Source: a virus
Length of the DNA: 64,000 nucleotides
IMG/VR virus record: IMGVR_UViG_3300021057_000274
Location: 62,001-126,000 of that record
Strand: one strand, 5' to 3'
Part shown: one piece after another, positions 1 through 64,000 of the stretch
Layout: each line of letters begins with the position of its first letter
Numbering within the stretch: position 1 is the first letter of the stretch
Program-made: the position numbers and the translations under genes
Notes under the pieces: model-generated
The model's database searches: none
What the model was told of the DNA's origin: nothing
Seen by the model: the letters and a program-made list of their open reading frames with translations, nothing else

Positions 1-12
1 GTTTCTTTTGGA

Positions 13-41
13 TTTACTTTCGCGTAACTTCGTGATAAAAT
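13..41 (+). promoter_or_regulatory. sigma70-like promoter
   Basis: TTTACT at 13-18 and an extended -10 TGATAAAAT ending at 41, with a 17-bp spacer. This layout recurs through the window. It drives the first small-gene operon; a Shine-Dalgarno (GGAGG) lies before the ATG at 67. Confidence 0.75.
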
Positions 42-66
42 CTCTCAATAGTTCACGGAGGCGTGA

Positions 67-333
67 ATGTCTCGGCAGTTCCAGCTGCTCTCGTTTCGCA
101 CCGATCATGCCCAGTGTGCTTGCGGCTCGCGCCGCGAGACCTCGACGCTAGTCTGGTTCGGAAAGATCGTCCCTACCCTCGCCGAGGCGTGGGAGCACAT
201 GACGACAGACGCAGAGGGGCGGCGCTTCATCTTCGGTTACCGCGTCGAGTTTCGCGTCTCGCGCGACGGCGGCCAGACCTGGAGCGGCAACCTCTTCCAA
301 CAGCAAAACATCCCGGTCTACGACTCGCCGTGA
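67..333 (+). CDS. hypothetical protein, 88 aa
   Basis: Not recognised. The ATG follows a clear GGAGG about 7 nt upstream. The N-terminal half has a Cys-x-Cys pair (CACGS) and the C-terminal half reads like a small beta-rich domain (YRVEFRVSRDGGQTW). First gene of an operon whose members overlap end to start; the stop overlaps the GTG of the next gene. Confidence 0.7.
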   Translation: MSRQFQLLSFRTDHAQCACGSRRETSTLVWFGKIVPTLAEAWEHMTTDAEGRRFIFGYRVEFRVSRDGGQTWSGNLFQQQNIPVYDSP

Positions 334-533
334 AAACTAGCACCCTCAAGGTCGAGACGACCTTCAAGAAGATCGGCTCGGATCAAACCGTCGTCGGCAA
401 GCCGGGCGATCAGGTGCAATACGAGCGCTCCCCGGTCGACATGTCGATCGTCATCTGGCTCGGAAAATTCTCACGGCGCGGCGCGTGGTACACGAAGGTA
501 GAGCCCACCAAGATCCATGAGGTGATCGCTTGA
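330..533 (+). CDS. hypothetical protein, 67 aa
   Basis: Not recognised. GTG at 330 overlaps the preceding TGA (GTGA), which argues for translational coupling and for this start over longer upstream versions. Basic and Lys/Thr-rich, with no signal peptide or membrane segment. Confidence 0.6.
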   Translation: MKTSTLKVETTFKKIGSDQTVVGKPGDQVQYERSPVDMSIVIWLGKFSRRGAWYTKVEPTKIHEVIA

Positions 534-616
534 AGCCACGTTACAAGCTGCTCTACAGCTATCGATGGGGCCGCGGTGAGTGGTGGACCCCGAGGCTGAA
601 GCTGGTGGTTCGGTGA
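530..616 (+). CDS. very small ORF, 28 aa
   Basis: TTG at 530 overlaps the previous stop (TTGA) and its own stop overlaps the GTG of the next gene. The peptide is basic and aromatic (KPRYKLLYSYRWGRGEWW). Support comes only from its exact fit between two overlapping neighbours; it may be a coupling ORF. Confidence 0.4.
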   Translation: MKPRYKLLYSYRWGRGEWWTPRLKLVVR

Positions 617-954
617 CTCCGACCGTCGCGATGTGGGTGGTCCTGGTGCCGACCGAGATCCGACGCCCGGTGGGCAAGCGTCAGCACTACTCCGTGCGGT
701 ATCATCGCACGTGGGACGCGAAGGTGCGTGAGATCACCGGGGGCTTGACGATCATGTCACCCGCGAGGGGGCAGTGGGTCGCTCCGAACGGTGAGCTCTT
801 CAAGGAGCGGATGATTCCGGTGCAGGTCATGGCGACGCGAGAGCAGATCGATCAGATCGTCGACCTCACCCTCAAGCACTACGACCAGCTCGCCGTTCTC
901 TGCTACAAGCTGAGCAGCGAGGTCATCATGCGCTACGCGTCGGAGGCCAAATGA
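613..954 (+). CDS. hypothetical protein, 113 aa
   Basis: Not recognised. GTG at 613 is chosen because it forms a GTGA overlap with the ORF ending at 616; an in-frame GTG at 580 would add 11 residues inside that ORF. The C-terminal half is a long amphipathic helix region (REQIDQIVDLTLKHYDQ). The stop overlaps the next ATG. Confidence 0.65.
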   Translation: MTPTVAMWVVLVPTEIRRPVGKRQHYSVRYHRTWDAKVREITGGLTIMSPARGQWVAPNGELFKERMIPVQVMATREQIDQIVDLTLKHYDQLAVLCYKLSSEVIMRYASEAK

Positions 955-1214
955 TCGTTTGGGTTGAAGACAGGAAATTTTCGGGGGTCTACAACGCGGA
1001 AAACCTTCCGCAGTGGAATCTTCACGGCCAACTCAAGATCAACTGGAACCTCTGGATCGAGACTCGCCCAGTCTATTGTGACCGTGGACGTTATCTCGCC
1101 AAGACAGACGCCCCGCTCGACGCGCAAGAGGGATTTCCGCGCTATTACTTCGACCTGGAGATCGCCAAGCGTGAGCTTCAAGCGTGGATTGACGCTCGAA
1201 AGGAGTTAAGGTGA
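951..1214 (+). CDS. hypothetical protein, 87 aa
   Basis: Not recognised. The ATG forms an ATGA overlap with the previous stop. Soluble, Trp-rich N-terminal half (QWNLHGQLKINWNLWIE), then a helical C-terminus. It ends in a GTGA overlap with the next gene, so the operon continues. Confidence 0.65.
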   Translation: MIVWVEDRKFSGVYNAENLPQWNLHGQLKINWNLWIETRPVYCDRGRYLAKTDAPLDAQEGFPRYYFDLEIAKRELQAWIDARKELR

Positions 1215-1513
1215 GAGAGTGGCCCTGGAAGAAGAAAGGTTTTATCGGCTTCAAGTACATCCCTCATGACCGCGGAGACGTCTTCAACAAGCTTCACGAG
1301 ATCATGCTCAAGGGTTGCTATCAAGACTCGATGAATGGCTACTCTCAAGAGTTCGCGAGCTTGGCCGACCTGACGAACCAGTATCAACAGCTCAAGCTGC
1401 TCGGGATTCTGGACGAGGGCGACATGGAGGAGCGGGCGGCCTACGTTGTCTGGTACGCCAACGGGCCGGGACGGGTCTACGTGCGCGACTTCGACTGGGG
1501 AAAGCGCGGATGA
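1211..1513 (+). CDS. hypothetical protein, 100 aa
   Basis: Not recognised. GTG start overlaps the previous TGA. Basic start (REWPWKKKG), then a predicted helical middle and an acidic C-terminal part. No membrane segment or metal site seen. Confidence 0.65.
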   Translation: MREWPWKKKGFIGFKYIPHDRGDVFNKLHEIMLKGCYQDSMNGYSQEFASLADLTNQYQQLKLLGILDEGDMEERAAYVVWYANGPGRVYVRDFDWGKRG

Positions 1514-1551
1514 GCTGGCCGATCGATGAGGGGCGCTCGGAGGAAGATTGA
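1510..1551 (+). CDS. 13-aa ORF ahead of the nucleotidyltransferase
   Basis: ATGA overlap with the previous stop; encodes MSWPIDEGRSEED. Its 3' end contains the GGAGGA that serves as Shine-Dalgarno for the next gene, and its TGA overlaps that gene's TTG. It may act only as a coupling ORF. Confidence 0.35.
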   Translation: MSWPIDEGRSEED

Positions 1552-2216
1552 TCGACCACGACCTCGTCAAGCGAGTGCGCACGGCGTTCGGAGATGAGTG
1601 TACCGTCGCTCTGTTCGGGTCGCGCGTCTACGGCACCGACGATCGCTTCTCGGATCATGACTTCATGATCCTCTACAAGGGCTCTCGTAACTTCGGCAAG
1701 AGCTTGAACAAGCGAGCCGCGCAGCTCAACCAGCGCACGATCAACCTCCATGTCTACGCCGCGGCTCAGTTTCAAGCTGCTCTCTACTCGCATGAGCCGA
1801 TCGCGGTCGAGCTCTGGATGCTCCCGAGCGAGTTCGTTCTCCAGGGACCGCACCCGGACAAGATCTGCTGGTGGCAGATCGACCACGGAGGGGCAGGAAA
1901 TTTTCACAAGTTTCATCACGCGTTCACGAAGAACGTCCAGAGCACGTGGAAGAAGGCTGAGAAGCGATTCTGGATCGATCGCCGTAGCTCGTTGAAGTGC
2001 GTCTTTCACGCGCTACGCACTCTCGAGTTTGGGGTTCAGATCGCAAAGCAAGGACGGATCACCAACTGGCGGCGCATGAATCACGTGCTAGCCGCTGTTC
2101 ACCAACCCCCGTGCGTGGAGTGGAGTCAAGTCGGCGCACGCTTTCATGGCCAACTGCAAGAGCTCACTCAGGAGTTTAACCAATCATGCCGTTCTCTGTC
2201 CTCAAGCCGCCGTTAG
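1548..2216 (+). CDS. Pol beta-superfamily nucleotidyltransferase, 222 aa
   Basis: The N-terminal 40 residues carry the family signature: GSRVYGT (the GS helix) followed by SDHD, the DxD-type metal pair that binds the incoming nucleotide. This is the minimal catalytic core of the DNA polymerase beta nucleotidyltransferase superfamily (aminoglycoside adenylyltransferases, MNT toxins/antitoxins, phage nucleotidyltransferases). The rest is helical and not diagnostic. The substrate cannot be named. TTG at 1548 has GGAGGA 5-6 nt upstream. The stop is TAG and the 3' end overlaps the next gene by 31 nt. Confidence 0.8.
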   Translation: MIDHDLVKRVRTAFGDECTVALFGSRVYGTDDRFSDHDFMILYKGSRNFGKSLNKRAAQLNQRTINLHVYAAAQFQAALYSHEPIAVELWMLPSEFVLQGPHPDKICWWQIDHGGAGNFHKFHHAFTKNVQSTWKKAEKRFWIDRRSSLKCVFHALRTLEFGVQIAKQGRITNWRRMNHVLAAVHQPPCVEWSQVGARFHGQLQELTQEFNQSCRSLSSSRR

Positions 2217-2410
2217 TCCTCTCGGAGGACGACAAGAACGCTCTCGCGCGCTCGACGAACCAGGAGCTCAGCGCGAAGTTTCAGAGGGATCTCAGCATCG
2301 ATCGCCAGATCAACGTGATCCTGCGCAAGCTCGTCGACAAGGTCGAAGCAAAGGTGCTAGAGCGCCAACGAGACAAAGAGAAGAGCCCCGAGACTCCAAA
2401 GGCTCCCTGA
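2186..2410 (+). CDS. hypothetical protein, 74 aa
   Basis: Not recognised. A highly charged, mostly helical small protein ending in a Lys/Glu/Pro tail. ATG lies 31 nt inside the nucleotidyltransferase 3' end in another frame, a larger overlap than elsewhere. No clear Shine-Dalgarno. Confidence 0.55.
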   Translation: MPFSVLKPPLVLSEDDKNALARSTNQELSAKFQRDLSIDRQINVILRKLVDKVEAKVLERQRDKEKSPETPKAP

Positions 2411-2439
2411 TTTACTTCACGACGATTAGATGATATAGT
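2411..2439 (+). promoter_or_regulatory. sigma70-like promoter, leaderless transcript
   Basis: TTTACT 2411-2416, 17 bp, TATAGT 2434-2439 with TG extension. The next ATG at 2447 is 7 nt after the -10 box, so the start codon is at about +1. Confidence 0.65.
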
Positions 2440-2446
2440 GCACGAT

Positions 2447-2713
2447 ATGAAGACTCTCGCCGAGGAAAAGATTCTCACCGTCTTCGACTGGAGAGATCCG
2501 TCGACTCTCCCAAGCGCGGCCGGGCTCTACGAGCGCCGAACGAAGCTGGGAGTCACCGTCGATTATTGGGACGGTGAGGCGTGGTATCGCGCTGGCAAGA
2601 CGAGCGAGCCCCTCATCAAGTGCGCCAACCAACACATCTTTCCTTGGCGCCGATATCTCGTAGCTAAGAACGCGCTGTATCGTCCGCTCGAGGGGATCAT
2701 CATCCGGCGGTGA
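2447..2713 (+). CDS. hypothetical protein, 88 aa
   Basis: Not recognised. Pattern of a small soluble domain (GLYERRTKLG, VDYWDGEAWYRAG). No Shine-Dalgarno: the ATG sits about +1 of the promoter at 2411-2439, so translation is probably leaderless. Ends in GTGA overlap with the acyltransferase. Confidence 0.65.
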   Translation: MKTLAEEKILTVFDWRDPSTLPSAAGLYERRTKLGVTVDYWDGEAWYRAGKTSEPLIKCANQHIFPWRRYLVAKNALYRPLEGIIIRR

Positions 2714-3339
2714 GATACGGGCGCGAGTACCTCGTCGGGTTTCTCCTGAGATGCGTCGTCTGGGTGTTGATGCACGTCGTCTATCGTCTTACCAAGGTTG
2801 GAGTTGAGAACATCCCGAAGCGTGGCCCGGGGGTCATCGTTTGCAACCACGTCTCGTTTCTCGATGCTCTCGTGATCACGGCCGCTTGTCCGCGTCCGAT
2901 CCGCTGGGTGATGGACCATCGCATCTACCGCACCCCAGTGATGAGCTGGCTCTTCAAGCTGTTGCGTGCGATCCCGATCGCGCCTGAGCGCGAGGACCGA
3001 GAGACCCTAGAGAGAGCTTACGACCGCATCGCTAGAGCCTTGGACAAGGGAGAGCTAGTCGGGATCTTCCCAGAGGGGCGCTTGACCAACACCGGTGACA
3101 TCCTCGAGTTTCGTGGCGGGGTGATGAGAATTCTCGAGCGCTACCCGGTCTACGTCGTGCCGATGGCGCTCTCGGGTCTGTGGCGCAGCCTGTTCGCGCG
3201 CAATCCCGAGAAGTACCGGTGGTGGACGCGAATCTGGCCGCGCGTGCGCGTAGTTGTCGGCGAGCCTGTCCCGCCTCTCGGAGTGACGCCTCAGATGTTA
3301 CACACGATCGTCGCTGGATTGAGAGGGGCTTGGAGATGA
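2710..3339 (+). CDS. plsC: 1-acyl-glycerol-3-phosphate acyltransferase-like protein (PlsC family)
   Basis: About 209 aa. Shows the acyltransferase blocks in order: NHVSFLD (the HxxxxD catalytic motif, residues about 46-52), a basic block, then FPEGRLT (block III, glycerol-phosphate binding) near residue 120 and a Pro-containing block IV. A hydrophobic N-terminal segment (LVGFLLRCVVWVLMHVVY) should anchor it in the inner membrane. The family moves an acyl chain onto lysophosphatidic acid in phospholipid synthesis. In a phage it would be an auxiliary metabolic gene that changes membrane lipids during infection (inference). GTG start overlaps the previous TGA. Length fits the family. Confidence 0.85.
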   Translation: MRYGREYLVGFLLRCVVWVLMHVVYRLTKVGVENIPKRGPGVIVCNHVSFLDALVITAACPRPIRWVMDHRIYRTPVMSWLFKLLRAIPIAPEREDRETLERAYDRIARALDKGELVGIFPEGRLTNTGDILEFRGGVMRILERYPVYVVPMALSGLWRSLFARNPEKYRWWTRIWPRVRVVVGEPVPPLGVTPQMLHTIVAGLRGAWR

Positions 3340-3383
3340 GTGGTGAGAACGCTCTCCGTAGCGCGTTAGGAATTCCGAACTAG
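3336..3383 (+). CDS. 15-aa ORF
   Basis: ATGA overlap with the acyltransferase stop; encodes MSGENALRSALGIPN. Only the overlap architecture supports it. Confidence 0.3.
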   Translation: MSGENALRSALGIPN

Positions 3384-3398
3384 CTCTTCAAAAAGTAG

Positions 3399-3427
3399 TT
3401 TACCTTTGAAAAGAGCTGTGATATATT
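3399..3427 (+). promoter_or_regulatory. sigma70-like promoter for the structured RNA/TerD unit
   Basis: TTTACC 3399-3404, 17 bp, TGATATATT ending 3427. Predicted start at about 3434, directly at the 5' arm of the first RNA stem. Confidence 0.75.
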
Positions 3428-3433
3428 CTTCCT

Positions 3434-3640
3434 CGCGGTGGCTATTGGTCGGGTTACTCCCACACATGCCAGCGGCGACGCCCCTCGGGGCTAGCCGCTA
3501 CCAATCACTTGGTCAGATCTCCATCGCTTTAGCGTCGCCCGGTGATCGAGGGTTCGACTCCCTCGCGGCGCTCCTGCAACGGCTATAGGTCGGGTTACTC
3601 CCATCCTTCATGCGAACACTTGGCCTAATCTTCCGTTGCA
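3434..3640 (+). ncRNA. tandem structured RNA, Y-RNA-like, with a tRNA T-arm minihelix
   Basis: Two related modules flank a tRNA-like minihelix. Module 1 is closed by a 7-bp stem, 3435-3441 with 3521-3527 (GCGGTGG/CCATCGC). Module 2 is closed by 3576-3582 with 3633-3639 (GCAACGG/CCGTTGC). The stems differ in sequence yet keep pairing, which is compensatory evidence for RNA. Both share GGTCGGGTTACTCCC after the 5' arm and CACTTGG before the 3' arm. Between them, 3531-3538 pairs with 3565-3572 and encloses a canonical T-arm (GAGGG, loop TTCGACT, CCCTC) but no D or anticodon arm. Bacterial YrlA Y RNAs are also tRNA mimics with a T-arm; that assignment is inference. It could instead be a 5'-leader regulator of the gene at 3663. 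Confidence 0.6.
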
Positions 3641-3662
3641 AACAATTCTCCACGGAGGCACC

Positions 3663-5876
3663 GTGACACAGCTCTCGAAGAACATCGTCGCCCTGTCCAA
3701 GGGCCTGGTCGTGATCCCGCGGGGATCTGGCCTCAAGATGCAGTTGCGCGAGGACGTATACGCGGCCTCCCTCCAAGCGTCGCTGATGCAGCTCGGCTAC
3801 ATGCTGAGCCGCGAGGCGTACGCCCTCGCCCTCTCGGCGCCGGCCGAGTGGGTCAAGGAGTTCTACGACGAGGCGATCCCGTACCTCAAGGAGGCGGTCG
3901 GGGCGAAGCGCGACTACCGTGCGATGTATCGCAACTTCCCCCAGCAGGTCATGGACCTGTCACACGTCGATCTGTTCATCAACGCGATCACTCACTATTG
4001 GTCAAACGGCCAGTGGGAGCCGCCGCACGAGCTAGCTGAGCGCGGCGTCAAGTTCGAGAGCACCGAGTTCAAGCTGCTGAAGCCGATCGACGAGGCCGGT
4101 TTTCTCAACCTCTTCACCCAGATGGTGGCGATCGGCCAAGCGCTCACTCCTCAAGACCGCAAGATCGTCGAGTGGTTCATCGACTCGGGGCTGAAGCTCA
4201 CCCTGCCAGAGACGATCCCGTTCAAGGAGACCCTGTGCCTGCTCGCTGCGAAGGGTCTCAACGTTCCGGTGAAGACTCCGACCGACGTGCTCCGCATCGC
4301 GGTTCACCTGTCTGGCGGTGACATCTCGCTGCCGGGCATCCCGTCGGCGAAGGTGAAGGCGCCGACCGGTGGCCGCTACTCCTCCGCTCGCTATTGGGAG
4401 ACCTACTATCGAGAGAGCGCCGAGAGAGCCGCGGCCGCCGCGCGCGAAGCGTTCAAGTTCAGGAAGTTCAAGCGACCGCAGCGACGCCTGCTGCTCGAGA
4501 TGCTTGACCGCGTCGCCGACGTCGCCGAGATGCAACGCTACCTCGGCCGCTGGCTCCGTCTGGGTGAGATCCTCCACCCGGGCGAGTTTGCCGGAAAGTT
4601 CCCACGCGCCCACGCGGCGTTCAAGACCCTTCGTAACCAGGAGGGACCAGACACTCGAGTCCGCACGTTCGACGCGCAGGTCAACCTCGCTTTCGCCGCG
4701 AGCGCGAGGGCTGGTTTGAAGGTTTTGACGACCCGGCCGGGCGAGTTCGCTCGCCGCCTGGATTGGCTGCTCCGCACCCATGACGCCGAAGCGGTCATGG
4801 ACGTTTTCACCGAGATCGCGCCGCGAATCAGCTCGAAGGTGCTGTTCGAGCTGTGGACTCACCTGGTCAATCGTGAGACTCCGGGCGCGGCGCGGACGGT
4901 CATGCTCAAGGGTCGCGGCGCGAAGTTTAAGACCCTTCCGACCCTCCCGGCGCTCCCGACCGACGTCGTGCAGCTCGCGACGCGGACGATCGCTAAGGCC
5001 CTCAAGGGCAAGATCAAGGACGCGAAGCTGCCGAGCCTGGGTAACGTTTGGATCGACCCGCAGCTGGCGACCCTGCCGCTGCCAGCGTCGATGCGTGACA
5101 TGAACACCGGTCTCAAGACGTACGTTCGCGGCACCCGTCTGCCGTTCCGCGGGGACGCGAAGGTGGTTCGCGCGTTCGTGCACTGGTACGACGAGGACGG
5201 GACTCAAGACATCGACCTGAGCTTCTCGTTCCACGGCCACAGCCTGGAGGCGATGGGGCACGTCAGCTTCACGAACCTGCGCGAGGGGGCGTGGGCGGTG
5301 CACTCGGGCGACATCCGTCACCGGGTCGGCTCGTGCGCGGAGTACATCGATGTCAACATCGAGAAGGCTCGCCAGCGCGGCGTCCGCTACGTGATGGTGC
5401 ACTGCTACAACTTCAACGGTCGTCCGATGCACACGGTGCCAGAGTGCCGCTTCGGGATGATGGAGCGCGAGCACCAGCGCTCGAACGAGATCTTCGAGGC
5501 GCGCACCGTGACCAACGCGATGCCCCTGATCAACCAGGGCACCACGGTCCTGGCGTGCATTCTCGATCTCCAGGAGCGCTGCATGATCTGGGCGGACATG
5601 GAGGCGGATCGCTACCTGGCGGTCGTTGAGAACACCGCGAGCAAGGCCGCGGAGGCGATCCGCAAGCTGGTGGGTCGTCCTGCGATCTCGGTCGCCGACC
5701 TGCTGCGCATGCACGCCGAGGTGCGCGGCGAGGTGGTGCAAGACGAGGCTCGCGCAGACACGAAGTTCAAGGCCGAGGACCTGACGACGGATTACGTCAC
5801 GATCGCGGGGCTGATGTCCCTCGACGCGCCGGCCAAGAAGGCGCCGGCGTCTAAGCGAGTGAAGATCGCCGCGTAA
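3663..5876 (+). CDS. TerD-domain protein, MXAN_6230/SCO0854-like
   Basis: 737 aa. GTG at 3663 has GGAGG at 3654-3658; a longer upstream TTG reading would enter the RNA stem. Residues 1-440 are helical. The C-terminal 230 residues look like a TerD fold: acidic pattern DEDGTQDIDLSF, then HSGDI, EYIDVNIEKA, RYVMVHCYNF and ARTVTNAMPLI. I recognise the layout of the large bacterial proteins named MXAN_6230/SCO0854 family, but see no RING domain. TerD proteins bind calcium and occur in stress and phage-response operons. A vWA protein, the usual Ter partner, is encoded at 11936. Preceded by the Y-like RNA, which suggests a ribonucleoprotein (inference). Confidence 0.6.
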   Translation: MTQLSKNIVALSKGLVVIPRGSGLKMQLREDVYAASLQASLMQLGYMLSREAYALALSAPAEWVKEFYDEAIPYLKEAVGAKRDYRAMYRNFPQQVMDLSHVDLFINAITHYWSNGQWEPPHELAERGVKFESTEFKLLKPIDEAGFLNLFTQMVAIGQALTPQDRKIVEWFIDSGLKLTLPETIPFKETLCLLAAKGLNVPVKTPTDVLRIAVHLSGGDISLPGIPSAKVKAPTGGRYSSARYWETYYRESAERAAAAAREAFKFRKFKRPQRRLLLEMLDRVADVAEMQRYLGRWLRLGEILHPGEFAGKFPRAHAAFKTLRNQEGPDTRVRTFDAQVNLAFAASARAGLKVLTTRPGEFARRLDWLLRTHDAEAVMDVFTEIAPRISSKVLFELWTHLVNRETPGAARTVMLKGRGAKFKTLPTLPALPTDVVQLATRTIAKALKGKIKDAKLPSLGNVWIDPQLATLPLPASMRDMNTGLKTYVRGTRLPFRGDAKVVRAFVHWYDEDGTQDIDLSFSFHGHSLEAMGHVSFTNLREGAWAVHSGDIRHRVGSCAEYIDVNIEKARQRGVRYVMVHCYNFNGRPMHTVPECRFGMMEREHQRSNEIFEARTVTNAMPLINQGTTVLACILDLQERCMIWADMEADRYLAVVENTASKAAEAIRKLVGRPAISVADLLRMHAEVRGEVVQDEARADTKFKAEDLTTDYVTIAGLMSLDAPAKKAPASKRVKIAA

Positions 5877-5880
5877 GTAG

Positions 5881-5909
5881 TTTACTTTTCGCGCGATCTG
5901 TGATTAAAT
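5881..5909 (+). promoter_or_regulatory. sigma70-like promoter
   Basis: TTTACT 5881-5886, 17 bp, TTAAAT 5904-5909. Start near 5916 leaves an 80-nt leader with a GGGTCCCGGGTGGGATC block before the ATG at 5997. Confidence 0.7.
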
Positions 5910-5996
5910 ATCTTCTACCGTAGTGCGAATCCTGGGGTCCCGGGTGGGATCGCCAGCCATCGAGACGATTTTTCAACGAACCAAGTGGAGAACGTT

Positions 5997-6335
5997 ATGA
6001 AGTCCTAGGTTTCCGAACAAAAGCACTGGACGTACTGCTTCCTCCGCGGTGATCTCCCGATCGCCCAGCAGGCGCTCCAAGCCGGACATGCTCTCCTCGA
6101 GCTCGGCATCAAGCACGGCCCGTCGCCCGACGGTCATCCCAGCATCATCTTCCTGGACACAAAGGACAAGCAAGAGCTCGAAGCTGCTCTCGACTTGACG
6201 CGCTCTCACGGGCTCAAGACGTACGAGTTCCACGAGCCGTACAAGAACTGGGGCCTCACGTCGTTCGCGACGCAACCGATTCCGGAAGATCAGCGTCACC
6301 TCTTCAAGCAGTTCAACCTCTGGAGGAAGTCATGA
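5997..6335 (+). CDS. peptidyl-tRNA hydrolase (Pth2-like) with in-frame UAG at codon 4
   Basis: Reads ATG AAG TCC TAG GTT TCC and then an open frame to TGA at 6333. GGAG at 5987-5990 is correctly spaced for the ATG at 5997. After the UAG (6006-6008) there is no ATG, GTG or TTG before the conserved part, so a normal downstream start is excluded. The protein has the Pth2 pattern: RGDLPIAQQALQAGHALLE (basic-Asp, then AQ..HA), IIFLDTKDKQELEAALDL and a Thr/Ala-rich C-terminal strand. Pth2 hydrolyses peptidyl-tRNA to recycle tRNAs. The amber codon could be read by the suppressor tRNA at 61181. A frameshift or sequencing error at the start is the main alternative. Confidence 0.7.
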
Positions 6336-6478
6336 ACCAGCAGCTCAAGGATAAGCTCGTCGAGTTTCTCGAGTACGCAGCTCAGCGAGAGGAGGACTCG
6401 GACCAAACCAGTGATCACTACGTCAAGTGGGCGCGAGAGCTCGCCGACGAGGTCAAGAGGGAGAAGCTCGATGCGTAA
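6332..6478 (+). CDS. hypothetical protein, 48 aa
   Basis: Not recognised. ATGA overlap with the Pth2-like stop. Acidic helical peptide (KLVEFLEYAAQREED). Overlaps the next start by 8 nt. Confidence 0.55.
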   Translation: MNQQLKDKLVEFLEYAAQREEDSDQTSDHYVKWARELADEVKREKLDA

Positions 6479-6746
6479 GGAGATGACCGAGCTGGAGCTC
6501 AAGTTCGGCTTTGAGCTCGCATGCGAGCTCAAGGAGATCGTGAAGGCGTACGCGAGAGAGCACAAGCCGGCTGACGTCTGGCATCGCCCCTTCGAGGGCG
6601 AGCCCTCACAGGTCGACTTTGACGGAGGGCTAGTCAACGTTAAGTTCAGCCGCTACATCATGGGCTGCAACGAGTACGAGCACCAGGAGTGCTCGTACGG
6701 CGTCGATGACATCATCGAGTGGTACTTCTGGGGGAGCCATGGGTGA
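6471..6746 (+). CDS. hypothetical protein, 91 aa
   Basis: Not recognised. ATG at 6471 lies inside the 3' end of the previous gene. Helical N-terminus then a beta-like half (VDFDGGLVNVKFSRYI) with two Cys. The stop overlaps the next gene by 8 nt. Confidence 0.6.
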   Translation: MRKEMTELELKFGFELACELKEIVKAYAREHKPADVWHRPFEGEPSQVDFDGGLVNVKFSRYIMGCNEYEHQECSYGVDDIIEWYFWGSHG

Positions 6747-6855
6747 CTTCTCGCGTTGTCCTCACGACGACTTTCTAGGTTACTGCAAGCAGTGCAACCC
6801 TAACCTTTGCCAGGAGTGCTACATGCAACCGTGTGAGTGTGAAGTTCCGCCGTAG
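6739..6855 (+). CDS. Cys-rich zinc-binding module, ends at UAG that may be read through
   Basis: 38 codons with GGGGGAG upstream of the ATG. Contains CPHDD, YCKQC, LCQEC and PCEC, a cross-brace-like set of Cys/His ligands. The UAG at 6853-6855 is followed in the same frame by the HD-domain gene. The codons after it are GTT TCC, identical to those after the UAG at 6006. Readthrough would give a 247-residue zinc-HD fusion. Confidence 0.55.
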   Translation: MGDFSRCPHDDFLGYCKQCNPNLCQECYMQPCECEVPP

Positions 6856-6882
6856 GTTTCCCTCGATCAGCTGATCGAGCAG

Positions 6883-7482
6883 ATGAAGACGTGCGAGCAG
6901 GCCCGCGGCCTCTCGATCTACCAGCACGGCCTCGACGTGGCCAACCGCTATCGTGACCTCTACGAGTACCTCGAGACAGGAAAGACCGTCTACAAGTGGG
7001 ACATTCCCGAGGAGTCACTTCTCGAGACTCCCGTTCTCTACCGGGTGGCCCTCCCGCCCAAGGACGTGCGCACGTACCACATCTTCCATGATTGCGGCAA
7101 GCCCTACTGTCTAACGATCGACGCTGATGGGAAGAAGCACTTTCCGAACCACGCCGCCGAATCGGCTCGGGTGTTCCGAGAGCTGTTTATCGAGAATCGG
7201 GAGTTCGACGCGACTAAGGACTCTGGATTGCTGCTCATGACCGAGCAGCTCATCAAGCTCGACATGTGGGCGCACACTTGTCGCGGCGAGGAGATCACCG
7301 AGTTTTGCAAGCATCCGCTGGCGCCGACGCTCCTCCTGACGGCTTGGGCCGAGATCCACGCGAACGCCGAGATGTTCGGTGGCTTCGAGTCCACCTCGTT
7401 CAAGATCAAGAGGAAACACCTGGCCAAGGTCACCAGGCGATTGCACGCTTACCTGTGCGAGCAATTAGAGCTACCGAAATAG
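6883..7482 (+). CDS. HD-domain phosphohydrolase-like protein
   Basis: 199 aa from the ATG at 6883, but protein-like sequence continues upstream in frame (VSLDQLIEQ) to the UAG at 6853-6855, so the true N-terminus may lie 9 codons earlier or be fused to the zinc module at 6739. HD signature: YHIFHDCGKP (His-Asp metal pair), then HFPNHAAESARVFREL. HD enzymes are metal-dependent phosphohydrolases on nucleotides or RNA ends; substrate not deducible. Stop is TAG. Confidence 0.6.
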   Translation: MKTCEQARGLSIYQHGLDVANRYRDLYEYLETGKTVYKWDIPEESLLETPVLYRVALPPKDVRTYHIFHDCGKPYCLTIDADGKKHFPNHAAESARVFRELFIENREFDATKDSGLLLMTEQLIKLDMWAHTCRGEEITEFCKHPLAPTLLLTAWAEIHANAEMFGGFESTSFKIKRKHLAKVTRRLHAYLCEQLELPK

Positions 7483-7495
7483 GTAACCACCTACC

Positions 7496-8278
7496 TCAGA
7501 ACGGAATGTCCTCAAGTTCAGGCTCCTCACGCCGAGGAGCCTGACGTTGCTTTCTCTTGTAGCTGGGACCAGAGGTAAACTCAGGAAAGTCATCAAGATC
7601 AAGCTCCGCGCGCATGAAGCGGTCATGTACTTGCTGCGGAGTTTCGCCGACCCAGACCGGGTCGATGATCACGATCGTGCCGTCATCTCGCATCATGAAG
7701 TTATCCTCCTTGATGTCAGGCGACCAATCGACGTGGAGGCTGATCTCCATGTACGCCTTGCAGAGCGACTTAAACCAAGGTACCCGGTCGAACAGCTCTC
7801 GCTGCTGGATCTTCATGACAGATCCGTCAGGCATGCGGTACTCGATCTTCGGAGCTTCACGATCTAGCTCATCTTTGCCGTGCTCCATGCGGTTGAGCAA
7901 GCTAGACGCGTTCTCGAGATAGTCCGCGATGAAGCGAGCGATCTCGGCGTGAAGCTCTTTGAGCTTCTCGACCTTGATTACCCATAGAAAGTCCTTGCCT
8001 GAGTCCTCGCGAGTGTGAAACTTGTGAAGCTTCAACGGCCGCTTGACAATTTTCGGGTAGTGCTTGCTAGGATGCTTGATGACGAAATCAATAAAGTCAA
8101 GATAGGCCGGATCGTTCTCGATGATCTTGATCACGTAAGGCCACCTGTCGTGAGTGAAGACCTGTCCATACTCTCCGCTCCCGACGAACTTGATCCCGAA
8201 GCGTCTCGCCATCTTGATGAGATCGCCCGTGCTCTTTCCGTGGAAGCGCTTGACGCCGATGAGCTCATTGAGAAGCAT
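7496..8278 (-). CDS. protein kinase-like fold protein
   Basis: 260 aa from the ATG at 8278. Features of a kinase-like fold: GSGEYGQVF (Gly-rich loop), WPYVIKII (Lys in beta 3), DWSPDIKEDNFMM (HxDxKxxN-like catalytic loop) and TIVIIDPVWVG (DFG-position Asp). So it is a divergent protein or small-molecule kinase. The N-terminus MLLNELIG resembles the capsid-targeting-like starts seen elsewhere. TAAATA lies 5 nt upstream, so it is probably a late gene. It is the only leftward gene in this part. Confidence 0.6.
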   Translation of the reverse strand: MLLNELIGVKRFHGKSTGDLIKMARRFGIKFVGSGEYGQVFTHDRWPYVIKIIENDPAYLDFIDFVIKHPSKHYPKIVKRPLKLHKFHTREDSGKDFLWVIKVEKLKELHAEIARFIADYLENASSLLNRMEHGKDELDREAPKIEYRMPDGSVMKIQQRELFDRVPWFKSLCKAYMEISLHVDWSPDIKEDNFMMRDDGTIVIIDPVWVGETPQQVHDRFMRAELDLDDFPEFTSGPSYKRKQRQAPRREEPELEDIPF

Positions 8279-8283
8279 GACAA

Positions 8284-8314
8284 TATTTAAGCGTGTCAGA
8301 TCTTGTGTTATGAT
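8284..8314. promoter_or_regulatory. overlapping divergent late and early promoters
   Basis: Minus-strand TAAATA at 8289-8284 faces the kinase-like gene. Plus-strand TTTAAG 8286-8291, 17 bp, TATGAT 8309-8314 faces the exonuclease. The late motif overlaps the early -35 box, so use of one should exclude the other. Confidence 0.55.
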
Positions 8315-8320
8315 CACGAG

Positions 8321-8911
8321 GTGAAACTTTTCATAGACACGGAGTTCTCAGATTTTCTAGATCCCCATCTCATCTCGCTCGGAGCGGTGACCGAGGACCT
8401 CATGAACGAGTACTACGTTGAGATCAGCGACTACGATCGCCGGCTCTCATCGAGCTTCGTCAGAGAGGTCGTCGAGCCCCTCCTCGATCTCCCAAAGCAC
8501 GGCAAGACGTACATGCAAGCCTCGCTCGAGTTCGGCCTCTGGCTGGGTGAGCTCGCTCAAGGATTGCCTGGGGACGAGAAGCTCTACGTCACGGTTGACT
8601 ATGCGACCGACTGGGAGCTGATGCTCGACCTGCTTCAAACTGACCTGAGCCTCCTGCCCAAGGTTAACAAGGCGTTCACTCTGATCAACAATGATCTGCT
8701 CCATCGCGTCGTGATCCGGTGCAGTCAGCTCGCGGTGCCGAACATGAATCAGAAGTGCGAGGGTGCGGCCGAGGCCTTCGGCCAGGGCCTAATGAGCTAC
8801 TTCGTCGAGAACAAGCTTCCGATCCACCACGCTCTCAACGATGCTAAGGCGAACGCTCACGGGTGGCGGAACGCGATGACGTGGATTGAGAAGAACGTGC
8901 ACCCGATCTAG
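8321..8911 (+). CDS. DEDD-family 3'-5' exonuclease (DnaQ/RNase T-like)
   Basis: 196 aa. N-terminal FIDTEFSDF gives the DxE metal pair with LISLGAV following. A mid-protein VTVDYATDWELM supplies the second Asp region. C-terminal HHALNDAKANAHGWRNAM supplies HxxxxD, the DEDDh type. The family removes nucleotides from 3' ends; RNase T and RNase D members trim tRNA 3' ends, which would suit this tRNA-rich phage (inference). GTG at 8321 is 6 nt after the -10 box, so the mRNA is probably leaderless. Stop is TAG. Confidence 0.75.
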   Translation: MKLFIDTEFSDFLDPHLISLGAVTEDLMNEYYVEISDYDRRLSSSFVREVVEPLLDLPKHGKTYMQASLEFGLWLGELAQGLPGDEKLYVTVDYATDWELMLDLLQTDLSLLPKVNKAFTLINNDLLHRVVIRCSQLAVPNMNQKCEGAAEAFGQGLMSYFVENKLPIHHALNDAKANAHGWRNAMTWIEKNVHPI

Positions 8912-8961
8912 CGTAGTACGTCGACATTCATAAGAAGGATAAGATCGACCTCGTCACTAAC

Positions 8962-9036
8962 ATGATCAAGCATTGCAAGGTGCCACACGAGCTAGCGATC
9001 AAGATGCTAGAATACATGAACGCCCGACTCGGCTAG
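8962..9036 (+). CDS. small ORF, 24 aa or longer
   Basis: From the ATG at 8962: MIKHCKVPHELAIKMLEYMN to a TAG at 9034. The same frame stays protein-like upstream (HKKDKIDLVTN) back to a TAG at 8914, with no usual start codon between. So the N-terminus is uncertain. The stop abuts the late promoter at 9038. Confidence 0.4.
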   Translation: MIKHCKVPHELAIKMLEYMNARLG

Positions 9037-9037
9037 G

Positions 9038-9043
9038 TAAATA
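9038..9043 (+). promoter_or_regulatory. late promoter motif TAAATA
   Basis: TAAATA sits inside a small inverted repeat (GGCTA, 6 nt, TAGCC) and 5 nt before the ATG at 9049. The same TAAATAGCCTC-ATG arrangement occurs at 24788. Confidence 0.6.
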
Positions 9044-9048
9044 GCCTC

Positions 9049-9471
9049 ATGAAGATTCTTGAAACCCTGCTTAGCGTCGTTGAAGCTAAGACCTCATCTG
9101 ACGACTCAGACCTCGCCAAGAAGGTCAAGGCCGCGCTAGTCGGGAAGACCGTCAAGGCCTTCGGTGGCAAGCCAGGTCTCTACGCCAAGCACGACGGGCC
9201 AGTTAAGTTTGTGATCACGAACACGCGAACGATCACGTACGACCACGACAGCCTGGCTCACTTCGCCTCGCTGAACGTCTACCTCGCGCTTGAGGCTAAG
9301 AATCACATCTACAGGCTAGATTTCATCGGTGACCTGTACACCGACGAAGGCCTCGAGAACGAGATCCGCAAGCTCCTCAAGCCGATCAAGCTGATCACCA
9401 AGATCAGCTACTCCGAGTCGGGCATGCAAGGTAAGGACTTCGTTAACTTCGACCTGCGGCTCGTCGACTAG
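9049..9471 (+). CDS. hypothetical late protein with capsid-targeting-like N-terminus, 140 aa
   Basis: Starts MKILETLLSVVEAKTSS, which resembles the T4 internal-protein targeting peptide ending in Glu before Ala/Ser. The remainder is a small alpha/beta protein, unrecognised. Late promoter directly upstream and almost no leader. Stop is TAG. Confidence 0.6.
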   Translation: MKILETLLSVVEAKTSSDDSDLAKKVKAALVGKTVKAFGGKPGLYAKHDGPVKFVITNTRTITYDHDSLAHFASLNVYLALEAKNHIYRLDFIGDLYTDEGLENEIRKLLKPIKLITKISYSESGMQGKDFVNFDLRLVD

Positions 9472-9501
9472 TTCTTCTGGACTACACGTCCGCAAAAGGT
9501 G

Positions 9502-9553
9502 TTTACTTTCTGACTGGACCGTGTTATGATGCTTCCATTGCGGCTTATAAATA
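9502..9553 (+). promoter_or_regulatory. early and late promoters for tRNA cluster A
   Basis: TTTACT 9502-9507, 17 bp, TATGAT 9525-9530; then TATAAATA 9546-9553, flanked by GGCT/AGCC. The first tRNA starts at 9566, so the cluster could be transcribed both early and late. Confidence 0.65.
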
Positions 9554-9565
9554 GCCTCAAGCGAT

Positions 9566-9643
9566 AGCGGAGTGGAGCAGCCCGGTAGCTCGTTGGCCTC
9601 ATAAGCCAAAGGTCGTTGGTTCGAATCCAACCTCACGCAACCA
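9566..9643 (+). tRNA. tRNA-fMet(CAT), initiator type
   Basis: Anticodon loop CTCATAA, D-arm GGAGCAGCCCGG and GGTCGTTGG as in bacterial initiators, unpaired position 1 against A72, encoded CCA. The 3' acceptor strand has one extra A (CTCACGCA), giving a bulge. Confidence 0.8.
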
Positions 9644-9649
9644 GCTCAG

Positions 9650-9760
9650 CACCTTCCCCGAGGTGCAAAGCTAACTAGCGGTGGATCGCTAGCACAATCT
9701 GAAAAATCAGTCGTTTCTCCACCTAAGCACAAACGACCGTCGGACGCTGTAACCGACATT
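9650..9760 (+). other. hairpin-rich inter-tRNA spacer
   Basis: No tRNA. Contains consecutive perfect small hairpins: GCACCT/AGGTGC, CTAGCG/CGCTAG, CTGA/TCAG, CGTTT/AAACG and GTCGG/CCGAC. Confidence 0.5.
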
Positions 9761-9762
9761 TT

Positions 9763-9836
9763 GCGGGTGTGGTACAATGGTAGCATGCAACCTTGCCAAG
9801 GTTGAGACGAGGGTTCGATTCCCTTCACCCGCTCCA
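9763..9836 (+). tRNA. tRNA-Gly(GCC)
   Basis: Acceptor GCGGGTG with its complement, anticodon loop TTGCCAA (U33), T-loop TTCGATT, encoded CCA. Confidence 0.9.
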
Positions 9837-9837
9837 G

Positions 9838-9894
9838 TAGGTAGTTGTAAAAGGTCGACCGCCCACATGGGGCGGCGGATTTGAAGGTACCTAC
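9838..9894 (+). other. spacer stem-loop closed by a perfect 7-bp stem
   Basis: GTAGGTA pairs with TACCTAC and encloses CCGCCC-ACAT-GGGGCGG. It lies exactly between two tRNA-Gly genes. Confidence 0.45.
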
Positions 9895-9899
9895 GCAGT

Positions 9900-9970
9900 G
9901 CGGGTGTAGCTCAATGGTAGAGCAACTGCCTTCCAAGCAGAAGACGGGGGTCCGATTCCCCTCACCCGCT
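9900..9970 (+). tRNA. tRNA-Gly(TCC)
   Basis: Acceptor GCGGGTG, loop CTTCCAA with anticodon TCC, T-loop TCCGATT. The genome continues CCG, so CCA is not encoded. Confidence 0.88.
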
Positions 9971-9972
9971 CC

Positions 9973-10046
9973 GAGGTTGTCGTCTAAGTGAAGACGCTGG
10001 GGCCCCAAAATCTCCAGAAACGGTGGTTCAAACCCATCCGACCTCG
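9973..10046 (+). tRNA. tRNA-like, oversized anticodon loop
   Basis: 7-bp acceptor GAGGTTG/CGACCTC, D-stem GTCT/AGAC and T-arm GGTGG-TTCAAAC-CCATC all form. The anticodon arm CTGGGG/CTCCAG leaves a 9-nt loop CCCCAAAAT with no U33, so the isotype is undecided. Confidence 0.5.
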
Positions 10047-10048
10047 CC

Positions 10049-10116
10049 GATGCTGGAGTTCAAACGCGAAGCCGGTTTCCGGAGCTAGCTCAACCTGAAC
10101 TCGCAGCAGAAGCATC
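10049..10116 (+). other. structured inter-tRNA element
   Basis: Closed by GATGCT/AGCATC (10049-10054 with 10111-10116); inner GAGTTCA/TGAACTC (10056-10062 with 10096-10102). No anticodon or T-loop. Confidence 0.4.
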
Positions 10117-10171
10117 ACAGGGTTGGGGGTTTCGCGGACCTCTGTGTTTCAAGAGCTTTGCTGATGCGTCT

Positions 10172-10247
10172 GGGGAAGTAGCTCAGCTGGGAGAGCGCAA
10201 CGTTCGCAACGTTGAGGTCGAGGGTTCGATCCCCTTCTTCTCCACCA
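10172..10247 (+). tRNA. tRNA-Ala(CGC)
   Basis: Acceptor GGGGAAG with complement, anticodon loop TTCGCAA, T-loop TTCGATC, encoded CCA. Confidence 0.9.
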
Positions 10248-10251
10248 CGTT

Positions 10252-10298
10252 AGTCCCGTAACTAGTACTCGGGACAGTGATCGGTGAGACTCCGATCA
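10252..10298 (+). other. two perfect spacer hairpins
   Basis: GTCCCG/CGGGAC (10253-10258 with 10270-10275) and TGATCGG/CCGATCA (10278-10284 with 10292-10298) fill the gap between two tRNA-Ala genes. Confidence 0.45.
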
Positions 10299-10302
10299 AG
10301 TT

Positions 10303-10378
10303 GGGGCCTTAGCTCAGCTGGGAGAGCGTATGCATGGCATGCATAAGGTCAAGGGTTCGATCCCCTTAGGCTCCACCA
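10303..10378 (+). tRNA. tRNA-Ala(GGC)
   Basis: Acceptor GGGGCCT, anticodon loop ATGGCAT, T-loop TTCGATC, encoded CCA. Confidence 0.9.
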
Positions 10379-10425
10379 ATCGCGCACTGAGCGGAGACGC
10401 TTGGGGCGAAAGAGGGTTCAAAGCT

Positions 10426-10504
10426 GGTGCTGAGAAGTCGGGGTAAGAGCTAACGCCCAACCCGAGAACCTCAGGATGATGCTCGCTTTGATTGCGTTAG
10501 CACC
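10426..10504 (+). other. tRNA-sized structured element
   Basis: GGTGCTGA pairs with TTAGCACC and the 3' end reads ACCA, as in a tRNA. The interior has TCGGG/CCCGA but no recognisable anticodon arm or TTCGA loop. Confidence 0.35.
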
Positions 10505-10506
10505 AA

Positions 10507-10581
10507 GCGGAATTAGTTCAGTGGCTAGAACGAGAGCTTCCCAAGCTCAAGACGCGGGTCCGATTCCCGCATTCCGCTCCA
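10507..10581 (+). tRNA. tRNA-Gly(CCC)
   Basis: Acceptor GCGGAAT/ATTCCGC, loop TTCCCAA, T-loop TCCGATT, encoded CCA. Confidence 0.88.
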
Positions 10582-10683
10582 GCGGGGTCGAGAAGTGGAG
10601 AACTAGGAAGAAATTCTGAGGTTCGCATCTCACTGGCCTCATAAGCCAGACAAGGCAGCGTTCAAATCCTGCCCCCGCAACCA
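10582..10683 (+). tRNA. tRNA-Met(CAT), initiator-like, expanded D-loop
   Basis: Acceptor GCGGGG/CCCCGC with CGCAACCA 3' end as in initiators, anticodon stem CTGGC-CTCATAA-GCCAG. The D-stem GAGA/TCTC encloses about 34 nt that holds its own GAAC/GTTC hairpin. The T-arm loop is also enlarged. Confidence 0.65.
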
Positions 10684-10710
10684 GTAGAAGCCCGCAACGG
10701 GTCTACGCCA

Positions 10711-10740
10711 ACCGGCTTTAAGAAGAAAGGCTGTTAGCCG
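10711..10740 (+). other. leader hairpin before the gene at 10760
   Basis: Perfect 7-bp ACCGGCT/AGCCGGT stem-loop at the end of tRNA cluster A. No T-run follows, so it is a processing or leader structure rather than a clear terminator. Confidence 0.4.
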
Positions 10741-10759
10741 GTCAGCCTCAAGGAGCAGT

Positions 10760-11587
10760 ATGATGTACAACAACAAGCTCGCCGTGGCGATCCTCAATAA
10801 CGGCCAGGTGTTGCGCGAACGCGGCGACACCGTCTACCTCCCCTTTGGTTCAGAGTACGCCATCCGCGTCAAGAACCTCAACACGACCAAGGCATCGGTC
10901 AAGGTTGAGATCGACGGCAAGGAGGCGACCGAGGGAGTAGCGCTCATCATCGACCCTAACGAGAGCTTCGACCTCGAGCGCTTCATCAAGAACGGCAACC
11001 TCAACCAGGGAAACCGCTTCAAGTTCATCCAGCGCACCGCGGCAGTCGCGAGGCATCGCGGCGTCAGCATCGACGACGGGCTGATCCGCGTCACGTTCCA
11101 GTTCGAGCGTCCCTACGTGCGCCCGAGCACGTGGCCATGGGTTGAACGTCGACGCAGCAGCTGGACTCTCGGCGGCACTCCCTACGGCAGGCGCTCCACC
11201 GACAACGGGAGAAGCTCTTGGACCGCAGGAGGTCTCGGATCAAGCGGGAGCTCTTACAGCGCTAGCGCCTCTAACTCCGTGCTTCGGTCGAAGTCATCAA
11301 CTGTCTACGACGGTGACGCGCAGTGCTCGCTAGAACCAGATCCGGTCGGAGTCACAGCGGCTGGAAGCGTCTCTGACCAGCAGTTTCAAGTCGTCAGCTC
11401 TCTCAATCTCGATCCTCAAGAGCACGTCATGGTGCTCCGCTTGCTCGGAGAGTCCGCCGAGACGAAGATCAAGGTGACGAAGCCGCTGACGGTCAAGTCG
11501 AAGCCCAAGTGCTCCTCGTGCGGCTTGAAGTGCAAGTCGTCCTGGAGATCTTGTCCGCGATGCAGCACTAGCCTCGAGATCGTCTAG
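10760..11587 (+). CDS. hypothetical protein with N-terminal beta domain and C-terminal zinc ribbon
   Basis: 275 aa. Residues 1-115 look like a small beta-sandwich (VKVEIDGKEA, ALIIDPNESFDLERFI, GNRFKFI). The middle is a Ser/Gly/Arg-rich linker (WTLGGTPYGRRSTDNG). The last 30 residues contain CSSCGLKC and CPRC, a zinc ribbon. AAGGAG is 5-6 nt before the ATG. Stop TAG overlaps the next GTG. Similar beta-domain proteins occur in other large phages; role unknown. Confidence 0.65.
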   Translation: MMYNNKLAVAILNNGQVLRERGDTVYLPFGSEYAIRVKNLNTTKASVKVEIDGKEATEGVALIIDPNESFDLERFIKNGNLNQGNRFKFIQRTAAVARHRGVSIDDGLIRVTFQFERPYVRPSTWPWVERRRSSWTLGGTPYGRRSTDNGRSSWTAGGLGSSGSSYSASASNSVLRSKSSTVYDGDAQCSLEPDPVGVTAAGSVSDQQFQVVSSLNLDPQEHVMVLRLLGESAETKIKVTKPLTVKSKPKCSSCGLKCKSSWRSCPRCSTSLEIV

Positions 11588-11985
11588 TGGGAAGCCGAAG
11601 CCAGCGGCGACGCGATCGCCTCGGAATCCGGGCGACCGGACACACTCCTGAGGGAAAGCAGGTCATGGGCGGGATGTTCAAGCTCGTCAACGAGCACGGC
11701 GTGCCGCTCTCGATCCTGCTCTTCAAGCTTGACGAGAGCGGTTGCGTTCTAGACTGGCAAGACTTCGTGCAAGACGCTCTAGAAGCAGGTTGGACGATCA
11801 AGGGTCTCACCTCACGGGTTGAGGAAGCTCTGATCGACAGCTCGTACAACAAGATCTCGCGTGACGAGATCTTGAGCAGGTTGAAGTTACTCGTCGTAAA
11901 GCTCTACGCCGAGACACAAGAAAGTGAAAAATTCCATGCCAAAGCGCATAAACATCAAGCCGGTCAAGAAGACCAAAACTCCTAA
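11587..11985 (+). CDS. hypothetical protein, 132 aa
   Basis: Not recognised. GTG at 11587 overlaps the preceding TAG. N-terminal basic stretch then an acidic helical body (LDWQDFVQDALEAGWTIKGL). Its last 50 nt overlap the vWA gene start. Confidence 0.6.
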   Translation: MGSRSQRRRDRLGIRATGHTPEGKQVMGGMFKLVNEHGVPLSILLFKLDESGCVLDWQDFVQDALEAGWTIKGLTSRVEEALIDSSYNKISRDEILSRLKLLVVKLYAETQESEKFHAKAHKHQAGQEDQNS

Positions 11986-12679
11986 GCTCACTCGCATCCT
12001 CTTCGTTCTCGACGAGTCGACCTCGATGGGATCGGTTCGCAACGAGACGATCGCAGGTTTCAACACCTTCCTCGAGGAGCAAAAGAAGATCAAGGGGAAG
12101 GCGACGATGACCCTAGTCAAGTTCAGCTCGGCCCCAAAGATGGTCTTCTCGAACGTTCCGATCGAGCACGTCCAACCGCTCGATCACACGACGTTCACCC
12201 CAAACGGATGGACGGCGCTCTACGACGCGGTCGGCGATGCGATCACGAGCTGCGGTGACCTCAAGCCGAAGGGCGTCAAGACGATCCTCGCGATCCTGAC
12301 CGACGGCGAGGAGAACAAGAGCTATCGCTTCTCGTTCGAGCGCATCACGGCGATGCTCAAGGAGTGCCAGGGCAACCCGAGCGAGCCCTGCGCAGATGAC
12401 TGGGAGGTGCTCTACCTCGGGTCACAGATGGGTGCGCGCCAAACCGCGATCGACATGGGCATCAAGCTCCAGAACGTCGCCGCGTTCGACGTCGGCGCCA
12501 AGGGCATGTCCGACGCGATCAAGACGATGTCGGCGACGGCCTCGTCCTACCGCGGAATCGACCAGAACATCGGTGGAGTCTTCTACGCCGCCGGCGCGGT
12601 AGACACCCAAGCGATGTACGAGACGATCAAGAAGGAGATCACGACCACAACCGTAACGACGAAGAAGGCCGACAAGTAA
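11936..12679 (+). CDS. von Willebrand factor A (vWA) domain protein, TerY/TROVE type
   Basis: 247 aa from the ATG at 11936; an in-frame GTG at 11924 would add four residues. MIDAS motif DESTSMGS near residue 26, then TFTPNGWTALYDAV with the Thr, and ILAILTDGEENKS with the second Asp. All three metal-ion-dependent adhesion elements are present. vWA proteins of this kind pair with TerD proteins, so it may work with the TerD-like protein at 3663 (inference). The 5' end overlaps the previous gene. A strong hairpin follows. Confidence 0.75.
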   Translation: MPKRINIKPVKKTKTPKLTRILFVLDESTSMGSVRNETIAGFNTFLEEQKKIKGKATMTLVKFSSAPKMVFSNVPIEHVQPLDHTTFTPNGWTALYDAVGDAITSCGDLKPKGVKTILAILTDGEENKSYRFSFERITAMLKECQGNPSEPCADDWEVLYLGSQMGARQTAIDMGIKLQNVAAFDVGAKGMSDAIKTMSATASSYRGIDQNIGGVFYAAGAVDTQAMYETIKKEITTTTVTTKKADK

Positions 12680-12684
12680 CGAAA

Positions 12685-12716
12685 GCTTTCGGGGAGGCTC
12701 GCGAGCCTCCCCGAAG
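12685..12716 (+). terminator. long GC-rich hairpin without T-run
   Basis: GGGGAGGCT-CGCG-AGCCTCCCC extended by CTTTC/GAAG, about 14 bp. No following T-run, so termination would be weak or it protects the mRNA 3' end. Confidence 0.5.
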
Positions 12717-12723
12717 CCCGCGG

Positions 12724-12752
12724 TTTACCTCTCGCGTCTCTCATGATATAAT
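12724..12752 (+). promoter_or_regulatory. sigma70-like promoter, leaderless transcript
   Basis: TTTACC 12724-12729, 17 bp, TGATATAAT ending 12752; ATG at 12758 is at about +1. Confidence 0.75.
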
Positions 12753-12757
12753 TTCTC

Positions 12758-13708
12758 ATGAGCAATTCCTACAACCTTCAATTTCAGAAGGATCGGACCT
12801 TTCTCAAGGCCTACATGTTGGGGAGAGGATACTCCCTCGGGCTCAAGGCTCTCGGCTTCTCAGAGCGACACCACACCGGACTCAGGAAGGACAAGCAGAC
12901 CCCGGAGTTTCATCACCAGGTTCAGATCGCTCTCTCGGTTCTCGATCTCAAGGGGCTCATCAACGAGGAGCTCGCGATCGTCATCGCTCTCCTCCATGAC
13001 GTTCAGGAGGATCACCGCGTTCCGACCGAGGCGATCCGCCGCGAGTTTGGCGACGATGTCGCCTCCGTCAACTGGAAGATGACCAAGAAGTTTGTCGAGA
13101 CCGACGGCACGCTCACGGTCAAGGACAGAGAAGCTTACATCATCGATCTCTCACTTGACGCGACTGGTTCGATCGTCAAGGGGCTTGACCGAGTCAACAA
13201 TCTTCAGACGATGATCGGCGTCTTCACCGTCGAGAAGATGCAGAGCTACGCCGACGAGGCGGAGACGATCTTCCTCCCGATGCTGAAGAAGGCGTCGAAG
13301 CACTTCCCCGAACAACATCACGCGTATCAGGCCGTGCAGCAAACGATGAAGCGCCAGCTCAAGTGGATTCGCGCTTACATCGACTTGCACCAGCGCCTCG
13401 AAGCTCACATCGATCATGTCGAGATGGAGCACGAGGCAACGATCGTAGAGCGAAACGCGGCGCTAAAGACGAACGCTGATTTGCGTCACTTCACAGAAAC
13501 TCTTCAAGAGAAAAATCGAGGACTCGCAGAGATTGCCGCCAAAGGGGTGACGGAAATAAACCGCGCGCTGATTCGTGCCGTTGCTAAAGCGCTTCTCGAG
13601 AACCGCGTGACAGGTGACAAGCATGACAGCGTCTTACAGCGTCTTGCATGGCGTCATGCGCGAGCTGGGCATCTCCGAGCTCGAGATGATCCAATTTCGC
13701 GACGATAA
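12758..13708 (+). CDS. SpoT-like (p)ppGpp hydrolase domain protein
   Basis: 316 aa. Residues 1-190 match the RelA/SpoT HD hydrolase: ERHHTGLRKD, FHHQVQIAL, LLHDVQED (HD metal pair) and KGLDRVNNLQTM (the later Asp and Arg). This is the size of small alarmone hydrolases and no synthetase domain follows; the rest is a coiled-coil-like tail. Expected reaction: ppGpp to GDP plus pyrophosphate. In infection it would lower the stringent alarm (inference). The last 28 residues look unnatural and overlap a better small ORF at 13623, so the native C-terminus may differ. Leaderless start. Confidence 0.8.
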   Translation: MSNSYNLQFQKDRTFLKAYMLGRGYSLGLKALGFSERHHTGLRKDKQTPEFHHQVQIALSVLDLKGLINEELAIVIALLHDVQEDHRVPTEAIRREFGDDVASVNWKMTKKFVETDGTLTVKDREAYIIDLSLDATGSIVKGLDRVNNLQTMIGVFTVEKMQSYADEAETIFLPMLKKASKHFPEQHHAYQAVQQTMKRQLKWIRAYIDLHQRLEAHIDHVEMEHEATIVERNAALKTNADLRHFTETLQEKNRGLAEIAAKGVTEINRALIRAVAKALLENRVTGDKHDSVLQRLAWRHARAGHLRARDDPISRR

Positions 13709-13736
13709 GGTGAGCGGAGACATCAACCAGACCTAA
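13623..13736 (+). CDS. small ORF, 37 aa
   Basis: MTASYSVLHGVMRELGISEL then a charged tail. Overlaps the hydrolase 3' end by 86 nt in another frame and reads more like a protein than the hydrolase tail there. No strong Shine-Dalgarno. Confidence 0.45.
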   Translation: MTASYSVLHGVMRELGISELEMIQFRDDKVSGDINQT

Positions 13737-13764
13737 CTTTCCTATCTCCCAGCGGCGGCCAGGT

Positions 13765-13770
13765 TAAATA
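13765..13770 (+). promoter_or_regulatory. late promoter motif TAAATA
   Basis: GTTAAATAAG about 30 nt before the TTG at 13801, bracketed by GGCC/GGCC. Likely drives the capsid-targeted protein run 13801-17263. Confidence 0.55.
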
Positions 13771-13800
13771 AGAGGGCCAACTAAAGCTCGGAGATGTGAA

Positions 13801-14208
13801 TTGAAGCTAAACGAACTTAAGGCCGCGATGATCCAGCGGTTCTTTAAGAGCACCAACGGTCTAGGTGACGATCGTCTCGACGAGATCCTAGGGTCTCTAG
13901 GGACCGCGATCACAGAGGAGATCGACAGCTTCTTGACCGTTGGAAGCTCCGAGTCGCATGAGGCTAGCAAAGCCTTCAGTCGATTCATCTCGGGTGACCG
14001 GGCCTTCCTCACCGTCTGCGAGGAGGAGGGCCACAAGAACAAGATCTTCTTCGCGGCGCTCAGGTCAGGAAAGAAGATCTCCTACGTCGACCTGTCGGAC
14101 GGTGAGATCAAGGTTGAGCTAGGTACCTTCGCGCAGATCAAGGAAGCTCTCAAGCAAGCTCAAGCGCTCAACGACGACATCTTCTTTGAGATCGCGGTCG
14201 AGGGATGA
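13801..14208 (+). CDS. hypothetical late protein, 135 aa
   Basis: TTG start with GGAG 7 nt upstream. Begins MKLNELKAAMI. Helical, with a beta-like C-terminal part (ISYVDLSDGEIKVELG). Not recognised. First of five overlapping genes with related N-termini; ends in ATGA overlap. Confidence 0.6.
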   Translation: MKLNELKAAMIQRFFKSTNGLGDDRLDEILGSLGTAITEEIDSFLTVGSSESHEASKAFSRFISGDRAFLTVCEEEGHKNKIFFAALRSGKKISYVDLSDGEIKVELGTFAQIKEALKQAQALNDDIFFEIAVEG

Positions 14209-15635
14209 GGATCACCGAGGTTTACCGGCGCAAGACTACCCCCGAGGGGTGGATCGAGATCGGCGAGATCGGCCGGACGATCTTTGGTCAACAAAATCAG
14301 TACTTCGCTCGATACTTCGAGATGCCCGAGATCGTCAAGGACCTGCGGGTGAACGGCGACCCCGCCGACTATCACAGCTGGTCGATCCACCCCGACGACA
14401 AGGACAAGTTCGTTGAGCGCGTGAGAGAGCATTCAAAGAGCAAGGGACTAGCTGAAGCCGACACCCCACCTTCACCCAAGCCGGAAGATCCAGTCAAGCA
14501 GGAGATCAAAGCTGAGGTTACTAAGCGAACGGGGTCGGCGCGCACCAACTTTGCTCAAGAGTACCAGCGACGCTCCGCTCGCCAGGCAGAGATCAACGAG
14601 CTGAGCAAGCAAGGCACCTCCGAGCTCAACATCAAGGAGGCGATCATCAAGATCGCCGAGGACGATAACAAGGCCTACCCCCAGTTTCACGGCAAGTGGA
14701 AGGGCAAGGACTGGCGCGTGATGCGGTGCAACCACCGCGTCAAGACGAAGGGTTACCCAGCCGCCGAGAGGGGGGACCTCGTGCTAGCCAAGAAGGAGCC
14801 TGCGCAGGAGCACGAAAAGCACAAGGGCGACGAGCGTGTCACCTTCTACTCGATCCGGAACGCCGTTGACACGATCAGCATGAAGGCTAAGTCATTCGTG
14901 CCGCTCTCTACCGTGACAGAGAGTAAGACTGAGATCAAGAAGCTCTTTAAGAAGGGTGGCTTCTTAAAGTGGAACAACATCACGAACAAAGAAGCTCGCG
15001 AAGCAGGAATCGCACCTAACGACCTAGTACCTGCGACTTTGAATCAAACTTACGACAAGAAGATCTTGGGGCTTCGCATCGACGGACGGCCTTATCTTCT
15101 CAACGAGGGTCATCCCGGCTTCGACAGCTACTACACGGTGCGACGTGCAGGAGGCTATGAGGAGTACGAGGTCGCGAAGTTCTCGGACCGCAAGGAGCCT
15201 GAGTACGTCGAGTGGGTCAAGAAGAAGGACGACAAGAACTTTGAGTCATCCTCTCACAGCTTCCGCAAGATGGGGCAGCTTGACAAGTCGATCGTCATCG
15301 TCAAGCAGTTCATCGCGGACGGTGAGCCTGACCTCGTCTACTACACCGTCGAGGAGAAGCCAAAGCGTCACGCGGTGAAGCACAAGATGGGCGGCGAGGG
15401 CCCGCAGCCAGACATGTTCTCAGAGGGAAGGTTGGGAGATCTTCAGGCAGAGCTCACTAGACTGAAGGTACCTAGCTTTCACATGAACGCCGTCATGAAC
15501 GCGGCGACGCAAGCCTCCTCCTACACCGATTTCGTCAGCATGCTCAGAAAACGCGAGCTTCTCCTGAAGCACGGCAACGAGGGGATGGAGGAGATCTACC
15601 GCACCGTACGCTCGATGATGAAGAGGACCTCATGA
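14205..15635 (+). CDS. hypothetical late protein, 476 aa
   Basis: Not recognised. Starts MRITEVYRRK. Lys/Glu-rich linker around residues 75-130, then a mixed alpha/beta body and a helical C-terminus. Its size, late position and overlapping neighbours with targeting-like starts suggest a virion-internal protein (inference). Both ends are ATGA overlaps. Confidence 0.6.
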   Translation: MRITEVYRRKTTPEGWIEIGEIGRTIFGQQNQYFARYFEMPEIVKDLRVNGDPADYHSWSIHPDDKDKFVERVREHSKSKGLAEADTPPSPKPEDPVKQEIKAEVTKRTGSARTNFAQEYQRRSARQAEINELSKQGTSELNIKEAIIKIAEDDNKAYPQFHGKWKGKDWRVMRCNHRVKTKGYPAAERGDLVLAKKEPAQEHEKHKGDERVTFYSIRNAVDTISMKAKSFVPLSTVTESKTEIKKLFKKGGFLKWNNITNKEAREAGIAPNDLVPATLNQTYDKKILGLRIDGRPYLLNEGHPGFDSYYTVRRAGGYEEYEVAKFSDRKEPEYVEWVKKKDDKNFESSSHSFRKMGQLDKSIVIVKQFIADGEPDLVYYTVEEKPKRHAVKHKMGGEGPQPDMFSEGRLGDLQAELTRLKVPSFHMNAVMNAATQASSYTDFVSMLRKRELLLKHGNEGMEEIYRTVRSMMKRTS

Positions 15636-16138
15636 AGCTTAAGACTGTCTTGACCGAAGCCCCGAAGTGGACAAAGCACCCGACTCGCAAGGGGGTACTG
15701 ACTCGCACGATCTCACCTGAAGAGCGGAAGCGTGAGGAGGAAAAGGAATCTGCTCCCAAGAAGAGCGCGAGCAACGAGCAGAAGTGGCTCCAACCGATTC
15801 CTGAGCTGGACGTCTCGGAGATCAAGAAGGCGTGCAAGAACGGAGGTAATGACATCGGCGCCGAGATCGAGGAGGCCACGCGAGGGCAATCCTTCGTCAA
15901 GGAGGTCACGTACGATCCTGAGCACATCGGGGTCCCTGAAGCGAAGCGGAAGTATAAGTTCAAGAGTGACAGCGACATGCCGAAGCGCAAGGTCGCAGCC
16001 GTCAAGTATGACCTCTTCGTCTACTACGACGCGAAGGAAGCTGGGATCGAGACCGACGCCGATCACGTCGAAGAGATGGTGAAGATCATCATCTATCGTG
16101 ATCCGATTAACCCGAAGCGCTTGATCGGAACGTACTAA
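15632..16138 (+). CDS. candidate internal head protein, 168 aa
   Basis: Starts MKLKTVLTEAPKW. The first nine residues plus Glu-Ala match the T4 capsid-targeting and protease-cleavage pattern (hydrophobic-x-Glu before Ala). A Lys/Glu-rich segment follows, then an alpha/beta C-terminal domain. Not otherwise recognised. Confidence 0.6.
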   Translation: MKLKTVLTEAPKWTKHPTRKGVLTRTISPEERKREEEKESAPKKSASNEQKWLQPIPELDVSEIKKACKNGGNDIGAEIEEATRGQSFVKEVTYDPEHIGVPEAKRKYKFKSDSDMPKRKVAAVKYDLFVYYDAKEAGIETDADHVEEMVKIIIYRDPINPKRLIGTY

Positions 16139-16139
16139 G

Positions 16140-16697
16140 TTGAAGTTCAAAGCTTTTCTCGCTGAGTCGGTCACCTTCGGCGCGACGATCCATCGCGTAG
16201 AGAAGGACGGGCAGCGCTCGCATGACTTCACTCCGTTCGAGAAGGAGAAGGAGATCGACTGTCGTGAGTGCCACTACCACGGCAAGTCCGAGCACTGCTG
16301 GATGTGCAAGGGAACGGGAAAGGAGAAGGTTTGGGTGACCGACTACGACAAGATTCAGCTCTCAAACTCGGGCGCGCTCGCCTTCTTGAGCGCGATCGGT
16401 GAGAAGGTCAACGGCGACGAGAGCTTAGTCGGCGGGTGGGATAACTCGGAGCTCCCTGAGCTCCGACGGAGGCTCATTCGGATGAAGAACGGCGACCTAA
16501 AGCACCATGAGACGCCACCGAGCGATGAGCAGCGCGTCCGCGGGGTCAAGCATGACGGAAACGTAGCGACGATCGAGCGCGGCCCTCGCATGATCAGTTA
16601 CGGACGAACCGCCGCACAGTACGGCGAGCTGATCGACGACTTGCTCAAGCTCATCGACTTCGCTCAGAAGCACGACGCAGGAGTGAGCTGGGCATGA
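16140..16697 (+). CDS. candidate internal head protein with zinc finger, 185 aa
   Basis: TTG start: MKFKAFLAESVTFGA, again a targeting-like peptide ending Ala-Glu before Ser. Residues 40-60 hold CRECHYHGK and CWMCKGTG, a DnaJ-like four-Cys zinc finger. It ends in an ATGA overlap with the next gene. Confidence 0.62.
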   Translation: MKFKAFLAESVTFGATIHRVEKDGQRSHDFTPFEKEKEIDCRECHYHGKSEHCWMCKGTGKEKVWVTDYDKIQLSNSGALAFLSAIGEKVNGDESLVGGWDNSELPELRRRLIRMKNGDLKHHETPPSDEQRVRGVKHDGNVATIERGPRMISYGRTAAQYGELIDDLLKLIDFAQKHDAGVSWA

Positions 16698-17263
16698 AGA
16701 TCATCGAGCTCGTCGAGGGCGAGGTCATCAACATCGAGGACAAGCTTACCAAGAAGGTCAGGTCAGAATTTCGTGACAAGCTCAGCAAGATTGCCGACGA
16801 CTTGCCTCGCGCTTTCAAGCAGCAAAAGGACCAGGAGAACTGGCTCTCAGACGAGCTCAAGCGAATCAAGGAGATTCCGAACAAGGAGTTCGGAAAGGCC
16901 GAGCTCATGAAGGTGCGTCCGCTCTTCAAAGATCGCGTCGGTGGCTTCCAGATCACCGACGCGATCGTCAGCAACATGCATCGCCTCGAGTGGATCAGAG
17001 ACGGCGAGGAGTACGATAACTCGGCGACCGGCGAGACCAAGGAAGAGTTTGAGCTCGCCAAGAGGTACTTCAGTGAGAACCACGAGAAGCTCATTCAAGT
17101 TCTTCAGAAGCAGATCGACGAGCTGCGAAAGCTCGCCGAGGAAGCTCGCAAGCTGAAGTGGTACGCGCCGTGGGAGCGCTACTCGATGTACGGGTACGAC
17201 CTTCATCAGTACAAGCGTGACCTGGAGTCCCTCAAGCAGTTCAAGAAAGCGTTAAAGCTCTAA
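16694..17263 (+). CDS. hypothetical late protein, 189 aa, coiled coil
   Basis: Starts MKIIELVEGEVIN. Long charged helices with heptad-like spacing (KLIQVLQKQIDELRKLAEEA). Not recognised. Last gene of the late run; stop TAA before the next promoter. Confidence 0.6.
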   Translation: MKIIELVEGEVINIEDKLTKKVRSEFRDKLSKIADDLPRAFKQQKDQENWLSDELKRIKEIPNKEFGKAELMKVRPLFKDRVGGFQITDAIVSNMHRLEWIRDGEEYDNSATGETKEEFELAKRYFSENHEKLIQVLQKQIDELRKLAEEARKLKWYAPWERYSMYGYDLHQYKRDLESLKQFKKALKL

Positions 17264-17269
17264 ATTTCA

Positions 17270-17298
17270 TTTACTTTTGAGTGATTTTGAGTTAAAAT
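17270..17298 (+). promoter_or_regulatory. sigma70-like promoter
   Basis: TTTACT 17270-17275, 17 bp, TAAAAT 17293-17298. A GGAGG-type Shine-Dalgarno precedes the GTG at 17326. Confidence 0.75.
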
Positions 17299-17325
17299 GC
17301 CTCTATTGCTACTTCGGAGGCGAAC

Positions 17326-17805
17326 GTGGCGCAAGTCTTTGACCTGAATGAGCTTCTTCACGAGGACGCGCTGCCTTGTAGCTTCGCGTATCTCGACATC
17401 GACGAGCTTCAGATGACGGTCGGGGACTTCTTCTCACGCAACTACGCTCGCGACCTGGTCAACTTCACCCCGATCGACTACCCGGGCTCGCAGCACAAGC
17501 GCGTGCTTCAAGCGTTTCTCCTGCGTCAGCCGATTCCCCGTTTCATCCTCGCCAACAATGACTCTAGCGGCGCCCTGAAGATTCTCAAGGGCCACGCGAT
17601 CATCGAGGCGATGGAGTACGTCTATCGCAATTACAAGAGCACCGACAGAGCGCTCGCCCGCCGTGTCCTGACCTCGATGATCACCTTCACGATCGTTCGT
17701 CGACACAGCGAAGCTCACAAACCCTTCGGTCGATTCGGTATCGACAACGAGACGCTCTACCTGAACTTCCTCAAGTTTCTCGACGCGTGCAACGAGTCGC
17801 GCTGA
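17326..17805 (+). CDS. DUF262/ParB-N-like domain protein, 159 aa
   Basis: The segment FTPIDYPGSQHKRVLQAFLL with RQPIPRFILA resembles the DUF262 (GmrSD N-terminal) pattern in which a nuclease or NTP-sensing core begins. The canonical DGQQR motif is not evident (KGHAIIEAM stands in its place), so activity is doubtful. GTG start with GGAGG upstream. Confidence 0.45.
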   Translation: MAQVFDLNELLHEDALPCSFAYLDIDELQMTVGDFFSRNYARDLVNFTPIDYPGSQHKRVLQAFLLRQPIPRFILANNDSSGALKILKGHAIIEAMEYVYRNYKSTDRALARRVLTSMITFTIVRRHSEAHKPFGRFGIDNETLYLNFLKFLDACNESR

Positions 17806-17987
17806 GTCTCGTCGCTCTCTGCCTCACAGGATGCGCCTCGGTCTGCCCTGAAGACACCCAGCGCCACGTCATCGCGAAGACGGTCGGCGGGCTCACCCAG
17901 TACTCGGTACCTTATGTCAGCCGAATGCCGGTACCGGTCTACGCGGAAATTCCAGTCACCGTCAGCGTCTGCCGCCCGGTCGAGTAG
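17787..17987 (+). CDS. small lipoprotein, 66 aa
   Basis: GTG start; N-terminus VALSLVALCLTGCASVC is a lipoprotein signal with lipobox LTGC. The mature part is short, Pro/Val-rich and has a second Cys pair. Could be an outer-spanin (Rz1-like) or an entry-exclusion lipoprotein. Overlaps the previous gene by 19 nt. Confidence 0.6.
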   Translation: MQRVALSLVALCLTGCASVCPEDTQRHVIAKTVGGLTQYSVPYVSRMPVPVYAEIPVTVSVCRPVE

Positions 17988-18009
17988 TTCACAAGAACTA
18001 ACGGCAGTG

Positions 18010-18038
18010 TTTACAAGCTACTAGATTCCGATTACAAT
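18010..18038 (+). promoter_or_regulatory. sigma70-like promoter for an RNA unit
   Basis: TTTACA 18010-18015, 17 bp, TACAAT 18033-18038. No good ORF follows for 400 nt. Confidence 0.7.
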
Positions 18039-18044
18039 TACTCC

Positions 18045-18430
18045 AAGTTGCACGGAGGTCCGCAAGGCTCAAGTCGGACTAGGCAGGCCCCACAAGGGTC
18101 GAACAGCAGTTCGAGCCTCCCACGCAACCCAGTTACGAAGGTTCTCCGGGTGGACTCCGGGGAAGAGATCGCAGTATAACGCCAGACCCTGTCGGTTAAG
18201 AGCCAGGGACCAACCGGTGAGACCGTGGACGCCGAGAGGCAGAGGTCAAGTCCGGGAACCCCGCAGGGCGGACTGGGTATAGCGGCCGATCGTAACGCTC
18301 TGTGGAATTCGTTTTGGATCCGCGGCTGGTGCAGTACGCAGTTCGCCACTACGCGCTGAGGTACCGAGGTGAAGAGGCTCCAGATAGACGGCCGTCTAGC
18401 TGGAGCGGATAGGGTCCAAAACAAATTGCA
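18045..18430 (+). ncRNA. unassigned structured RNA, about 380 nt
   Basis: Own promoter upstream, a second promoter at 18439 after it, and no coding frame. Many strong helices: GGTCCG/CGGACT, TCGAAC-AGCA-GTTCGA, GGCCC/GGGTC, CCCTG/CAGGG, AGTCCG/CGGACT and a long terminal arm GTTTTGGA...TCCAAAAC. It is not tmRNA, RNase P RNA or 4.5S RNA by their conserved cores. Position beside a phage tRNA array recalls GOLLD/ROOL-type RNAs, but I see no specific match. Confidence 0.55.
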
Positions 18431-18438
18431 CAAAGTTG

Positions 18439-18467
18439 TTTACAAGCGAGGGAGACTGTGATACCAT
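18439..18467 (+). promoter_or_regulatory. sigma70-like promoter
   Basis: TTTACA 18439-18444, 17 bp, TACCAT 18462-18467 with TGA extension. Confidence 0.65.
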
Positions 18468-18484
18468 CGCTCTTCGAGTTGCAC

Positions 18485-18655
18485 ATGATTAACCTTTTCG
18501 GAAAATTGAGCACCGGTATAAATACCAGCACAATGAGAACCTCCTTTACAAAACCAGCGCAAATTAGGACCGCCGCCGGCGAGCATCGAGAGACGATGCA
18601 GCCGTGCGTCAATCCTGATACGCGCTCCTCGATCGGAGGCGGAAGCTCAAACTAA
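18485..18655 (+). CDS. small ORF, 56 aa
   Basis: MINLFGKLSTGINTS start; an inner ATG at 18533 is an alternative. Polar, with a Ser/Gly tail. A promoter lies just upstream and a terminator just downstream, so a short mRNA is plausible. Not recognised. Confidence 0.4.
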   Translation: MINLFGKLSTGINTSTMRTSFTKPAQIRTAAGEHRETMQPCVNPDTRSSIGGGSSN

Positions 18656-18685
18656 CGAGATCTTCCGCTAAGGCAGCACCCGGTC

Positions 18686-18718
18686 GAGGGGTCCAGAGAT
18701 GGACCCCTCATTCGTTTT
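18686..18718 (+). terminator. rho-independent terminator
   Basis: Perfect 9-bp GAGGGGTCC/GGACCCCTC hairpin with 6-nt loop, followed by ATTCGTTTT. Confidence 0.8.
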
Positions 18719-18748
18719 GGAGTCAAGCGGTTGAAGTTGTAGCACGAT

Positions 18749-18824
18749 GCGCCTGTAGCTCAGTGGAGAGAGTGCCGCGCTACGAACGCGGAGGTCGGGG
18801 GTTCGATCCCCTCCAGGCGTGCCA
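18749..18824 (+). tRNA. tRNA-Arg(ACG)
   Basis: Acceptor GCGCCTG with complement, anticodon arm CCGCG-CTACGAA-CGCGG, T-loop TTCGATC, discriminator G, encoded CCA. Confidence 0.92.
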
Positions 18825-19028
18825 GAGGTTAAGTCGATGACCTCGATGTAACACCTAGAAGTCGACAACGCCGGTGAATCAGGGCGTGGGGAACCAAGTA
18901 CTGGTTGGATGCTGAAATGAAGCCGCGGTTTTACCCTTAAGCGCGGTGGATGACTGAGAAAGGGCGCTGTAGCCGGTCTAGCATGGGTGTCGAAGTCGAC
19001 TCCCCCTCGATCGGAGCGGTGACAAGAT
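18825..19028 (+). other. 204-nt inter-tRNA spacer without a gene
   Basis: No convincing ORF or complete tRNA. Contains GAGGT/ACCTC and CCGCG/CGCGG pairings only. Confidence 0.3.
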
Positions 19029-19100
19029 ACGCCCGCCGATGGATTTTCGGCGCCAGGTCTTCTAAACCAGGATAGGAGGGTTCGATTCCTTCCGGGCGTG
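19029..19100 (+). tRNA. tRNA-Arg(TCT)
   Basis: Acceptor ACGCCCG/CGGGCGT, anticodon loop CTTCTAA, one mismatch in the anticodon stem, T-loop TTCGATT. CC but no A encoded. Confidence 0.75.
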
Positions 19101-19103
19101 CCT

Positions 19104-19177
19104 TCCCACATAGCTCAATGGTAGAGCCGCTGGTTGTGAACCAGATTGCCCGGGTCCGATTCCCGGTGTGGGACCCA
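19104..19177 (+). tRNA. tRNA-His(GTG)
   Basis: Acceptor TCCCACA/TGTGGGA, loop TTGTGAA, discriminator C typical of tRNA-His, encoded CCA. Confidence 0.88.
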
Positions 19178-19193
19178 GTAGTTGCAGTTCAAT

Positions 19194-19286
19194 TCCTCGG
19201 TACTCTAACGGTAAGAGACCTGGCTGTTAACCAGACGTATCCCGCCACCGAGCGGTATGGAGGTTCGAGTCCTCCCTGAGGAGCCA
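19194..19286 (+). tRNA. tRNA-Asn(GTT) with a long variable arm
   Basis: Acceptor TCCTCGG/CTGAGGA, loop CTGTTAA, T-loop TTCGAGT, CCA. The variable region holds an extra CCGC/GCGG hairpin of about 18 nt, which tRNA-Asn normally lacks. A canonical tRNA-Asn follows directly. Confidence 0.7.
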
Positions 19287-19289
19287 AAT

Positions 19290-19364
19290 GGGTGCGTAGC
19301 TCAGTGGTAGAGCGGGAACCTGTTAAGTTCCGGGTCGAAGGTTTGATTCCTTCCGTGCCCTCCA
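19290..19364 (+). tRNA. tRNA-Asn(GTT)
   Basis: Acceptor GGGTGCG, anticodon arm GGAAC-CTGTTAA-GTTCC, T-loop TTTGATT, encoded CCA. Confidence 0.9.
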
Positions 19365-19374
19365 CAATTCAGTA

Positions 19375-19441
19375 ACCGGGAAGTCCTAGTGACGTATTGC
19401 CGCGGCTGCCATCGTTGGCACGTAGGCTAGGACTTCCCGGT
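19375..19441 (+). repeat. 15-bp perfect inverted repeat between tRNAs
   Basis: ACCGGGAAGTCCTAG (19375-19389) and its exact complement (19427-19441) enclose 37 nt. Likely an RNA stem long enough for RNase III, or a protected spacer. Confidence 0.8.
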
Positions 19442-19454
19442 AGAAGTACAACAT

Positions 19455-19530
19455 TGGCTCATTGATGAATGGGTTATCATACTACCCTGTCACGGTAGGT
19501 TAGCGGGTTCGAGTCCCGCATGGGTCGCCA
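19455..19530 (+). tRNA. tRNA-Asp(GTC)
   Basis: Acceptor GGCTCAT/ATGGGTC with wobbles, anticodon arm CTACC-CTGTCAC-GGTAG, T-loop TTCGAGT, G73, encoded CCA. Confidence 0.85.
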
Positions 19531-19534
19531 AAAT

Positions 19535-19615
19535 GCGCTTCGGGAGGTTGAATCTCAACAGGTCGGGTCGCTCCCGTCTGTAAAACATGGGTTAAATTCC
19601 TGTGGAAGCGCGCCA
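19535..19615 (+). tRNA. tRNA-like with CCA; possible tRNA-Tyr(GTA)
   Basis: Perfect acceptor GCGCTTC/GAAGCGC and GCCA end. The region CTGTAAAAC could hold a GTA anticodon, but no regular 7-nt loop forms. Also contains GGTCGGGTCGCTCCC, close to the motif shared by the RNA modules at 3441 and 3582. Confidence 0.4.
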
Positions 19616-19660
19616 AAATTAGAGGCTGACGATTCTGGGCGGCAATCTAGAGTCGGCGGT

Positions 19661-19766
19661 TTGTCGTTGAGGGTGGCTCCTCAGGACCCCGAGTAGGACG
19701 GTGAGATCTTGCCGGATCGAGCCGTTTGAAACGGGTCCTGTCGGTGGTTCGATTCCACCACGACTT
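19661..19766 (+). tRNA. oversized tRNA-like gene, expanded anticodon arm
   Basis: Helices in cloverleaf order: GTCGT/ACGAC, D-arm TGAGG-GTGGCT-CCTCA, GGACCC/GGGTCC (19684-19689 with 19733-19738) and T-arm GGTGG-TTCGATT-CCACC. The GGACCC arm encloses 43 nt instead of 7. Isotype not assignable; could be an intron-like insert. Confidence 0.45.
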
Positions 19767-19782
19767 CACTCTAACCCTCTTC

Positions 19783-19998
19783 ATGAAGCTGTGGGTAGAT
19801 CACCCTGCCACAAATCGGGTGATGAGGTCCGATCGCCTTCGTCCGTGGCATGCATGGCGCCAGGGCGATACCCCAGCAGTAACTGCGGCCGTCACCGAAC
19901 TTTATGCGAGAAAGTTCAGCGGTGACGAGGAGGAGGCGAACTGCTCGTTCAGTTGTCCCATTCGTCTAGTGGCTAGGACACAACCCTTTCAAGGTTGA
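19783..19998 (+). CDS. doubtful small ORF, 71 aa
   Basis: From the ATG at 19783 (MKLWVDHPATNRVMRS). The first 60 residues look protein-like; the end runs into tRNA-Glu at 19955, which no bacterial gene needs. No Shine-Dalgarno seen. Confidence 0.25.
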   Translation: MKLWVDHPATNRVMRSDRLRPWHAWRQGDTPAVTAAVTELYARKFSGDEEEANCSFSCPIRLVARTQPFQG

Positions 19999-20029
19999 GA
20001 ACGGGGATCGAAACCCCGATGGGACACCA
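19955..20029 (+). tRNA. tRNA-Glu(TTC)
   Basis: Acceptor GTCCCAT/ATGGGAC, anticodon loop CTTTCAA (U33), D-arm TTCGTCTAGTGG typical of Glu, encoded CCA. Confidence 0.92.
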
Positions 20030-20033
20030 CTAT

Positions 20034-20109
20034 CTGGGTGTAGGTCAGCGGCGAGACTGCCTGGTCCGGAGCCAGGAGGCCGTGGGTTCGAGTCCCACCA
20101 CCCAGACCA
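20034..20109 (+). tRNA. tRNA-Pro(CGG), C33 type
   Basis: Acceptor CTGGGTG/CACCCAG, stem CCTGG/CCAGG with loop TCCGGAG, giving anticodon CGG after C33. A CCG (Arg) reading would need a shifted stem. Encoded CCA. Confidence 0.65.
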
Positions 20110-20149
20110 AAGCGGCCCCCAGCGCCGCTCTAAGCCGAGGCTGGGGCAT

Positions 20150-20225
20150 CGGAGAGTCGCCTAGCGGCTATGGCGCCTGCTTTGGGAGCAGGATACCGTG
20201 GGTTCGAGTCCCACCTTTCCGACCA
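20150..20225 (+). tRNA. tRNA-Pro(TGG)
   Basis: Acceptor CGGAGAG, anticodon arm CCTGC-TTTGGGA-GCAGG with normal U33, encoded CCA. Confidence 0.9.
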
Positions 20226-20235
20226 ACACATCAAT

Positions 20236-20310
20236 CGCTTCTTGGCGGCAAGCTGCCGTGCTCCCACTAGAAGGGAGAGCGAGGAGGTTCACGCCCTCCA
20301 GGAGCGACCA
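20236..20310 (+). tRNA. tRNA with anticodon TAG (Leu-type reading), C33
   Basis: Acceptor CGCTTCT/AGGAGCG, anticodon stem CTCCC/GGGAG, loop ACTAGAA. Position 34-36 reads TAG, which would decode CUA. It lacks the long variable arm of tRNA-Leu and U33 is C, so isotype is uncertain. Encoded CCA. Confidence 0.5.
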
Positions 20311-20311
20311 C

Positions 20312-20385
20312 GGGTCCGTAGTTCAATGGTAGAATGTTACCTCGACACGGTAGAGACGAAGGTTCGATTCCTTCTGGACCCACCA
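20312..20385 (+). tRNA. tRNA-Val(GAC), C33 type
   Basis: Acceptor GGGTCCG/TGGACCC, stem TTACC/GGTAG, loop TCGACAC, T-loop TTCGATT, encoded CCA. Confidence 0.75.
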
Positions 20386-20391
20386 AAATTT

Positions 20392-20465
20392 GGGCTACAA
20401 GCTTTAAGGTGAAGCATCTGGCTCTTACCCAGAAGAACGGGGATCATTACCCCGGTAGCCCACCA
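20392..20465 (+). tRNA. tRNA-Lys(CTT)
   Basis: Acceptor GGGCTAC/GTAGCCC, anticodon arm TCTGG-CTCTTAC-CCAGA, T-loop ATCATTA, encoded CCA. Confidence 0.85.
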
Positions 20466-20468
20466 GCA

Positions 20469-20617
20469 TTCGGTAGTGACCTAACGTTCAGGACGAAAGG
20501 AATCGTGCGGTCGCCCTAGTACCAGCTCTGGGTGACTAAACGGAGTCGAGTAGGCCTGCTCGCAAAAGGGATCGGTCAGGGACTGGTACTCCAGAGGTTC
20601 GACTCCTCCTACCGGAC
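20469..20617 (+). tRNA. giant tRNA-like gene, 149 nt
   Basis: Acceptor TTCGGTA/TACCGGA, D-stem GACC/GGTC, an 8-bp arm AGTACCAG/CTGGTACT in the anticodon position enclosing nearly 60 nt, and T-arm AGG-TTCGACT-CCT. Cloverleaf order kept, loops greatly expanded. Isotype unknown. Confidence 0.45.
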
Positions 20618-20625
20618 TAAACTAG

Positions 20626-20702
20626 GGTTCTTTAGCTCAGATGCGTAGAGCGCCGAGCTTACACCTCGGATGTCGGGGGTTCAAGTCCCTCAGGAACCAC
20701 CA
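20626..20702 (+). tRNA. tRNA-Val(TAC)
   Basis: Acceptor GGTTCTT/AGGAACC, anticodon arm CCGAG-CTTACAC-CTCGG, T-loop TTCAAGT, encoded CCA. Confidence 0.9.
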
Positions 20703-20704
20703 AT

Positions 20705-20780
20705 GGCGATGTGGTGAACTGGCTATCACGCGGCTCTCATAAGGCTGAGTAGACGGGATCGAAACCCTCCATCGCTACCA
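20705..20780 (+). tRNA. tRNA-Met or tRNA-Ile2 (CAT)
   Basis: Acceptor GGCGATG/CATCGCT, anticodon loop CTCATAA, encoded CCA. Elongator Met and lysidine-modified Ile cannot be told apart by eye. Confidence 0.8.
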
Positions 20781-20782
20781 TT

Positions 20783-20876
20783 CTAGGAAGTTGGGACTGC
20801 TCAAGCGGACGGAGTCCGGTAGCCCTCGCGGGGAGACCAATGAGTTGTGGTTCGATTCAACGCCTAGCTTTTATTG
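20783..20876 (+). other. tRNA-like remnant
   Basis: T-arm TGTGG-TTCGATT-CAACG and a partial acceptor CTAGG/CCTAG, plus GGACT/AGTCC, but no anticodon arm. Confidence 0.35.
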
Positions 20877-20881
20877 CGCTT

Positions 20882-20956
20882 CCCTCATTCGTCTAATGGT
20901 CAGGGCCCGTGCTTGATAGGCGCGTGACGGTGGTTCGATTCCATCATGAGGGACCA
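20882..20956 (+). tRNA. tRNA-Ile(GAT)
   Basis: Acceptor CCCTCAT/ATGAGGG, stem CGTGC/GCGCG, loop TTGATAG (U33), encoded CCA. Confidence 0.88.
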
Positions 20957-20957
20957 A

Positions 20958-21040
20958 CAGCAGCCGAGAAGCAGGCCCGTCGGTCGGTTAGAGAGCCTTC
21001 CGCACGTGCGCTCCGTGAAGCCACGGCAAACGGACTGCTG
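20958..21040 (+). other. structured inter-tRNA element
   Basis: CAGCAG/CTGCTG closes the element; CCGTG-AAGC-CACGG inside. No anticodon or T-loop. Confidence 0.4.
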
Positions 21041-21046
21041 CATTAT

Positions 21047-21121
21047 CAGGGTGTAGCTCAGTGGGAGAGTGCTACGTCGGGAACGTAGAGGCCGCAGGTT
21101 CAATCCCTGCCACCCTGACCA
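21047..21121 (+). tRNA. tRNA-Pro(GGG), C33 type
   Basis: Acceptor CAGGGTG/CACCCTG, anticodon arm CTACG-TCGGGAA-CGTAG, T-loop TTCAATC, encoded CCA. Confidence 0.85.
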
Positions 21122-21224
21122 ATAGCTGGCTTGCAAGTGACGAGAGGTCATCATGCTTCGGAGCGCACGCTGGGGATAAGCTCCCAGCGCAGCGACCTAG
21201 ACGGCAAGCTGGCGGGCCTTATTT
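21122..21224 (+). other. inter-tRNA spacer with hairpin
   Basis: No gene. Contains GCTGGG-GATAAG-CTCCCAGC and CTTGC/GCAAG pairings. Confidence 0.35.
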
Positions 21225-21295
21225 CAGAGCGTAGCGTAGTGGTAGCGTACCTGGCCTGGAACCAGGAGGTGTTGGTTCGATTCCAGCCGCTCTGA
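21225..21295 (+). tRNA. tRNA-Pro(TGG), C33 type
   Basis: Acceptor CAGAGCG/CGCTCTG, stem CCTGG/CCAGG, loop CCTGGAA. Reads TGG after C33; a GGA (Ser) reading would require a shifted loop, and A73 favours Pro. CCA not encoded. Confidence 0.6.
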
Positions 21296-21302
21296 CCGGG
21301 GG

Positions 21303-21390
21303 AAGATGTAGGTTCGAATCCTATCCAATGGCCATAAGCCCGTGAGGGTGGCTGGCAGGTAGCTCAACCGGCAGAGCAGCTCCCCTTTCT
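21303..21390 (+). other. tRNA fragments in inverted order
   Basis: A 3'-half-like piece (GTAGG-TTCGAAT-CCTAT, ending near 21335) comes before a 5'-half-like piece (TAGCTCAACCGGCAGAGCA, about 21358-21376). GGGG and CCCC could form an anticodon stem, but acceptor strands do not pair. Confidence 0.35.
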
Positions 21391-21467
21391 GGTACATTAG
21401 CTCATGGGGTTAGAGCGCGCGCCCGATAAGCGCGGGGTGGAAGGTTCGAGTCCTTCATGTACCACCA
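21391..21467 (+). tRNA. tRNA-Ile(GAT), C33 type
   Basis: Acceptor GGTACAT/ATGTACC, anticodon arm CGCGC-CCGATAA-GCGCG, T-loop TTCGAGT, encoded CCA. Second Ile(GAT) beside the U33 version at 20882. Confidence 0.85.
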
Positions 21468-21597
21468 GACAACACCGTTGCTTCTCACCGAGAGAAGCCA
21501 GCTAGCAAGCGAAGCAGACATTCGTCTAGATCACTGCGACTGGACCCGGAATCCCTCGCGTGGTGGCCGATTGTCGGCTAGGACGGATTCGTTGTCT
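21467..21597 (+). other. multi-hairpin RNA element between tRNAs
   Basis: AGACAAC/GTTGTCT (21467-21473 with 21591-21597) encloses perfect hairpins GCTTCTC-ACCGA-GAGAAGC, AGAC-ATTC-GTCT and GCCGA-TTG-TCGGC. Confidence 0.5.
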
Positions 21598-21600
21598 ACT

Positions 21601-21673
21601 GGGGGATGTAGCCGGGGCACAGGAACGCCTTGCAAGCGATCCGCGATGGGTTCAACTCCCATATCCTCCACCA
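21601..21673 (+). tRNA. tRNA-Ala(TGC)
   Basis: Acceptor GGGGGAT/ATCCTCC, loop CTTGCAA, T-loop TTCAACT, encoded CCA whose A may be shared with the next element. Confidence 0.8.
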
Positions 21674-21774
21674 GATCTTTAGCTCAAACGGGTAAGAGCG
21701 GCGGGACAGATAACCCGCGTCAAGGTGAGCTACGGCGAGCCGAGTGCGGCGACCCCATGCCGTAAGATCTACCA
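21673..21774 (+). other. tRNA-like with normal D-arm but no TTC loop
   Basis: AGATCTT/AAGATCT acceptor and ACCA end, D-arm AGCTCAAACGGGTAAGAGC, anticodon arm GCGGG/CCCGC with an 8-nt loop ACAGATAA. The T-arm is replaced by TACGGC/GCCGTA. Confidence 0.4.
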
Positions 21775-21778
21775 AACT

Positions 21779-21849
21779 GGGCTGTTAGTTTAGCGGGAAA
21801 ACACTGCGCTTGCACCGCGGAATCCGGGGTTCGACTCCCCGACGGTCCA
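21779..21849 (+). tRNA. tRNA-Ala(TGC), second copy
   Basis: Acceptor GGGCTGT/ACGGTCC, anticodon arm CTGCG-CTTGCAC-CGCGG, T-loop TTCGACT. CCA not encoded. Confidence 0.82.
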
Positions 21850-21869
21850 CCCACAGATAGGAGATGATC

Positions 21870-22052
21870 ATGTTACCGATCGACGAAGCTGTCAAGCTCA
21901 CCGACATGGATGAGCTGGGTCGTGAGGAGTGGGAGCGTCTCTTCATCTCGACGAACCCGATGTGGAACGTCAGCCCGACCGAGGTCATGAGCGAGGTCAG
22001 AAGGTTGGGTGAACGTCGTAAGGAGCTCCTCAAGGGAGTTCGCTGGTTCTAA
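21870..22052 (+). CDS. hypothetical protein, 60 aa
   Basis: AGGAG at 21859-21863 fits the ATG at 21870 better than the ATG at 21864. Acidic, helical (DEAVKLTDMDELGREEWERL). Sits inside the tRNA array, so it is co-transcribed with tRNAs. Not recognised. Confidence 0.6.
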   Translation: MLPIDEAVKLTDMDELGREEWERLFISTNPMWNVSPTEVMSEVRRLGERRKELLKGVRWF

Positions 22053-22057
22053 GCTGT

Positions 22058-22131
22058 TGGGGATTGGTGAAATGGTATCATGTGAGATTCTGACTCTCAA
22101 GTCGTAGGTTCGATTCCTACATCCCCTGCCA
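22058..22131 (+). tRNA. tRNA-Gln(CTG)
   Basis: GGGGAT/ATCCCC acceptor with weak first pair as in tRNA-Gln, anticodon arm TGAGA-TTCTGAC-TCTCA, G73, encoded CCA. Confidence 0.85.
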
Positions 22132-22180
22132 CACAACGTCCCTCCACGCCTCTCAACGATGCGCACCCAGGAGGGCCTCT

Positions 22181-22253
22181 GTGCCTCAGACCAATCTGGT
22201 GATGGACCGAGCCTGAAAGCCTCGGAAGCTCGGTTCGATTCCGAGGGGGCACA
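22181..22253 (+). tRNA. tRNA-like, probable Phe(GAA)
   Basis: Acceptor GTGCCTC/GGGGCAC, T-arm CTCGG-TTCGATT-CCGAG. Anticodon loop CTGAAAG gives GAA but with a C31-C39 mismatch; it can also be drawn as a 9-nt loop. CCA not encoded. Confidence 0.6.
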
Positions 22254-22255
22254 CC

Positions 22256-22348
22256 GGTAGGTGGCGCTGGCGCGCGGCTGGGCCTTATAGACCCGGGAGA
22301 CTGGCCGGACTGGCTGGAACGGCGAGGGTTCGAATCCCCGACCTACCA
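22256..22348 (+). tRNA. tRNA with long variable arm, anticodon probably TAT (Ile)
   Basis: Acceptor GGTAGGT/ACCTACC, T-arm with TTCGAAT. Loop CTTATAG gives TAT with one mismatched closing pair; the variable arm is long (about 20 nt). CCA not encoded. Isotype uncertain. Confidence 0.5.
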
Positions 22349-22453
22349 CCTGTAAGAATCTCCCGAGGTTTGACCCGAGGAGTCGTTAGAGAAGATGATA
22401 TCTCGCTGGCGACGGCCAGAGAACCCCGGGGATGACAGACTCCCGGGACGATT

Positions 22454-22529
22454 GGCCCTTAAGCTAATCAGGTGAAAGCGCCGGTCTGAAAAGCCGGAGA
22501 GTCTGGTTCGATACCAGAAGGGGCCACCA
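22454..22529 (+). tRNA. tRNA-Phe(GAA)
   Basis: Acceptor GGCCCTT/AGGGGCC, anticodon arm CCGGT-CTGAAAA-GCCGG, encoded CCA. Confidence 0.9.
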
Positions 22530-22547
22530 ATACAGGAGGATCGCCAA

Positions 22548-22634
22548 ATGTTCAAAGCTTGGTGGGACAATGGGGCAACGAGAGGCTTTGGGATGCGCTT
22601 ATTCCGGAGCTGGCTTTGTGGTGATTGCTGCTAG
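22548..22634 (+). CDS. small ORF, 28 aa
   Basis: AGGAGG about 7 nt before ATG; encodes MFKAWWDNGATRGFGMRLF and a Cys-rich end, stop TAG. The strong Shine-Dalgarno is the main support. Confidence 0.4.
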   Translation: MFKAWWDNGATRGFGMRLFRSWLCGDCC

Positions 22635-22731
22635 AGCGATTCCGGACAGACAGATGACATGGAGCTGGTACTTCTTTCTCGGATTTCGCGTACGTGGAAA
22701 GCACTTAATTGATTTTCGCTGGACGAAGTAG
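22621..22731 (+). CDS. small ORF, 36 aa
   Basis: GTG at 22621 overlaps the previous ORF; or ATG at 22654. Encodes an aromatic-basic peptide (MTWSWYFFLGFRVRGKH). May be a frameshifted continuation of the ORF at 22548. Stop TAG. Confidence 0.35.
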   Translation: MIAARAIPDRQMTWSWYFFLGFRVRGKHLIDFRWTK

Positions 22732-22737
22732 ATCTGT

Positions 22738-22810
22738 TGGGGTGAGGATTGGCATCTACGGATGGCTTTGAACCATCTCGGACACGGTTCGATTCCGTGC
22801 GCCCCTGCCA
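22738..22810 (+). tRNA. tRNA-Gln(TTG)
   Basis: GGGGTG/CGCCCC acceptor, anticodon arm GATGG-CTTTGAA-CCATC, T-loop TTCGATT, encoded CCA. Confidence 0.88.
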
Positions 22811-22966
22811 AGGTTGATGGAATGATCATCGACGCCTAGAAGAGCGTGCACGCTTCCTCCAGAGCGGCTAGACGTGAGGAGGATTTTGGATGAAGGGCTA
22901 TCCTCGTTCGATTCGAGGCGTCCTGAACGAAACGGCGCCGAGTCGGTGGAAGCCCGGCGCCTGCAT
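22811..22966 (+). other. inter-tRNA spacer with a lone T-arm
   Basis: CCTCG-TTCGATT-CGAGG is a perfect T-arm near 22905-22921, and GACGCCT/AGGCGTC can pair across the region, but no anticodon arm is visible. Confidence 0.35.
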
Positions 22967-23038
22967 GTCCCGTTGGATTTCCGGGTAGATCGCTGGGACT
23001 TCACCCCAGAGAGACGGGTTCAACTCCCGTACGGGACG
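22967..23038 (+). tRNA. tRNA-Glu(TTC), C33 type
   Basis: Acceptor GTCCCGT/ACGGGAC, anticodon arm CTGGG-ACTTCAC-CCCAG, T-loop TTCAACT, G73. Second Glu(TTC). CCA not encoded. Confidence 0.75.
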
Positions 23039-23045
23039 CCCCCAC

Positions 23046-23134
23046 GGGGCGCGACGCTGAAGACACCGCCGCGGGCTCAACGCTAGGCCACCGCGGTAAG
23101 ACTTCGGGGCGGACGGTTTCCGCGCGCTCCACCA
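23046..23134 (+). other. tRNA-like element with acceptor and CCA but no T-loop
   Basis: GGGGCGC/GCGCTCC acceptor followed by A and CCA. CCGCGG/CCGCGG arm inside; no TTCGA loop and no 7-nt anticodon loop. Confidence 0.35.
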
Positions 23135-23151
23135 AATGATACAATAGCTAG

Positions 23152-23907
23152 ATGCTCTACGTAGGAACCAGCGGCTTCCAGTACAAGCACTGGAACGACG
23201 GCGTGTTCTACCCGTCTGGCGTCAAGGATCGCTTGGCGTTTCTCAGCCAACGGATGAACGCTCTCGAGATCAACGCGTCGTTCTACAGCATTCCAAAACC
23301 GGGGAGCGTGCGGCGCTGGAGCGAGAAGCTTCCGCAGAACTTCAAGCTAACGCTCAAGGCTCCTCGGTCGGTCACGCACCGACGTCGCCTCAAGCTGCGG
23401 AGCGACCCGACGATCAAGCAAGGCTGGGACCTCCTCCGCTACTTCTCGGAGGGCGTTCTTCAGATCGCTCCGCAGCAGCGAGGACCTGTTCTCGTGCAGT
23501 TGGAGCACAGATTTAAGATCGATCTCGACCGCTTAGAGGCCGTGCTGGAGTTCTTCAGAGTTCTCCAGCTGACCGTTGCGCTCGAGGTAAGGTGTACCTC
23601 CTGGCTTCGGATGGAGACGCTCAGGCTGCTTCGAGAGTATCGAGGCGCGTTGGTCTCCGCGGATTGGAGGGAGTGCACGGTGCCGATCTACGACACGGGA
23701 AGCTTCGTGTACGTGCGCCGCCACGGGTCGCTCGGACGATACTTCGGGTCATACTCGAGGGCCAAGCTCCAGGCTGATCTCGACGCGGTAGCGCCGTACC
23801 TAGAGCAAGGGCGCGACGTCTACGTCTTCTTCAACAATGACGGCGGCGGCGCGGCCCCGAGGAACGCAGTAAGCATGCTTAAGTTAGCAGATGTCCGATT
23901 CGTCTAG
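23152..23907 (+). CDS. DUF72 family protein (YecE-like)
   Basis: 251 aa. Family pattern from the first residues: VGTSGFQYKHWNDGVFYPSG, then LEINASFYSIPKPGSVRRW and NFKLTLKAPRSVTH. C-terminal FVYVRRHGSLGRYFGSYS and VYVFFNNDGGGAAPRNA also fit. DUF72 proteins adopt a TIM-barrel-like fold; function unknown. ATG is 6 nt after TACAAT (23140-23145), so the mRNA should be leaderless. Sits in the middle of the tRNA array; the stop TAG overlaps the leader of tRNA-Glu at 23893. Confidence 0.82.
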   Translation: MLYVGTSGFQYKHWNDGVFYPSGVKDRLAFLSQRMNALEINASFYSIPKPGSVRRWSEKLPQNFKLTLKAPRSVTHRRRLKLRSDPTIKQGWDLLRYFSEGVLQIAPQQRGPVLVQLEHRFKIDLDRLEAVLEFFRVLQLTVALEVRCTSWLRMETLRLLREYRGALVSADWRECTVPIYDTGSFVYVRRHGSLGRYFGSYSRAKLQADLDAVAPYLEQGRDVYVFFNNDGGGAAPRNAVSMLKLADVRFV

Positions 23908-23967
23908 TGGTAAGGACGCTAGCCCCTCAAGCTGGAAACCCGGGTTCGATTCCCGGCTCGGACGCCA
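23893..23967 (+). tRNA. tRNA-Glu(CTC), C33 type
   Basis: Acceptor GTCCGAT/CTCGGAC with a mismatch at the last pair, anticodon arm CTAGC-CCCTCAA-GCTGG, T-loop TTCGATT, encoded CCA. Confidence 0.82.
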
Positions 23968-23968
23968 C

Positions 23969-24042
23969 GCGGATTTGGTCTAATGGTATGACGTGAGATC
24001 GCCAGTCTCAAAGCGCGGGTTCGATTCCCGCAATCCGCTCCA
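23969..24042 (+). tRNA. tRNA-Gly(GCC), C33 type
   Basis: Acceptor GCGGATT/AATCCGC, anticodon arm TGAGA-TCGCCAG-TCTCA, encoded CCA. Second Gly(GCC) beside the U33 copy at 9763. Confidence 0.85.
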
Positions 24043-24111
24043 ACGTTGGTCGCGCGCTTGACCGTTCCGCGAGATAAGAGAGGAGGTCTCTAAAATGAGA
24101 TCCGCCAACGT
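24043..24111 (+). other. tRNA-sized element closed by a 7-bp stem
   Basis: ACGTTGG/CCAACGT (24043-24049 with 24105-24111); inner CGCG/CGCG and GAGA/TCTC arms. No T-loop or CCA. Confidence 0.45.
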
Positions 24112-24118
24112 TTCAATG

Positions 24119-24192
24119 GTACCCATGGTGTAATGGAAGCACTTCTCCCTGTGAAGGAGGTAGCACCGGATCGATACCGGTTGGGTACCCCA
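24119..24192 (+). tRNA. tRNA-His(GTG), second copy
   Basis: Acceptor GTACCCA/TGGGTAC, loop CTGTGAA, C73, encoded CCA. Confidence 0.88.
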
Positions 24193-24195
24193 TAA

Positions 24196-24270
24196 CTCGC
24201 TGTGGTGAAACGGACATCACGATCCTCTCCTAAAGGGTAAGTCCAGGTTCAATTCCTGGCAGCGAGGCCA
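24196..24270 (+). tRNA. tRNA-Arg(CCT)
   Basis: Acceptor CTCGCTG/CAGCGAG, anticodon arm ATCCT-CTCCTAA-AGGGT, T-loop TTCAATT, encoded CCA. Confidence 0.88.
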
Positions 24271-24271
24271 T

Positions 24272-24346
24272 CTCCGGTCCAGTGGCATTCTGGCACAGCG
24301 GCTACGAACCGCAGTTGCGGGAGTTCGATTCTCTCACCGGGGTCCA
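24272..24346 (+). tRNA. tRNA-Arg(ACG), second copy
   Basis: Acceptor CTCCGGT/ACCGGGG, loop CTACGAA, T-loop TTCGATT, encoded CCA. Confidence 0.82.
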
Positions 24347-24353
24347 AACACAT

Positions 24354-24427
24354 GTCGGTGTGGTCCAATGGCAGGGCGATTGGCTGCAACCCAATAGACG
24401 GGGGTTCGATTCCCTTCACCGACTCCA
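24354..24427 (+). tRNA. tRNA-Cys(GCA)
   Basis: Acceptor GTCGGTG/CACCGAC, anticodon arm ATTGG-CTGCAAC-CCAAT, encoded CCA. Confidence 0.9.
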
Positions 24428-24509
24428 AAGAAAAAGCGGCGCCCGATGAGTTGGGCGCCGCTGGAGGACCGGCCCTTCGCAGGGAGGGGAGGAGGGGCCG
24501 GTTGGACGA
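24428..24509 (-). ncRNA. small leftward RNA with anti-Shine-Dalgarno-like loop
   Basis: The minus strand has a complete unit: promoter TTTACT (24543-24538), 17 bp, TACATT (24520-24515); predicted start near 24509; a CCGGCCC/GGGCCGG hairpin whose 19-nt loop reads CTCCTCCCCTCCC then TGCGAA; and a terminator hairpin GCGGCGCCC/GGGCGCCGC followed by TTTTTCTTT at 24435-24428. CCTCCT equals the 16S anti-Shine-Dalgarno core. No ORF fits. It may sequester or mimic ribosome-binding sequences (inference). Confidence 0.6.
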
Positions 24510-24630
24510 ATTTCAATGTATCACTCTCTCCCGAGAAAGTAAACAGATTCTTGCAAGAAGAAAGCACTTCGACCTCAGCCTGGCCGGGCGGTCGAAAAGT
24601 TGGGGTAAGAGCCCTCATGGCTAGGCGCAG

Positions 24631-24704
24631 GCCCGGTTCGTACAGTGGTAGTACGCCTGTTTCGTAAACAGGATGCGGGGGTCCGATTCCCTCACTGGGC
24701 ACCA
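24631..24704 (+). tRNA. tRNA-Thr(CGT)
   Basis: Acceptor GCCCGGT/ACTGGGC, anticodon arm CCTGT-TTCGTAA-ACAGG, encoded CCA. Confidence 0.9.
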
Positions 24705-24705
24705 T

Positions 24706-24780
24706 CTCGCTGTAGTGAAGTGGACATCACGGTCTCCTCCGAAGGGACAAGCCCAGGTTCGATTCCTGGCAGCGGGGCCA
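24706..24780 (+). tRNA. tRNA-Arg(CCG)
   Basis: Acceptor CTCGCTG/CAGCGGG, anticodon arm GTCTC-CTCCGAA-GGGAC, encoded CCA. Close relative of Arg(CCT) at 24196. Confidence 0.88.
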
Positions 24781-24787
24781 AGCTACA

Positions 24788-24793
24788 TAAATA
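24788..24793 (+). promoter_or_regulatory. late promoter motif TAAATA
   Basis: CATAAATAGCCTC directly before the ATG at 24799; flanked by GCTA/TAGC. Same arrangement as at 9038. Confidence 0.6.
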
Positions 24794-24798
24794 GCCTC

Positions 24799-25125
24799 AT
24801 GAAGCTCTCAGACCTCTTCGAGACCAAGTCCAACTTTTACGTGAAGCTGTGGGGGAAGGTGAACGACGTCCAGATCGACGGCGTCTCCGACCTCGAGGAC
24901 CTCCACGAGAAGATCGGCACAGGCGCTTCGAATCCGATCAAGAAGAAGATTGAGGCGGCGTTCGCCGAGCTGGTCAACGCTAAAGGCGACCACTACGCCG
25001 CCGAGATTCAAGAGGTGATCTGGGAGCACAATGACGAGTTCTTCGGCGTTGACCTCTACGTCAGCACTCCAGACCTTGACGGTGAAGCTCCCCGCACGGT
25101 GCGCGGCGAAGTTCACCAGTCGTGA
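24799..25125 (+). CDS. candidate internal head protein, 108 aa
   Basis: Starts MKLSDLFETKSNF, the targeting-like peptide (Glu before Thr). Acidic, helical body (AEIQEVIWEHNDEFFGVDLY). Late promoter 5 nt upstream. GTGA overlap with the next gene. Confidence 0.6.
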   Translation: MKLSDLFETKSNFYVKLWGKVNDVQIDGVSDLEDLHEKIGTGASNPIKKKIEAAFAELVNAKGDHYAAEIQEVIWEHNDEFFGVDLYVSTPDLDGEAPRTVRGEVHQS

Positions 25126-25454
25126 GACTCAACGAGATCTTCTCCTACGAGGACGACGAGGAGCGTCGCATTCAAGCTCGTCGCAAGCGCGACACGTACG
25201 GTGCTCCACTACATCCCAGCAAGGCCAACACCTTCGTCGCCAAGTTGCTCGACAAGCATGACGGCAACCCGAAGGCGGCACTCGCTGAGCTCGTCGACGA
25301 GATCGACGACTACCAGCGGAGCCGCGGCAAGAACGGCCCGATGATGACGCTCTACACCGCGATGCACCAGATGCTCTTGGACTACGTCAAGAACCCAAGC
25401 GCCTTTCAGCGGTTCATGCAAAAGGTTGTCAAGACTCCGCCCGATAAACTTTGA
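25122..25454 (+). CDS. candidate late protein, 110 aa
   Basis: GTG start in overlap; MRLNEIFSYEDDEERR start. Helical and charged. Its last 16 nt are also the 5' end of tRNA-Thr(TGT) at 25439, so coding and tRNA sequence overlap. Not recognised. Confidence 0.58.
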   Translation: MRLNEIFSYEDDEERRIQARRKRDTYGAPLHPSKANTFVAKLLDKHDGNPKAALAELVDEIDDYQRSRGKNGPMMTLYTAMHQMLLDYVKNPSAFQRFMQKVVKTPPDKL

Positions 25455-25513
25455 CGGTGAAGCCTTCTCTTGTAAAGAAGCGGAAGTCGGTTCGAATCCG
25501 GCATCGGGCACCA
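25439..25513 (+). tRNA. tRNA-Thr(TGT)
   Basis: Acceptor GCCCGAT/ATCGGGC, anticodon arm CTTCT-CTTGTAA-AGAAG, T-loop TTCGAAT, encoded CCA. The acceptor 5' strand lies inside the preceding reading frame. Confidence 0.88.
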
Positions 25514-25524
25514 AACTCAACAAC

Positions 25525-25598
25525 GCTCTTGTAGTCCATTGGTAAGATGCATCCTTGGTAAGGATGAGAACAGGGTTCGATTCCCTGCTGGAGCACCA
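25525..25598 (+). tRNA. tRNA-Thr(GGT)
   Basis: Acceptor GCTCTTG/CTGGAGC, anticodon arm CATCC-TTGGTAA-GGATG, encoded CCA. Confidence 0.9.
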
Positions 25599-25614
25599 CG
25601 TAGAAAGTCATCAA

Positions 25615-25854
25615 ATGAATCTCAAGGACATGGTCTCAGGCAACAAGCTCGTGCGGTTCTCCTTTTACCGTGAGGGCCAGCTCTGGTACAAGACGGAGTG
25701 CGGCTTCGAGTTTCCCGTGCCCACCGATCCCAACGAGATCGGCACCGCCGTCTTCCTCGCGGAGGACAAGGCGCTGCTCTTCATGCGGTACATCAGGAAG
25801 CACCTCGACTATCTCAACAAGGCCAAGCAAGAACAAGCTGGAGATGCCGGTTAA
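25615..25854 (+). CDS. hypothetical protein, 79 aa
   Basis: ATG at 25615 with AGAAAG upstream. Starts MNLKDMVSGNKL. Mixed beta then helix; C-terminal charged helix (YLNKAKQEQAG). Not recognised. Confidence 0.55.
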   Translation: MNLKDMVSGNKLVRFSFYREGQLWYKTECGFEFPVPTDPNEIGTAVFLAEDKALLFMRYIRKHLDYLNKAKQEQAGDAG

Positions 25855-26041
25855 GACCCGGCCGGGCGCGCGTGAGTTACCGCGGCACGTAGTTTAAACC
25901 TAGAACGCCAGCTACTCACTTAGGAGTCAAACATGACGCACCTCCGAAAACATCCCGCTACACCTCGACGGGAGAGTGGTGTTAACGGTTGAGCACAGCG
26001 GACTTATTCATGAGCTTGATGCGCTATGTAAAATAGACGTC

Positions 26042-26637
26042 ATGCTCATGTGTCAGCACTGCAATAGATCCACATCGCAACGTCAAGCGCTCATCATGCA
26101 TGAGCGGTCGTGTAAGCAGAATCCTAATAGAGTGCCCGGGAAGAATTCCTGGTCCAATCCAACCTACAAAATGTCGGAAGAGACTAGGCAGAAGCTTCGT
26201 GAGAGCACGATCCGAAGAAATCGAAGCATGTCTCTAGAGTGCGCAGGAAGATCTCTGAGGGGCGGATCAGGTATCTGCGTGACCATCCTGAGATGGTGCC
26301 ATACAAACTCAATCATAAATCTAAGGGTAGATCTTTCCCGGAGAGATACTGGGGAGAGCTCCTGAAGAAATACGGTCTAGAGTTCGTCGAGCAGTTTCAG
26401 GAATCTACCTACACGCTTGACTTCGCATTCCTTGATCGCAAGATCGACCTCGAGATTGACGGAGAACAACACTACGTCGATCCTAGGATTGTTTCCTCTG
26501 ATCAGCGCCGAAATGCTTTTCTTGAGGGACGAGGATGGAAGATTGTTCGAGTGCGCTGGTCTAAGTACCAGCAGCTTTCTGGAGATGATCGCGAAAAGTT
26601 CGTCACGAATCTCGTTGAAAGCCTGACGACAGGTTAA
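26042..26637 (+). pseudogene. homing-type endonuclease, frameshifted
   Basis: ATG at 26042 is 7 nt after TAAAAT (26029-26034), leaderless type. Frame 1 encodes CQHC and a later His/Cys pair (zinc finger), then NPTYKMSEETRQKLRES, a NUMOD3-like DNA-binding segment. Near 26236 the frame is lost. Continuation in the frame opening with GTG at 26239 gives RRKISEGRIRYL, PERYWGELLKKYG, then YTLDFAFLDRKIDLEIDGEQ and GWKIVRVRW. That is the Vsr/DUF559-type PD-(D/E)xK core of free-standing homing nucleases. One missing base explains the split. It lies between tRNA genes and next to a tRNA 3' half. Whether a short product is active is unknown. Confidence 0.75.
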
Positions 26638-26639
26638 TC

Positions 26640-26675
26640 CGACAGGTCTCGGTTCGAATCCGAGTTCTCCTACCA
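26640..26675 (+). other. 3' half of a tRNA
   Basis: T-arm CTCGG-TTCGAAT-CCGAG, 3' acceptor strand TTCTCCT and A plus CCA. No matching 5' half adjoins it; the endonuclease gene ends immediately upstream. Possibly a tRNA cut by the insertion. Confidence 0.55.
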
Positions 26676-26687
26676 CGTAATTGTGTG

Positions 26688-26716
26688 TGTTCTTTTGAGT
26701 GATTTTGAGATATAAT
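26688..26716 (+). promoter_or_regulatory. sigma70-like promoter, weak -35
   Basis: TATAAT 26711-26716; TGTTCT at 26688-26693 in the -35 position. Leader carries GGAGG before GTG at 26750. Confidence 0.6.
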
Positions 26717-26749
26717 GTCTCATATTCAACGGTCCTGGAGGCGGGAAAC

Positions 26750-27148
26750 GTGGAAAAGATCACCAAGTTCGACAAACACAATCTTCAACTCCTTCGCCAA
26801 GAGATGAACGCCGCGCTAGCCACAGTCGGGGCGAAGTACGGCATCAAGGCAAACATCGGTAACATCAAGTACAGCGAGTCGGCATTCTCTTGCCCGCTAG
26901 CGGTGATCGTTGAATCCGCGGTCGCAGATCCCCGGCTCGAGAGCGTGGCGCCAGAATCGATCATCCACCTCAAAAAGAAGTGCGGTGACAAGGCCCTCCT
27001 CAAGCAGATCACCTACAACGGCCGCAAGATGGTGGTCGTCGGACTACGCGGCAGCAATTTTCTGGTGCGTGTTGACGGTGTCGACGGCGTCCGGAAGTTC
27101 AAGGGCCGTTGCTTCAGCGAAATATACGACGCGATCCTGAACCAATAG
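26750..27148 (+). CDS. hypothetical protein, 132 aa
   Basis: GTG preceded by GGAGG. Helical first third, then a beta-rich end that could be a small SH3-like barrel (GRKMVVVGLRGSNFLVRVDG). Not recognised. Stop TAG. Confidence 0.6.
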   Translation: MEKITKFDKHNLQLLRQEMNAALATVGAKYGIKANIGNIKYSESAFSCPLAVIVESAVADPRLESVAPESIIHLKKKCGDKALLKQITYNGRKMVVVGLRGSNFLVRVDGVDGVRKFKGRCFSEIYDAILNQ

Positions 27149-27154
27149 AATCGC

Positions 27155-27350
27155 ATAAATCGAATGATGCCTCCCGGGTAACCGGGAGCGCAAGCGGAGC
27201 TAGATGACCTGATCTAGCTTCGGCCGTCTCTGGAATTAGCGTCGAGCGTCACGTTGACGCGCGCAAGCTAAGGAGTTACTCCTGAAGCCTCGCGTGATGC
27301 CGCACGCCGGACCCAGTTGGGGCGTATCAGGTAGCTTGCATTTTTCTAGG
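27155..27350 (+). ncRNA. structured leader or ncRNA, about 190 nt
   Basis: No ORF. Perfect hairpins in series: CTCCCGG-GTAA-CCGGGAG, AGCTAGAT-GACCTG-ATCTAGCT, TTAGC...GCTAA enclosing GCGTC/GACGC, GGAG-TTA-CTCC and GCGTG/CACGC. Either a 5' leader of the phosphatase gene or a separate RNA ending at the T-run near 27346. Confidence 0.5.
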
Positions 27351-27359
27351 GAGCAGATC

Positions 27360-28025
27360 GTGCTGTACACGTTTGTCGGAGATGTCCACGGAAAGTGGGA
27401 GGCCGTCGAAGCGGCCCTGGCCAACGACGGCCAGGTGATCTTCGTGGGTGACATCGTCGACTCGTACGGAGATCGAGGAGTAGAAGATTATCGCCGCTGT
27501 TACGATCTCATCCTCGCCGCGATCGAGAAGGGTAAGGCTCGCGCGATCTTCGGTAACCACGAGCTCTCGTACTACATGCCGTATACACATGCGGCGTCAG
27601 GGAAGACAGACGCGTCGATCGACATGATGAAGGAGTACGAGGCCAAGCTCATGCAGAAGTTCGAGCCGTTTATTCTGCTTAACTCGCGATTTCTGGTGTC
27701 ACACGCCGGGCTCAGCAATGAGATCTGGGAAGCTGGATATCTCGATCAAGCCGATGACTTGCAAGCTCGCCTCACGATGTGGTGGCATGATCTTAAGTCA
27801 CCTATGCACTGGATCGGTGTCGTGCGTGGCGGAAAACAATTCGTCGGCGGGATGTTCTGGTGCGACTTTCGCCGGGAATTTCAACCAGTATCTGGGTTGA
27901 CTCAAGTGTTCGGTCACACCCGCGGGCGTGACATCCGCTTCGCGGAAGATCCAGTCAAGGGTGGGTCTTATTGCATCGACTGTCTAGACTTCACGGAGAA
28001 CAAGTTCCTCCAGCTAGACGTCTAA
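27360..28025 (+). CDS. metallophosphoesterase (lambda PP-like)
   Basis: 221 aa from GTG at 27360. Calcineurin-like motifs in order: GDVHGKWEAV, FVGDIVDSYGDRG, FGNHELSYY, VSHAG and a C-terminal GHT (VFGHTRGRD). All metal ligands of the bimetal centre are present. The family dephosphorylates proteins or nucleotides; lambda phosphatase is a phage example. The GTG start is chosen because the GDVHG motif follows within 10 residues and GGGAG is upstream. Confidence 0.85.
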   Translation: MLYTFVGDVHGKWEAVEAALANDGQVIFVGDIVDSYGDRGVEDYRRCYDLILAAIEKGKARAIFGNHELSYYMPYTHAASGKTDASIDMMKEYEAKLMQKFEPFILLNSRFLVSHAGLSNEIWEAGYLDQADDLQARLTMWWHDLKSPMHWIGVVRGGKQFVGGMFWCDFRREFQPVSGLTQVFGHTRGRDIRFAEDPVKGGSYCIDCLDFTENKFLQLDV

Positions 28026-28034
28026 GAAGTAACC

Positions 28035-28108
28035 GCCTCTGTACGTCAATGGCAGACCACCGCTCCCACACAGCGGGAACTCTGGTTCGATTCCAGACAG
28101 AGGCACCA
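28035..28108 (+). tRNA. tRNA-Val(CAC), C33 type
   Basis: Acceptor GCCTCTG/CAGAGGC, anticodon arm CCGCT-CCCACAC-AGCGG, T-loop TTCGATT, encoded CCA. Last tRNA of the main array. Confidence 0.85.
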
Positions 28109-28140
28109 GTCTCACCTGCCACGTGTAGGAGGAGCATCGG

Positions 28141-28172
28141 AGGGCCTTAGGCAGAGATGCCTAGGGCCCTTT
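28141..28172 (+). terminator. rho-independent terminator
   Basis: AGGGCCTTAGGC-AGAGAT-GCCTAGGGCCCT followed by TTG-TC-ATTTC; ends the tRNA transcript. Confidence 0.75.
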
Positions 28173-28206
28173 GTCATTTCTGGAGTCTCGTTCTGAGAGT
28201 CCAAAG

Positions 28207-28212
28207 TAAATA
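28207..28212 (+). promoter_or_regulatory. late promoter motif TAAATA
   Basis: TAAATA 5 nt before the ATG at 28218; nearly leaderless late transcript. Confidence 0.55.
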
Positions 28213-28217
28213 CTCGC

Positions 28218-28862
28218 ATGAAACTCACCGAAATTCTCCTTGAGCGTCGCGGCTACTACGCACCGCACTACAATGACGAGGACAAGCGCCAGGTCGGTTA
28301 CACGAAGGACTGGCTTGACCAGCTCGGCGTGACCCAAGCTGACATCGATCAAGCGATCGTAAAGGCCAAGCAGACCAAGGCCTTCAAGGATCTCATAGAA
28401 GCTGGCTTCAAGTATGACGGCACCAAGCGCACCGAAAAGAACGGCACGCTTCGCTTCGCGCTTCCAATTTTCCTCGACGTGCCTGCTGGGCACCGCAAGC
28501 GTACTGGAGAACGTTGGTATCAGATCATGGCGAACGGCCTGATCAGGCAAGAGGATGAGACCAAGGGCGTTCTCAAGGGTCGCGGCCCGATGAAGTCGCC
28601 GAAGACTCGCGTCGTGCCGGGCAACGCGGTTAAGTCGCTCGTGCGCACGTACGAGACCGCGATGGAGGAGCTAGCGAAGAAGAAGGTGCGCAACAAGGCG
28701 GTGAGAGAAGCGCTGAATCCGCGCGGCAACCTCAAGGAAGATGACACTTGTCCGAGCTGCAAGAAGGGCGTTCTAGAGGCAGGTCGAGTACGAGACTCGA
28801 GCATGCCAGACGCCGATTGGCTCCAGTGCTCTGATTGCGACTTTCAAACGGATCCAGAGTGA
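28218..28862 (+). CDS. candidate internal head protein with C-terminal zinc ribbon, 214 aa
   Basis: Starts MKLTEILLERRGYY (targeting-like). Body helical and basic. C-terminus has CPSCKKGVLEAG and CSDCDFQ, a four-Cys zinc ribbon. GTGA overlap with the next gene. Confidence 0.62.
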   Translation: MKLTEILLERRGYYAPHYNDEDKRQVGYTKDWLDQLGVTQADIDQAIVKAKQTKAFKDLIEAGFKYDGTKRTEKNGTLRFALPIFLDVPAGHRKRTGERWYQIMANGLIRQEDETKGVLKGRGPMKSPKTRVVPGNAVKSLVRTYETAMEELAKKKVRNKAVREALNPRGNLKEDDTCPSCKKGVLEAGRVRDSSMPDADWLQCSDCDFQTDPE

Positions 28863-29056
28863 AACCCTCCCTCAAGAGCTATCTCAACGAGACCCCGAGC
28901 GTGGCGACCGATAGCCAGATCCAGCACGGCTTTGACAAGCTAGACGGAAAGATCGAAGCGCTCGCGAGGGAGCTCGCGAAGCTCACCAAGGACAACGGCG
29001 GCGATCCAGCCGAGGTGGCGAAGTACTTCGTCAAGAAGTACATGCTCTTCGTATGA
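28859..29056 (+). CDS. candidate internal head protein, 65 aa
   Basis: GTG start in overlap: MKPSLKSYLNETPSV, with Asn-Glu before Thr. Helical remainder. ATGA overlap with the next gene. Confidence 0.58.
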   Translation: MKPSLKSYLNETPSVATDSQIQHGFDKLDGKIEALARELAKLTKDNGGDPAEVAKYFVKKYMLFV

Positions 29057-29256
29057 GGTTCAAGGCCATGCTCACAGAAGCTGCTACAAAGTACGTGACG
29101 GTAACCGTAAACGTTGAGACACACAAGATCTTGAGCGTCGACGGGGTCTTTAGCAGCGTGGCGGAGGCGCAAGCCCACGTTGACAAGATGAACGAGTTTC
29201 ACGGCAGGGACGTCAAATACAAGACCACCGTAGAACCAGTCACCAAGCCGCGATAA
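29053..29256 (+). CDS. candidate internal head protein, 67 aa
   Basis: Starts MRFKAMLTEAATKYV, the closest match here to the T4 internal-protein pattern (Thr-Glu before Ala-Ala). Short beta-alpha body. A terminator follows. Confidence 0.6.
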   Translation: MRFKAMLTEAATKYVTVTVNVETHKILSVDGVFSSVAEAQAHVDKMNEFHGRDVKYKTTVEPVTKPR

Positions 29257-29271
29257 TCGCTAAATTTACGA

Positions 29272-29300
29272 GAAGGCTCTCTTTATTGAGAGCCTTCTTC
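29272..29300 (+). terminator. rho-independent terminator
   Basis: 10-bp GAAGGCTCTC/GAGAGCCTTC hairpin with 6-nt loop, then TTCATTT. Confidence 0.82.
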
Positions 29301-29318
29301 ATTTATGCAACATGCTTG

Positions 29319-29347
29319 TTTACTTTTTGTCAGCATTTTGATACAAT
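29319..29347 (+). promoter_or_regulatory. sigma70-like promoter
   Basis: TTTACT 29319-29324, 17 bp, TGATACAAT ending 29347. Confidence 0.78.
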
Positions 29348-29381
29348 TCTCCTATCATAAACGTTCCGGAGCTCTAGGAAT

Positions 29382-30887
29382 ATGACGGTAGCCCAGGCGG
29401 TTCAGCAAGCTTTCGAAGATTCCGAACAACAAGCTGCGTTCTTCGCCTGGGTCAGAGACGGCTTCGGCTCCTGCATCCTCGAAGCGGTCGCCGGCGCCGG
29501 CAAGACCTCCACCCTCCTCAAGGCGCTCGCGATGATGGTCGGTACCATCTTCTTCGGCGCTTACAACAAGGGCATCGCGGTCGAGATCAAGGCCAAGGCC
29601 GCCTCGATCATGCGCCCTGGCCTCTTCATCAGCACCATGCACGCCGCCGGCCTGAAGGGCTGCCGCAGCAAGTGGAATAAGACCGAGGTCGACAACTCCA
29701 AGTGCACCAAGATCTTCCGCCGCATCCCCGAGGGCGACCCGCGACGCCAGTTCGAGGGTCAAGTTCTCTCCCTCGTGTCCTACGCCAAGCAAGCCGCCTT
29801 CGGTGTCACCGGGCAGCCAGCGATCGAGAACACCTCCGCGTGGGTTCGTCTCGCCGAGCACTTCGACGTCGAGTGCGGCGAGAGCAACGAGCACCTCGAC
29901 ACGATCATCAAGCTCGCTCAGCGCCTCCTGGTCGCCTCGAACGCCGCCTGCGCCGAGTCGCTCGACTACGACGACATGGTGTACGCGCCGCTGGTGCACC
30001 GCGTCAAGATGTGGAAGCACGACTGGGTGCTCATCGACGAGGCGCAAGACACCAACGCGGCTCGTCGTCTCCTCGCGCTCGCCATGCTCAAGCCGAACGG
30101 CCGCCTCGTCGCCGTCGGTGATCGTCACCAGGCGATCTACGGCTTCACCGGCGCTGACCACGACGCGCTCGACCTGATCGGCGCCGCCGTCAACGCCCAG
30201 CGCATGCCCCTCACCGTGACCTTCCGCTGCCCGCAAGAGGTCGTCAAGGTTGCCCAGCGGTACGTGTCGCACATCCAAGCCGCTCCGACCGCTCCGATGG
30301 GTGTGGTTCGTGAGCTCAAGACCGACCTCATCACCGAGGCCAAACCGGGCGACGTCGTCCTCTGCCGCTTCAACAAGCCGCTCATCGAGAACGTCTACGC
30401 CTTCATCGCCGCCGGCGTCCCGGCCAAGGTGGAGGGCCGTGAGATCGGCAACGGCCTCAAGCAACTGGCCGGGCGCTGGAAGGTCAAGTCGTACGACGCG
30501 CTCCTCTCCCGCCTCGACGCCTTCGTCGAGCGCGAGACCAAGAAGCTGACCGAGCGCGACCAGCTGACCAAGCTCGAGGGTGTCCTCGACCGCGTCGAGT
30601 GCCTGAAGGTGATCATCGGTCGGGCCATGGCCAAGAAGCCGAGCACGTCCACCCCGGTCGAGGACGTCAACGCCGAGATCGACGCGATCTTCGCCGATAA
30701 CGTCCACGGCGGGAAGGTCGTGACGTTCTCGACGATCCACAAGGCCAAGGGCCGTGAGTGGAACAAGGTGTGCTGGCTCCAGATGCCGCCCTCCCCGTTC
30801 GCCAAGCAGGACTGGGAGATGCAGCAAGAGACCAACCTGATGTACGTCGCAGCGACCCGCGCTAAAAAGGAGCTCGTTCTGTGCTAG
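29382..30887 (+). CDS. UvrD/Rep-like SF1 DNA helicase
   Basis: 501 aa. Helicase motifs in order: AVAGAGKTST (Walker A), FGAYNKGIAVEIK (Ia), VLIDEAQDTN (Walker B, II), AVGDRHQAIYGFTGAD (III), VTFRCPQEVV (IV), VTFSTIHKAKGREW (V) and LMYVAATRAKKELV (VI). All catalytic residues are present. SF1A helicases unwind DNA 3'-5' with ATP; in phages they serve replication or recombination. Shorter than UvrD because insert domains are reduced. The codon use is strongly GC-ending, more so than its neighbours. Stop TAG; the next GTG overlaps. Confidence 0.88.
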   Translation: MTVAQAVQQAFEDSEQQAAFFAWVRDGFGSCILEAVAGAGKTSTLLKALAMMVGTIFFGAYNKGIAVEIKAKAASIMRPGLFISTMHAAGLKGCRSKWNKTEVDNSKCTKIFRRIPEGDPRRQFEGQVLSLVSYAKQAAFGVTGQPAIENTSAWVRLAEHFDVECGESNEHLDTIIKLAQRLLVASNAACAESLDYDDMVYAPLVHRVKMWKHDWVLIDEAQDTNAARRLLALAMLKPNGRLVAVGDRHQAIYGFTGADHDALDLIGAAVNAQRMPLTVTFRCPQEVVKVAQRYVSHIQAAPTAPMGVVRELKTDLITEAKPGDVVLCRFNKPLIENVYAFIAAGVPAKVEGREIGNGLKQLAGRWKVKSYDALLSRLDAFVERETKKLTERDQLTKLEGVLDRVECLKVIIGRAMAKKPSTSTPVEDVNAEIDAIFADNVHGGKVVTFSTIHKAKGREWNKVCWLQMPPSPFAKQDWEMQQETNLMYVAATRAKKELVLC

Positions 30888-31099
30888 ACTACGAAAGACT
30901 TGAAATCATGCGAAAGTTCAACCGCGAGGCGATGGGAACGAACGCTGTGCTGCTCGCCCTGGGATCGATGACTTTAGTGTTCACAGGCCAAATGGACGGG
31001 TTTCTGGCGGCTCTCGCGATCGCCTTTCTGTCCGCCTCGTGGGTCGCTTACAACGCCGACGTCGCCGTGGTTTTAGGGATGACCGACAATGAGACCTAA
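30881..31099 (+). CDS. small membrane protein, 72 aa
   Basis: GTG at 30881 overlaps the helicase 3' end. Two hydrophobic helices (NAVLLALGSMTLVFTG and FLAALAIAFLSASWVAY). Not recognised. Confidence 0.58.
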   Translation: MLDYERLEIMRKFNREAMGTNAVLLALGSMTLVFTGQMDGFLAALAIAFLSASWVAYNADVAVVLGMTDNET

Positions 31100-31346
31100 C
31101 TTCAAGCGCTTCATGCGCACCGGCAACCCACTGGATCTCTACCGCGAGGACCCGAAGCCAGCCCTCGTCGTCAAGGAGGGGGTCGAGGGCTACTACCGCT
31201 ATCACCTCGCGGAGCAGAGCAAGTACCTCTCGCTCTGTGGCAAGCGCGTGATGAACACCAGCGTGCCAGTTCGTGCGTGGGGCACCCGTACTCACCTCGG
31301 TGAGAAGTGGTGCGACCGATGCAAGCAGCTAGAGAACCAGCGATGA
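31089..31346 (+). CDS. hypothetical protein, 85 aa
   Basis: Overlaps the previous gene by 11 nt. Basic N-terminus; C-terminal CGKRVM and WCDRCKQ could bind one metal ion. Not recognised. Confidence 0.6.
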   Translation: MRPNFKRFMRTGNPLDLYREDPKPALVVKEGVEGYYRYHLAEQSKYLSLCGKRVMNTSVPVRAWGTRTHLGEKWCDRCKQLENQR

Positions 31347-31687
31347 GATTCTGGGCAAGCTGGTGGTCTGGTAATTACGCTGACGAGGGATGCACGAAGC
31401 CACCCTTCGAGACCTGGGTCACCGGGCAGCGCTTCCGCCAGGGCGACGGGCTTAACAAGGCTCAGCTCGAGGAAGCGAGCAAGATCACGAATCAGCGTAA
31501 GTACGACGCGTACCTGAACAAGCACTCGCGAGACGACTGCTCGATGTGCGCGGTGATCGACGCCGAGAGCGAGGATGATGTCGAAAAGCTCGTGCGCCAG
31601 CACTTTCCAGACGCCGAGATGCGATTTTGCGAGGTCCGCCCAGCAGATTACGATCCTCGCAAAACTTCAGGTGGGAGGTTCAAGTGA
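31343..31687 (+). CDS. hypothetical protein, 114 aa
   Basis: ATGA overlap. Trp-rich start (MRFWASWWSGNYADEG), then a ferredoxin-like alternation ending in AVIDAESEDDVEKLVRQHF and MRFCEV. Not recognised. Confidence 0.6.
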   Translation: MRFWASWWSGNYADEGCTKPPFETWVTGQRFRQGDGLNKAQLEEASKITNQRKYDAYLNKHSRDDCSMCAVIDAESEDDVEKLVRQHFPDAEMRFCEVRPADYDPRKTSGGRFK

Positions 31688-31842
31688 GAGAGGTTTATCT
31701 CGAGCACCACCTCTGGACCGAATCACTCGGCTGGATAAAGGTGGGTGAGTACGCGCTCACCGAGGACCAGGCTGAAGCGAAGAAGCTCGAGATCAAGAAG
31801 CGCAACCCCGAGGATGACGTCAAGTTCGTGGAGCGCAAGTGA
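31684..31842 (+). CDS. hypothetical protein, 52 aa
   Basis: GTGA overlap start. Reads like a small beta-alpha domain (WIKVGEYALTEDQAEAKKLE). Not recognised. Confidence 0.55.
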   Translation: MREVYLEHHLWTESLGWIKVGEYALTEDQAEAKKLEIKKRNPEDDVKFVERK

Positions 31843-32327
31843 GCCACAGAGGCGACACCAAGATCTTCAACCGTCCGATCTGTGTTGATGATTACGGTAC
31901 AGAGGTCTACGTGTGTCACTGGACCAAAAAGCTCGTTTGGGCGGATGAGGCGATCCTCTTGGGATCGTTTTACCCAGGAATTCACGGGGTCTATGTCTCG
32001 GCCCCAGATTCGCATGAAGCTCGGCGCAACTCTCACCGGGCCTTCAACGAGATGGACCGGAACTGCAACACTTGCAAGCATCTCAAGCGAATCAAGTTTG
32101 ATCCTGTCGGAATCGTGCGCGTTCCGCTGGTGAAGGACGGCAAGCCAGCAGGTTTCAGGGATGTCAGGGTCACCTCTGGATTCATCCCAGCGCTGTGCAC
32201 GAGCACGCCGCTTGCTCACCCTTACCCGGTGACCTTTGACGGGCAGGGGCCCTTCAGCATTAAGTTTCACCCGGATGACGCGATGAACATGCCTTGCTAC
32301 GAGCCGAGGGACCCGTGGAGACCCTGA
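31839..32327 (+). CDS. hypothetical protein, 162 aa
   Basis: GTGA overlap start. Central NCNTCKHLKRI and several Cys/His could form a metal site. Not recognised. Confidence 0.6.
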   Translation: MSHRGDTKIFNRPICVDDYGTEVYVCHWTKKLVWADEAILLGSFYPGIHGVYVSAPDSHEARRNSHRAFNEMDRNCNTCKHLKRIKFDPVGIVRVPLVKDGKPAGFRDVRVTSGFIPALCTSTPLAHPYPVTFDGQGPFSIKFHPDDAMNMPCYEPRDPWRP

Positions 32328-32488
32328 GCGAAAAGTCGATGGTCACTTGGGAGTTCTTCCAGCAGCTGAAAGGCCAGACCGTGCAGGACGTCACGCTCAG
32401 GCGCGAAGGCGATACCATTACCGACGTGACGCTGAAGTTCACTAACAAGCGTGCCGTCACCTTTAACATCTCCCAACGAAAAACTTGA
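32315..32488 (+). CDS. hypothetical protein, 57 aa
   Basis: GTG at 32315 overlaps the previous gene by 13 nt. Beta-rich (DVTLRREGDTITDVTLKF). Not recognised. Ends before an AT-rich promoter region. Confidence 0.5.
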   Translation: METLSEKSMVTWEFFQQLKGQTVQDVTLRREGDTITDVTLKFTNKRAVTFNISQRKT

Positions 32489-32516
32489 TGAATTCGCGAG
32501 AATTCACACAAAAAGA

Positions 32517-32545
32517 AGAAATTTTGAGAGAATTTGTGATATAAT
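32517..32545 (+). promoter_or_regulatory. sigma70-like promoter, extended -10
   Basis: TGTGATATAAT with TATAAT at 32540-32545; the -35 region is AT-rich but not canonical. Confidence 0.6.
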
Positions 32546-32572
32546 TCTCTTGTACCACTCACGGAGGCGTGG

Positions 32573-32767
32573 ATGGCCAAGGCGATTCAAGCAGGAGAGC
32601 TGAAGTGCGGCGACGTCATGCTAGTCGGCGACCCCGAGCTTCAAGCCGACGCGACACGCACCGTCCTCACCGCGGAGCAAGTCGAGATGGACGTCACTCA
32701 CGTCGTCTTCACAGACGGCACAGACCAGTGGCTCCCCCGCACCACCGTCGTCGCGATCGAAGCATGA
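32573..32767 (+). CDS. hypothetical protein, 64 aa
   Basis: GGAGG before ATG. Small beta-rich domain (LKCGDVMLVGDPELQ). Not recognised. ATGA overlap with the next gene. Confidence 0.6.
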   Translation: MAKAIQAGELKCGDVMLVGDPELQADATRTVLTAEQVEMDVTHVVFTDGTDQWLPRTTVVAIEA

Positions 32768-33312
32768 CCGATACCGCCAACTGGGATCCATACGAGGGCA
32801 GGAGCAACCCCGCCGCAGGCGCCCGCTTCGTTCCGCTCGTTTTCGCCGAGGTGCGCAAGCTTCTCGAGGACGAGATGGGGTTCGAGCGCGTCCAGGTCGC
32901 TAAGACTCGCGAGCTCGTCTGGCAACGCCGCGTCACCGTCAAGGACGTACCGACTCACTACGCCGTTCGTGTCTACTCTACCTTGGAGCCGGACGGAATT
33001 TGCCGCAACAACGGAGCAGACGCTATCCGCGTTTGCCTCGTTGACCTCGAGCAGGGAGAGTGGATCCTCTCCGTCGAGAAGAAGGTTCTCCGCACCAAGA
33101 GCGCGCTCGAGAACCTTCGGCAACGAGCTCGTGACGTGTACGGCTACGTCCTCAACAAGAACCACCGCTGCCCGAAGTGCAACAGGTTGATGGTGGTCAA
33201 GAAGGCGAAGAAGGCCGGCACCACCGCGAGCTACTTCTTCGGTTGTCTCGGTTACTTCCGCGACCCGAAGTGCACCCACTCAACCAGCCTCATCCCGGAG
33301 ACCGCCAAGTGA
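32764..33312 (+). CDS. hypothetical protein with C-terminal topoisomerase-type zinc ribbon, 182 aa
   Basis: ATGA overlap start. Residues 140-175 hold CPKCNRLMVVKKAKK, then FFGCLGYFRDPKCTH, the pattern of the topoisomerase C-terminal zinc finger that contacts single-stranded DNA. The N-terminal 130 residues are a mixed domain I do not recognise. GTGA overlap with the next gene. Confidence 0.65.
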   Translation: MTDTANWDPYEGRSNPAAGARFVPLVFAEVRKLLEDEMGFERVQVAKTRELVWQRRVTVKDVPTHYAVRVYSTLEPDGICRNNGADAIRVCLVDLEQGEWILSVEKKVLRTKSALENLRQRARDVYGYVLNKNHRCPKCNRLMVVKKAKKAGTTASYFFGCLGYFRDPKCTHSTSLIPETAK

Positions 33313-33560
33313 AAGCCGCTATCCATGTTCCGCTGAACACCCAACACGGGCGCTATCCGCGCCTCCAGGTCAACAAGCACGGCGAGGTCGTTCTGGTTAT
33401 CGAAAACCGTGGCTTGCTGTCGACTGAAATTTTGGTCGGCAAGCTGCCCGGATCGAAGTCGACAGTGCCGCTCGGGAAGCGCTTCGACGACTGGGAAGTC
33501 GCTGGTGAGCTAACCGATTACGATGGCGAGGTTACCATCTCGCTCAAGAACGAGCAATGA
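33309..33560 (+). CDS. hypothetical protein, 83 aa
   Basis: GTGA overlap start. Beta-rich (EVVLVIENRGLLSTEILVG). Not recognised. Confidence 0.58.
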   Translation: MKAAIHVPLNTQHGRYPRLQVNKHGEVVLVIENRGLLSTEILVGKLPGSKSTVPLGKRFDDWEVAGELTDYDGEVTISLKNEQ

Positions 33561-33880
33561 TTTCGATCCTCAAGTTGCTCTTCGTGCTCAGTTGTCTCTA
33601 CCTCGCGTTCAAGTGGGTGCTAAACCGGGGCATTCGAGCGATCATGCGCGAGACACAGCTCTTCATGCTCGTCAATGAGAACGGCGAGATCGACGATCCC
33701 CAAAGCCGGTACATCCAGCGCAAGTACGTCAACGACTACGGCTGGCATGGCAAGTTCTACATCACCGAGTGGGCTCGCGTAGTGCTTCTCCGCGACGGCA
33801 CGTTCAAGATGGCGAGCGACTGGTTTCGCGCTGGCCCAGAGTTCAAGGGATTCAAGTTTCAACCGATCGCTCGCAACTAA
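33557..33880 (+). CDS. membrane-anchored hypothetical protein, 107 aa
   Basis: ATGA overlap start. N-terminal transmembrane helix (LKLLFVLSCLYLAFKWVL), then a soluble domain of about 80 residues. Not recognised. Confidence 0.58.
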   Translation: MISILKLLFVLSCLYLAFKWVLNRGIRAIMRETQLFMLVNENGEIDDPQSRYIQRKYVNDYGWHGKFYITEWARVVLLRDGTFKMASDWFRAGPEFKGFKFQPIARN

Positions 33881-33882
33881 AT

Positions 33883-33911
33883 TTTCTCTAGAGCCGTTGA
33901 AGTGATAAGAT
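33883..33911 (+). promoter_or_regulatory. sigma70-like promoter, leaderless transcript
   Basis: TTTCTC 33883-33888, 17 bp, TAAGAT 33906-33911 with TGA extension. ATG at 33919 is about +1. Confidence 0.65.
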
Positions 33912-33918
33912 AGTCACG

Positions 33919-34368
33919 ATGGCTAGAGAGCAAGTTGAAAATCCCGTAACCTGTGCGCTCGCGGTGATCGTTCCCGGGCGCCGGGTTCTCCTCGCTCACC
34001 CGACAGGCGCCAACTACGTCAACGGCTGGACCCTTCCGAAGGGAATCAAGGAGCCGAGCGAGACCGAAGCTGAGGCCGCCGCTCGAGAGTGCTTCGAAGA
34101 AACTGGTCTAGACTTAAGAGAGCGTGCAGGCAAGCTGCGAGATCACGGTCGCTTCAAGTACCAGCCCCACAAGGACTATCATCTCTTTTCGGTTCACCTC
34201 GCTGACGAGGTCCCTCTCGCGCGCTTGAAGTGTGAGTCGATGTTCATCTCGAACATGATCTTCTACCCCGAGGTAGATGCCTTCACCTACATTCGCCTCG
34301 ATCAAGCTCACATGCTCTTGTCGAGGAGACAGGGAAAGATCTGGGAAGCGGTTTGGAACCAGCTCTAG
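33919..34368 (+). CDS. Nudix hydrolase
   Basis: 149 aa. Complete Nudix box near residues 40-62: GIKEPSETEAEA then ARECFEETGL, matching Gx5Ex7REuxEExGu. Nudix enzymes cleave nucleoside diphosphates linked to another group: (d)NTPs, ADP-ribose, NADH, dinucleoside polyphosphates or RNA 5' ends. The exact substrate cannot be read, but ADP-ribose or NAD compounds would fit the other genes here. No Shine-Dalgarno; leaderless start. Stop TAG directly before the RNase P promoter. Confidence 0.88.
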   Translation: MAREQVENPVTCALAVIVPGRRVLLAHPTGANYVNGWTLPKGIKEPSETEAEAAARECFEETGLDLRERAGKLRDHGRFKYQPHKDYHLFSVHLADEVPLARLKCESMFISNMIFYPEVDAFTYIRLDQAHMLLSRRQGKIWEAVWNQL

Positions 34369-34369
34369 G

Positions 34370-34398
34370 TATACAAGTACACCTTCTCATGTTACAAT
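34370..34398 (+). promoter_or_regulatory. promoter of the RNase P RNA
   Basis: TATACA 34370-34375, 17 bp, TACAAT 34393-34398. Predicted start near 34404, the first base of the P1 stem. Confidence 0.72.
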
Positions 34399-34403
34399 GC
34401 ACT

Positions 34404-34668
34404 AGCTTCGGTCTCGATCCGTCGCGCCCGCAAGGGTGAGGAAAGTCGGGACTGCACAGAGTGGGTGTCCAAGCTCTAGGGCAGGCGAAAGCCGTAAACC
34501 GGCCTCACGGTCGGCAACCGTAACTTGGCCCGCAGCAACCTAAACAGGAGATGATGACTCTACTCGACGAGTCTCCGGGTTGGGGCACGATCGCGAGAGC
34601 GTCGGGCGGCCGTAACCGCCAGTCGAATGACGGAATAAAACAGAATCCCGCTTACGGGGACCGAAGCT
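34404..34668 (+). ncRNA. rnpB: RNase P RNA (bacterial type, compact)
   Basis: Ends pair as P1: AGCTTCGGTC with GACCGAAGCT. Conserved region I reads GAGGAAAGTCGGGACT (E. coli GAGGAAAGTCCGGGCT). Conserved region V near 34640 reads ACAGAATCCCGCTTACGG (E. coli ACAGAACCCGGCTTATCGG). GGCAGGCGAAAGCCGTAAACC and TAACCGCC lie between in the expected order. About 265 nt against 377 in E. coli, so peripheral helices are reduced. This ribozyme removes tRNA 5' leaders; the host P protein would be needed unless a phage version lies outside the window. Own promoter. Confidence 0.85.
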
Positions 34669-34684
34669 GTTTTGTGGGGGAACG

Positions 34685-35773
34685 ATGACCGAAGAAAAAG
34701 TTAGCATCAAGATCTTAGGGGCTGGACGAGTTGGAATCGCAGTCTCGCTGATGCTCGAGGAGCTTAACGCGCGGCGAGATCTAGGATGGCGGATCTCACT
34801 CGTTGACAACAACCCCGACTTAGGTCTCGTGCGTGATCTAAGAGACGTCAAAGTCATCACTGACGAGATCAAGAGCGCAACAACCGTCATCTGTTGTCTC
34901 CCGGTGTCAGTGATGAGGGCGGTGAAGCCTGGCATGATCTGTGCGAACCACGGAGTCAATTACATCGACATCACCGAGGATGTCGATCTGAGCTTGATGC
35001 ATCGGACGTACGGCGCGGTCGCCGAGAGCAACGGCTCCGTTCTCATGCCCCAGTGCGGATTAGCGCCAGGGATCATCAACATCGCGGCTGGCTCGATCTA
35101 TCGTCGCTTCGCCGACGGTGAGGAAAACGGGTGTCTTGACCTCTTTCTCAGGGTAGGTGCCCTGCCTCTCTTTCCGACCAATTCGCTCAAGTACGGGCTC
35201 ACTTGGAGCTTGGAGGGACTGATCAACGAGTACATCAATCCCTGTGACGCGATCGAGGGGTGGAAGCGAGTACGCGTTCCAGCGCTCGAGGATCTAGAAG
35301 AGCTGATGATCGCTGGAGTTCACCTCGAGGCGTTCTCAACCTCAGGTGGACTGGGATCACTCGCCCAATCTCTGAAGGGTAAGGTTCGCAACCTCAATTA
35401 CAAGTCGGTCAGGTATCCCGGTCATCACCACTTGATCAAGTTCATGCTCCAAGAGCTCGCTCTATCTAGAAAGAAGATCGAGGGCCTGCTGAGGAACACC
35501 CTCCCTCAGGTGAGCGATGACGTCGTTTACATCTCCGTCATCGGGAAGGGCGTCGTCAACGGCCAAGCTAAGCACGAGGTGTGGAGCACCGCCGTGACTG
35601 GAAAGCGGGGGTTGACGGCTCTCCAGTTGACCACGGCGCTCGGCGCCTCGGCGATGGTCGAAAACATTCACGTTAACGGCTTCTCTAGGAAGGGGTTGGT
35701 TCTCCAAGAGGACCTTGACTTGACCGCTGTCATCTTCGGATCAGACATCAACAACCAATGGAACGTCTTTTAA
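34685..35773 (+). CDS. saccharopine dehydrogenase-family oxidoreductase
   Basis: 362 aa. N-terminal Rossmann start KILGAGRVGIAVSLMLEEL, then VICCLPV, INYIDITED-like NYIDITEDV and QCGLAPGIINIAAG, the GLxPG signature of saccharopine/lysine-6-dehydrogenase and carboxynorspermidine dehydrogenase relatives. These use NAD(P) on amino-acid or polyamine imines. With the SpeD gene at 40362, a polyamine or lysine-related role is possible but not proven. ATG is 16 nt after the RNase P P1 stem, with GGGGGAACG as Shine-Dalgarno. Overlaps the HNH gene start. Confidence 0.75.
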   Translation: MTEEKVSIKILGAGRVGIAVSLMLEELNARRDLGWRISLVDNNPDLGLVRDLRDVKVITDEIKSATTVICCLPVSVMRAVKPGMICANHGVNYIDITEDVDLSLMHRTYGAVAESNGSVLMPQCGLAPGIINIAAGSIYRRFADGEENGCLDLFLRVGALPLFPTNSLKYGLTWSLEGLINEYINPCDAIEGWKRVRVPALEDLEELMIAGVHLEAFSTSGGLGSLAQSLKGKVRNLNYKSVRYPGHHHLIKFMLQELALSRKKIEGLLRNTLPQVSDDVVYISVIGKGVVNGQAKHEVWSTAVTGKRGLTALQLTTALGASAMVENIHVNGFSRKGLVLQEDLDLTAVIFGSDINNQWNVF

Positions 35774-36168
35774 CTCGTGAAGAGTTCAAGGTGCTCGTCT
35801 TCAAGCGAGACAAGCACACCTGCGTCGTGCCTAAGTGCGGGCGTCCTGCGGTTGACGCTCACCACATCCTCGACCGCAAGCTCTTTAAGGACGGCGGATA
35901 CTACCTTGCTAACGGAGCCTCGCTCTGTGGAGCGTGCCACTGGGACGCTGAGACGGGAGTGATCACTGTCGAGCAAGTTCGTGAGTACTCGAAGATCGAG
36001 ATCGTCATCCTTCCGCCCGGCTTCAATCCTAGATTCACCTACGATAAGTGGGGCAACAGCTACCACGCGGTCGACCACGGCACGAAAGCCATGAAGGGGC
36101 CGCTCTTTCATGACGCTGGAGTTCAAAAGATCTTGAAGCAAACGGGACGAATTCGGTACTTCTTTTAG
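35758..36168 (+). CDS. HNH endonuclease-like protein
   Basis: 136 aa. Pattern VFKRDKHTCVVPKCGRP (first Cys pair), VDAHHILDRKLF (HH of the HNH core), YYLANGASLCGACHWDAE (Asn, second Cys pair and His). The complete zinc-stabilised HNH motif is present. It may be a free-standing homing or DNA-processing nuclease. Overlaps the preceding gene by 16 nt. Stop TAG. Confidence 0.82.
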   Translation: MERLLTREEFKVLVFKRDKHTCVVPKCGRPAVDAHHILDRKLFKDGGYYLANGASLCGACHWDAETGVITVEQVREYSKIEIVILPPGFNPRFTYDKWGNSYHAVDHGTKAMKGPLFHDAGVQKILKQTGRIRYFF

Positions 36169-36197
36169 TGTACATCGCTAAATTTACATGATATGAT
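36169..36197 (+). promoter_or_regulatory. sigma70-like promoter
   Basis: TGTACA 36169-36174, 17 bp, TATGAT 36192-36197 with TGA extension; Shine-Dalgarno GGGAG precedes ATG at 36234. Confidence 0.62.
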
Positions 36198-36233
36198 CGG
36201 CACCGTGAGTCAACAACGTCAGAGGGAGATCTC

Positions 36234-36887
36234 ATGAGCTTCGCGACAGCTGCAAACGTTTTCGCTCAAAACCGCGTCTTACGCAACACGTTCTTTCTGC
36301 TCGCTCTCAGCTTCATCACCACGATCGCTGGGACGATCGGCGGCATCATGGCAGGGTTGCCAGCCTGGGGTAGCGAGAACCCCGTCACCTTCGCGGTGAT
36401 CAGCCTGGTCGGCGCCATCGGCTTGATCTTCCTGACCCACGCGTTTCGAGACGACGCGTTGGGAGTTCCTCTCTTCCTCGCCTTCTCTCTCTTTGAGGGT
36501 GGCGCGATCTGCGGGTTGATCAATCAGGTCTGGACCAACCCAGGCGGCCCGATGATCATCGCGAACGCGTTCGCTGGCACCGCGCTCGTCACCGTCGGCT
36601 GTTCGATCTACGCGATGGTCACCAAGCGCGACTTCAGCGTCTTCGGCGGCTTTCTCTTCGGAAGCTTGTTAGCGCTTCTCGGCCTGATGGTCCTCGCGCT
36701 AGTCTTTGGCTTCTATGGCACGTGGATCTCTTACCTCGCGATTCCGCTCTTCTCGTTCTACCTGATCTGGGACGTGCAACGAGTCGTCGACGGTGGCGAA
36801 GACAACTACATCTCAGCCGCGATCGGCATCTACCTAGACGTCCTGAACATCTTCTTGCACATGCTCAACATCGGCAAGGATGATTGA
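36234..36887 (+). CDS. Bax inhibitor-1 family membrane protein (YccA-like)
   Basis: 217 aa with seven hydrophobic segments. The C-terminal part has the family signature: FSFYLIWDVQRVVDGGED then NYISAAIGIYLDVLNIFLHM. N-terminal NVFAQNRVLRNTFFLLALSF also fits YccA. BI-1 proteins are Ca2+/H+-leak channels; E. coli YccA binds and restrains the FtsH protease. A phage copy could protect phage proteins from FtsH or alter the membrane (inference). Head of the operon with IF3; the stop overlaps the next ATG. Confidence 0.85.
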   Translation: MSFATAANVFAQNRVLRNTFFLLALSFITTIAGTIGGIMAGLPAWGSENPVTFAVISLVGAIGLIFLTHAFRDDALGVPLFLAFSLFEGGAICGLINQVWTNPGGPMIIANAFAGTALVTVGCSIYAMVTKRDFSVFGGFLFGSLLALLGLMVLALVFGFYGTWISYLAIPLFSFYLIWDVQRVVDGGEDNYISAAIGIYLDVLNIFLHMLNIGKDD

Positions 36888-37026
36888 CACCTCTCCTAAG
36901 ATCGGTGAGCTCGCCTTCGGTTGCTTTTCAATCGGAGTCGGGCTCGGCTTCGGCACGCCGTTGGGGTGGTGGCGATTCCGATCGCGATCGGGCTCTTTTT
37001 CATCCTTCCTGCGAGGTAACCAATAG
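36880..37026 (+). CDS. small protein, 48 aa, possibly frameshifted membrane peptide
   Basis: ATG at 36880 overlaps the previous stop; starts MIDTSPKIGELAFGCFSIGV. After the GGGG run at 36963-36966 this frame becomes Arg/Ser-rich. The -1 frame there gives GVVAIPIAIGLFFILPAR, a second membrane segment, ending with TAA at 37017. A one-base slip or error is likely. Its TAG overlaps the IF3 start. Confidence 0.45.
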   Translation: MIDTSPKIGELAFGCFSIGVGLGFGTPLGWWRFRSRSGSFSSFLRGNQ

Positions 37027-37526
37027 ACAAGAGACACCGCATCAATCGAGAGATCACCGCACCGCAAGTTAGAGTCGTCTCCGCCTCTGGCGACCAGATG
37101 GGCGTCATGACGGTCTTCGAAGCTCTCACTCTAGCTGAAGAGAAAAATCTTGACCTAGTCGAGTTCGCCCCCACCGCGGTGCCGCCCGTTTGCAAGATGA
37201 TCGACTACGGGAAGTTCCTTTACCAGCTCCAAAAGAGCACCCAACGTCAGAAGACGCCTGAGCTGAAGGAGATTCAGCTACGTCCGTCGGTCGACGAGGG
37301 AGATTACAAGATCAAGGTGCGAAAGATCATCGAGTTTCTCACTGACGGTCACAAGGTAAAGGTCGCTCTCAGGTTCAAGGGGCGCGAGATCACTCATCGA
37401 GAGATCGGCGACGCTTTGCTCACGCGGCTTCAAGATGACACCAAGGCCCACGGCAACGTCGAGAGCTATCCCAAGCTCGAGGGCAAGCAGATGATCATGG
37501 TCCTCTCACCCCAGAAAAAACACTGA
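37023..37526 (+). CDS. infC: translation initiation factor IF-3, AUA start codon
   Basis: 167 aa. N-terminal RINREITAPQVRVV and QMGVMTVFEAL, middle VCKMIDYGKFLYQLQK, C-terminal IQLRPSVDEGDYKIKVRKI, KVKVALRFKGREITH and QMIMVLSP match IF-3 throughout. The frame has TAA at 37017 and the first start-like codon is ATA at 37023, preceded by GAGG 6-7 nt upstream. The ATG at 37098 would delete the conserved N-terminus. Cellular infC uses AUU, AUA or AUC so that IF-3 represses its own translation; the same design is kept here. IF-3 splits 70S ribosomes and checks start codons. Confidence 0.88.
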   Translation: MDKRHRINREITAPQVRVVSASGDQMGVMTVFEALTLAEEKNLDLVEFAPTAVPPVCKMIDYGKFLYQLQKSTQRQKTPELKEIQLRPSVDEGDYKIKVRKIIEFLTDGHKVKVALRFKGREITHREIGDALLTRLQDDTKAHGNVESYPKLEGKQMIMVLSPQKKH

Positions 37527-37714
37527 TGTACTGGCTCGTCACGTACGAGCACCAGGGACAGCTCGGGGAGGAAGTGTGGAGAGGGTCTCTAGGAAAGTGG
37601 CGTCTTGATGCTCTCAGACTCGAGGAACGTGCGCAGTCAGGGCCGTACTTCCTCGTGAACGCCGTCACGATCTCCGAGGATGAGTATTACCAGCTGGAGC
37701 ACAAGATCGGATAA
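37526..37714 (+). CDS. hypothetical protein, 62 aa
   Basis: TGATG overlap with the IF-3 stop. Beta-rich start (MYWLVTYEHQGQLGEEVW), acidic end. Not recognised. Its stop lies in the late promoter at 37712. Confidence 0.58.
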   Translation: MYWLVTYEHQGQLGEEVWRGSLGKWRLDALRLEERAQSGPYFLVNAVTISEDEYYQLEHKIG

Positions 37715-37742
37715 ATAGCAGTCTACCTCTACGGAGACTGCT
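37712..37742 (+). promoter_or_regulatory. late promoter with RBS-sequestering hairpin
   Basis: TAAATA 37712-37717. AGCAGTCT (37717-37724) pairs perfectly with AGACTGCT (37735-37742) directly before the ATG; the Shine-Dalgarno GGAG spans loop and stem. Transcripts from upstream would carry the hairpin; transcripts starting near 37723 would lack its 5' arm. Confidence 0.65.
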
Positions 37743-38630
37743 ATGACCGGGCTTTCGGACTACTTCTCGTCGTTCACGATGACGCCTGACTACAAGGCGC
37801 CGTCGCTCTCGTTCTCAAAGGTCTGGGATCAGGCCGACACCTACTACTTCACGTATCCGACCGCTGGCGTTTGGGCCGCGGACGTGATCACGTTCACCGC
37901 TAAAAACCACAACCTGATTTCAACCGACTCGGTCATCGTCGAGAGCAACGTCGACGCGTGGAACATCGGTGCCGTCACCGCAACTGTCACGAACGCGAAC
38001 ACCTTCACCGTCCCCCGCGTCGGTGATCCGGTGATCGCCTTCCCAAACCGCGCGTCGGTGACTCCGAACGGGTCGGTCAGTCCAACCCCGCCGTGGACGC
38101 GACAGACTGGACCCACCGGTGGCACCGCGAACGGCACGCTGACGAAGGTAGTTGCGAATCGCGCGAGCGCGATCGCTGAAACATGGACGCTAACCTCTAC
38201 CAACGCCACTACGTTCACCGTGGTTGGCTCGCTGTCGGGCTCAAAGGCAAACGCCACCGTCGGTGTCGACTATGACAATGGGATCATCGCCTTCCTCTTG
38301 ACCGCTGGAACGACCGCGTTCCACACAGGTGGAGCTACGGTCTTCACGATCACCGTGATGGGCGGCAATCTGCTCTGGACTAGGGTGTCTTGCAAGAAGT
38401 ACTCGCGCTTGATGTTCAAGCCGACGGCCATCCAGATCGCCGCTGCTACTGGCGGCGGAACGTTGAAGGTGATGGGAAAGTTGCATCCTGACGCGGGGTG
38501 GCACGAGATCGTTGCGGCCTCTGGGGCGGCAGCGCTTCACACCTATCCGACATTTCAGTACAACCTGGTGCGACTTGAGCGAGTAGGCGGAAGCGATTCC
38601 GACATGCCGATCTGCTACACCCAGAGCTAA
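37743..38630 (+). CDS. virion structural protein, 295 aa
   Basis: Thr/Ala/Asn-rich beta-repeat character (FTAKNHNLISTDSVIVES, TWTLTSTNATTFTVVGS) typical of phage decoration or fibre proteins. The late promoter with hairpin supports late expression. No specific family recognised. Related in style to the leftward virion genes. Confidence 0.62.
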   Translation: MTGLSDYFSSFTMTPDYKAPSLSFSKVWDQADTYYFTYPTAGVWAADVITFTAKNHNLISTDSVIVESNVDAWNIGAVTATVTNANTFTVPRVGDPVIAFPNRASVTPNGSVSPTPPWTRQTGPTGGTANGTLTKVVANRASAIAETWTLTSTNATTFTVVGSLSGSKANATVGVDYDNGIIAFLLTAGTTAFHTGGATVFTITVMGGNLLWTRVSCKKYSRLMFKPTAIQIAAATGGGTLKVMGKLHPDAGWHEIVAASGAAALHTYPTFQYNLVRLERVGGSDSDMPICYTQS

Positions 38631-38631
38631 G

Positions 38632-38808
38632 ATGCGCGCGGTTGTGTTCGTAGGGCTCTGGCTGCTCGGATTCATCACCGTCGTCACGGCCATCGAACCT
38701 CCGCCGCCGCCCTTCGAAATGTGTGTCGGAAAGCACGTCTATCTCGTGAAAAACAACGAGATGACAAGATCCGCAAAGGCTTGCACCGGCAAGACGTGGT
38801 TTACTTAA
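38632..38808 (+). CDS. small secreted protein, 58 aa
   Basis: N-terminal signal-like helix (MRAVVFVGLWLLGFITVV), then EPPPPPFEMC and a second Cys near the end, so possibly one disulphide in the periplasm. Stop TAA. The -35 box of the next promoter lies inside its last codons. Not recognised. Confidence 0.55.
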   Translation: MRAVVFVGLWLLGFITVVTAIEPPPPPFEMCVGKHVYLVKNNEMTRSAKACTGKTWFT

Positions 38809-38828
38809 GAGATTGGCGGTGATACAAT
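38800..38828 (+). promoter_or_regulatory. sigma70-like promoter, leaderless GTG
   Basis: TTTACT 38800-38805, 17 bp, TGATACAAT ending 38828; GTG at 38835 is about +1. Confidence 0.75.
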
Positions 38829-38834
38829 CTCCGG

Positions 38835-39236
38835 GTGAGGCGCGATTGGGAATTCGATCCGAGTGAGCTTCCAGCTGACCTAGCTCTCCCAGAGGGGGCA
38901 TCCTGGAAGCCTGAGGTCTTCAAGCGAAAGGTCAGCCGACGCACGATCGTTCCGAAGATCTCGTGCTACGAGCTCAACGGGGTGCGTCTCAAGGATCTCC
39001 ACGCCTTCTTATCGAAGCTCATCCGTGACAACAATCCCAAGGCGGATTCTCCTCTCTTCATCGACGACGTCATCATGGGTCACGACTCCGACTATGATGA
39101 GTCTTGGCTGACGATCTGCGTCGACACCCCCGAGACCGACGAGGAGTACTTGACTCGACTCCGTCAGCATCGAAAGCGGCTGATCAGCTCGCTCAAGGGG
39201 CGTCAAGCTGCCGCGGCCAAGCGAGCTCAAAGGTGA
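38835..39236 (+). CDS. hypothetical protein, 133 aa
   Basis: GTG start about +1 (no Shine-Dalgarno). Acidic middle (DDVIMGHDSDYDESWLTICV), basic helical C-terminus. Not recognised. GTGA overlap with the next gene. Confidence 0.62.
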   Translation: MRRDWEFDPSELPADLALPEGASWKPEVFKRKVSRRTIVPKISCYELNGVRLKDLHAFLSKLIRDNNPKADSPLFIDDVIMGHDSDYDESWLTICVDTPETDEEYLTRLRQHRKRLISSLKGRQAAAAKRAQR

Positions 39237-39991
39237 GCTTCATCCCGAAGGTCCACGCCTCTCTCGCTCGCGGCGCGACACGCACGGTGCTTCGTGAGGG
39301 GCGGAGGGACATGGAGGAGCGGATCAGCAAGATCCCTGAGTGGGTGCCTGTCCGCGACGAGCGAACCGCTCGCCGAAGCTATCCGGTGCTCCGACGGTTC
39401 TTCGACAAGACAACGATCATCGGGAGGGTCGAGTACGCCAAGAAGCACTCCTCGATCAAGATCGTCTCTCTCGAGCCGCGGCGCAGAGGTGAGTTCGACG
39501 AGCTCTACGCGAGCTCGACGGTCGCAGGTAACGGGATCTTTCAAAGCAAGTGGATGAAGTTCAGAATTACTCACCACGCGATCGATCGATTTCAACAACG
39601 TCACTCCGGGGTCCTTCAAGATCTCGAGACGCTGATCGACGAGTTTGCTCCCACGGTCATCGCCGGTACTACCGTCGAGGAAGAGAAACCTCAGAACGTC
39701 TTGCTTCCAGCGGTACACGGAGCATGCATCATGAGCTTCGAGGAGGGGTCAGGCGAGCGCTACGTCTCGACCTACCTCTCAGACAATGAGCTTCGCCCCG
39801 AGCAGCTCGCGGAGCGAGAGAGACTGATGGAGAGGGTGATCAGCCTCGCGTGCGGAAGCGCGCTTCCGCTAGCTCGCCGAGGTACCTTCGCAGGACGAAA
39901 CGACACCGTCGAGTGCTACCTGCGCTCGTCGTTGCAGCCACGCGTCGCGGCGCGAGCTCTATCTCACCAGAAGGCCAAGAACAAATCTTGA
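39233..39991 (+). CDS. hypothetical protein, 252 aa
   Basis: GTG at 39233 chosen from the GTGA overlap; upstream extension would run through the previous gene. Basic N-terminal third, then FRITHHAIDRFQQRH, a His/Arg motif, and a beta-rich region. Not recognised. Confidence 0.6.
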   Translation: MSFIPKVHASLARGATRTVLREGRRDMEERISKIPEWVPVRDERTARRSYPVLRRFFDKTTIIGRVEYAKKHSSIKIVSLEPRRRGEFDELYASSTVAGNGIFQSKWMKFRITHHAIDRFQQRHSGVLQDLETLIDEFAPTVIAGTTVEEEKPQNVLLPAVHGACIMSFEEGSGERYVSTYLSDNELRPEQLAERERLMERVISLACGSALPLARRGTFAGRNDTVECYLRSSLQPRVAARALSHQKAKNKS

Positions 39992-40290
39992 AGTTGATGT
40001 GCATCGACGGAATTCCGTCGAGGGGTCTCTTCAGCGGAAGCGTATACGAGCAGCTAGCCTACCACGCGTGCTGCGGGATCAGTCCCTTTCCGCTGATCAG
40101 CGTCGATCGCTCGACGGGGCGGACCTTGCCCTGCGTTTGCAAGAGATGCCAGACTAGGGCTCCAGATGCCCCCAACGGGTGGTACAACGCGCGCCGCTTC
40201 ATTCCCTTCAATCCAGACGTAGAGAAGCTGGGCGATCTCGTCGATGAGATCATCCCGGAGCCTCTAGTCGAGGAAATTCTGAGTAAATAA
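39988..40290 (+). CDS. hypothetical protein, 100 aa
   Basis: TTG at 39988 overlaps the previous TGA. Contains YHACCGIS, PCVCKRCQ and WYNARRFIPF, so a Cys-rich metal site is likely. Not recognised. Stop codon region reads GTAAATAA, which mimics the late motif. Confidence 0.58.
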   Translation: MKLMCIDGIPSRGLFSGSVYEQLAYHACCGISPFPLISVDRSTGRTLPCVCKRCQTRAPDAPNGWYNARRFIPFNPDVEKLGDLVDEIIPEPLVEEILSK

Positions 40291-40361
40291 TCGCACCCAG
40301 CTGTGGCGTGGCCTCTCTCGGCTGCTCCGATAACTAACTTAGAAAAGAGGATCTGCTTGAG

Positions 40362-40748
40362 ATGCAAGAAATTTCTGGAGGTGTCGGGCTTCACCTGCTG
40401 TTAGACCTACACGGCGTCAAGCCTGAGCTTCTGATCGACCTCGAGTCGATCAAGAAGATCTTGGTAGAAGCTTCGAGAGCTACTGGAGCTACAGTTCTGA
40501 GCTGCGAGGGAAGATCCTTCGGCGAGGGACTGGGAGTCACGGCGATGACGATTCTCTCAGAGAGCCATTGCTCGATTCACACGTGGCCAGAGCTAGGTAA
40601 GGCTATGCTCGACATGTTCACGTGCGGAGCATGCAATCCTCGACGCAGCATTCCTGTCTTTGATCGTTACTTCAAGCCAGAGTACATGAACGTCGATCTC
40701 CTTCACCGCGGCTCAACCATAGGCCTCGTTCCAAATTATGACTTCTAA
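40362..40748 (+). CDS. speD: S-adenosylmethionine decarboxylase proenzyme
   Basis: 128 aa, the size of bacterial class 1 enzymes. Motif LSESHCSIHTWPE holds the Glu-Ser bond that self-cleaves to form the pyruvoyl group and the catalytic His. DMFTCGACNP holds the proton-donor Cys. N-terminal GVGLHLLLDLHG fits too. Makes decarboxylated AdoMet, the aminopropyl donor for spermidine. Phage polyamines can neutralise packaged DNA (inference). AGGA precedes ATG; the stop overlaps the next gene. Confidence 0.9.
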   Translation: MQEISGGVGLHLLLDLHGVKPELLIDLESIKKILVEASRATGATVLSCEGRSFGEGLGVTAMTILSESHCSIHTWPELGKAMLDMFTCGACNPRRSIPVFDRYFKPEYMNVDLLHRGSTIGLVPNYDF

Positions 40749-41106
40749 TCCTCGTCTAGCGTTCACCTCCGCCACGCTCGAGCGCATCAAACAGCTCGAA
40801 GAACGCTTGCATCAGCTTGGAGTGAGGAGCGTGAGCATGACCGTCAACTCTCTCATGGGGGCCGGCTCTTGCACCTCTGATGAGCTAGCAAACAGTTTTC
40901 TAGATCTCATCGAGGCAGGGTTAGACGGGAAGACGAAATCGATGAAGATCGAAGATACGATGAGGATCGAAGATCCACCAGAGGTCCAGCTAAATGTACC
41001 AAGGCCCATAGGTAGGTTACCATTTACCTCTCAACAGGTGTTCCAGCCTGTCATTGCACCAACGCCTACCTTAAGGGAGAACGATGAAGTTGGAAAAAGG
41101 TTTTAA
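40738..41106 (+). CDS. hypothetical protein, 122 aa
   Basis: ATG overlaps the SpeD 3' end by 11 nt. Helical first half (ERIKQLEERLHQLGVRSV), Pro-rich C-terminus. Not recognised. Confidence 0.58.
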   Translation: MTSNPRLAFTSATLERIKQLEERLHQLGVRSVSMTVNSLMGAGSCTSDELANSFLDLIEAGLDGKTKSMKIEDTMRIEDPPEVQLNVPRPIGRLPFTSQQVFQPVIAPTPTLRENDEVGKRF

Positions 41107-41317
41107 GTGCCCGGGCGCGCTGAAGACGATGATCATCACGATGAACATGAGCCCCGCGGCCAAGAAGACGATGATGCTCGCCGAGCAGACGCGCGCCAAC
41201 AAGCACCGCGAGATGCTCAAGCGCAAGTGGGTTGACGTCGTGAGCGACTCAACGACGCCGAAGCAGCGCCGCAGCACGACGAACGTCGCAAACGTCGTGA
41301 TCGGTGATCCCGAGTGA
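41084..41317 (+). CDS. hypothetical protein, 77 aa
   Basis: GGGAG before ATG. Strongly basic with a Met-rich middle (KTMIITMNMSPAAKKTMM). May bind nucleic acid. GTGA overlap with the next gene. Confidence 0.58.
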   Translation: MKLEKGFKCPGALKTMIITMNMSPAAKKTMMLAEQTRANKHREMLKRKWVDVVSDSTTPKQRRSTTNVANVVIGDPE

Positions 41318-41523
41318 AGAGGTCCCCAAAGCCTGGCGACATCCAGGTCGGTGACACCGTCAAGTGGAACTTCGGCAGAGTCGAGGTGATCGACGAGGCG
41401 ACCGACCTCGCCGCGATCGGGCCTGGGCGGTGGTTCATGATCAACGAGGACGGTGGAGTTTGGGTGAGTGAGGAAGCTGTTCTACGACGGTATGCTTCTG
41501 CTCACCGCAAGAAGAACTGGTGA
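41314..41523 (+). CDS. hypothetical protein, 69 aa
   Basis: GTG start in overlap. Small beta domain (IQVGDTVKWNFGRVEVIDEA) resembling an SH3/KOW-like fold. Not recognised. Confidence 0.58.
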   Translation: MKRSPKPGDIQVGDTVKWNFGRVEVIDEATDLAAIGPGRWFMINEDGGVWVSEEAVLRRYASAHRKKNW

Positions 41524-42014
41524 TGGGAGCTCGAACCTTTTCAACTAGCCCCAGAATTTACTCGGACATGGACGGGGTCGTCGCTGACTATGAGAGGTCG
41601 GCGGATGAGAAGGGCTTGAGCTATCGCGAGGCTCGCTTCGTGCCTGGCTTTTACCTTGAGCTTCCAGTGATGCTTGGCGCTCAAGACGCGATCACAGCTC
41701 TTGACCAGGCGGGGTTTGAGATCTTCTTTCTCACGAAGCCGCCCTCGAAGAATCCCTACGCAGCCTCGGAAAAGCTCATGTGGATGATGCGGCACTTTCC
41801 CAAGTACTACGACCGCGTCATCATCACCCCTGACAAGGGATGCGTCGGTTACTCGACCGACTTCCTGGTCGATGATCATCCAGAGTGGGCGAACGCTCAC
41901 ACGTTTCGCGGGAAGGTGATTCACTTCGGCCAGCAACCCCACGAGAACTGGGACGCGATCGTCACCTGGTTTCTCGAGATGAACTACATCGAGCAACTCG
42001 TAAAAGCGCTGTGA
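41523..42014 (+). CDS. 5'(3')-deoxyribonucleotidase-like HAD phosphatase
   Basis: 163 aa from ATG at 41523; a GTG at 41520 is also possible. Motif I IYSDMDGVVADYE (DxD nucleophile pair), motif II FFLTKPPSKNP (Thr), motif III VIITPDKG (Lys), motif IV DFLVDDHPEWA (DD). This matches the phage and mitochondrial dNT family that removes phosphate from deoxynucleoside monophosphates and so tunes dNTP pools. GTGA overlap with the next gene. Confidence 0.82.
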   Translation: MGARTFSTSPRIYSDMDGVVADYERSADEKGLSYREARFVPGFYLELPVMLGAQDAITALDQAGFEIFFLTKPPSKNPYAASEKLMWMMRHFPKYYDRVIITPDKGCVGYSTDFLVDDHPEWANAHTFRGKVIHFGQQPHENWDAIVTWFLEMNYIEQLVKAL

Positions 42015-42226
42015 AGTTCATCGTTTGGCTCTTGATCTCGTTTCCGCTAGCTAACCCTAACGCGATTGACTATGTCGGTTATGCTGATGAGACAAGTTGC
42101 AAGATCTGGGCCGCGATCACTAACATGATCAAAAATCCACGGTATTACTCGTACTGCCAGCCACTTACGGTTCACGAGACACCTATCAAGGATATCGAAG
42201 ATATCTTAAAGGATGATCTGAAGTAG
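42011..42226 (+). CDS. small secreted protein, 71 aa
   Basis: GTG start in overlap; N-terminal hydrophobic VKFIVWLLISFPLANPNA looks like a signal peptide. Two Cys in the mature part (TSCKIW, YSYCQP). Not recognised. A bidirectional terminator follows. Confidence 0.55.
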   Translation: MKFIVWLLISFPLANPNAIDYVGYADETSCKIWAAITNMIKNPRYYSYCQPLTVHETPIKDIEDILKDDLK

Positions 42227-42231
42227 GCGTG

Positions 42232-42258
42232 AAAAAGGCCGCATAATGCGGCCTTTTT
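42232..42258. terminator. bidirectional terminator
   Basis: AAAAAGGCCGCA-TAA-TGCGGCCTTTTT has an A-run and T-run on both sides; it separates the rightward operon from the leftward virion block. Confidence 0.88.
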
Positions 42259-42276
42259 CAATCTGCACCTCAACTA

Positions 42277-42861
42277 TCAGTCGAGGAAGTCCTTGATCGC
42301 CTGAAGGATCGCGCCCTTAGCAGCGGTCGCTTCGGCCGTGTTGGTCAGCTTACGCACGTCACGCCCATTGATCGTCAGGACGTCAATGACGCCGTGCTCA
42401 CCGTCGACCGAGGTCGCGATCGCGTGGGTCTTGCCTGCCGCGGTCAGAGCTGCAAGCAAGCCGCCGCCCGTGCCCGTCGTTCCGTCCGAGATCGAGATCG
42501 TCGAGTCCAAACCTGTGGTCTTGGCCACGGTGCCGCTAGTGATCTTGAGGTCGCCGCTGACGACCGCGCAGGTCGTGCCGCCGACAGCTGCATTCAAATC
42601 AGTTTGGAGCTCGGACGCGAGAGCGGTGAACGTCTGAACATCGGATCCAGTCACCGTGCAGACAGTATCGGCAGCTCCGTCGATCGATACCTTGAGCGTG
42701 TAAGTGGTCGCGTCGTTCGCGAGACCCGTCGCACCGCCGCCGGTGATGTTCGGGGTGAAGTTGATCGTTTGGTGACCGCTTGCGTTAGCAGCGCCGCCGT
42801 CAGAGGCAACGTTGAAGAGACGTGCGCTGATCAGAACTTCTTGCGTCTTAGTCTTAGCCAT
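42277..42861 (-). CDS. virion protein, 194 aa
   Basis: Ala/Gly/Thr-rich beta protein (TYTLKVSIDGAADTVCTV, SISDGTTGTGGGLL). Leftward, with late motif TAAATA at 42924-42919 and GGAG before ATG. Likely tail-tube-associated, decoration or fibre protein; no specific family seen. Confidence 0.6.
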   Translation of the reverse strand: MAKTKTQEVLISARLFNVASDGGAANASGHQTINFTPNITGGGATGLANDATTYTLKVSIDGAADTVCTVTGSDVQTFTALASELQTDLNAAVGGTTCAVVSGDLKITSGTVAKTTGLDSTISISDGTTGTGGGLLAALTAAGKTHAIATSVDGEHGVIDVLTINGRDVRKLTNTAEATAAKGAILQAIKDFLD

Positions 42862-42918
42862 TCAAATTCTCCTGGGGTAAAGGTAAACTCCTCTGCTCAG
42901 CGCAGAAGTTTGTCGGTC

Positions 42919-42924
42919 TATTTA
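42919..42924 (-). promoter_or_regulatory. late promoter motif TAAATA
   Basis: CATAAATAGAC facing left, 58 nt before the ATG at 42861; the leader forms CTGC/GCAG and AAACT/AGTTT pairings. Confidence 0.6.
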
Positions 42925-42971
42925 TGAGGAAGCTATCCTGCTTCACTCAAGACCTGATATAATGAACTATT

Positions 42972-43487
42972 ATGAACATTAGAATCGAAGACGACGGCGT
43001 CACTCACGTCAACGTTTACTCTCGAGGTCGAACCGAGCTCGGGAGGCTTCTCAGTAACTTTTCTAACCTTCCGTTCATCTTCGAGGAGCAGATCTACGCT
43101 AGCGTCGAGGCGTGGTGGTACGTCAACAGCCTCGTGCTCTGGGGTTGCGTCTTTGACGAGGAGACGCGAGAGGCCGTCAGCTCTCTCAAGTTTATGCACG
43201 GAGCCTCGGCAAAGACCCTAGGCAGAGGATTGCACTCCCTCTTGCTAGGAACAGAGCGTACACAGCCTCCCTCTCGCGAGGTTCTCAAGGCGGTATACCA
43301 CGCCAAGATCGACGCTTATCCGCGACTGAAGAGTGACCTTCTGGGATGCAAGCTTCCGTTTGACCACTACTATGTCATGAGTGAGAGAATCGTCCACACC
43401 CCGAAGCATCGGTGGACGGGACAGCTGTGGAACGAGGTGCGAGCAGACCTGCTCGCTGAGAGCGGGATCTTTACTTCTTCCGCTTAA
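42972..43487 (+). CDS. NADAR-family protein
   Basis: 171 aa. LSNFSNLPFIFEEQIYASVE then AWWY, KFMHGASAKTLGR and LGCKLPFDHYYVM follow the NADAR/YbiA plan (N-F-x(n)-S-E-H/Y core, G..AK..GR). NADAR proteins cut N-glycosidic bonds of riboflavin intermediates or remove ADP-ribose from guanine in DNA. A rightward insert in the leftward virion block. TATAAT (42958-42963) is 8 nt before ATG, leaderless type. Its end overlaps the convergent gene by 17 nt. Confidence 0.72.
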   Translation: MNIRIEDDGVTHVNVYSRGRTELGRLLSNFSNLPFIFEEQIYASVEAWWYVNSLVLWGCVFDEETREAVSSLKFMHGASAKTLGRGLHSLLLGTERTQPPSREVLKAVYHAKIDAYPRLKSDLLGCKLPFDHYYVMSERIVHTPKHRWTGQLWNEVRADLLAESGIFTSSA

Positions 43488-43995
43488 TCAGCTCATCGAA
43501 CATGGCGTGAGCCTCGGTACGCTTCTTAGGCTCAGGCTTAGGCTCTGGCTTCTTTGGCTCAAGCGTTGACTCTGTTCTAATCGGCTCTGGGGTCGGAGGA
43601 GGAGGCGCCGAGGGTGCTGTCTGGATCGGAGGAGGTGTCGGCGCGCCCATCGTTACCTTGAACGCGGGAGCTTGCGAACCCGAGGGCTTCACGGAGATTC
43701 CAGAGACCGTCGGCTTAGGTGCGAGCTTAAGCTCGCACGTGTCGCTCGCCGGGACATAATAGTGGTCACCGATGACGACGCTGATGTTGCAGGAGTAACT
43801 GCCAGGAGCTAGGAACTTGTCAAGCACCGGCACCTTCACCTCGTAGACTCCAGAGCTCTTCTCCACCGCCGGGAAGGACAAGGTCATGTCACCGGCGTTG
43901 ATGTTGAAGCAGGTCTGGAGGGATCCCTGGAGATCTCCAGTGATCAGCATCTCAAACTCGAAGGTAGCAGCTTCGCCGCACTTGAACTCGATCAT
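43471..43995 (-). CDS. decoration-like protein, Ig-like N-terminus and Pro/Lys tail, 174 aa
   Basis: N-terminal 100 residues form a beta domain (AATFEFEMLITGDLQG, SYSCNISVVIGDHYYVP). C-terminal tail is Pro/Glu/Lys-rich. Paralogue of the protein at 51378 (shared FEFEM, GxYxC.I.VVIG.H, SG patterns). TAAATA at 44007-44002 lies 6 nt upstream. Confidence 0.62.
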   Translation of the reverse strand: MIEFKCGEAATFEFEMLITGDLQGSLQTCFNINAGDMTLSFPAVEKSSGVYEVKVPVLDKFLAPGSYSCNISVVIGDHYYVPASDTCELKLAPKPTVSGISVKPSGSQAPAFKVTMGAPTPPPIQTAPSAPPPPTPEPIRTESTLEPKKPEPKPEPKKRTEAHAMFDELIKRKK

Positions 43996-44004
43996 AGCAG
44001 CTAT

Positions 44005-44343
44005 TTATCTCCAGAAGAGCTTGATGAAGTTCCTGACTGGAGTTACGACAAATTTATCAACCGCGATCGACACTCTCTCGTTAGCCGACTTGAGAGAGGT
44101 AAGCTTCATCTGAACGACGTGAGCTGTCTTAGGGGTGACCTCAAAGGTATTTCTGAACGACTTTTTACCTACCCTCATGTGAAAGTGAAGATAAGCGGTC
44201 TGGCGTTCTTCTTCAGGTCTTCGATGCGGAAACCCGCCAGGACTGACTGGGGGTTGTTCAATTACTACCTCTACCTCAACTCCGAAGATCAGCTTCATGC
44301 GAAACATCTTGGAGTTGAAGAGCTTAGCTCCGAACAGCTTCAT
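44005..44343 (-). CDS. hypothetical virion-block protein, 112 aa
   Basis: Starts MKLFGAKLFNSKMFRMKL, basic and hydrophobic. Beta-rich remainder (YLHFHMRVGKKSFRNTFEV). The ATG overlaps the end of the next upstream gene. Not recognised. Confidence 0.5.
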   Translation of the reverse strand: MKLFGAKLFNSKMFRMKLIFGVEVEVVIEQPPVSPGGFPHRRPEEERQTAYLHFHMRVGKKSFRNTFEVTPKTAHVVQMKLTSLKSANERVSIAVDKFVVTPVRNFIKLFWR

Positions 44344-45038
44344 GAGTCATCAAACGTCGGGTTAACCCTGTTTCCGTTGACGTCGTACTGCATCTGGATC
44401 CGGTCCTTGGTGCCGTCCATCGACTTGAAGGTCTCGGTAGACGTACCGACCCCAGACGTCCGGCCGAACAGCGCGGCGACCATGCGCTTGACGTAGGTGA
44501 TGACAGGGAGTCCCTCAGAGACGTAGTTCCAGACTTGAGCGACGAGAGATGGGGTGGCAGACGGAGTAGAAACCGTACCGTCGATTCCGAGCCGGTGACG
44601 AATCTGAGCGCGCTCATCTGACGACCAGTCCGTTGATCCCTCAGCGGCGTTAGTGATCGTCGAGTTGACTGAGCCTAGCGTGAAAACATTGACGTAGCTA
44701 GTCGGAAGCACGGCGTCCATAGTTTCGTTGGACGCGTTGACGGCGACAAGATTTCCACCCTTGATCTTGGCGGTAACGAAGGTTGGGCCTGGCCTAGCTT
44801 GAAAGGATAGCTTGGCGTTGAGGAGAGTCGCCGTGATCCCGAGAGTGACCCCGTCGCCCAGGTCGTCCTTTCCAGACGCGCTGACGATGTGGGGGTACTG
44901 AATGTTGCTCAGCTTTTCCTCGTTGAACCGGCAAGTATCAACGAGGTCTTGGATCAAGATGTCAAGCGAGGGTGAGAGAACGGTGATGATCCGCGGGCTC
45001 ACGTTCCAGTCGATGACGACATCATTTCTTACCGACAT
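44340..45038 (-). CDS. virion structural protein, 232 aa
   Basis: MSVRNDVVIDWNVSPRIITV start is typical of phage fibre-associated proteins. Middle beta-rich (VTLGITATLLNAKLSF), C-terminus NGNRVNPTFDDS. Leftward operon member; overlaps neighbours on both sides. Confidence 0.6.
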   Translation of the reverse strand: MSVRNDVVIDWNVSPRIITVLSPSLDILIQDLVDTCRFNEEKLSNIQYPHIVSASGKDDLGDGVTLGITATLLNAKLSFQARPGPTFVTAKIKGGNLVAVNASNETMDAVLPTSYVNVFTLGSVNSTITNAAEGSTDWSSDERAQIRHRLGIDGTVSTPSATPSLVAQVWNYVSEGLPVITYVKRMVAALFGRTSGVGTSTETFKSMDGTKDRIQMQYDVNGNRVNPTFDDS

Positions 45039-45201
45039 CTCGGATGGCCTCTAGCTCGTATAATATGCGCGTCTCTCGCTCGATCGCGACCCTCTCGTCG
45101 ATGATCGCGGACTCAAAGACGCCTATGTTCTGCTTGCGGCGATCAATCTGCCGCTTGAGCGCCTCGATGTCGTATCCTAGCTCCTCCTTGGTCAGAGCCA
45201 T
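45022..45201 (-). CDS. small coiled-coil protein, 59 aa
   Basis: MALTKEELGYDIEALKRQID then a charged helix to GKK. Heptad-like. Shine-Dalgarno is weak, but the gene fits between 45207 and 45038 with a 17-nt overlap. Not recognised. Confidence 0.6.
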   Translation of the reverse strand: MALTKEELGYDIEALKRQIDRRKQNIGVFESAIIDERVAIERETRILYELEAIRDVGKK

Positions 45202-45206
45202 GGGAG

Positions 45207-47675
45207 TTAGGTTACGATGGTGTCGGGCGTGCGGATGATGTTGTTCGACAGACCTGTGTTTACCACCGTAGCCTCGGTCGAGTACGGGAGCATGCTGCCC
45301 TTTTGGCGTGCGCGCACCAGGACAGGGATGTCAGCCAGATAAGTCAAGCCCGCCGACTCGGTGCCAGGCGTTCCGTCTGACCCAGTAGTCTCGTAAGAGT
45401 TGAGGAGCGGAACGTAATAAGTGTCGGACGTCGTGGTAGCCACGGGGAGAGTGTTGATCGTGTAAGAATCACCTGTAGTTTGCCCTGCGATCGCCGGAAA
45501 GATCTCGACCTGGTTGTCGCTGACGACGGTGGTGATGTAAGAGATCGCGGAACGAGTAGAGTTTCTGATCAGGTCACCGACCTTGGCGCCAGCAAAAGCT
45601 CCGGCATCCACGATCGTGTCAGTGTCGGTGCCAGCGTCGGCGGTCAGCGCGCCAGAGGATGCGAGAACGAACGTGGTGGTCGCCCACGACGAAAATCGCA
45701 GGCGGTACTCGACGTTCGCCGACACGTCGACCAAGATGATCGTGCCACCGGTAGAGCGACCGACGGTGTCAGCCGGGATAGTTCCGCCGGTGACGACCGA
45801 CGTCGCACCCAGCGACTGAGCGGTTCCGGTAAACATGTCCTTCTTGATCGAACCGCCGGCGCCGGTCAGCTTGAAGACCGACACCTTGTCGCCCGCGCGG
45901 GTGTTAGTTACCGAGACGGTGATCTTGGTCGGAGCCGAAACGACGGTACCCAAGTCATCTAGAGCCTGGAAGTTGTTAGCGTCGGCTGCCAGGTAGTTCT
46001 TCAAGATGACGCCAGGTGCTAGGAACCACTTGCCACCGGCGAAGGTGCCGAAGGGAGCGGCCTTGATCGGAGTGATCGAGGTGCAGACGGGGGTTGAGAC
46101 GTAGTTCGAGCCGTCAACCCTGATGTCGTCGGTGTTGTTGAAGGTGCCGCGCGTGTTGCGTAGCACGAGGATCTTGTCAGGCAGAGTGCCGCCGGCGAGG
46201 TGATGAGCGACGACCACACCGGTCGCGTTTGAGTTAAGCTGAGTGACCGTAGCCCCCTCAGCGATCGTGCCGGTGAGCGTACCGTAGGTGATGCGATACT
46301 CGGTGCCGATGTACCGTTCGCCCTGAATGCCGTCGGTGTCAGTCGTGTCGGTGTTGCCACGGCGGAAGAGGTACTTCGTCCGCTCATAACCCTGCTTCAC
46401 CGTGTAAGTGCTCGCCAGGTCGATCGCGATCGAGTAGTTCTCGTTGGTTCCGTCCTCGTTCAGGTCGACCGATTCGTCTTGAGCGTGGGTGATCGTGACC
46501 GTCGAGTAAGTGGCGGGACCCGCGTTGGCCGGCGTTCCTGCGGTGCAGGTCGCGTCGCCGTCTGCGATGCCTGTGTACTCCTTGATCGCGTCACCGTTCG
46601 AAAAGTCAGTGATGACTCCCCCGGTGCCGCCGATCAGGTAATACGTGATCGTCGGGGTGGCGCCTGTCGTCGCCGCGGTGATGCGGGCTCGCTTACCGCT
46701 CGTGGTCGCCGCTGCCCAGTTCGCTCCGACGTAGAGGTAATTACCGACCGTGAAGGTGCCCGTGCCCGCGGATCCGGTGAAGGTGCGATAGCCGGTGTCA
46801 TTGTTTAGATCCCCTCCGGTCGACAGCGGGATCGGGTTGCGGCCACCCGCAGATAGATCGACGATGTAGTTGTCTTGCGTGTTGCCGTACTCGCGGGCAA
46901 ACACCGTGACGTAACCCTGGTCGACCAGCGTGCCGGTCTCCTTGACGTTGACCAAGATGTCGATGTGGCCATCGCTCCACCAATCTTCGGTCGTGCTCTT
47001 GTACTTCCTGAGAACCGCCGCGGGCGACCCCTGGTAGACGTAGAGGTGAGTGAAGTCGACCAGCGAGCCGATCGAGTAGATGTTCGCCCAGAGCGACTCG
47101 CCTGAGACAGCGGCCGACGCTTGGGTGACGCTTCCAGTGCCGCCCGTGACCGAGACGGTACCAGAGGTCGAGTCCCAGTCGTTTGCGGCCGCGTTAGACG
47201 CCGGGCGGATCCACGCGTACTTCGTGGCGCCGACGTTGTTGAAGTCGAGGAGAGTGCCAGAGTCACCGCCGGTCGCGTTCGTGACGGTCTTGCCGATGTC
47301 AGACGCGACGAAGTCGGTGCCCGTCGTGTAGGTGATGCGAACGATGCCGGTGTTCGTGCCAGTGGAGCGAGCCCACGAAGCGGTCTTGAGCGAGCCACCC
47401 TTGAGGTACTCGACCGAGGTGCGGTCGATGAACCACGGATCCTTGTCGCCTGACTCGATGATGCCGATCGTGTACTCGGTCGGCGTTTGAGCCGACATCG
47501 GAATGCCGTCGTCCATCTGAGTGAGCTCGTCGAACAGGTCTTGAAGAGCCGAGTAAACCTGGTTGGCGGTGTCGATCGTCGTCGGAGAGACAGAAGTATC
47601 CCGAACGAGCCGCTTCTGACGATTCTCAGCTTCGTAGTAAACTATCCAACGGCCACCTAGGATCGTGTCGCTCAT
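45207..47675 (-). CDS. large virion/fibre protein, 822 aa
   Basis: MSDTILGGRWIVYYEAENRQ start; the body is a long Thr/Gly/Ala/Val beta-repeat structure (TGTDFVASDIGKTVTNATGG, repeated variants). C-terminus ends in SNNIIRTPDTIVT. Late motif at 47703-47698. Typical of long baseplate or tail-fibre proteins of large myophages. Confidence 0.68.
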   Translation of the reverse strand: MSDTILGGRWIVYYEAENRQKRLVRDTSVSPTTIDTANQVYSALQDLFDELTQMDDGIPMSAQTPTEYTIGIIESGDKDPWFIDRTSVEYLKGGSLKTASWARSTGTNTGIVRITYTTGTDFVASDIGKTVTNATGGDSGTLLDFNNVGATKYAWIRPASNAAANDWDSTSGTVSVTGGTGSVTQASAAVSGESLWANIYSIGSLVDFTHLYVYQGSPAAVLRKYKSTTEDWWSDGHIDILVNVKETGTLVDQGYVTVFAREYGNTQDNYIVDLSAGGRNPIPLSTGGDLNNDTGYRTFTGSAGTGTFTVGNYLYVGANWAAATTSGKRARITAATTGATPTITYYLIGGTGGVITDFSNGDAIKEYTGIADGDATCTAGTPANAGPATYSTVTITHAQDESVDLNEDGTNENYSIAIDLASTYTVKQGYERTKYLFRRGNTDTTDTDGIQGERYIGTEYRITYGTLTGTIAEGATVTQLNSNATGVVVAHHLAGGTLPDKILVLRNTRGTFNNTDDIRVDGSNYVSTPVCTSITPIKAAPFGTFAGGKWFLAPGVILKNYLAADANNFQALDDLGTVVSAPTKITVSVTNTRAGDKVSVFKLTGAGGSIKKDMFTGTAQSLGATSVVTGGTIPADTVGRSTGGTIILVDVSANVEYRLRFSSWATTTFVLASSGALTADAGTDTDTIVDAGAFAGAKVGDLIRNSTRSAISYITTVVSDNQVEIFPAIAGQTTGDSYTINTLPVATTTSDTYYVPLLNSYETTGSDGTPGTESAGLTYLADIPVLVRARQKGSMLPYSTEATVVNTGLSNNIIRTPDTIVT

Positions 47676-47697
47676 TCAATGATCTCCAAAGATGGTC

Positions 47698-47703
47698 TAT
47701 TTA
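47698..47703 (-). promoter_or_regulatory. late promoter motif TAAATA
   Basis: GAGTAAATAGACC facing left 22 nt before the ATG at 47675; the short leader contains ATCT-TTGG-AGAT around the Shine-Dalgarno. Confidence 0.58.
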
Positions 47704-47725
47704 CTCCTACGCGGTAAGCGGGCTC

Positions 47726-48148
47726 TTAAGCGATCGAATCTGGGATCTGGACAACGAATACCGAAGTTCCTGGAGAGATCTGGATGAATCCAGTTGGCGT
47801 CACCGACGCCACCGTCGTGAACGGTTGATATTTTTGTGACGAGCTACCCTTGCGCAGCTTGACCAAAACGGTGTTGTCACCGATCGGGCCAAACCATGAT
47901 ACTTGAATAGTTTGAGGGTCGGACGATATGGTACCGCTAGCAAGCACCTCGTTGTTAGACTGCCGCAGTATCGCGTATCTGGATCCGATCTGCGCATTTT
48001 GCAATACAAAGCCCACCGTAAGCCAAGCTGCGGCTGGATCTCTTGGTCTAGAAATTACCGCGTTATTATGTGGATACGCCCCCTTGAATCCCGAATCTAC
48101 GGTGTTAGTGGCCGGTAAGAACGGAGAGTGACTTATCAGTGAAGCCAT
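47726..48148 (-). CDS. virion-block protein, 140 aa
   Basis: Beta-rich (AAAWLTVGFVLQNAQIGSRY, FVVQIPDSIA end). Probably a fibre-associated protein. Overlaps the large gene at 48148. Codon use is less GC-rich than the flanks. Confidence 0.58.
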   Translation of the reverse strand: MASLISHSPFLPATNTVDSGFKGAYPHNNAVISRPRDPAAAWLTVGFVLQNAQIGSRYAILRQSNNEVLASGTISSDPQTIQVSWFGPIGDNTVLVKLRKGSSSQKYQPFTTVASVTPTGFIQISPGTSVFVVQIPDSIA

Positions 48149-50382
48149 TATGTCAGATCTAATTCCGGATTGATGAAGATATACTTACCGTTGGTCGAAG
48201 CTGGACAGACGCCGTGATAACTCAAAGTGGCTGTTATCTCCGTATTCTGTTTGATAGCAAATTCAGTTGTCAACGTCAATTTTTTCGAGAAATAGTTATT
48301 GTAAGGTGACGACTGCGTCCAAGCGGGGCCAGCTGCATACTGCGTGGTGGACCCATACTTGGTCTGTTGCTTTCTGATGTTACCAGAGCTGTCGATATAG
48401 CAGATCGACAGCCGAAGATTGCAGGGATTGATATCTGCTTGGGCGATGTCGTCAGAGCATAGGATGTAGACGTTCACCGTTTTTGTAGCTGCGGTCGCGG
48501 TGTAAAACATGTTTAGTCTAGCTGCGGTATATGTGCAGTGAAGACCTAGATATTGACCGAACCACAATGACCTCAAGGACCATAGAGTTCCGTCATCTAG
48601 CATCGCGTTGTAGTATGGCCACGGGGACTCGGCGCCGATCCACTCGGTATACCCGACCGGATTTTCATATCGATATATCTTCCGATCTTTAGTGGTTAAC
48701 AACCCGTAGCTGAGCAACTCAGGACTTGGATTAGTACCGGTGTACTTGCCTAGGATACCGAAAGAGATATCAGCTGGAGCTGTCTTTAGTGAGCCACCGC
48801 AGTTCTCGAACACAATTTGATTCAGAGCGGTCGCCGCCTGGGTGCCTTGAAAGCCTCCGTCAAATAATTTGAATGTCTTAGTAGCATCGTCTTCATCGTA
48901 GAAGACGCAATCTTTTATTCTCAATATAGTTCCATTAGGCGTAGTATTGCCATTAGGCTTTACTATGCCAGCGGTGGGCTGTGACAACAACCCCTTCCAT
49001 GTAAACTCGCAGCCTTCCAGAACATCTCCCATTCTCGGGGATGCATGCTGCCCGTAGGGTTGGATAGTATTTCCAACAAAGTTATTAGACTTTAGGTTTC
49101 TAAGCTTGCAATAACGGTATTGATGGAAAGTAGTGGAAGAGCTATGAGCGGGAAGTTGAATACACGCAAACGCTCCTGAAGTTGAGCTATTGTTAATACG
49201 TAGTTCTAAACCTTCCATTATATTGTACCAAGTGTTACCACCAGTACCATGACTTCCTAACGAAAACATCTTTGTACTAGTGCTTTGTACATTAACATCA
49301 ATAACGAATCTACCATTGCCGACAAACTTTAGATTCCTACCAGCAAAGTGGGTTCCGTGAGCGAAAGAGGAGTTCGTTATGTAGATGGTAAATGTCCCAG
49401 CTTCTGACCACTTTAAACCATCATCGATGATGATAGTGACTTCTCGATTTGAAGTTGGGCCTAGCGTAGACGATGAATAAGTGTGAGAGAAGCACTTTGA
49501 ACCTACCGCGGTGTGAGTGCCTGACTGAGAACCTGAAGTGTTTACCGCTGATCCACCCACCGTCGTTGAAATCTGAAAAGCATCCGCGGTGAGACCTGAA
49601 GAGATGACAAAATAGGTCGTACCAGCGGTTATCCCAGTGGGTAAAGCACCTGTTGTGCTGAATACAACTGGGGCTCCTGAGGTTAATCTATGGTTAGTCC
49701 AAGAAATAACCCCAGGAGAAGCAATTGTTATCGTTACAGTGGATGACGTAGCAGATCTGACGTGAATCTTATCACCCGCCCCCGTTCCGTTCCCCCACAC
49801 CGTCGAAATCCATGCTCCATAAGTAGCGACCGTCACCGCGCCGCCGTTGATGGTTTGAGGCAAGGAGGCTTCATTGTAAAAATAGCGCCATGGGCCAGAG
49901 ACCCCGCCTGTAAATTGGTTCGTCGTGATAGTTCCAGAGTGCCCAGCGAAGTTTGGGATGATGCTTGTATTGGCTCCTGAATCATTTAACTTCGTGGTGG
50001 CTACCCTGGCCATGATCTCGCACACGGCGCCTGTCGCTCTCGCCCATACCGTGGTGTTGACCCGCGGCGCGCTATAAGTGCCGTCAAACCAAGCCGAGGT
50101 GATCACGGCCGTGGACGAGTTGATGGCGCTAGCCATGTTGGTTGCCATGGTCGCAGGAGTAGCATTGTACGTGGGCGTGATCACAGTTGATCCAAAGATC
50201 GAAACTCCGCCGCTAGTCGGAGCAGAACCCTGAGACGCAAAGTCGACAGAGGCCGTAGCTACGGTGCCGCCCGTGGCGGCCTTGCCGTCTCCGTCCTCCG
50301 GGGTGTTCCACGTTGGGGACGAGGCAGGGTATCCACCAGAGTGGTACTGAGCCGCGTTATGATCACAGTAAAAGTCAGGCAT
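48148..50382 (-). CDS. large fibre-like protein, 744 aa
   Basis: Thr/Ser/Asn-rich beta repeats, a region resembling a beta-helix (HGTHFAGRNLKFVGNGRF) and a C-terminal domain with NTEITATLSYHG. Clearly more AT-rich than the rest of the window, which suggests recent exchange of a receptor-binding part. Confidence 0.65.
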   Translation of the reverse strand: MPDFYCDHNAAQYHSGGYPASSPTWNTPEDGDGKAATGGTVATASVDFASQGSAPTSGGVSIFGSTVITPTYNATPATMATNMASAINSSTAVITSAWFDGTYSAPRVNTTVWARATGAVCEIMARVATTKLNDSGANTSIIPNFAGHSGTITTNQFTGGVSGPWRYFYNEASLPQTINGGAVTVATYGAWISTVWGNGTGAGDKIHVRSATSSTVTITIASPGVISWTNHRLTSGAPVVFSTTGALPTGITAGTTYFVISSGLTADAFQISTTVGGSAVNTSGSQSGTHTAVGSKCFSHTYSSSTLGPTSNREVTIIIDDGLKWSEAGTFTIYITNSSFAHGTHFAGRNLKFVGNGRFVIDVNVQSTSTKMFSLGSHGTGGNTWYNIMEGLELRINNSSTSGAFACIQLPAHSSSTTFHQYRYCKLRNLKSNNFVGNTIQPYGQHASPRMGDVLEGCEFTWKGLLSQPTAGIVKPNGNTTPNGTILRIKDCVFYDEDDATKTFKLFDGGFQGTQAATALNQIVFENCGGSLKTAPADISFGILGKYTGTNPSPELLSYGLLTTKDRKIYRYENPVGYTEWIGAESPWPYYNAMLDDGTLWSLRSLWFGQYLGLHCTYTAARLNMFYTATAATKTVNVYILCSDDIAQADINPCNLRLSICYIDSSGNIRKQQTKYGSTTQYAAGPAWTQSSPYNNYFSKKLTLTTEFAIKQNTEITATLSYHGVCPASTNGKYIFINPELDLT

Positions 50383-50388
50383 GCGCTA

Positions 50389-50910
50389 TTAACCGTCTAC
50401 GATTAGGTGGCTTGGAACAAGATGCTTAGCAGAGGGAGGAATTGAAGACGCAGGAATGACGCTTTCTTGGCCAACAGCGTTGCTCAAGCAGCAAGCCACC
50501 GACTTGTCTTCGAGAGCGTAAATTTCATGCTCGGTCTCCTTGGCGATGTATAAGATCTTTGGAGCCTTGAAGATATTTTCCTTGCCGTCTACCTTGACCA
50601 TAAATGAACCAGCAACCAGCATCAAGGCGTGTTCATACGGGTGCCTGTGCTCAGGATAGAACGTTCCCTTCTTGGGGAAGTGCATCAAGAACACTCCAAC
50701 CTCTCCTATGACCGCCGTAGAGAGCGATATCACGTTGGCCGGAATTCCATCATCCAAATTGGGGTCTGGCTCATAAACGTGGTCATGGTCATGAAAATCA
50801 AAACCTATCCATTCTGTCTTTTCGCCGTTGTACATGTGAATGAGGCGATTTTCATCCCGAACATGATGTGTTAAGTTACGACACGTGTCCTTGCAATAGA
50901 CCTTATACAT
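50389..50910 (-). CDS. cupin-fold protein, 173 aa
   Basis: YPEHRHPYEHALMLVAGSFM matches cupin motif 1 (GX5HXH..E) and KETEHEIYALEDKSVACCL matches motif 2. Likely binds a metal and a small ligand or sugar. Sits next to fibre genes, so it may act in host-surface recognition. Starts with the same CR..NR..HMYN pattern as the neighbour at 50903. Confidence 0.68.
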   Translation of the reverse strand: MYKVYCKDTCRNLTHHVRDENRLIHMYNGEKTEWIGFDFHDHDHVYEPDPNLDDGIPANVISLSTAVIGEVGVFLMHFPKKGTFYPEHRHPYEHALMLVAGSFMVKVDGKENIFKAPKILYIAKETEHEIYALEDKSVACCLSNAVGQESVIPASSIPPSAKHLVPSHLIVDG

Positions 50911-51331
50911 AGAGAATTTGATTTGCTCTTTCTTGCGTTAGGATCCCAACAGAAACTAGATGGGCCATGCTCTGGAGAGTCTCACTGCTAGTGTTTGTCA
51001 CCTTCCTCCCAGAGGCGGCTGCGATATCCAGAAGGTGGATGATGTCCTCCGCGACGGGATCAGTTTTTGCCCTCGTTCTGATGGTTACTCGCTCTTGGAC
51101 GGTAAACCTATTCAAGAAGACGAAAGGATCCCATTCTCGATATTCTTGCGCTACAACTACTTCCGGTTCAATAACTTCAGTGTGTCCATGAGTATCAAAT
51201 TCTTGGCTTTGCCACTCTACTGGAGCATCAGTGTCTGAGTTATAGACGTGCAAAATTCGATTAGCTAGCCGCACCGACTCATGTGCAGGGTCGGTACAAT
51301 TTGCTAGACATCTAACCTCGAATGTTTTCAT
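50903..51331 (-). CDS. hypothetical protein, 142 aa
   Basis: MKTFEVRCLANC start, NRILHVYNSDTDAPVEW resembles the N-terminus of the cupin protein, so the two may share a domain. Helical C-terminus. Not recognised. Low-GC patch. Confidence 0.55.
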   Translation of the reverse strand: MKTFEVRCLANCTDPAHESVRLANRILHVYNSDTDAPVEWQSQEFDTHGHTEVIEPEVVVAQEYREWDPFVFLNRFTVQERVTIRTRAKTDPVAEDIIHLLDIAAASGRKVTNTSSETLQSMAHLVSVGILTQERANQILYV

Positions 51332-51377
51332 TTACGATCGATTATTTGAATACAAGCTCATTGTTTCAAACATTTTT

Positions 51378-52253
51378 CTAGTGAAATTTCTTCAACATTT
51401 GCCCTAGAAGAGCATCTACCTCTTGCTTCTTCTTCTCTTCAACCGGACGTACAGCTCTCTTAGCACCTACATAAGCAGCGAAAGACCCAGGCTTTTTCTC
51501 CTCAAGTCGCTTCTCTTCTAGCTTCTTCCTCTCAGCTAACTTAGCTTCTAACTTTCTCTTTTCCTCGAGCAACTTAGCTTCTAGCTTTCGCTTTTCCTCA
51601 AGCTTACGTGTTTCGTGCTGCTTTTCTTCTGGTAAACCAAAGATTCTTCTAAGCTTCTCTTCGGGTGTCTCTCGAGGTGGCTCCTCAGTCTTCAAGGGAG
51701 CTTCTGGAATGGATTTTTCTTCTGACTTCGCCCCCACGGACGTCTCAATTAACGGTTCAAACTTCACTGGCTCTGGTTGCACCTCGATGACCTTAGGCTT
51801 CTCCTCAGGGAGGTTGATCGGGGCTTTAATTGTGGGAGCCTTTTCTTCGGCCCTCATCTCGTCCTTCTTCTCCTGAGGCTTCTCGGTTCCAGGCTCCATC
51901 ACCTGAACGGTCACCGACGGAGCCGCGAGATCGTCGAAGTCAGAGGTAATCTTAGCCCCTGAAACGACTGGTTTGTCGTTCTCTCGCACCTCACACGTGT
52001 TGACGATCGGAACGAAGTGATGACCGCCGATGACGATCGCGATCTCACAAGGGTAAGTACCGACGTCGAGGTAACGATCTAGCGGAGGAACCGTGACCTC
52101 CCAGACCCCTGCGCTCTTCTGGTTCGCAGGGATCGAGATCGCGACGCTCTCCGGGTTTTTGATCGTGAAGTGCCCCACGGGAACCCCGCTCACGGTTCCC
52201 GTGACCTGCATCTCAAATTCAAACGTGGTTGGCTCGCCGAGTTTGAAGATCAT
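51378..52253 (-). CDS. decoration-like protein with long charged tail, about 291 aa
   Basis: Beta domain (PTTFEFEMQVTGTVSG, YPCEIAIVIGGHHFVP) parallel to the protein at 43471. Then about 170 residues rich in Glu, Lys and Pro with helical KLEEKRKLEAKL repeats. TAAATA is 7 nt upstream of the ATG (GTG at 52256 is possible). Confidence 0.62.
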   Translation of the reverse strand: MIFKLGEPTTFEFEMQVTGTVSGVPVGHFTIKNPESVAISIPANQKSAGVWEVTVPPLDRYLDVGTYPCEIAIVIGGHHFVPIVNTCEVRENDKPVVSGAKITSDFDDLAAPSVTVQVMEPGTEKPQEKKDEMRAEEKAPTIKAPINLPEEKPKVIEVQPEPVKFEPLIETSVGAKSEEKSIPEAPLKTEEPPRETPEEKLRRIFGLPEEKQHETRKLEEKRKLEAKLLEEKRKLEAKLAERKKLEEKRLEEKKPGSFAAYVGAKRAVRPVEEKKKQEVDALLGQMLKKFH

Positions 52254-54862
52254 CACTGACTATTTAGCCTTAACTTAATAGCCACATTAATCTCTTCGTC
52301 TGGCGTCTTGCTCGCAGATCTCCGCTTGACGTAGACCCTTGGATTGCCTGGCTCGATCTCGATCCTCTTGAGGTAGGTCTCTCCGTCAAAGAGGATCTCG
52401 AAGGTGAGATAGTCCCTTTCGGTTGTCCTGTCATCATCACCTCTAAAGCTAGCTGGTGACGCGCGGGTGTTAGAGTCAACCCGCGCGACGGCTACGAGGC
52501 TAGCTGATCCGAGGAGCGTCGACTTGCCGCTGACGATCTTGGACGCGGAGGCTGAGACGGCGCTCTCGCCAGCCAACTCGCCTTGGGCTCTGTTCTCCGT
52601 CGTCGCTGAGGGAGTGACGGCGCTAGAGCTTGAGAGAGTCGTGCTCCCTCGGCTCTCGTTTGAAGCTTCTGGCGTGACCGTGCTGTTGCTCGAGAGCGAC
52701 GCGGTCGCCCTGATCTCCTTTACCGCAGCTGCTGATAGCGCGCCGATGCCTGGCAGAGCCGCGGCCGCGCGCTTCTCGAGCTTACCTGCCCCCGACAGCG
52801 CGCTTGAGCTCTCGAGCGTCGAGACAGCTCGACTCTCGTTGCTAGCGACCCCAGACAGAGCGCCGATGCCTGGCAGAGTGACGGCGGCTCGAGCTTCGTT
52901 CTGAGCCGTCGCGATGATCGCCGCGGACCCAGAGAGAGAAGCCGCGCCGCGGCTATCGATCGTCGCCGCTGGGGTGAGCGCGCTGTTGCTAGACAGCGCC
53001 GCCGCACCCCGGCTCTCGCTTGCAGCGGCGCTTTCTAGGGAGCTCTGACCAGCTAGCAGCGCCGCAACGTTTCTGATTCGCGAAGCTGTAGCGGTTAACG
53101 CGCCGGTGCCAGAGAGGGACGCGCCGGCGCGGCTCTCGCTCGAAGCTGTCGGCGTAACCGTACCGTCACCGGTCAGGGACGCGCTCGCCCGATTTTCATT
53201 GGTGGCGGTCCCCGACAGAGCGCCAGCCCCCTCAAGCCCAGCAGCTGCCCGGCTTTCACTTTGAGCAGTTGCGGCCAGGATGGCCGCCCCGTTAAGCGAT
53301 GAAGCTCCGCGATTTTCATTTCTGGCGGAGGCGATGATCGAGCTGCTGCTCGCAAGCTGAGCGGTCGCGTTAGCTTCGCTTCGCGCCGCGGCCTCTAGCG
53401 TGCTTGCAGCCGCGAGAGCAGCAGCCGCACGCTTTTCAATCTTGCCTGTCGCAGCTAGAGCGCTCGCGCCCTCGAGAGTAGAAGCTCCTCGATTTTCGTT
53501 GCTAGCGTGGGCGTTGATCGAGCTAGCTCCTGCTAGCGACGACGCTGACCTAGCTTCGTTCTGAGCCGCGCCCACGACGGCGCTCGCAGACTCGAGAACC
53601 GCCGCAGCTTGATTTTCGTTCTGAGCCGCGGCTGCCAGAGCGCTTGATCCTGCTAACGTCGCCTCGCCGCGAGTCTCGATCTTGCCTGTCGCAGATAGGG
53701 TGCTTGCTCCGTCAAGAGCTGCAGCTCCCCGAGCCTCGCTTCGCGCGACAGGCACGACCGCTCCCTCGCCCGTTAACGAAGCCGCGGCTCTAACCTCCTT
53801 CCGGGCTGAAGCTGCTAACGTCGAGCTAGAAGCTAACGTCGCGGCGGCGCGGCTCTCGCTCTGGGCGACCGCGACGAGCGCGCCGACACCGTTTAGAGAA
53901 GCCGCTGCGCGGCTCTCGTTGGTCGCCGAGCTGCTTAGAGAGCCCTGCCCGCTTAGCGACGCGGCGGAGGCTAGAACCAGAACGGAAGCCGCGGACAGGG
54001 TTCCTGCGCCAGCGAGCGTAGTAGAGCCGCGGCTCTCGTTCGTCGCTGCGGCCGAGAGAGCGCTTGCTCCGCTCAGAGTCGCAGCTGCTCGGCTCTCGCT
54101 CCGAGCTGCGGCGGTGACGGTGCTTGCCCCTGCTAACGTAGCTTCGGCGCGGGTCTCGATGCTTCCTGACGCGCTAAGAGCGCTAGAACTTGATAGCGAA
54201 GCCGCAGCTCGACTCTCGACTGTGCCTGCTAGAGCGATCGAGCCTGCTCCAGCTAACGTCGTAGCGGCTCGATTTTCGTTTTGAGCTGATGGAGATAGCG
54301 TTGAGCTGCCGGCGAGAGAGGTTGACCCGCGGCTCTCGTTTGTAGCGACAGCCGCAACGGTGCCGGTACCTGTCAGCGTCGCCGAGGATCGAGCTTCACT
54401 CTGCGCCGAAGCTGAGAGAGTTCCAGCTCCAGCTAGCGCGCTAGCTGCGTCGTGTGTCCGAACGACGGAAGCGACCGCCGAGACGCTGCCTGCGCCGGCT
54501 AGACTTGAAGTTGCTCGGTTTTCGTTCTTAGCCGCGGCGGCGACGGTGCTAGATCCGCTGAGAGCGGTCGCTGCGCGGTTTTCATTGACAGCCGTCGGTG
54601 TGACCGTCCCTGCGCCAGCCAACGTGGCGACAGCTCGGCTCTCGTTGCTAGCTGCTGGAGCGACCGTTCCTGCGCCAGCTAACGTGGCAGCGGCGCGGCT
54701 CTCGTTTCTTGCGACAGCCGAAACGGTACCTGCGCCAGCAAGAACTGCGGCTGACCGGTTTTCGTTGTTAGCTACCGCGGAGAGAGAACCGGAGCTGCTT
54801 AGGGTAGCAGCTCCGTCATGTACAACTCCACCCCCACCCTGGTTCGCAAGGAGCAGGGACAT
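52253..54862 (-). CDS. extreme repeat protein, 869 aa, fibre-like
   Basis: From about residue 15 to 770 it is built of some 36 imperfect 20-residue units of the form ENRAAATLAGAGTVSAVA. The last 70 residues are different and non-repetitive (YLTFEILFDGETYLKRIEIE). Low complexity with regular L-x-G-x-G-x-L spacing suggests a long thin fibre or collar whisker. No family recognised. Confidence 0.7.
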   Translation of the reverse strand: MSLLLANQGGGGVVHDGAATLSSSGSLSAVANNENRSAAVLAGAGTVSAVARNESRAAATLAGAGTVAPAASNESRAVATLAGAGTVTPTAVNENRAATALSGSSTVAAAAKNENRATSSLAGAGSVSAVASVVRTHDAASALAGAGTLSASAQSEARSSATLTGTGTVAAVATNESRGSTSLAGSSTLSPSAQNENRAATTLAGAGSIALAGTVESRAAASLSSSSALSASGSIETRAEATLAGASTVTAAARSESRAAATLSGASALSAAATNESRGSTTLAGAGTLSAASVLVLASAASLSGQGSLSSSATNESRAAASLNGVGALVAVAQSESRAAATLASSSTLAASARKEVRAAASLTGEGAVVPVARSEARGAAALDGASTLSATGKIETRGEATLAGSSALAAAAQNENQAAAVLESASAVVGAAQNEARSASSLAGASSINAHASNENRGASTLEGASALAATGKIEKRAAAALAAASTLEAAARSEANATAQLASSSSIIASARNENRGASSLNGAAILAATAQSESRAAAGLEGAGALSGTATNENRASASLTGDGTVTPTASSESRAGASLSGTGALTATASRIRNVAALLAGQSSLESAAASESRGAAALSSNSALTPAATIDSRGAASLSGSAAIIATAQNEARAAVTLPGIGALSGVASNESRAVSTLESSSALSGAGKLEKRAAAALPGIGALSAAAVKEIRATASLSSNSTVTPEASNESRGSTTLSSSSAVTPSATTENRAQGELAGESAVSASASKIVSGKSTLLGSASLVAVARVDSNTRASPASFRGDDDRTTERDYLTFEILFDGETYLKRIEIEPGNPRVYVKRRSASKTPDEEINVAIKLRLNSQ
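52500..54830 (-). repeat. about 36 imperfect 60-bp coding repeats
   Basis: Each unit encodes about 20 residues; units are diverged at third positions but conserved in protein, so the repeat is old and under selection. Confidence 0.75.
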
Positions 54863-54891
54863 GGATTAATCCTCTATAGTGTCGCTACCTG

Positions 54892-55302
54892 TTATGCTAC
54901 GGTGATGTCTAGGTCACCAGCCAAGAAGCGGAAAGTGTCACCGGTGTTGACCGTCTTCGCTTGGGTGAGCGCGCCGTACATCAAGACGTTGACGTTCGTG
55001 CCCCAGGTCGTGTTCGTTAGGTGGTCGACCACCGCGACGTGAGTTACCGTGCCCCAGTCACCTGTAGCGGTGGTCCAGTCAACGTTGCTTGAGTTTTGAG
55101 TCGCTCCGCCAGACGCCGCGTCTAGGGTAACCGCCATTCTGGCGTAAGAGCCGCCGCTGACCTCGGCCGACGGGTTGTTCGCCTCGAGGCCGGTGACAGC
55201 CGTAAAGAGCGCCAGATAGACCGTCGACGGCGGAGTGAACGCCTGGTTCCGCAGCATGTGGTTGATGATCTGATTTTCAAAGTAATCACTAAATGCGGAC
55301 AT
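54892..55302 (-). CDS. phage structural protein of the 'SAFSDYxENxxxNH' type, 136 aa
   Basis: MSAFSDYFENQIINHMLRNQ, STVYLALFTA, SGGSYARMAVTLDAA and GDTFRFLAGDLDITV are conserved in many phage tail or fibre operons. Exact place in the virion unknown. TAAATA at 55335-55330 lies upstream. Confidence 0.68.
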   Translation of the reverse strand: MSAFSDYFENQIINHMLRNQAFTPPSTVYLALFTAVTGLEANNPSAEVSGGSYARMAVTLDAASGGATQNSSNVDWTTATGDWGTVTHVAVVDHLTNTTWGTNVNVLMYGALTQAKTVNTGDTFRFLAGDLDITVA

Positions 55303-55349
55303 TTGATTTCCCTAAGAGGATCGTGAAACTATTTATAGCTCGGTGAGAG

Positions 55350-55378
55350 TGTACTTTTCCATCTCGATAGTTTAAGAT
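55350..55378 (+). promoter_or_regulatory. sigma70-like promoter, leaderless GTG
   Basis: TGTACT 55350-55355, 17 bp, TAAGAT 55373-55378; GTG at 55385 is about +1. Divergent from the late promoter of the virion block. Confidence 0.65.
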
Positions 55379-55384
55379 AAACCG

Positions 55385-56374
55385 GTGAGCGGAAATCTTC
55401 GAGTCGGGTTAGTCGGACGAAAGCCAGCCAAGGTCACAGATGACATCACCGACCTCGAGCGCTTGATGCGCGAGGTCGCGAGGGTGATCGCTCACCATGG
55501 AAAGCTCATCGTTGAGGAGAGCACGTACAACTACCTCTTCACTCGCGACAACATCACGAAGATCGGCCTGATCGGTGAGTGGTCATCGCTCAGGGGAGCA
55601 AATCTCGATCTAGCGGTTGTGGTCGGAGGTGACGGCACGATGCTAGAGGCGGCGCGAAATCTCTACAACATTCCGTTGATCGGCGTCAACATGGGGCGAC
55701 TAGGCTTCATCACCGACCTCCCCAGAGTCGGAGCCGCGCAGGTCATTGATCTCATCCTACGCGATTGGGCCGCGTGGGATCGAGAGCGATCGAGCGACGG
55801 TCCTGTTCCAGCATACCCGAAGAACGTCACCCTCGAGAGACGCGCGCTCATCCACGCCGAGAGAGACAACGTCTCTTGGGGAGACGCCCTCAACGACATC
55901 GTCATCTCAAAGACGGGCGGACGCATCCTCGAGTTCAAGGTCTTCGTGGATGAGAAGTTCGCTTACAAGGTTCGAGCCGACGGGTTGATCATCTCCACCC
56001 CGACCGGCTCTACGGCTTACGCCTACTCCGCGGGTGGGTCAATCTTGAGCCCCGGGTCACACACCCTACAACTCATTCCGATGATGCCCCAAACACGATC
56101 CTACAGTCCGCTGATCATCAGCGACAGGGAGTGCGTCAGGGTTGAGATGGTGGCTGGTGAGGCTCGGATCTGGGCCGACGGCATCGATTCGGGAACGATC
56201 GTGCAACCAGATCTGGTCAAGCCAGCGATCTCCCGCAACAGCTCCTGGGTGAACGTGTGTCGCTCTTTTCATGACGCGGTTTTTGTTCACCCCCACTTCT
56301 CGGATCTGGATTACGAGTACTTCCAGACCCTCCGAGAAAAACTCAACTGGCATCTCGAGCCAGGAACACGATGA
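55385..56374 (+). CDS. nadK: NAD kinase
   Basis: 329 aa. VVVGGDGTMLEAAR (GGDG motif), IGVNMGRLGFITD, WGDALNDIVISK (NE/D motif) and DGLIISTPTGSTAYAYSAGG are diagnostic of NAD/ATP-NAD kinase. Makes NADP from NAD. It is rare in phages. It fits an NAD-centred group here (NadR-like, NADAR, macro, Nudix). An insert around residues 120-145 (RERSSDGPVPAYPKN) lengthens it slightly. Leaderless GTG; the stop overlaps the next ATG. Confidence 0.9.
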   Translation: MSGNLRVGLVGRKPAKVTDDITDLERLMREVARVIAHHGKLIVEESTYNYLFTRDNITKIGLIGEWSSLRGANLDLAVVVGGDGTMLEAARNLYNIPLIGVNMGRLGFITDLPRVGAAQVIDLILRDWAAWDRERSSDGPVPAYPKNVTLERRALIHAERDNVSWGDALNDIVISKTGGRILEFKVFVDEKFAYKVRADGLIISTPTGSTAYAYSAGGSILSPGSHTLQLIPMMPQTRSYSPLIISDRECVRVEMVAGEARIWADGIDSGTIVQPDLVKPAISRNSSWVNVCRSFHDAVFVHPHFSDLDYEYFQTLREKLNWHLEPGTR

Positions 56375-56604
56375 ACAACCAAAAAGAGCAACAGAGTCAG
56401 GTAGCAAACGTCGTCGGTGACGTGATCACCACGGCAGCAGAAGTCGCGATAATCGTCGGATCAAACGCCGCTCAGGCTGGAGAGAAGGCTGCTGAGCTAG
56501 CGGCTGAGCTCGCGAGCGGCGTAGTTGAGGTCGCAAGTGACGTGGCTGGAAATGTCGGTGAAGCTGTGGGCGAAGTGCTCGGCGGCTTGACCGACATCCT
56601 CTAG
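56371..56604 (+). CDS. Ala/Val-rich small protein, 77 aa
   Basis: ATGA overlap start. Two long Ala/Val/Gly helices (ITTAAEVAIIVGSNAAQAG, AELASGVVEVASDVAGNVG) of glycine-zipper type, acidic. May insert in membranes. Stop TAG overlaps the next GTG. Confidence 0.58.
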   Translation: MNNQKEQQSQVANVVGDVITTAAEVAIIVGSNAAQAGEKAAELAAELASGVVEVASDVAGNVGEAVGEVLGGLTDIL

Positions 56605-56879
56605 TGCCTGTCAACCTGAAGGTCGCAGCAGCCAAAACTCGCGACCTTCTCAAGCAAGCTCAGTACCAGCTCGGTCCGATCTATTCTGGCGACCCCTCCC
56701 TCTCTCTGGAGCACTTGATCGAGATGCTTGACAAGCTCGAGTCTGGAGAAATTGACGGCGAGAAGGGACACCGCTGGCTTGGTTGGGCACAATGCCTCAT
56801 GTGTGCGCGCGACGTCGCCTCTCTAGAAGACTTGAAGATCATCAACAAATCTTCAAAGATCTCGCAAGAAGCCGGATAA
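56604..56879 (+). CDS. hypothetical protein, 91 aa
   Basis: GTG overlaps the previous stop. [20 protein letters not shown] then WLGWAQCLM is a pattern I recall in other phage hypotheticals; function unknown. Soluble, helical. Confidence 0.6.
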
Positions 56880-56893
56880 TCTAGCAGTACTGG

Positions 56894-56922
56894 TATACTT
56901 TTCCACAGGATGTGGTTATAAT
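56894..56922 (+). promoter_or_regulatory. sigma70-like promoter, leaderless GTG
   Basis: TATACT 56894-56899, 17 bp, TATAAT 56917-56922; GTG at 56929 is about +1. Confidence 0.75.
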
Positions 56923-56928
56923 TCTCCT

Positions 56929-58035
56929 GTGGACCCCAAGATCTATCTGGTAGGCGGCGCTGTACGAGACCACGTGCTGGGAGTTCTCAGCAAGGATCGT
57001 GACTACGTCGTCGTCGGGGCCACTCCCGAGTGGATGATTGAGCGCGGCTTCAAGCGGGTGGGAGCCGACTTCCCGGTTTTCTTGCACCCTGAGACCAGGT
57101 ACGAGTACGCCCTGGCGCGGCAAGAGCGCAAGACCGGCCCAGGCTATCACGGCTTCGACACTCGGTTCGACCCCAGCATCACGCTGGAGGACGATCTGCG
57201 TCGTCGTGACTTGACGATCAACGCGATGGCGATGACCGACGAGGGTGAGATCATCGACCCGTTCGGCGGCTTGACCGACCTGAAAGCTGGCGTGTTGCGT
57301 CACACCAGCGAGGCCTTCGCCGAGGATCCGTTGCGCGTCTTGCGCGTCGCTCGCTTCGCCGCTCGCTATGATTTCACGATCGACCAGACCACCGTCGAGC
57401 TGGCGCGGAAGATCGTCGCTTCAGGCGAGCTGAACTCCCTGCCGCGCGAGCGCTTCTGGACCGAGCTGTGGAAGGGTTTCAACGAGAAGCATCCCTCCAA
57501 GATGATCTCCGCTCTGGAGAACATGAACGCGATTGCGACGGCACCGCTGAACCAGTACTTCGGCAGAAATTTCTCTCTGGACGTCACCGTCGAGAAGATG
57601 AAAGCCGCCGAAAAGAAGTCACTCCCGGCGATCGCCGTTGCAGCTCTGACCCTGGGGCCGATAGACGCCGACAAAGCGAACGAGCTGCGGGTGCCCTCAG
57701 ACGTGTACCGCGTTCATGTCTGGGCCAATAAGCTGGCGATGCTGCACACCCATGACACGGCTGAGAAGATGATCAAGTTCATGGGAAGCATCAAGTATGA
57801 CATCACCAACCCCGACTACTATGCGGCGCTGAGAACTAGCGAGCTGATCGCGTCGCTGATGCTGGACGATCGCAACTTTTCTCGGTGGCACGAGATGAGC
57901 GGCCGAATGGTCATGGTCGACGCCGAGCTGAAGAAGACCAACTTCAAGGAGGTCGCCGAGAACGGGCCGAAGGCGACCATCAGGGAGCGGATTAACGCCG
58001 CTCGCTTAGCCGCGGCCCGGAGAGCTTTCAGCTAA
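56929..58035 (+). CDS. cca: CCA tRNA nucleotidyltransferase
   Basis: 368 aa, class [30 protein letters not shown] (DxD pair), [15 protein letters not shown] (RRD motif), [19 protein letters not shown] and [19 protein letters not shown] (nucleobase-selecting region) are all present. Adds or repairs the CCA end of tRNAs. Several tRNAs here lack an encoded CCA (for example 9900, 19029, 21225, 21779, 22181, 22256, 22967), so the enzyme is directly useful. No HD phosphohydrolase tail as in E. coli. Leaderless GTG start. Strong GC-ending codon use like the helicase. Confidence 0.92.
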
Positions 58036-58047
58036 CGGAGACGCCAC

Positions 58048-58251
58048 ATGGATGAGGAGATGTACAAAGAGGTGAGGCAGATGTTTTGGCTCAAGACCTT
58101 CGACTCGGCGGTGCGCTCGGCGGATTGCGCGAACGCGCCCCACGCGACTGCGAGGCTCGCTGGCGAGATCGCTGATGCCGCGTGCAACGAGCTGGACAAG
58201 CGGATGAAGCCGAAGCCGAAGACCGAGCCGCGCGGCACGAAGGCAACCTGA
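58048..58251 (+). CDS. hypothetical protein, 67 aa
   Basis: GGAG before ATG. Helical with a basic Pro/Lys tail. Not recognised. TGATG-type overlap with the next gene. Confidence 0.58.
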   Translation: MDEEMYKEVRQMFWLKTFDSAVRSADCANAPHATARLAGEIADAACNELDKRMKPKPKTEPRGTKAT

Positions 58252-58529
58252 TGCGCCGCCTCGAGCGAGTCATTCCGGACGCGCCGCGTCCCTTCCGCAT
58301 CTACAACTCAAAGGCGCGTCGCTTCTTCCGCTGGTACCTCTTCAAGTACAAGGACCGCGCGATGAAGCAAGCCTTCTGGATCGCGCACTGGGTACCTGGC
58401 GTCGCGGTCGAGCTGATCGATATTCGCAACGGCAATTGCCACGGCGTCTACGTCGGGCGACGCGTCGGCGAGAAGATCGTCGTTGAGGCGGTCCGTGAAA
58501 CCATCAAAACGCACAAGGAGTTCAAATGA
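58251..58529 (+). CDS. hypothetical basic protein, 92 aa
   Basis: ATG overlaps the previous TGA. Arg/Lys-rich first half (MRRLERVIPDAPRPFRIYN), then a small beta end (AVELIDIRNGNCHGVYVG). Not recognised. Confidence 0.58.
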   Translation: MRRLERVIPDAPRPFRIYNSKARRFFRWYLFKYKDRAMKQAFWIAHWVPGVAVELIDIRNGNCHGVYVGRRVGEKIVVEAVRETIKTHKEFK

Positions 58530-58909
58530 AAGGTGACCGCAAGCGGCTAGCCGCTCTCAAGAAGGCCCAGCAAGCCGCACAAACTCCCTCCGCTCAGGCC
58601 AAGCGCACTGCCGGCATCCGCGCCTACCACGCTCGGCGCCGAGCTCAGCAAGCTGCCCAGCAACAGCAGGGCGAGCGCCTCGGTAGGGCGCAAGACAAGC
58701 GCCTCGCCGCGGCGCAAGCCGAGCAAGTTCGCTACCCCGTCGCCGAGTTCATTCCCGGCGGCAGGCAGCCCAACCTCGAGCTCGAGGGCGACCGTCCGCG
58801 TCCGGCGACCTCGTCCAAGCTGATCCAGAGCGCCGAGCAGCGCTTGGACCTGGCGAGGGCCCTAGTCGCGACGGTGCACGAGCTCATCAACCCCAAGAAG
58901 CGATCATGA
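58526..58909 (+). CDS. Gln/Ala/Arg-rich basic protein, 127 aa
   Basis: ATGA overlap. Low-complexity basic N-terminal half (KKAQQAAQTPSAQAKRTAG, RRRAQQAAQQQQGERLG); C-terminus helical. Probably binds nucleic acid. Not recognised. Confidence 0.55.
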   Translation: MKGDRKRLAALKKAQQAAQTPSAQAKRTAGIRAYHARRRAQQAAQQQQGERLGRAQDKRLAAAQAEQVRYPVAEFIPGGRQPNLELEGDRPRPATSSKLIQSAEQRLDLARALVATVHELINPKKRS

Positions 58910-59199
58910 AGTCGAAGAAGTCATCCCTCTCGCGAGCGAAGCAGCTCGCGCTAGCCCGCAAGAGCGCCGCGAAGAAGAGCTCTCGCTCTCGTAAAGCTAC
59001 GAGAGCTCTTCGAGGCAAGCCTGCGGCGTCCGTCAGGACGGTGAAGATGACGGACGTCTTCAAGGACCTTCGTCCGAAGATCAACGACCTCCCGGAGACC
59101 GTGCCGGTGCGCATCAACCCGGACGAGATTTACACCGGCTTCTGGCAGACCAACCTCATCCGGCTGACCCGGATGGAGGGAGGAGGCAACCTACCGTGA
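58906..59199 (+). CDS. Lys/Ser/Arg-rich protein, 97 aa
   Basis: ATGA overlap. First 45 residues resemble histone H1-like tails (MKSKKSSLSRAKQLALARK); the second half is a small folded domain (VPVRINPDEIYTGFWQ). Probably DNA- or RNA-binding. Confidence 0.55.
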   Translation: MKSKKSSLSRAKQLALARKSAAKKSSRSRKATRALRGKPAASVRTVKMTDVFKDLRPKINDLPETVPVRINPDEIYTGFWQTNLIRLTRMEGGGNLP

Positions 59200-59459
59200 G
59201 GATGCGCTGGGCGGTTCCTGTTAGACACGAGTACAACCACCCCCGCAAGCACGAAGAGCTTCTGTGCTACTGGGTACGGTACCCAGATCACAAGAAGCTC
59301 GAGGTGACGAGCGGGAAGTCGCCCTCAAGGTGGACCGAGGTGCCGCTCGTCAACGTCTTTGAGCCCTTGACTCAAGCCTGCGGCTGCTGCCTCCTGAAGA
59401 AGGGTGAAGTGCCAGCAGATCTCCCCGAGAACAAAATCTTAACTCGGACCAAGTTTTAG
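59196..59459 (+). CDS. hypothetical protein, 87 aa
   Basis: GTGA overlap. Contains HEELLCYWVRYPDHKKLEV and a CGCC cluster that may bind a metal. Not recognised. Confidence 0.58.
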   Translation: MRMRWAVPVRHEYNHPRKHEELLCYWVRYPDHKKLEVTSGKSPSRWTEVPLVNVFEPLTQACGCCLLKKGEVPADLPENKILTRTKF

Positions 59460-59478
59460 TTGCTCAAGCTAGCAACTG

Positions 59479-59509
59479 TAAATAGAGGAACCACTTACCG
59501 AGGTTCCCT
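59479..59509 (+). promoter_or_regulatory. late promoter with hairpin over the RBS
   Basis: TAAATA 59479-59484; GGAACC (59487-59492) pairs with GGTTCC (59502-59507), covering GAGG before the ATG at 59510. The predicted late start would remove part of the 5' arm. Confidence 0.6.
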
Positions 59510-60289
59510 ATGAAGGCTTTTGAGATCGGACTTACCGAAGAGCGCCAGAGCGGGCACAGCTTCGTCTACACCTTCATCTCTCCGATGGGATTCTGCATCG
59601 ACGAGGGCATCGCGGAGCAAATCCTCGGAAATCTCGACTCCGACACGATCACTGACTCCGAGTGGAAGAAGGCTCGCGACGCGATCTGTGACTGGAACAC
59701 CTTCTTCTCCTTCGACGCGCACGAGGTCCGCGGCATCATCGAGGAAGCGCTCTCAAACAGCAAGCATCAAATGAATGACAAGGATGAGGACGATCCCGAG
59801 ACCGAGGTCGAGGAGAATCGTCCCAGCCGACATGATCGCTTCAAGCAAGATCCGGTCGAGGACGCGATCGCTGACGCGGAGGCTTTCGAGAAGGACATCA
59901 ATGATGCGGTCGAGGACGCGATCGTCGAGCTAGCCAAGGACGGCAACGAGGCTGAGCTTCATCAGTACGTCCACCATGAGACCCTCAAGGAAGCTGTCAA
60001 GCTCATCCGCTTCCGCGTCCGCAAGAACGCGACGATGGGCTCTCACTACGCGCTCTTCTCTGACGTAGTTTGCTCACGACGCCTCGAGAAGGAGGAGGTC
60101 AAGGAGCTGAAGGAGGAGCTCTCGGGCCAGTTCTCCGACGGCTGGGGTGAGGGAGTCGAGCAACGCTCCTTCGGCGATCGTCACGGCACCGGGCGCGGCG
60201 GACCAGGACTCTTCTACATCAAGCTCTGGTGGTCTAGCCACGGCGAGCACGAGAGAAACTTGCCGAAGTGGAGCATCCAAGAGATCTAA
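59510..60289 (+). CDS. hypothetical late protein, 259 aa
   Basis: MKAFEIGLTEERQSG start, targeting-like. Acidic middle (DEDDPETEVEENRP), C-terminal region GQFSDGWGEGVEQRSFGD. Not recognised. Confidence 0.6.
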   Translation: MKAFEIGLTEERQSGHSFVYTFISPMGFCIDEGIAEQILGNLDSDTITDSEWKKARDAICDWNTFFSFDAHEVRGIIEEALSNSKHQMNDKDEDDPETEVEENRPSRHDRFKQDPVEDAIADAEAFEKDINDAVEDAIVELAKDGNEAELHQYVHHETLKEAVKLIRFRVRKNATMGSHYALFSDVVCSRRLEKEEVKELKEELSGQFSDGWGEGVEQRSFGDRHGTGRGGPGLFYIKLWWSSHGEHERNLPKWSIQEI

Positions 60290-60318
60290 TTTTCCATCTC
60301 TTGATTCGGTGATAAAAT
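60290..60318 (+). promoter_or_regulatory. sigma70-like promoter
   Basis: TTTTCC 60290-60295, 17 bp, TGATAAAAT ending 60318; GGAGAG before ATG at 60345. Confidence 0.65.
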
Positions 60319-60344
60319 TGACTCTCTCATCACACGGAGAGTCG

Positions 60345-60995
60345 ATGACGAAGCCACTCAGGGTTGTGAACTTTTTTGCAGGGCCTGGCACCGGAAAGAG
60401 CACCACCGCGACCGCGCTCTTCGCTGAGCTCAAGTACCAGGGCTACAACACCGAATACGTCTCAGAGTACGCGAAGGACGCGACCTGGGAGCGCCGCGGC
60501 GAGAAGGTCTTCAAGTCTCAAGAGTACATCTTCGGCAAGCAACACTTTCGCCTCTCGCGCGTCGCGGAGGAGGTCGACTTCGTCATCACCGACAGCCCGG
60601 TCCTCCTCGCGATCGCGTACACTCCCTCAGACTACTACATGCCCTCTCTCATCAAGACGATCAAGGAGGCGCACGACAACTACGAGAGCATCAACATCCT
60701 GCTCGAGCGCTCAGATCAAAAGGCCTACAATCCTGCCGGTCGCAACCAGACCGAGGCCGAGGCCAGGGAGAAGGACGTCGTGATGAGGGGTGTCGTCGAG
60801 AAGAACTGTCCCTTCTACTACACGATGCCGTTCGGGCGCGTCAACCCGTGGCAAGTGATCGACCTGATGTTCGATCACGGTTGGATCGAGGACGTCAGCA
60901 AGGCGCTCCAAGCTACACAGAGCGCGATCTCAGCCGCGCAAGAAGCCGCCAAATTTTACGAGAGAAGACTCGCCAGGCTCGCCGAGTGCTCCTGA
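60345..60995 (+). CDS. NadR-like P-loop ATPase/kinase (AAA_28 type)
   Basis: 216 aa. VVNFFAGPGTGKSTTATALF (Walker A), VSEYAKDATWERR, FVITDSPVLLAIAY (Walker B) and NILLERSDQKAYNPAGR (lid). This layout is shared by the kinase domain of NadR (nicotinamide riboside kinase) and phage AAA_28 proteins. Substrate not proven; an NAD-salvage kinase would suit the NAD kinase gene nearby. Confidence 0.78.
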   Translation: MTKPLRVVNFFAGPGTGKSTTATALFAELKYQGYNTEYVSEYAKDATWERRGEKVFKSQEYIFGKQHFRLSRVAEEVDFVITDSPVLLAIAYTPSDYYMPSLIKTIKEAHDNYESINILLERSDQKAYNPAGRNQTEAEAREKDVVMRGVVEKNCPFYYTMPFGRVNPWQVIDLMFDHGWIEDVSKALQATQSAISAAQEAAKFYERRLARLAECS

Positions 60996-61002
60996 GGCTA
61001 CG

Positions 61003-61128
61003 TTGGAATTGTGTCACTTCGTTTTTCAGTGCTTTCAAGACATCGATGTAGAGGCGATCCTTTACTTAGTGTTAGCTGGGATATTTGGAAGCGTGCTTAC
61101 TATGACTTTAAACCGAGAGAAAAGATGA
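61003..61128 (+). CDS. small membrane protein, 41 aa
   Basis: TTG start with TGAGG upstream. One membrane helix (AILYLVLAGIFGSVLTMTL) and a basic tail. Not recognised. Confidence 0.45.
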   Translation: MELCHFVFQCFQDIDVEAILYLVLAGIFGSVLTMTLNREKR

Positions 61129-61136
61129 GAATTGAG

Positions 61137-61165
61137 TAGAAAAGCGGCGAGATCTGTGATATAAT
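61137..61165 (+). promoter_or_regulatory. promoter of the suppressor tRNA
   Basis: TGTGATATAAT with TATAAT 61160-61165; weak -35. tRNA starts 16 nt later. Confidence 0.62.
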
Positions 61166-61180
61166 CTCTCTACTTTAACT

Positions 61181-61255
61181 GCTCCCTTAGCTCAGCGGCA
61201 GAGTACGGGACTCTAAATCCTAGGGTCGTGGGTTCGAATCCCACAGGGAGCACCA
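61181..61255 (+). tRNA. amber suppressor tRNA(CTA)
   Basis: Acceptor GCTCCCT/AGGGAGC, T-arm GTGGG-TTCGAAT-CCCAC, encoded CCA. Anticodon loop CTCTAAA (61211-61217) has normal U33 and anticodon CTA, which reads UAG. The anticodon stem has one C-A mismatch and one G-U pair. It stands alone with its own promoter, far from the main array. The amino acid cannot be deduced; discriminator is A. Confidence 0.85.
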
Positions 61256-61269
61256 CTTAGGAGACCAGG

Positions 61270-61986
61270 TTGACCTGGCTCAAGACGACCGGTAAGCTGT
61301 CGTACGTTGACGAGCGGGCGCTCACGGACGGCAAGGCCTTCAAGAAGACCTGGAAGTCGCGGACCCTCATCGCGAACCTTCCGCGCCACTGTCACCTCGA
61401 CCAGTACTACATCTGGCTGCTCACTCGCCGCTTCGGTCCGTGGGCTGAGCTGACGCGCCCCCTCTTCGGTCTCCACGTCACGATCATTCGCGGTGACGAG
61501 CGCTTCGACCAGAGGTACGAGGAGCTCTGGGGCCGCTGGGCTGGCACGAAGATCGACATCGAGTACAACCCGATCCCGCAGCTCAACTGGCGATTCTGGT
61601 CGCTAGAGGCGCGCTCGAACGAGTTCGGTGAGCTGCGCGAGCGCTTCGGTCTCAACCCGGTCATCAACTTCCACATCACGGTCGCGCGCGCCAACACGAG
61701 CATCATGATGAGCAAGAACGCGCGAAAGCGTGACCCGGAGATGGTGATCCGTGAGTTGCTCAAGCAAATTCCCGGCGGTCGGGGCGGTCGTTACGACTTT
61801 CGCAAGGACCTCGAGCGCACCGCTAGCGAGATCAAGCTCGGATTTCTTCGCGGCACCCAAGCGTGGGATCGCATCATCGAGATCGTGTTCGCGCACCTTC
61901 CCAAGCCCCAGGCGGATTGGGAGGCTCAAGTCGTCGCGTACATTAACATGGTACCTGTCCACCAAGTCATGGAGAAGGCCGCATGA
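61270..61986 (+). CDS. 2H phosphoesterase (LigT/Acb1-like)
   Basis: 238 aa from TTG at 61270. Two HxT motifs, GLHVTIIRGD (about residue 77) and NFHITVARAN (about residue 141), spaced as in 2H phosphoesterases. The family cleaves 2'-5' or cyclic phosphodiesters; phage members include the anti-CBASS enzyme Acb1 of T4, which degrades cyclic nucleotide signals. Which substrate applies here is unknown. Follows the suppressor tRNA directly; ATGA overlap with the next gene. Confidence 0.72.
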   Translation: MTWLKTTGKLSYVDERALTDGKAFKKTWKSRTLIANLPRHCHLDQYYIWLLTRRFGPWAELTRPLFGLHVTIIRGDERFDQRYEELWGRWAGTKIDIEYNPIPQLNWRFWSLEARSNEFGELRERFGLNPVINFHITVARANTSIMMSKNARKRDPEMVIRELLKQIPGGRGGRYDFRKDLERTASEIKLGFLRGTQAWDRIIEIVFAHLPKPQADWEAQVVAYINMVPVHQVMEKAA

Positions 61987-62207
61987 GAGAACGCTACAAG
62001 CTAGTTCGCAGCTCGCTCTCCGCTCACTGCTGCTTCGTCGGGACGGTCATCGACACCGATCGCCCGCACTTTCAAGATAACGCGAAGACGGTGCAGATGG
62101 TCGTGAACGGCGAGCTGCTCTACGAGAGCATCTGCGAGGTTTTCGACGAGAGGGACGGCGAGAAGATCGTCCAAGCTCTCAACCTCCTCGAGAAGCTCAG
62201 GTCGTGA
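61983..62207 (+). CDS. hypothetical protein, 74 aa
   Basis: ATGA overlap. Mixed alpha/beta (VQMVVNGELLYESICEVFDE). Not recognised. GTGA overlap with the next gene. Confidence 0.58.
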   Translation: MRERYKLVRSSLSAHCCFVGTVIDTDRPHFQDNAKTVQMVVNGELLYESICEVFDERDGEKIVQALNLLEKLRS

Positions 62208-62518
62208 GCGACGTCCTGATCCTCGCCGGGATGTGCTTTCTCGCGATGGTAGCCTACGGCTACTACCGCAAGGTCAAGTATGGTCCGGTGATCTTAAAGG
62301 TTAGAGTGCTCGACTACGTCGACGCCCTCGAGATCCCCTCTCGAGAGGCTCGCAAGCCTGGAAAGCCCCACTACGCCTCTAAGTCCGAGATAAAGCGTTG
62401 GTGCGACTCGAGCGTCGTCATGATCAACGGGCGGCCTCGCGGGTGGCGAGAGCAGGTGAAATTTCCTGTCAACAGCCTGGTCTTCTTCCCGAAGGGGAAG
62501 CGGATCACGATCTTCTAA
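62204..62518 (+). CDS. membrane-anchored hypothetical protein, 104 aa
   Basis: GTGA overlap. N-terminal transmembrane helix (VLILAGMCFLAMVAYGYY), then a basic soluble part. Not recognised. Confidence 0.58.
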   Translation: MSDVLILAGMCFLAMVAYGYYRKVKYGPVILKVRVLDYVDALEIPSREARKPGKPHYASKSEIKRWCDSSVVMINGRPRGWREQVKFPVNSLVFFPKGKRITIF

Positions 62519-62715
62519 TGCGCCCCGAGCCCAAGTTTGGCTTCGATTGGCTTGTCGAGGACACGACAGGCAAGCGCTACGTTGTGGTTGATCGCAACTG
62601 GAGCGAGCAAGACGAGACCTGGTGGTACAGGCTCGTCCCGCAATGGTCTCTGCCGCCGGGGAGGTTTCACCGGCTGTACGGGCTCCCCGAAGATTCACTA
62701 AAGGAGGTAACATGA
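62518..62715 (+). CDS. hypothetical protein, 65 aa
   Basis: TAATG overlap. Trp-rich small beta domain (YVVVDRNWSEQDETWWYRLV). Not recognised. AGGAGG at its end serves the macro gene. Confidence 0.58.
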   Translation: MRPEPKFGFDWLVEDTTGKRYVVVDRNWSEQDETWWYRLVPQWSLPPGRFHRLYGLPEDSLKEVT

Positions 62716-63263
62716 TCGAGCAACGAAACGGCGACGTCCTCAACGTCCCCGAGGGCATCATCGTTCACGGATGCAATTGCCTCGGGGTGATGGGCGCCGG
62801 CGTCGCTCTCCAGGTAAAGAGCCGCTTTCCTGAGGCCTTCAAAGCTTACCGCAAGCAATTCGAGTCCTCCTACGTGTTCGGCGTCGACCCGTTCATGAAG
62901 AAGTACCACGAGTACAACGGTCTCAACCTCGGCGACATCATCGCGGTTCAAGTAGGCGAGAAAAAGTGGATCATCAACGCGATGACGCAGGAGAAGTTCG
63001 GCACGGACAAGCGGCACGTCAACTACGAAGCCGTAGCTACCTGCTTCGAGAAGGTCAGTGAGTTCGCGCGATCGGTGCTCGCTGAATTTTATGGACGCGG
63101 AGATGGAACGCTCGACCTCCAGAGAGCGATCGATCACCCTCTCCAGATCTGCTTTCCAGCGATCGGAGCAGGTCTCGCTGGAGGAAACTGGAAGATCATC
63201 GCAAACATCATCGACAACACCGTTCCAGACACCTTCAAGAAGGTCCTCTATGTCTACACGTGA
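62712..63263 (+). CDS. macro domain protein
   Basis: 183 aa. IIVHGCNCLGVMGAGVALQV (the ADP-ribose-binding GCNCxGxMGxG loop), WIINAMTQEKFG and CFPAIGAGLAGGNWKII (second loop) define a macro domain of the ADP-ribose-1''-phosphate phosphatase/DarG-like type. Binds or removes ADP-ribose, so it could reverse ADP-ribosylation by host defence toxins or process tRNA-splicing products. AGGAGG before ATG. Confidence 0.88.
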   Translation: MIEQRNGDVLNVPEGIIVHGCNCLGVMGAGVALQVKSRFPEAFKAYRKQFESSYVFGVDPFMKKYHEYNGLNLGDIIAVQVGEKKWIINAMTQEKFGTDKRHVNYEAVATCFEKVSEFARSVLAEFYGRGDGTLDLQRAIDHPLQICFPAIGAGLAGGNWKIIANIIDNTVPDTFKKVLYVYT

Positions 63264-63357
63264 ACGTTGCGCTGGTTGTCCGTACTTCGTCGTGCACTAC
63301 CCGGAGTACCGCGGGCACGGTGATCGCCCAGCAAAGCTGAAGCAGCCGCCTCGATAG
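63250..63357 (+). CDS. small Cys-containing protein, 35 aa
   Basis: ATG overlaps the macro gene end. MSTRERCAGCPYFVVHYPEY; a CxxC pair. A terminator follows. Not recognised. Confidence 0.5.
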   Translation: MSTRERCAGCPYFVVHYPEYRGHGDRPAKLKQPPR

Positions 63358-63368
63358 AAGGCGGCTAT
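63344..63368 (+). terminator. rho-independent terminator
   Basis: AGCCGCCT-CGATAGA-AGGCGGCT followed by ATTT. Confidence 0.72.
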
Positions 63369-63408
63369 TTAGGCGGGCGACTCTGGAAAACACCGCCTCT
63401 TGAGCGTG

Positions 63409-63438
63409 ATAAATACCTGCAACGTCGGTGAGACGTTG
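63409..63438 (+). promoter_or_regulatory. late promoter with adjoining hairpin
   Basis: ATAAATA 63409-63415, then perfect GCAACGTC-GGTG-A-GACGTTGC (63419-63426 with 63431-63438). Predicted start falls inside the 5' arm. Confidence 0.62.
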
Positions 63439-63462
63439 CCAATCACCTCAGAGGAATACCAG

Positions 63463-63678
63463 ATGACGCCAGAAGAAGTCAGAGCCAAGCTTCGCGACAC
63501 GATCAACGCGCTCATTAAAGATGAGCCGGAGCAAGCCACCAAGTCCCTCCACGACGTGCTCGCCGCAAAGATGCGCGATCGCGTTAACCCACCCGAGCCG
63601 GTTGATCCCGCGGCTACCCCCGAGCCGGTTGATACAGACACGACTCCAGAGCCCAAGCCAGAGGCTGAGGTCGAGTAA
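63463..63678 (+). CDS. prohead-core-like small acidic protein, 71 aa
   Basis: GAGG before ATG. Helical N-terminal part (RAKLRDTINALIKDEPEQAT, LHDVLAAKMRDRV) and a Pro/Glu/Thr tail. Size, charge and late promoter recall the small prohead-core proteins of T4-like phages (gp67 type); this is inference from character only. Confidence 0.5.
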   Translation: MTPEEVRAKLRDTINALIKDEPEQATKSLHDVLAAKMRDRVNPPEPVDPAATPEPVDTDTTPEPKPEAEVE

Positions 63679-64000
63679 TGCTGGTAGTGCCCGTTCCCGG
63701 AGACAAGGTGAGGACGGTTGACGACAGCTCACCGCGCGTCGTCAGCTCCTTCACCAGTCTCAAGGATCAGCCTGCGGTTTACCTTGACCAGGAGACCTCC
63801 AAGGAGCGGTTCATCTACTTCTCTGACATCGTCGAGATCAACGGGGTCACCGTCGAGTACCAGTCTGACAGCAAGGTGTTCAGCGCGCTCGGGCCCCTCA
63901 AGCGCAAGTACAACATCCCGCAGCCGAAGGATGTCATCGTTGTACGGCTGCTCGAGAAGCCACACAACGACGAGAAGGAAGAAGTTGAGGTCACCAAGAT
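63678..64000 (+). CDS. hypothetical late protein, cut by the window end
   Basis: ATG overlaps the preceding TAA (TAATG). 107 codons are open to the window edge. Beta-rich (RTVDDSSPRVVSSFTSL, VIVVRLLEKP), acidic end. Not recognised; probably continues the head-gene cluster. Confidence 0.6.
   Translation, partial: MLVVPVPGDKVRTVDDSSPRVVSSFTSLKDQPAVYLDQETSKERFIYFSDIVEINGVTVEYQSDSKVFSALGPLKRKYNIPQPKDVIVVRLLEKPHNDEKEEVEVTK

Follow-up and report, generated by a model that had tools for sequence, protein, structure and literature searches.

Nine of the 48 tRNAs that ARAGORN calls in the 389,331-base record of a T4-like phage carry C rather than U at position 33, immediately before the anticodon, and this looks like a real, testable phage peculiarity that is not unique to this phage. 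The 64,000-nt window analysed here is part of that record and holds 41 of the 48 tRNAs. Elongator tRNAs are regarded as almost always having U33, yet about 6% of phage tRNAs depart from this rule, in certain isoacceptors, and the bacterial tRNAs that we checked never do. The explanation toward which we lean is that the C33 genes encode normal, functional elongator tRNAs of the phage whose U-turn base has been changed by repeated, independent U-to-C transitions; on the best reading, U33 is dispensable in permissive isoacceptors.

All nine genes lie on the plus strand of the window: tRNA-Pro(CGG) (20034..20109, loop TCCGGAG), tRNA-Val(GAC) (20312..20385, TCGACAC), tRNA-Pro(GGG) (21047..21121, TCGGGAA), tRNA-Pro(UGG) (21225..21297, CCTGGAA), tRNA-Ile(GAU) (21391..21467, CCGATAA), tRNA-Glu(UUC) (22966..23041, ACTTCAC), tRNA-Glu(CUC) (23893..23967, CCCTCAA), tRNA-Gly(GCC) (23969..24042, TCGCCAG) and tRNA-Val(CAC) (28035..28108, CCCACAC). 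Each has an anticodon stem with 5/5 pairs and a 7-nt loop, and each scores 46–65 bits against the Rfam model RF00005, for which the cut-off is 29. The fully paired 5-bp stems rule out a shift of the loop that would regain U33, so C at this position, as originally predicted, is confirmed for all nine. For the three Pro genes we also looked at acceptor identity: their Pro anticodons are accompanied by C1-G72 and A73, the CGG gene included. These genes are best described as C33 variants of tRNAs, since U33, though nearly invariant, does not define the family.

The original prediction counted ten such tRNAs, and its tenth member, given the anticodon TAG, is a tRNA-like gene (20236..20310, plus strand) that neither ARAGORN nor Rfam calls. 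In a structural scan it scores 43, against a top score of 34 across 230 kb of this genome; it has the stem CTCCC/GGGAG, the acceptor CGCTTCT/AGGAGCG, A73 and CCA, with C33 in the loop ACTAGAA, a short variable loop and an odd D arm. Judged by these features, it would be a UAG-anticodon tRNA-like gene whose amino acid is uncertain. The amber (CUA) tRNA at 61181..61255 (plus strand), which ARAGORN labels 'Pyl', has U33 and stands outside the C33 set.

C33 was present in 76 of 1,347 tRNAs sampled from IMG/VR (5.6%) and in none of 122 from a prokaryote sample. The predicted departure from cellular tRNAs is therefore real for this phage (9/48 vs 0/122, p=6e-6), which also exceeds other phages (9/48 vs 76/1,347, p=0.0018); its GC content and isotypes alone lead us to expect 5.8 C33 tRNAs (P(≥9)=0.11). 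A pattern scan of 60 Pseudomonadota genomes returned 58 C33-type hits beside 1,123 U33-type ones. Refolding 40 of the 58 yielded 38 tRNAs, all with U33, and four stretches without a tRNA, while the remaining 18 were judged by sequence likeness; the apparent C33 hits are really class II variable arms or register slips. Base 33 of the phage C33 tRNAs thus differs from that of every refolded tRNA of the Pseudomonadota, a group that may not be the host's. With none of the 122 prokaryote tRNAs carrying C33 and none confirmed in the 60 genomes, we rejected a host-derived origin of the trait. For 69 of 98 C33 tRNAs, the nearest same-anticodon tRNA in other phages has U33, and these sequence comparisons indicate that the switch arose many times in phage tRNAs.

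The distribution among isotypes is strongly uneven. The C33 share of phage tRNAs is 28% for Val, 14% for Pro, Glu and Ile, and 12.5% for Ala, with none among 289 Met, Asp, Tyr and Trp tRNAs (chi2 p=3e-18); none of 39 Arg(ACG) tRNAs has it either. Among G34 anticodons, C33 occurs in 6/228 Q-type tRNAs vs 36/322 others (p=1e-4). U33 is on the list of bacterial Met identity elements (PMC9976931), and insertion of Q34 requires U33G34U35 (PMC8136771); given these two requirements, the isotype restriction fits enzymes that need U33. We dropped t6A as a cause of the bias, since a human mitochondrial U33C change left t6A unaffected. Within the permissive isotypes, C33 reaches 24.6% in phages above 50% GC, compared with 7.7% below. 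A strong isotype restriction would be unexpected if the C33 genes were edited, with C33 deaminated to U33 in the RNA. C8 is deaminated to U in some archaeal tRNAs; nothing supports editing at position 33 directly, C33 conservation in one gene family being all that speaks for it, and the spread of C33 over many unrelated phages makes it the least credible of the alternatives, very improbable in our view.

If U33 is indeed dispensable in permissive isoacceptors, the C33 tRNAs would be charged and would decode, perhaps more slowly. C33 would be tolerated where the synthetase and the enzymes modifying bases 34 and 37 do without U33 and where codon pairing is strong. The constraint may be weaker in phages than in cells because host tRNAs are redundant and use is short; GC-rich phages would supply more of the U-to-C changes, and selection might then retain C33 in some lineages. 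Ser and Leu synthetases ignore the anticodon, and the low frequency of C33 that we see in Ser and Leu fits tolerance only where modification or codon strength sets the limit. C33 tRNAs also cluster within phages, and still do so once GC and isotype class are matched (p=0.0115), which counts against tolerance, as drift alone does not predict it. U33-to-C transitions (5.9%) exceed those at U8 (1.6%), U55 (1.5%) and U54 (0.1%) in phage tRNAs; these sites are not neutral controls, and the excess may reflect selection acting on the anticodon loop. Also counting against tolerance, a tRNA-Gln of yeast with U33C behaved like an impaired tRNA (PMC3664417).

The original prediction saw in these genes a 'shadow set', four of whose members duplicate an isoacceptor that also has a U33 copy. 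The four pairs that it named are correct: U33 partners are called by ARAGORN, all on the plus strand, for Gly(GCC) at 9763..9836, Glu(UUC) at 19955..20029, Pro(UGG) at 20150..20225 and Ile(GAU) at 20882..20956. The shadow role itself is not supported, however: five of the nine C33 tRNAs are the phage's only tRNA for their anticodon, among them its sole CGG, GAC, CUC and CAC tRNAs and including readers of frequent codons (GAG, 5.3%; GUC, 3.7%), and a same-anticodon partner is no commoner for C33 than for U33 tRNAs (14/40 vs 99/352, p=0.36; duplicate-based roles were rejected at p=0.36 and 0.29). Recent duplication was likewise set aside, the closest same-genome tRNAs of the C33 copies being at most 76% identical to them.

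That the C33 genes might be decaying pseudogenes or non-decoding decoys, the latter a role suggested originally, has in its favor that phage tRNAs also break other conserved positions at a higher rate than cellular tRNAs do. The C33 tRNAs are, however, as intact as their U33 counterparts: paired positions average 6.90 vs 6.85 bp in the acceptor stem and 4.82 vs 4.76 in the T stem, and T-loop invariants are about equal. Ile(GAU) has C33 in 11/11 Caulobacter phages examined and is identical in the five printed in full, which span two genera, whereas its U33 partner differs at 7–8 bases between those genera. Together with the five sole copies, this perfect conservation makes decoys unlikely, and we rejected decay on stem integrity; the explanation as a whole seems to us highly improbable.

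PrrC cuts 3′ of U33, and the loop is also where RloC and enzymes like Cas13a and VapC act. C33 may be an adaptation that makes phage tRNAs poor substrates for host anticodon nucleases which recognise U33 or cleave next to it, letting phage translation outlast the destruction of host tRNAs; we hold this to be possible but rather unlikely. It is consistent with the phage specificity of C33 (31/355, against 1,123 U33 hits and no confirmed C33 in the Pseudomonadota) and with its clustering in particular phages. The phage also encodes a T4-type RNA ligase 1, C-terminal domain included, and a homologue of the CCA-adding tRNA nucleotidyltransferase (56929..58035, plus strand; phrog_2244, 1.7e-94), as would be consistent with tRNA damage, and the predicted ligase suggests anticodon-nuclease pressure on this phage. 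Resistance through loop mutations in phage tRNAs has been proposed before (PMC10264068), and RloC, which prefers Glu, also cuts Ala (PMC2610378), both C33-rich isotypes. On the other hand, the most-reported target isotypes (Lys, Arg, Tyr, His, Asn, Asp, Trp, Ser, Leu, Gln, fMet and Cys, an incomplete list) are the poorest in C33, at 25/1,027 (2.4%) vs 74/652 (11.3%), and evasion leaves the GC correlation unexplained. Beyond those listed targets, Glu is also cut by RloC and Cas13a, and Ala by RloC (PMC2610378, PMC11042736). We give the same limited credence to the broader form, in which phages have converged on C33 adaptively: such tRNAs would go on serving translation because U33 is required by a still unnamed group of host anticodon nucleases, or by a host modification on which these depend.

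More doubtful is a tuning role, in which slow or altered decoding by C33 tRNAs would serve to adjust phage translation, as the rare A33 and G33 tRNAs serve to limit mistranslation. U33C did impair a yeast tRNA (PMC3664417), G33 and A33 tRNAs exist naturally (PMC11415595), and several C33 tRNAs read frequent codons, but the Pro genes, with matching acceptor identity and anticodon, have no dual identity, and nothing points to codon-specific placement in genes.

Large same-strand tRNA arrays are common to this phage, Xanthomonas phages XacN1 and X1, the Caulobacter phiCbK group and Sinorhizobium phage Phosso. Some array members of the others also carry C33 (Ile(GAU), Val(GAC), Pro(GGG) and Leu(GAG)), one to three in each compared with nine here; the array regions of Atu_ph07 and PA5oct held no C33 tRNAs. 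The Pro(GGG) gene at 21047..21121 is 87% identical to the C33 tRNA-Pro(GGG) of Phosso. A portal search placed our phage distantly near XacN1 (40%), and searching IMG/VR for array relatives with a DUF72 protein and a 476-aa protein as queries returned none. In the sister phages Karma and Ccr10, Val(GAC) differs solely at base 33, which is U in Karma, as in phiCbK, and C in Ccr10, as in Ccr2. Caulobacter phages hence offer, in a host amenable to laboratory work, two natural versions of one tRNA a single base apart; if C33 is adaptive, these would be natural resistant and sensitive alleles. The C33 set makes testable both the need for U33 in a living cell and a phage loop change as an escape from tRNA-cutting defences. 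The Val(GAC) of Ccr29, which has C33, is annotated as a pseudogene, a warning that some C33 tRNAs are recorded in this way.

The eukaryotic initiator tRNA has C33, and ribosomes tolerate C33; the phage C33 tRNAs described here are elongators instead. Like van den Berg et al. (2023; PMC10264068), we describe tRNA-rich phages whose tRNA anticodon loops are altered relative to cellular ones. The main text of that paper makes no mention of U33 or position 33, whereas our case concerns a single defined base, compared with cells in a survey and changed chiefly in isotypes that are absent from the lists of targets. Natural elongators without U33 are also represented by the bacterial tRNA-ProX (A33) and a mistranslating tRNA-Ser (G33) (PMC11415595). 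Our phage tRNAs differ from both in that the base is C, and from tRNA-ProX in that the anticodon and identity elements of the Pro genes agree.

The window lies at positions 62001–126000 of an IMG/VR virus record of 389,331 bases that encodes a T4-type portal, tail sheath and terminase and is therefore a T4-like jumbo phage; among named phages, Xanthomonas phage XacN1 has the closest portal (40% identity). By ARAGORN, which overlooks odd tRNAs, the record carries 48 tRNA genes: 41 inside the window and seven at ~373–375 kb. With base 33 taken from the ARAGORN anticodon position and verified by anticodon-stem pairing, nine of them carry C (C33) rather than the near-invariant U (U33) just 5′ of the anticodon, in agreement with the original prediction: Pro(CGG), Val(GAC), Pro(GGG), Pro(UGG), Ile(GAU), Glu(UUC), Glu(CUC), Gly(GCC) and Val(CAC). 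All nine have a 5/5 paired anticodon stem and a 7-nt loop, and their Rfam scores are 46–65 bits (cut-off 29).

The tenth tRNA of that prediction, a “TAG tRNA”, is called by neither ARAGORN nor Rfam, but our purpose-written structural scan does place a tRNA-like gene at 20236–20310. Its acceptor, anticodon and T stems are all perfectly paired, it has the loop ACTAGAA and a CCA end, and it scores 43 (top background score in 230 kb, 34). Its D loop and variable loop are both short, so its amino acid is ambiguous. The same scan yields further tRNA-like genes uncalled by ARAGORN: one Arg(UCU)-like (19029–19100, + strand), one Arg(ACG) whose D arm is odd (24272–24346, + strand) and, outside the window, two with Leu anticodons, D regions of 25 nt and short variable loops (record 373259–373341 and 375256–375338), the first of which, Leu(GAG)-like, is a possible C33 gene. 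An amber (CUA) tRNA with U33 lies at 61181–61255 (+ strand); despite it, 62 of the 357 longest ORFs end at TAG as an ordinary stop.

For comparison, phage tRNA loci were drawn twice from IMG/VR, whose records are in some cases fragments, by T-arm patterns not involving base 33; the first pattern places ACCA two bases off the canonical spacing and therefore samples an odd yet base-33-neutral subset. C33 occurred in 76 of 1,347 different phage tRNAs and A or G33 in 7, while the same T-arm pattern returned no C33 among 122 tRNAs of a prokaryote genome collection. A stricter pattern gave 1,123 U33-type and 58 C33-type matches in 60 Pseudomonadota genomes; refolding 40 of the latter produced 38 tRNAs, all U33 in their true register, and four stretches without a tRNA. 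In phages, this class held C33 in 31 of 355 tRNAs. Among clean-register phage tRNAs, U33 had become C in 66 of 1,112, versus 18 such changes at U8, 1 at U54 and 17 at U55; phage tRNAs are therefore laxer in general, with base 33 changing to C and hardly ever to another base, at a rate above that of this transition at the other three sites. The window phage, at 9 of 48, is high among phages (p=0.0018, in a test that, like our others, counts tRNAs as independent, some being related), although its GC content (58%) and many Val, Pro, Glu, Ile and Ala genes lead one to expect ~5.8 (P(≥9)=0.11).

When named jumbo phages were added to the sampled ones (1,679 tRNAs in all, 99 of them C33), the C33 rate was 28% for Val, 14% each for Pro, Glu and Ile, and 12.5% for Ala, and Met, Asp, Tyr and Trp together gave 0 of 289. 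C33 was found in 6 of 228 tRNAs with Q-type anticodons (G34U35) versus 36 of 322 with other G34 anticodons, and in none of 39 Arg(ACG) tRNAs. This distribution fits known requirements for U33: queuosine insertion recognises U33G34U35 (PMC8136771), and the bacterial Met identity set includes U33 (PMC9976931). Within the five permissive isotypes (Val, Pro, Glu, Ile and Ala, picked after the data were seen), C33 reaches 24.6% in GC-rich phages versus 7.7% in the rest.

The C33 genes had also been proposed to form a “shadow set”. Both versions are indeed present for four anticodons (Gly GCC, Glu UUC, Pro UGG and Ile GAU), but the other five C33 genes are the phage's sole tRNAs of their anticodons, and across phages same-anticodon partners are no commoner for C33 than for U33 tRNAs. 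In all stems measured, pairing is as good in C33 as in U33 tRNAs. C33 has multiple origins: the closest tRNA of the same anticodon from another phage carries U33 in 69 of 98 cases. Among eleven Caulobacter phages of the phiCbK group (two genera), all eleven have the C33/U33 Ile pair, and in the Ccr10–Rogue and Ccr10–BL10 comparisons the C33 Ile(GAU) tRNA shows zero differences and its U33 partner 7–8. Val(GAC) has U33 in phiCbK, Karma, Swift, Magneto, Ccr5 and Ccr34 and C33 in Ccr10, Ccr2 and Ccr29, a one-base difference, and Val(CAC) has C33 in Rogue and BL10 only. C33 thus comes and goes by single-base change, and one gene retains it strictly.

The C33 genes are most likely working tRNAs, in which U33 would be dispensable wherever charging, loop modification and codon pairing tolerate C. 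Their structure, recurrence, isotype restriction and conservation are documented directly; beyond these, they would be charged and decode, constraint on tRNAs would be weaker in phages, and the supply of C33 would be GC-biased. The main rival explanation, evasion of anticodon nucleases, would suit the phage specificity of C33 and its clustering in particular phages, which persists after GC and isotype-class matching (p=0.0115, counting tRNAs as independent). Also in its favour, this phage encodes a homologue of T4 RNA ligase 1, a tRNA-repair enzyme known from T4, with both domains, ligase and T4_Rnl1_C (record 42001–43194, outside the window); of the proteins scanned, none was recognised as a polynucleotide kinase partner. 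T4 uses an enzyme of this kind to repair PrrC damage (PMC2610378). However, C33 is rarest in the isotypes most commonly reported as nuclease targets, on an incomplete target list drawn in part from a few papers, with the caveat that Glu is also cut by RloC and Cas13a, and Ala by RloC. None of the open-access sources consulted describes base 33 in phage tRNAs.

The tRNA array also contains an abiF RNA (Rfam RF03085; 22140–22176, + strand, 48 bits over all 37 positions) in a record that has no Abi_2/AbiF protein. At least 120 IMG/VR stretches share its core 15-mer, combined with a wide variety of 6-bp stems that are fully paired in 52 of 92 different contexts. At least two tRNAs lie within 1.5 kb of it in 35 of 120 stretches, nearby tRNAs are on the strand of the RNA in 184 of 184 cases, and Abi_2 was found in none of the 30 records searched. 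Phages may widely use orphan abiF antitoxin RNAs as decoys against AbiF; a lytic cyanophage has already been reported to carry one abiF RNA (PMC9964418).

Also mid-array is a DUF72 protein gene (23152–23907, + strand, 2.5e-51), for which a search of IMG/VR found no relatives. Outside the window, a PARP-domain protein and adjacent NUDIX/cytidylyltransferase-like and nicotinamide phosphoribosyltransferase genes (record 46541–47890 and 14972–17697) suggest NAD salvage, and genes for PrkA kinase and a YeaH-like DUF444 protein, a bacterial stress and sporulation pair, lie near each other (record 353245–355170 and 356983–358365). Finally, the tRNA-Asn(GUU) at 19194–19286 (+ strand) is 93 nt in length and has an extended, class II-like variable region; the tRNA-Asn of Xanthomonas phage X1 is 83 nt, and tRNA-Lys genes of the phiCbK group measure ~86–97 nt.
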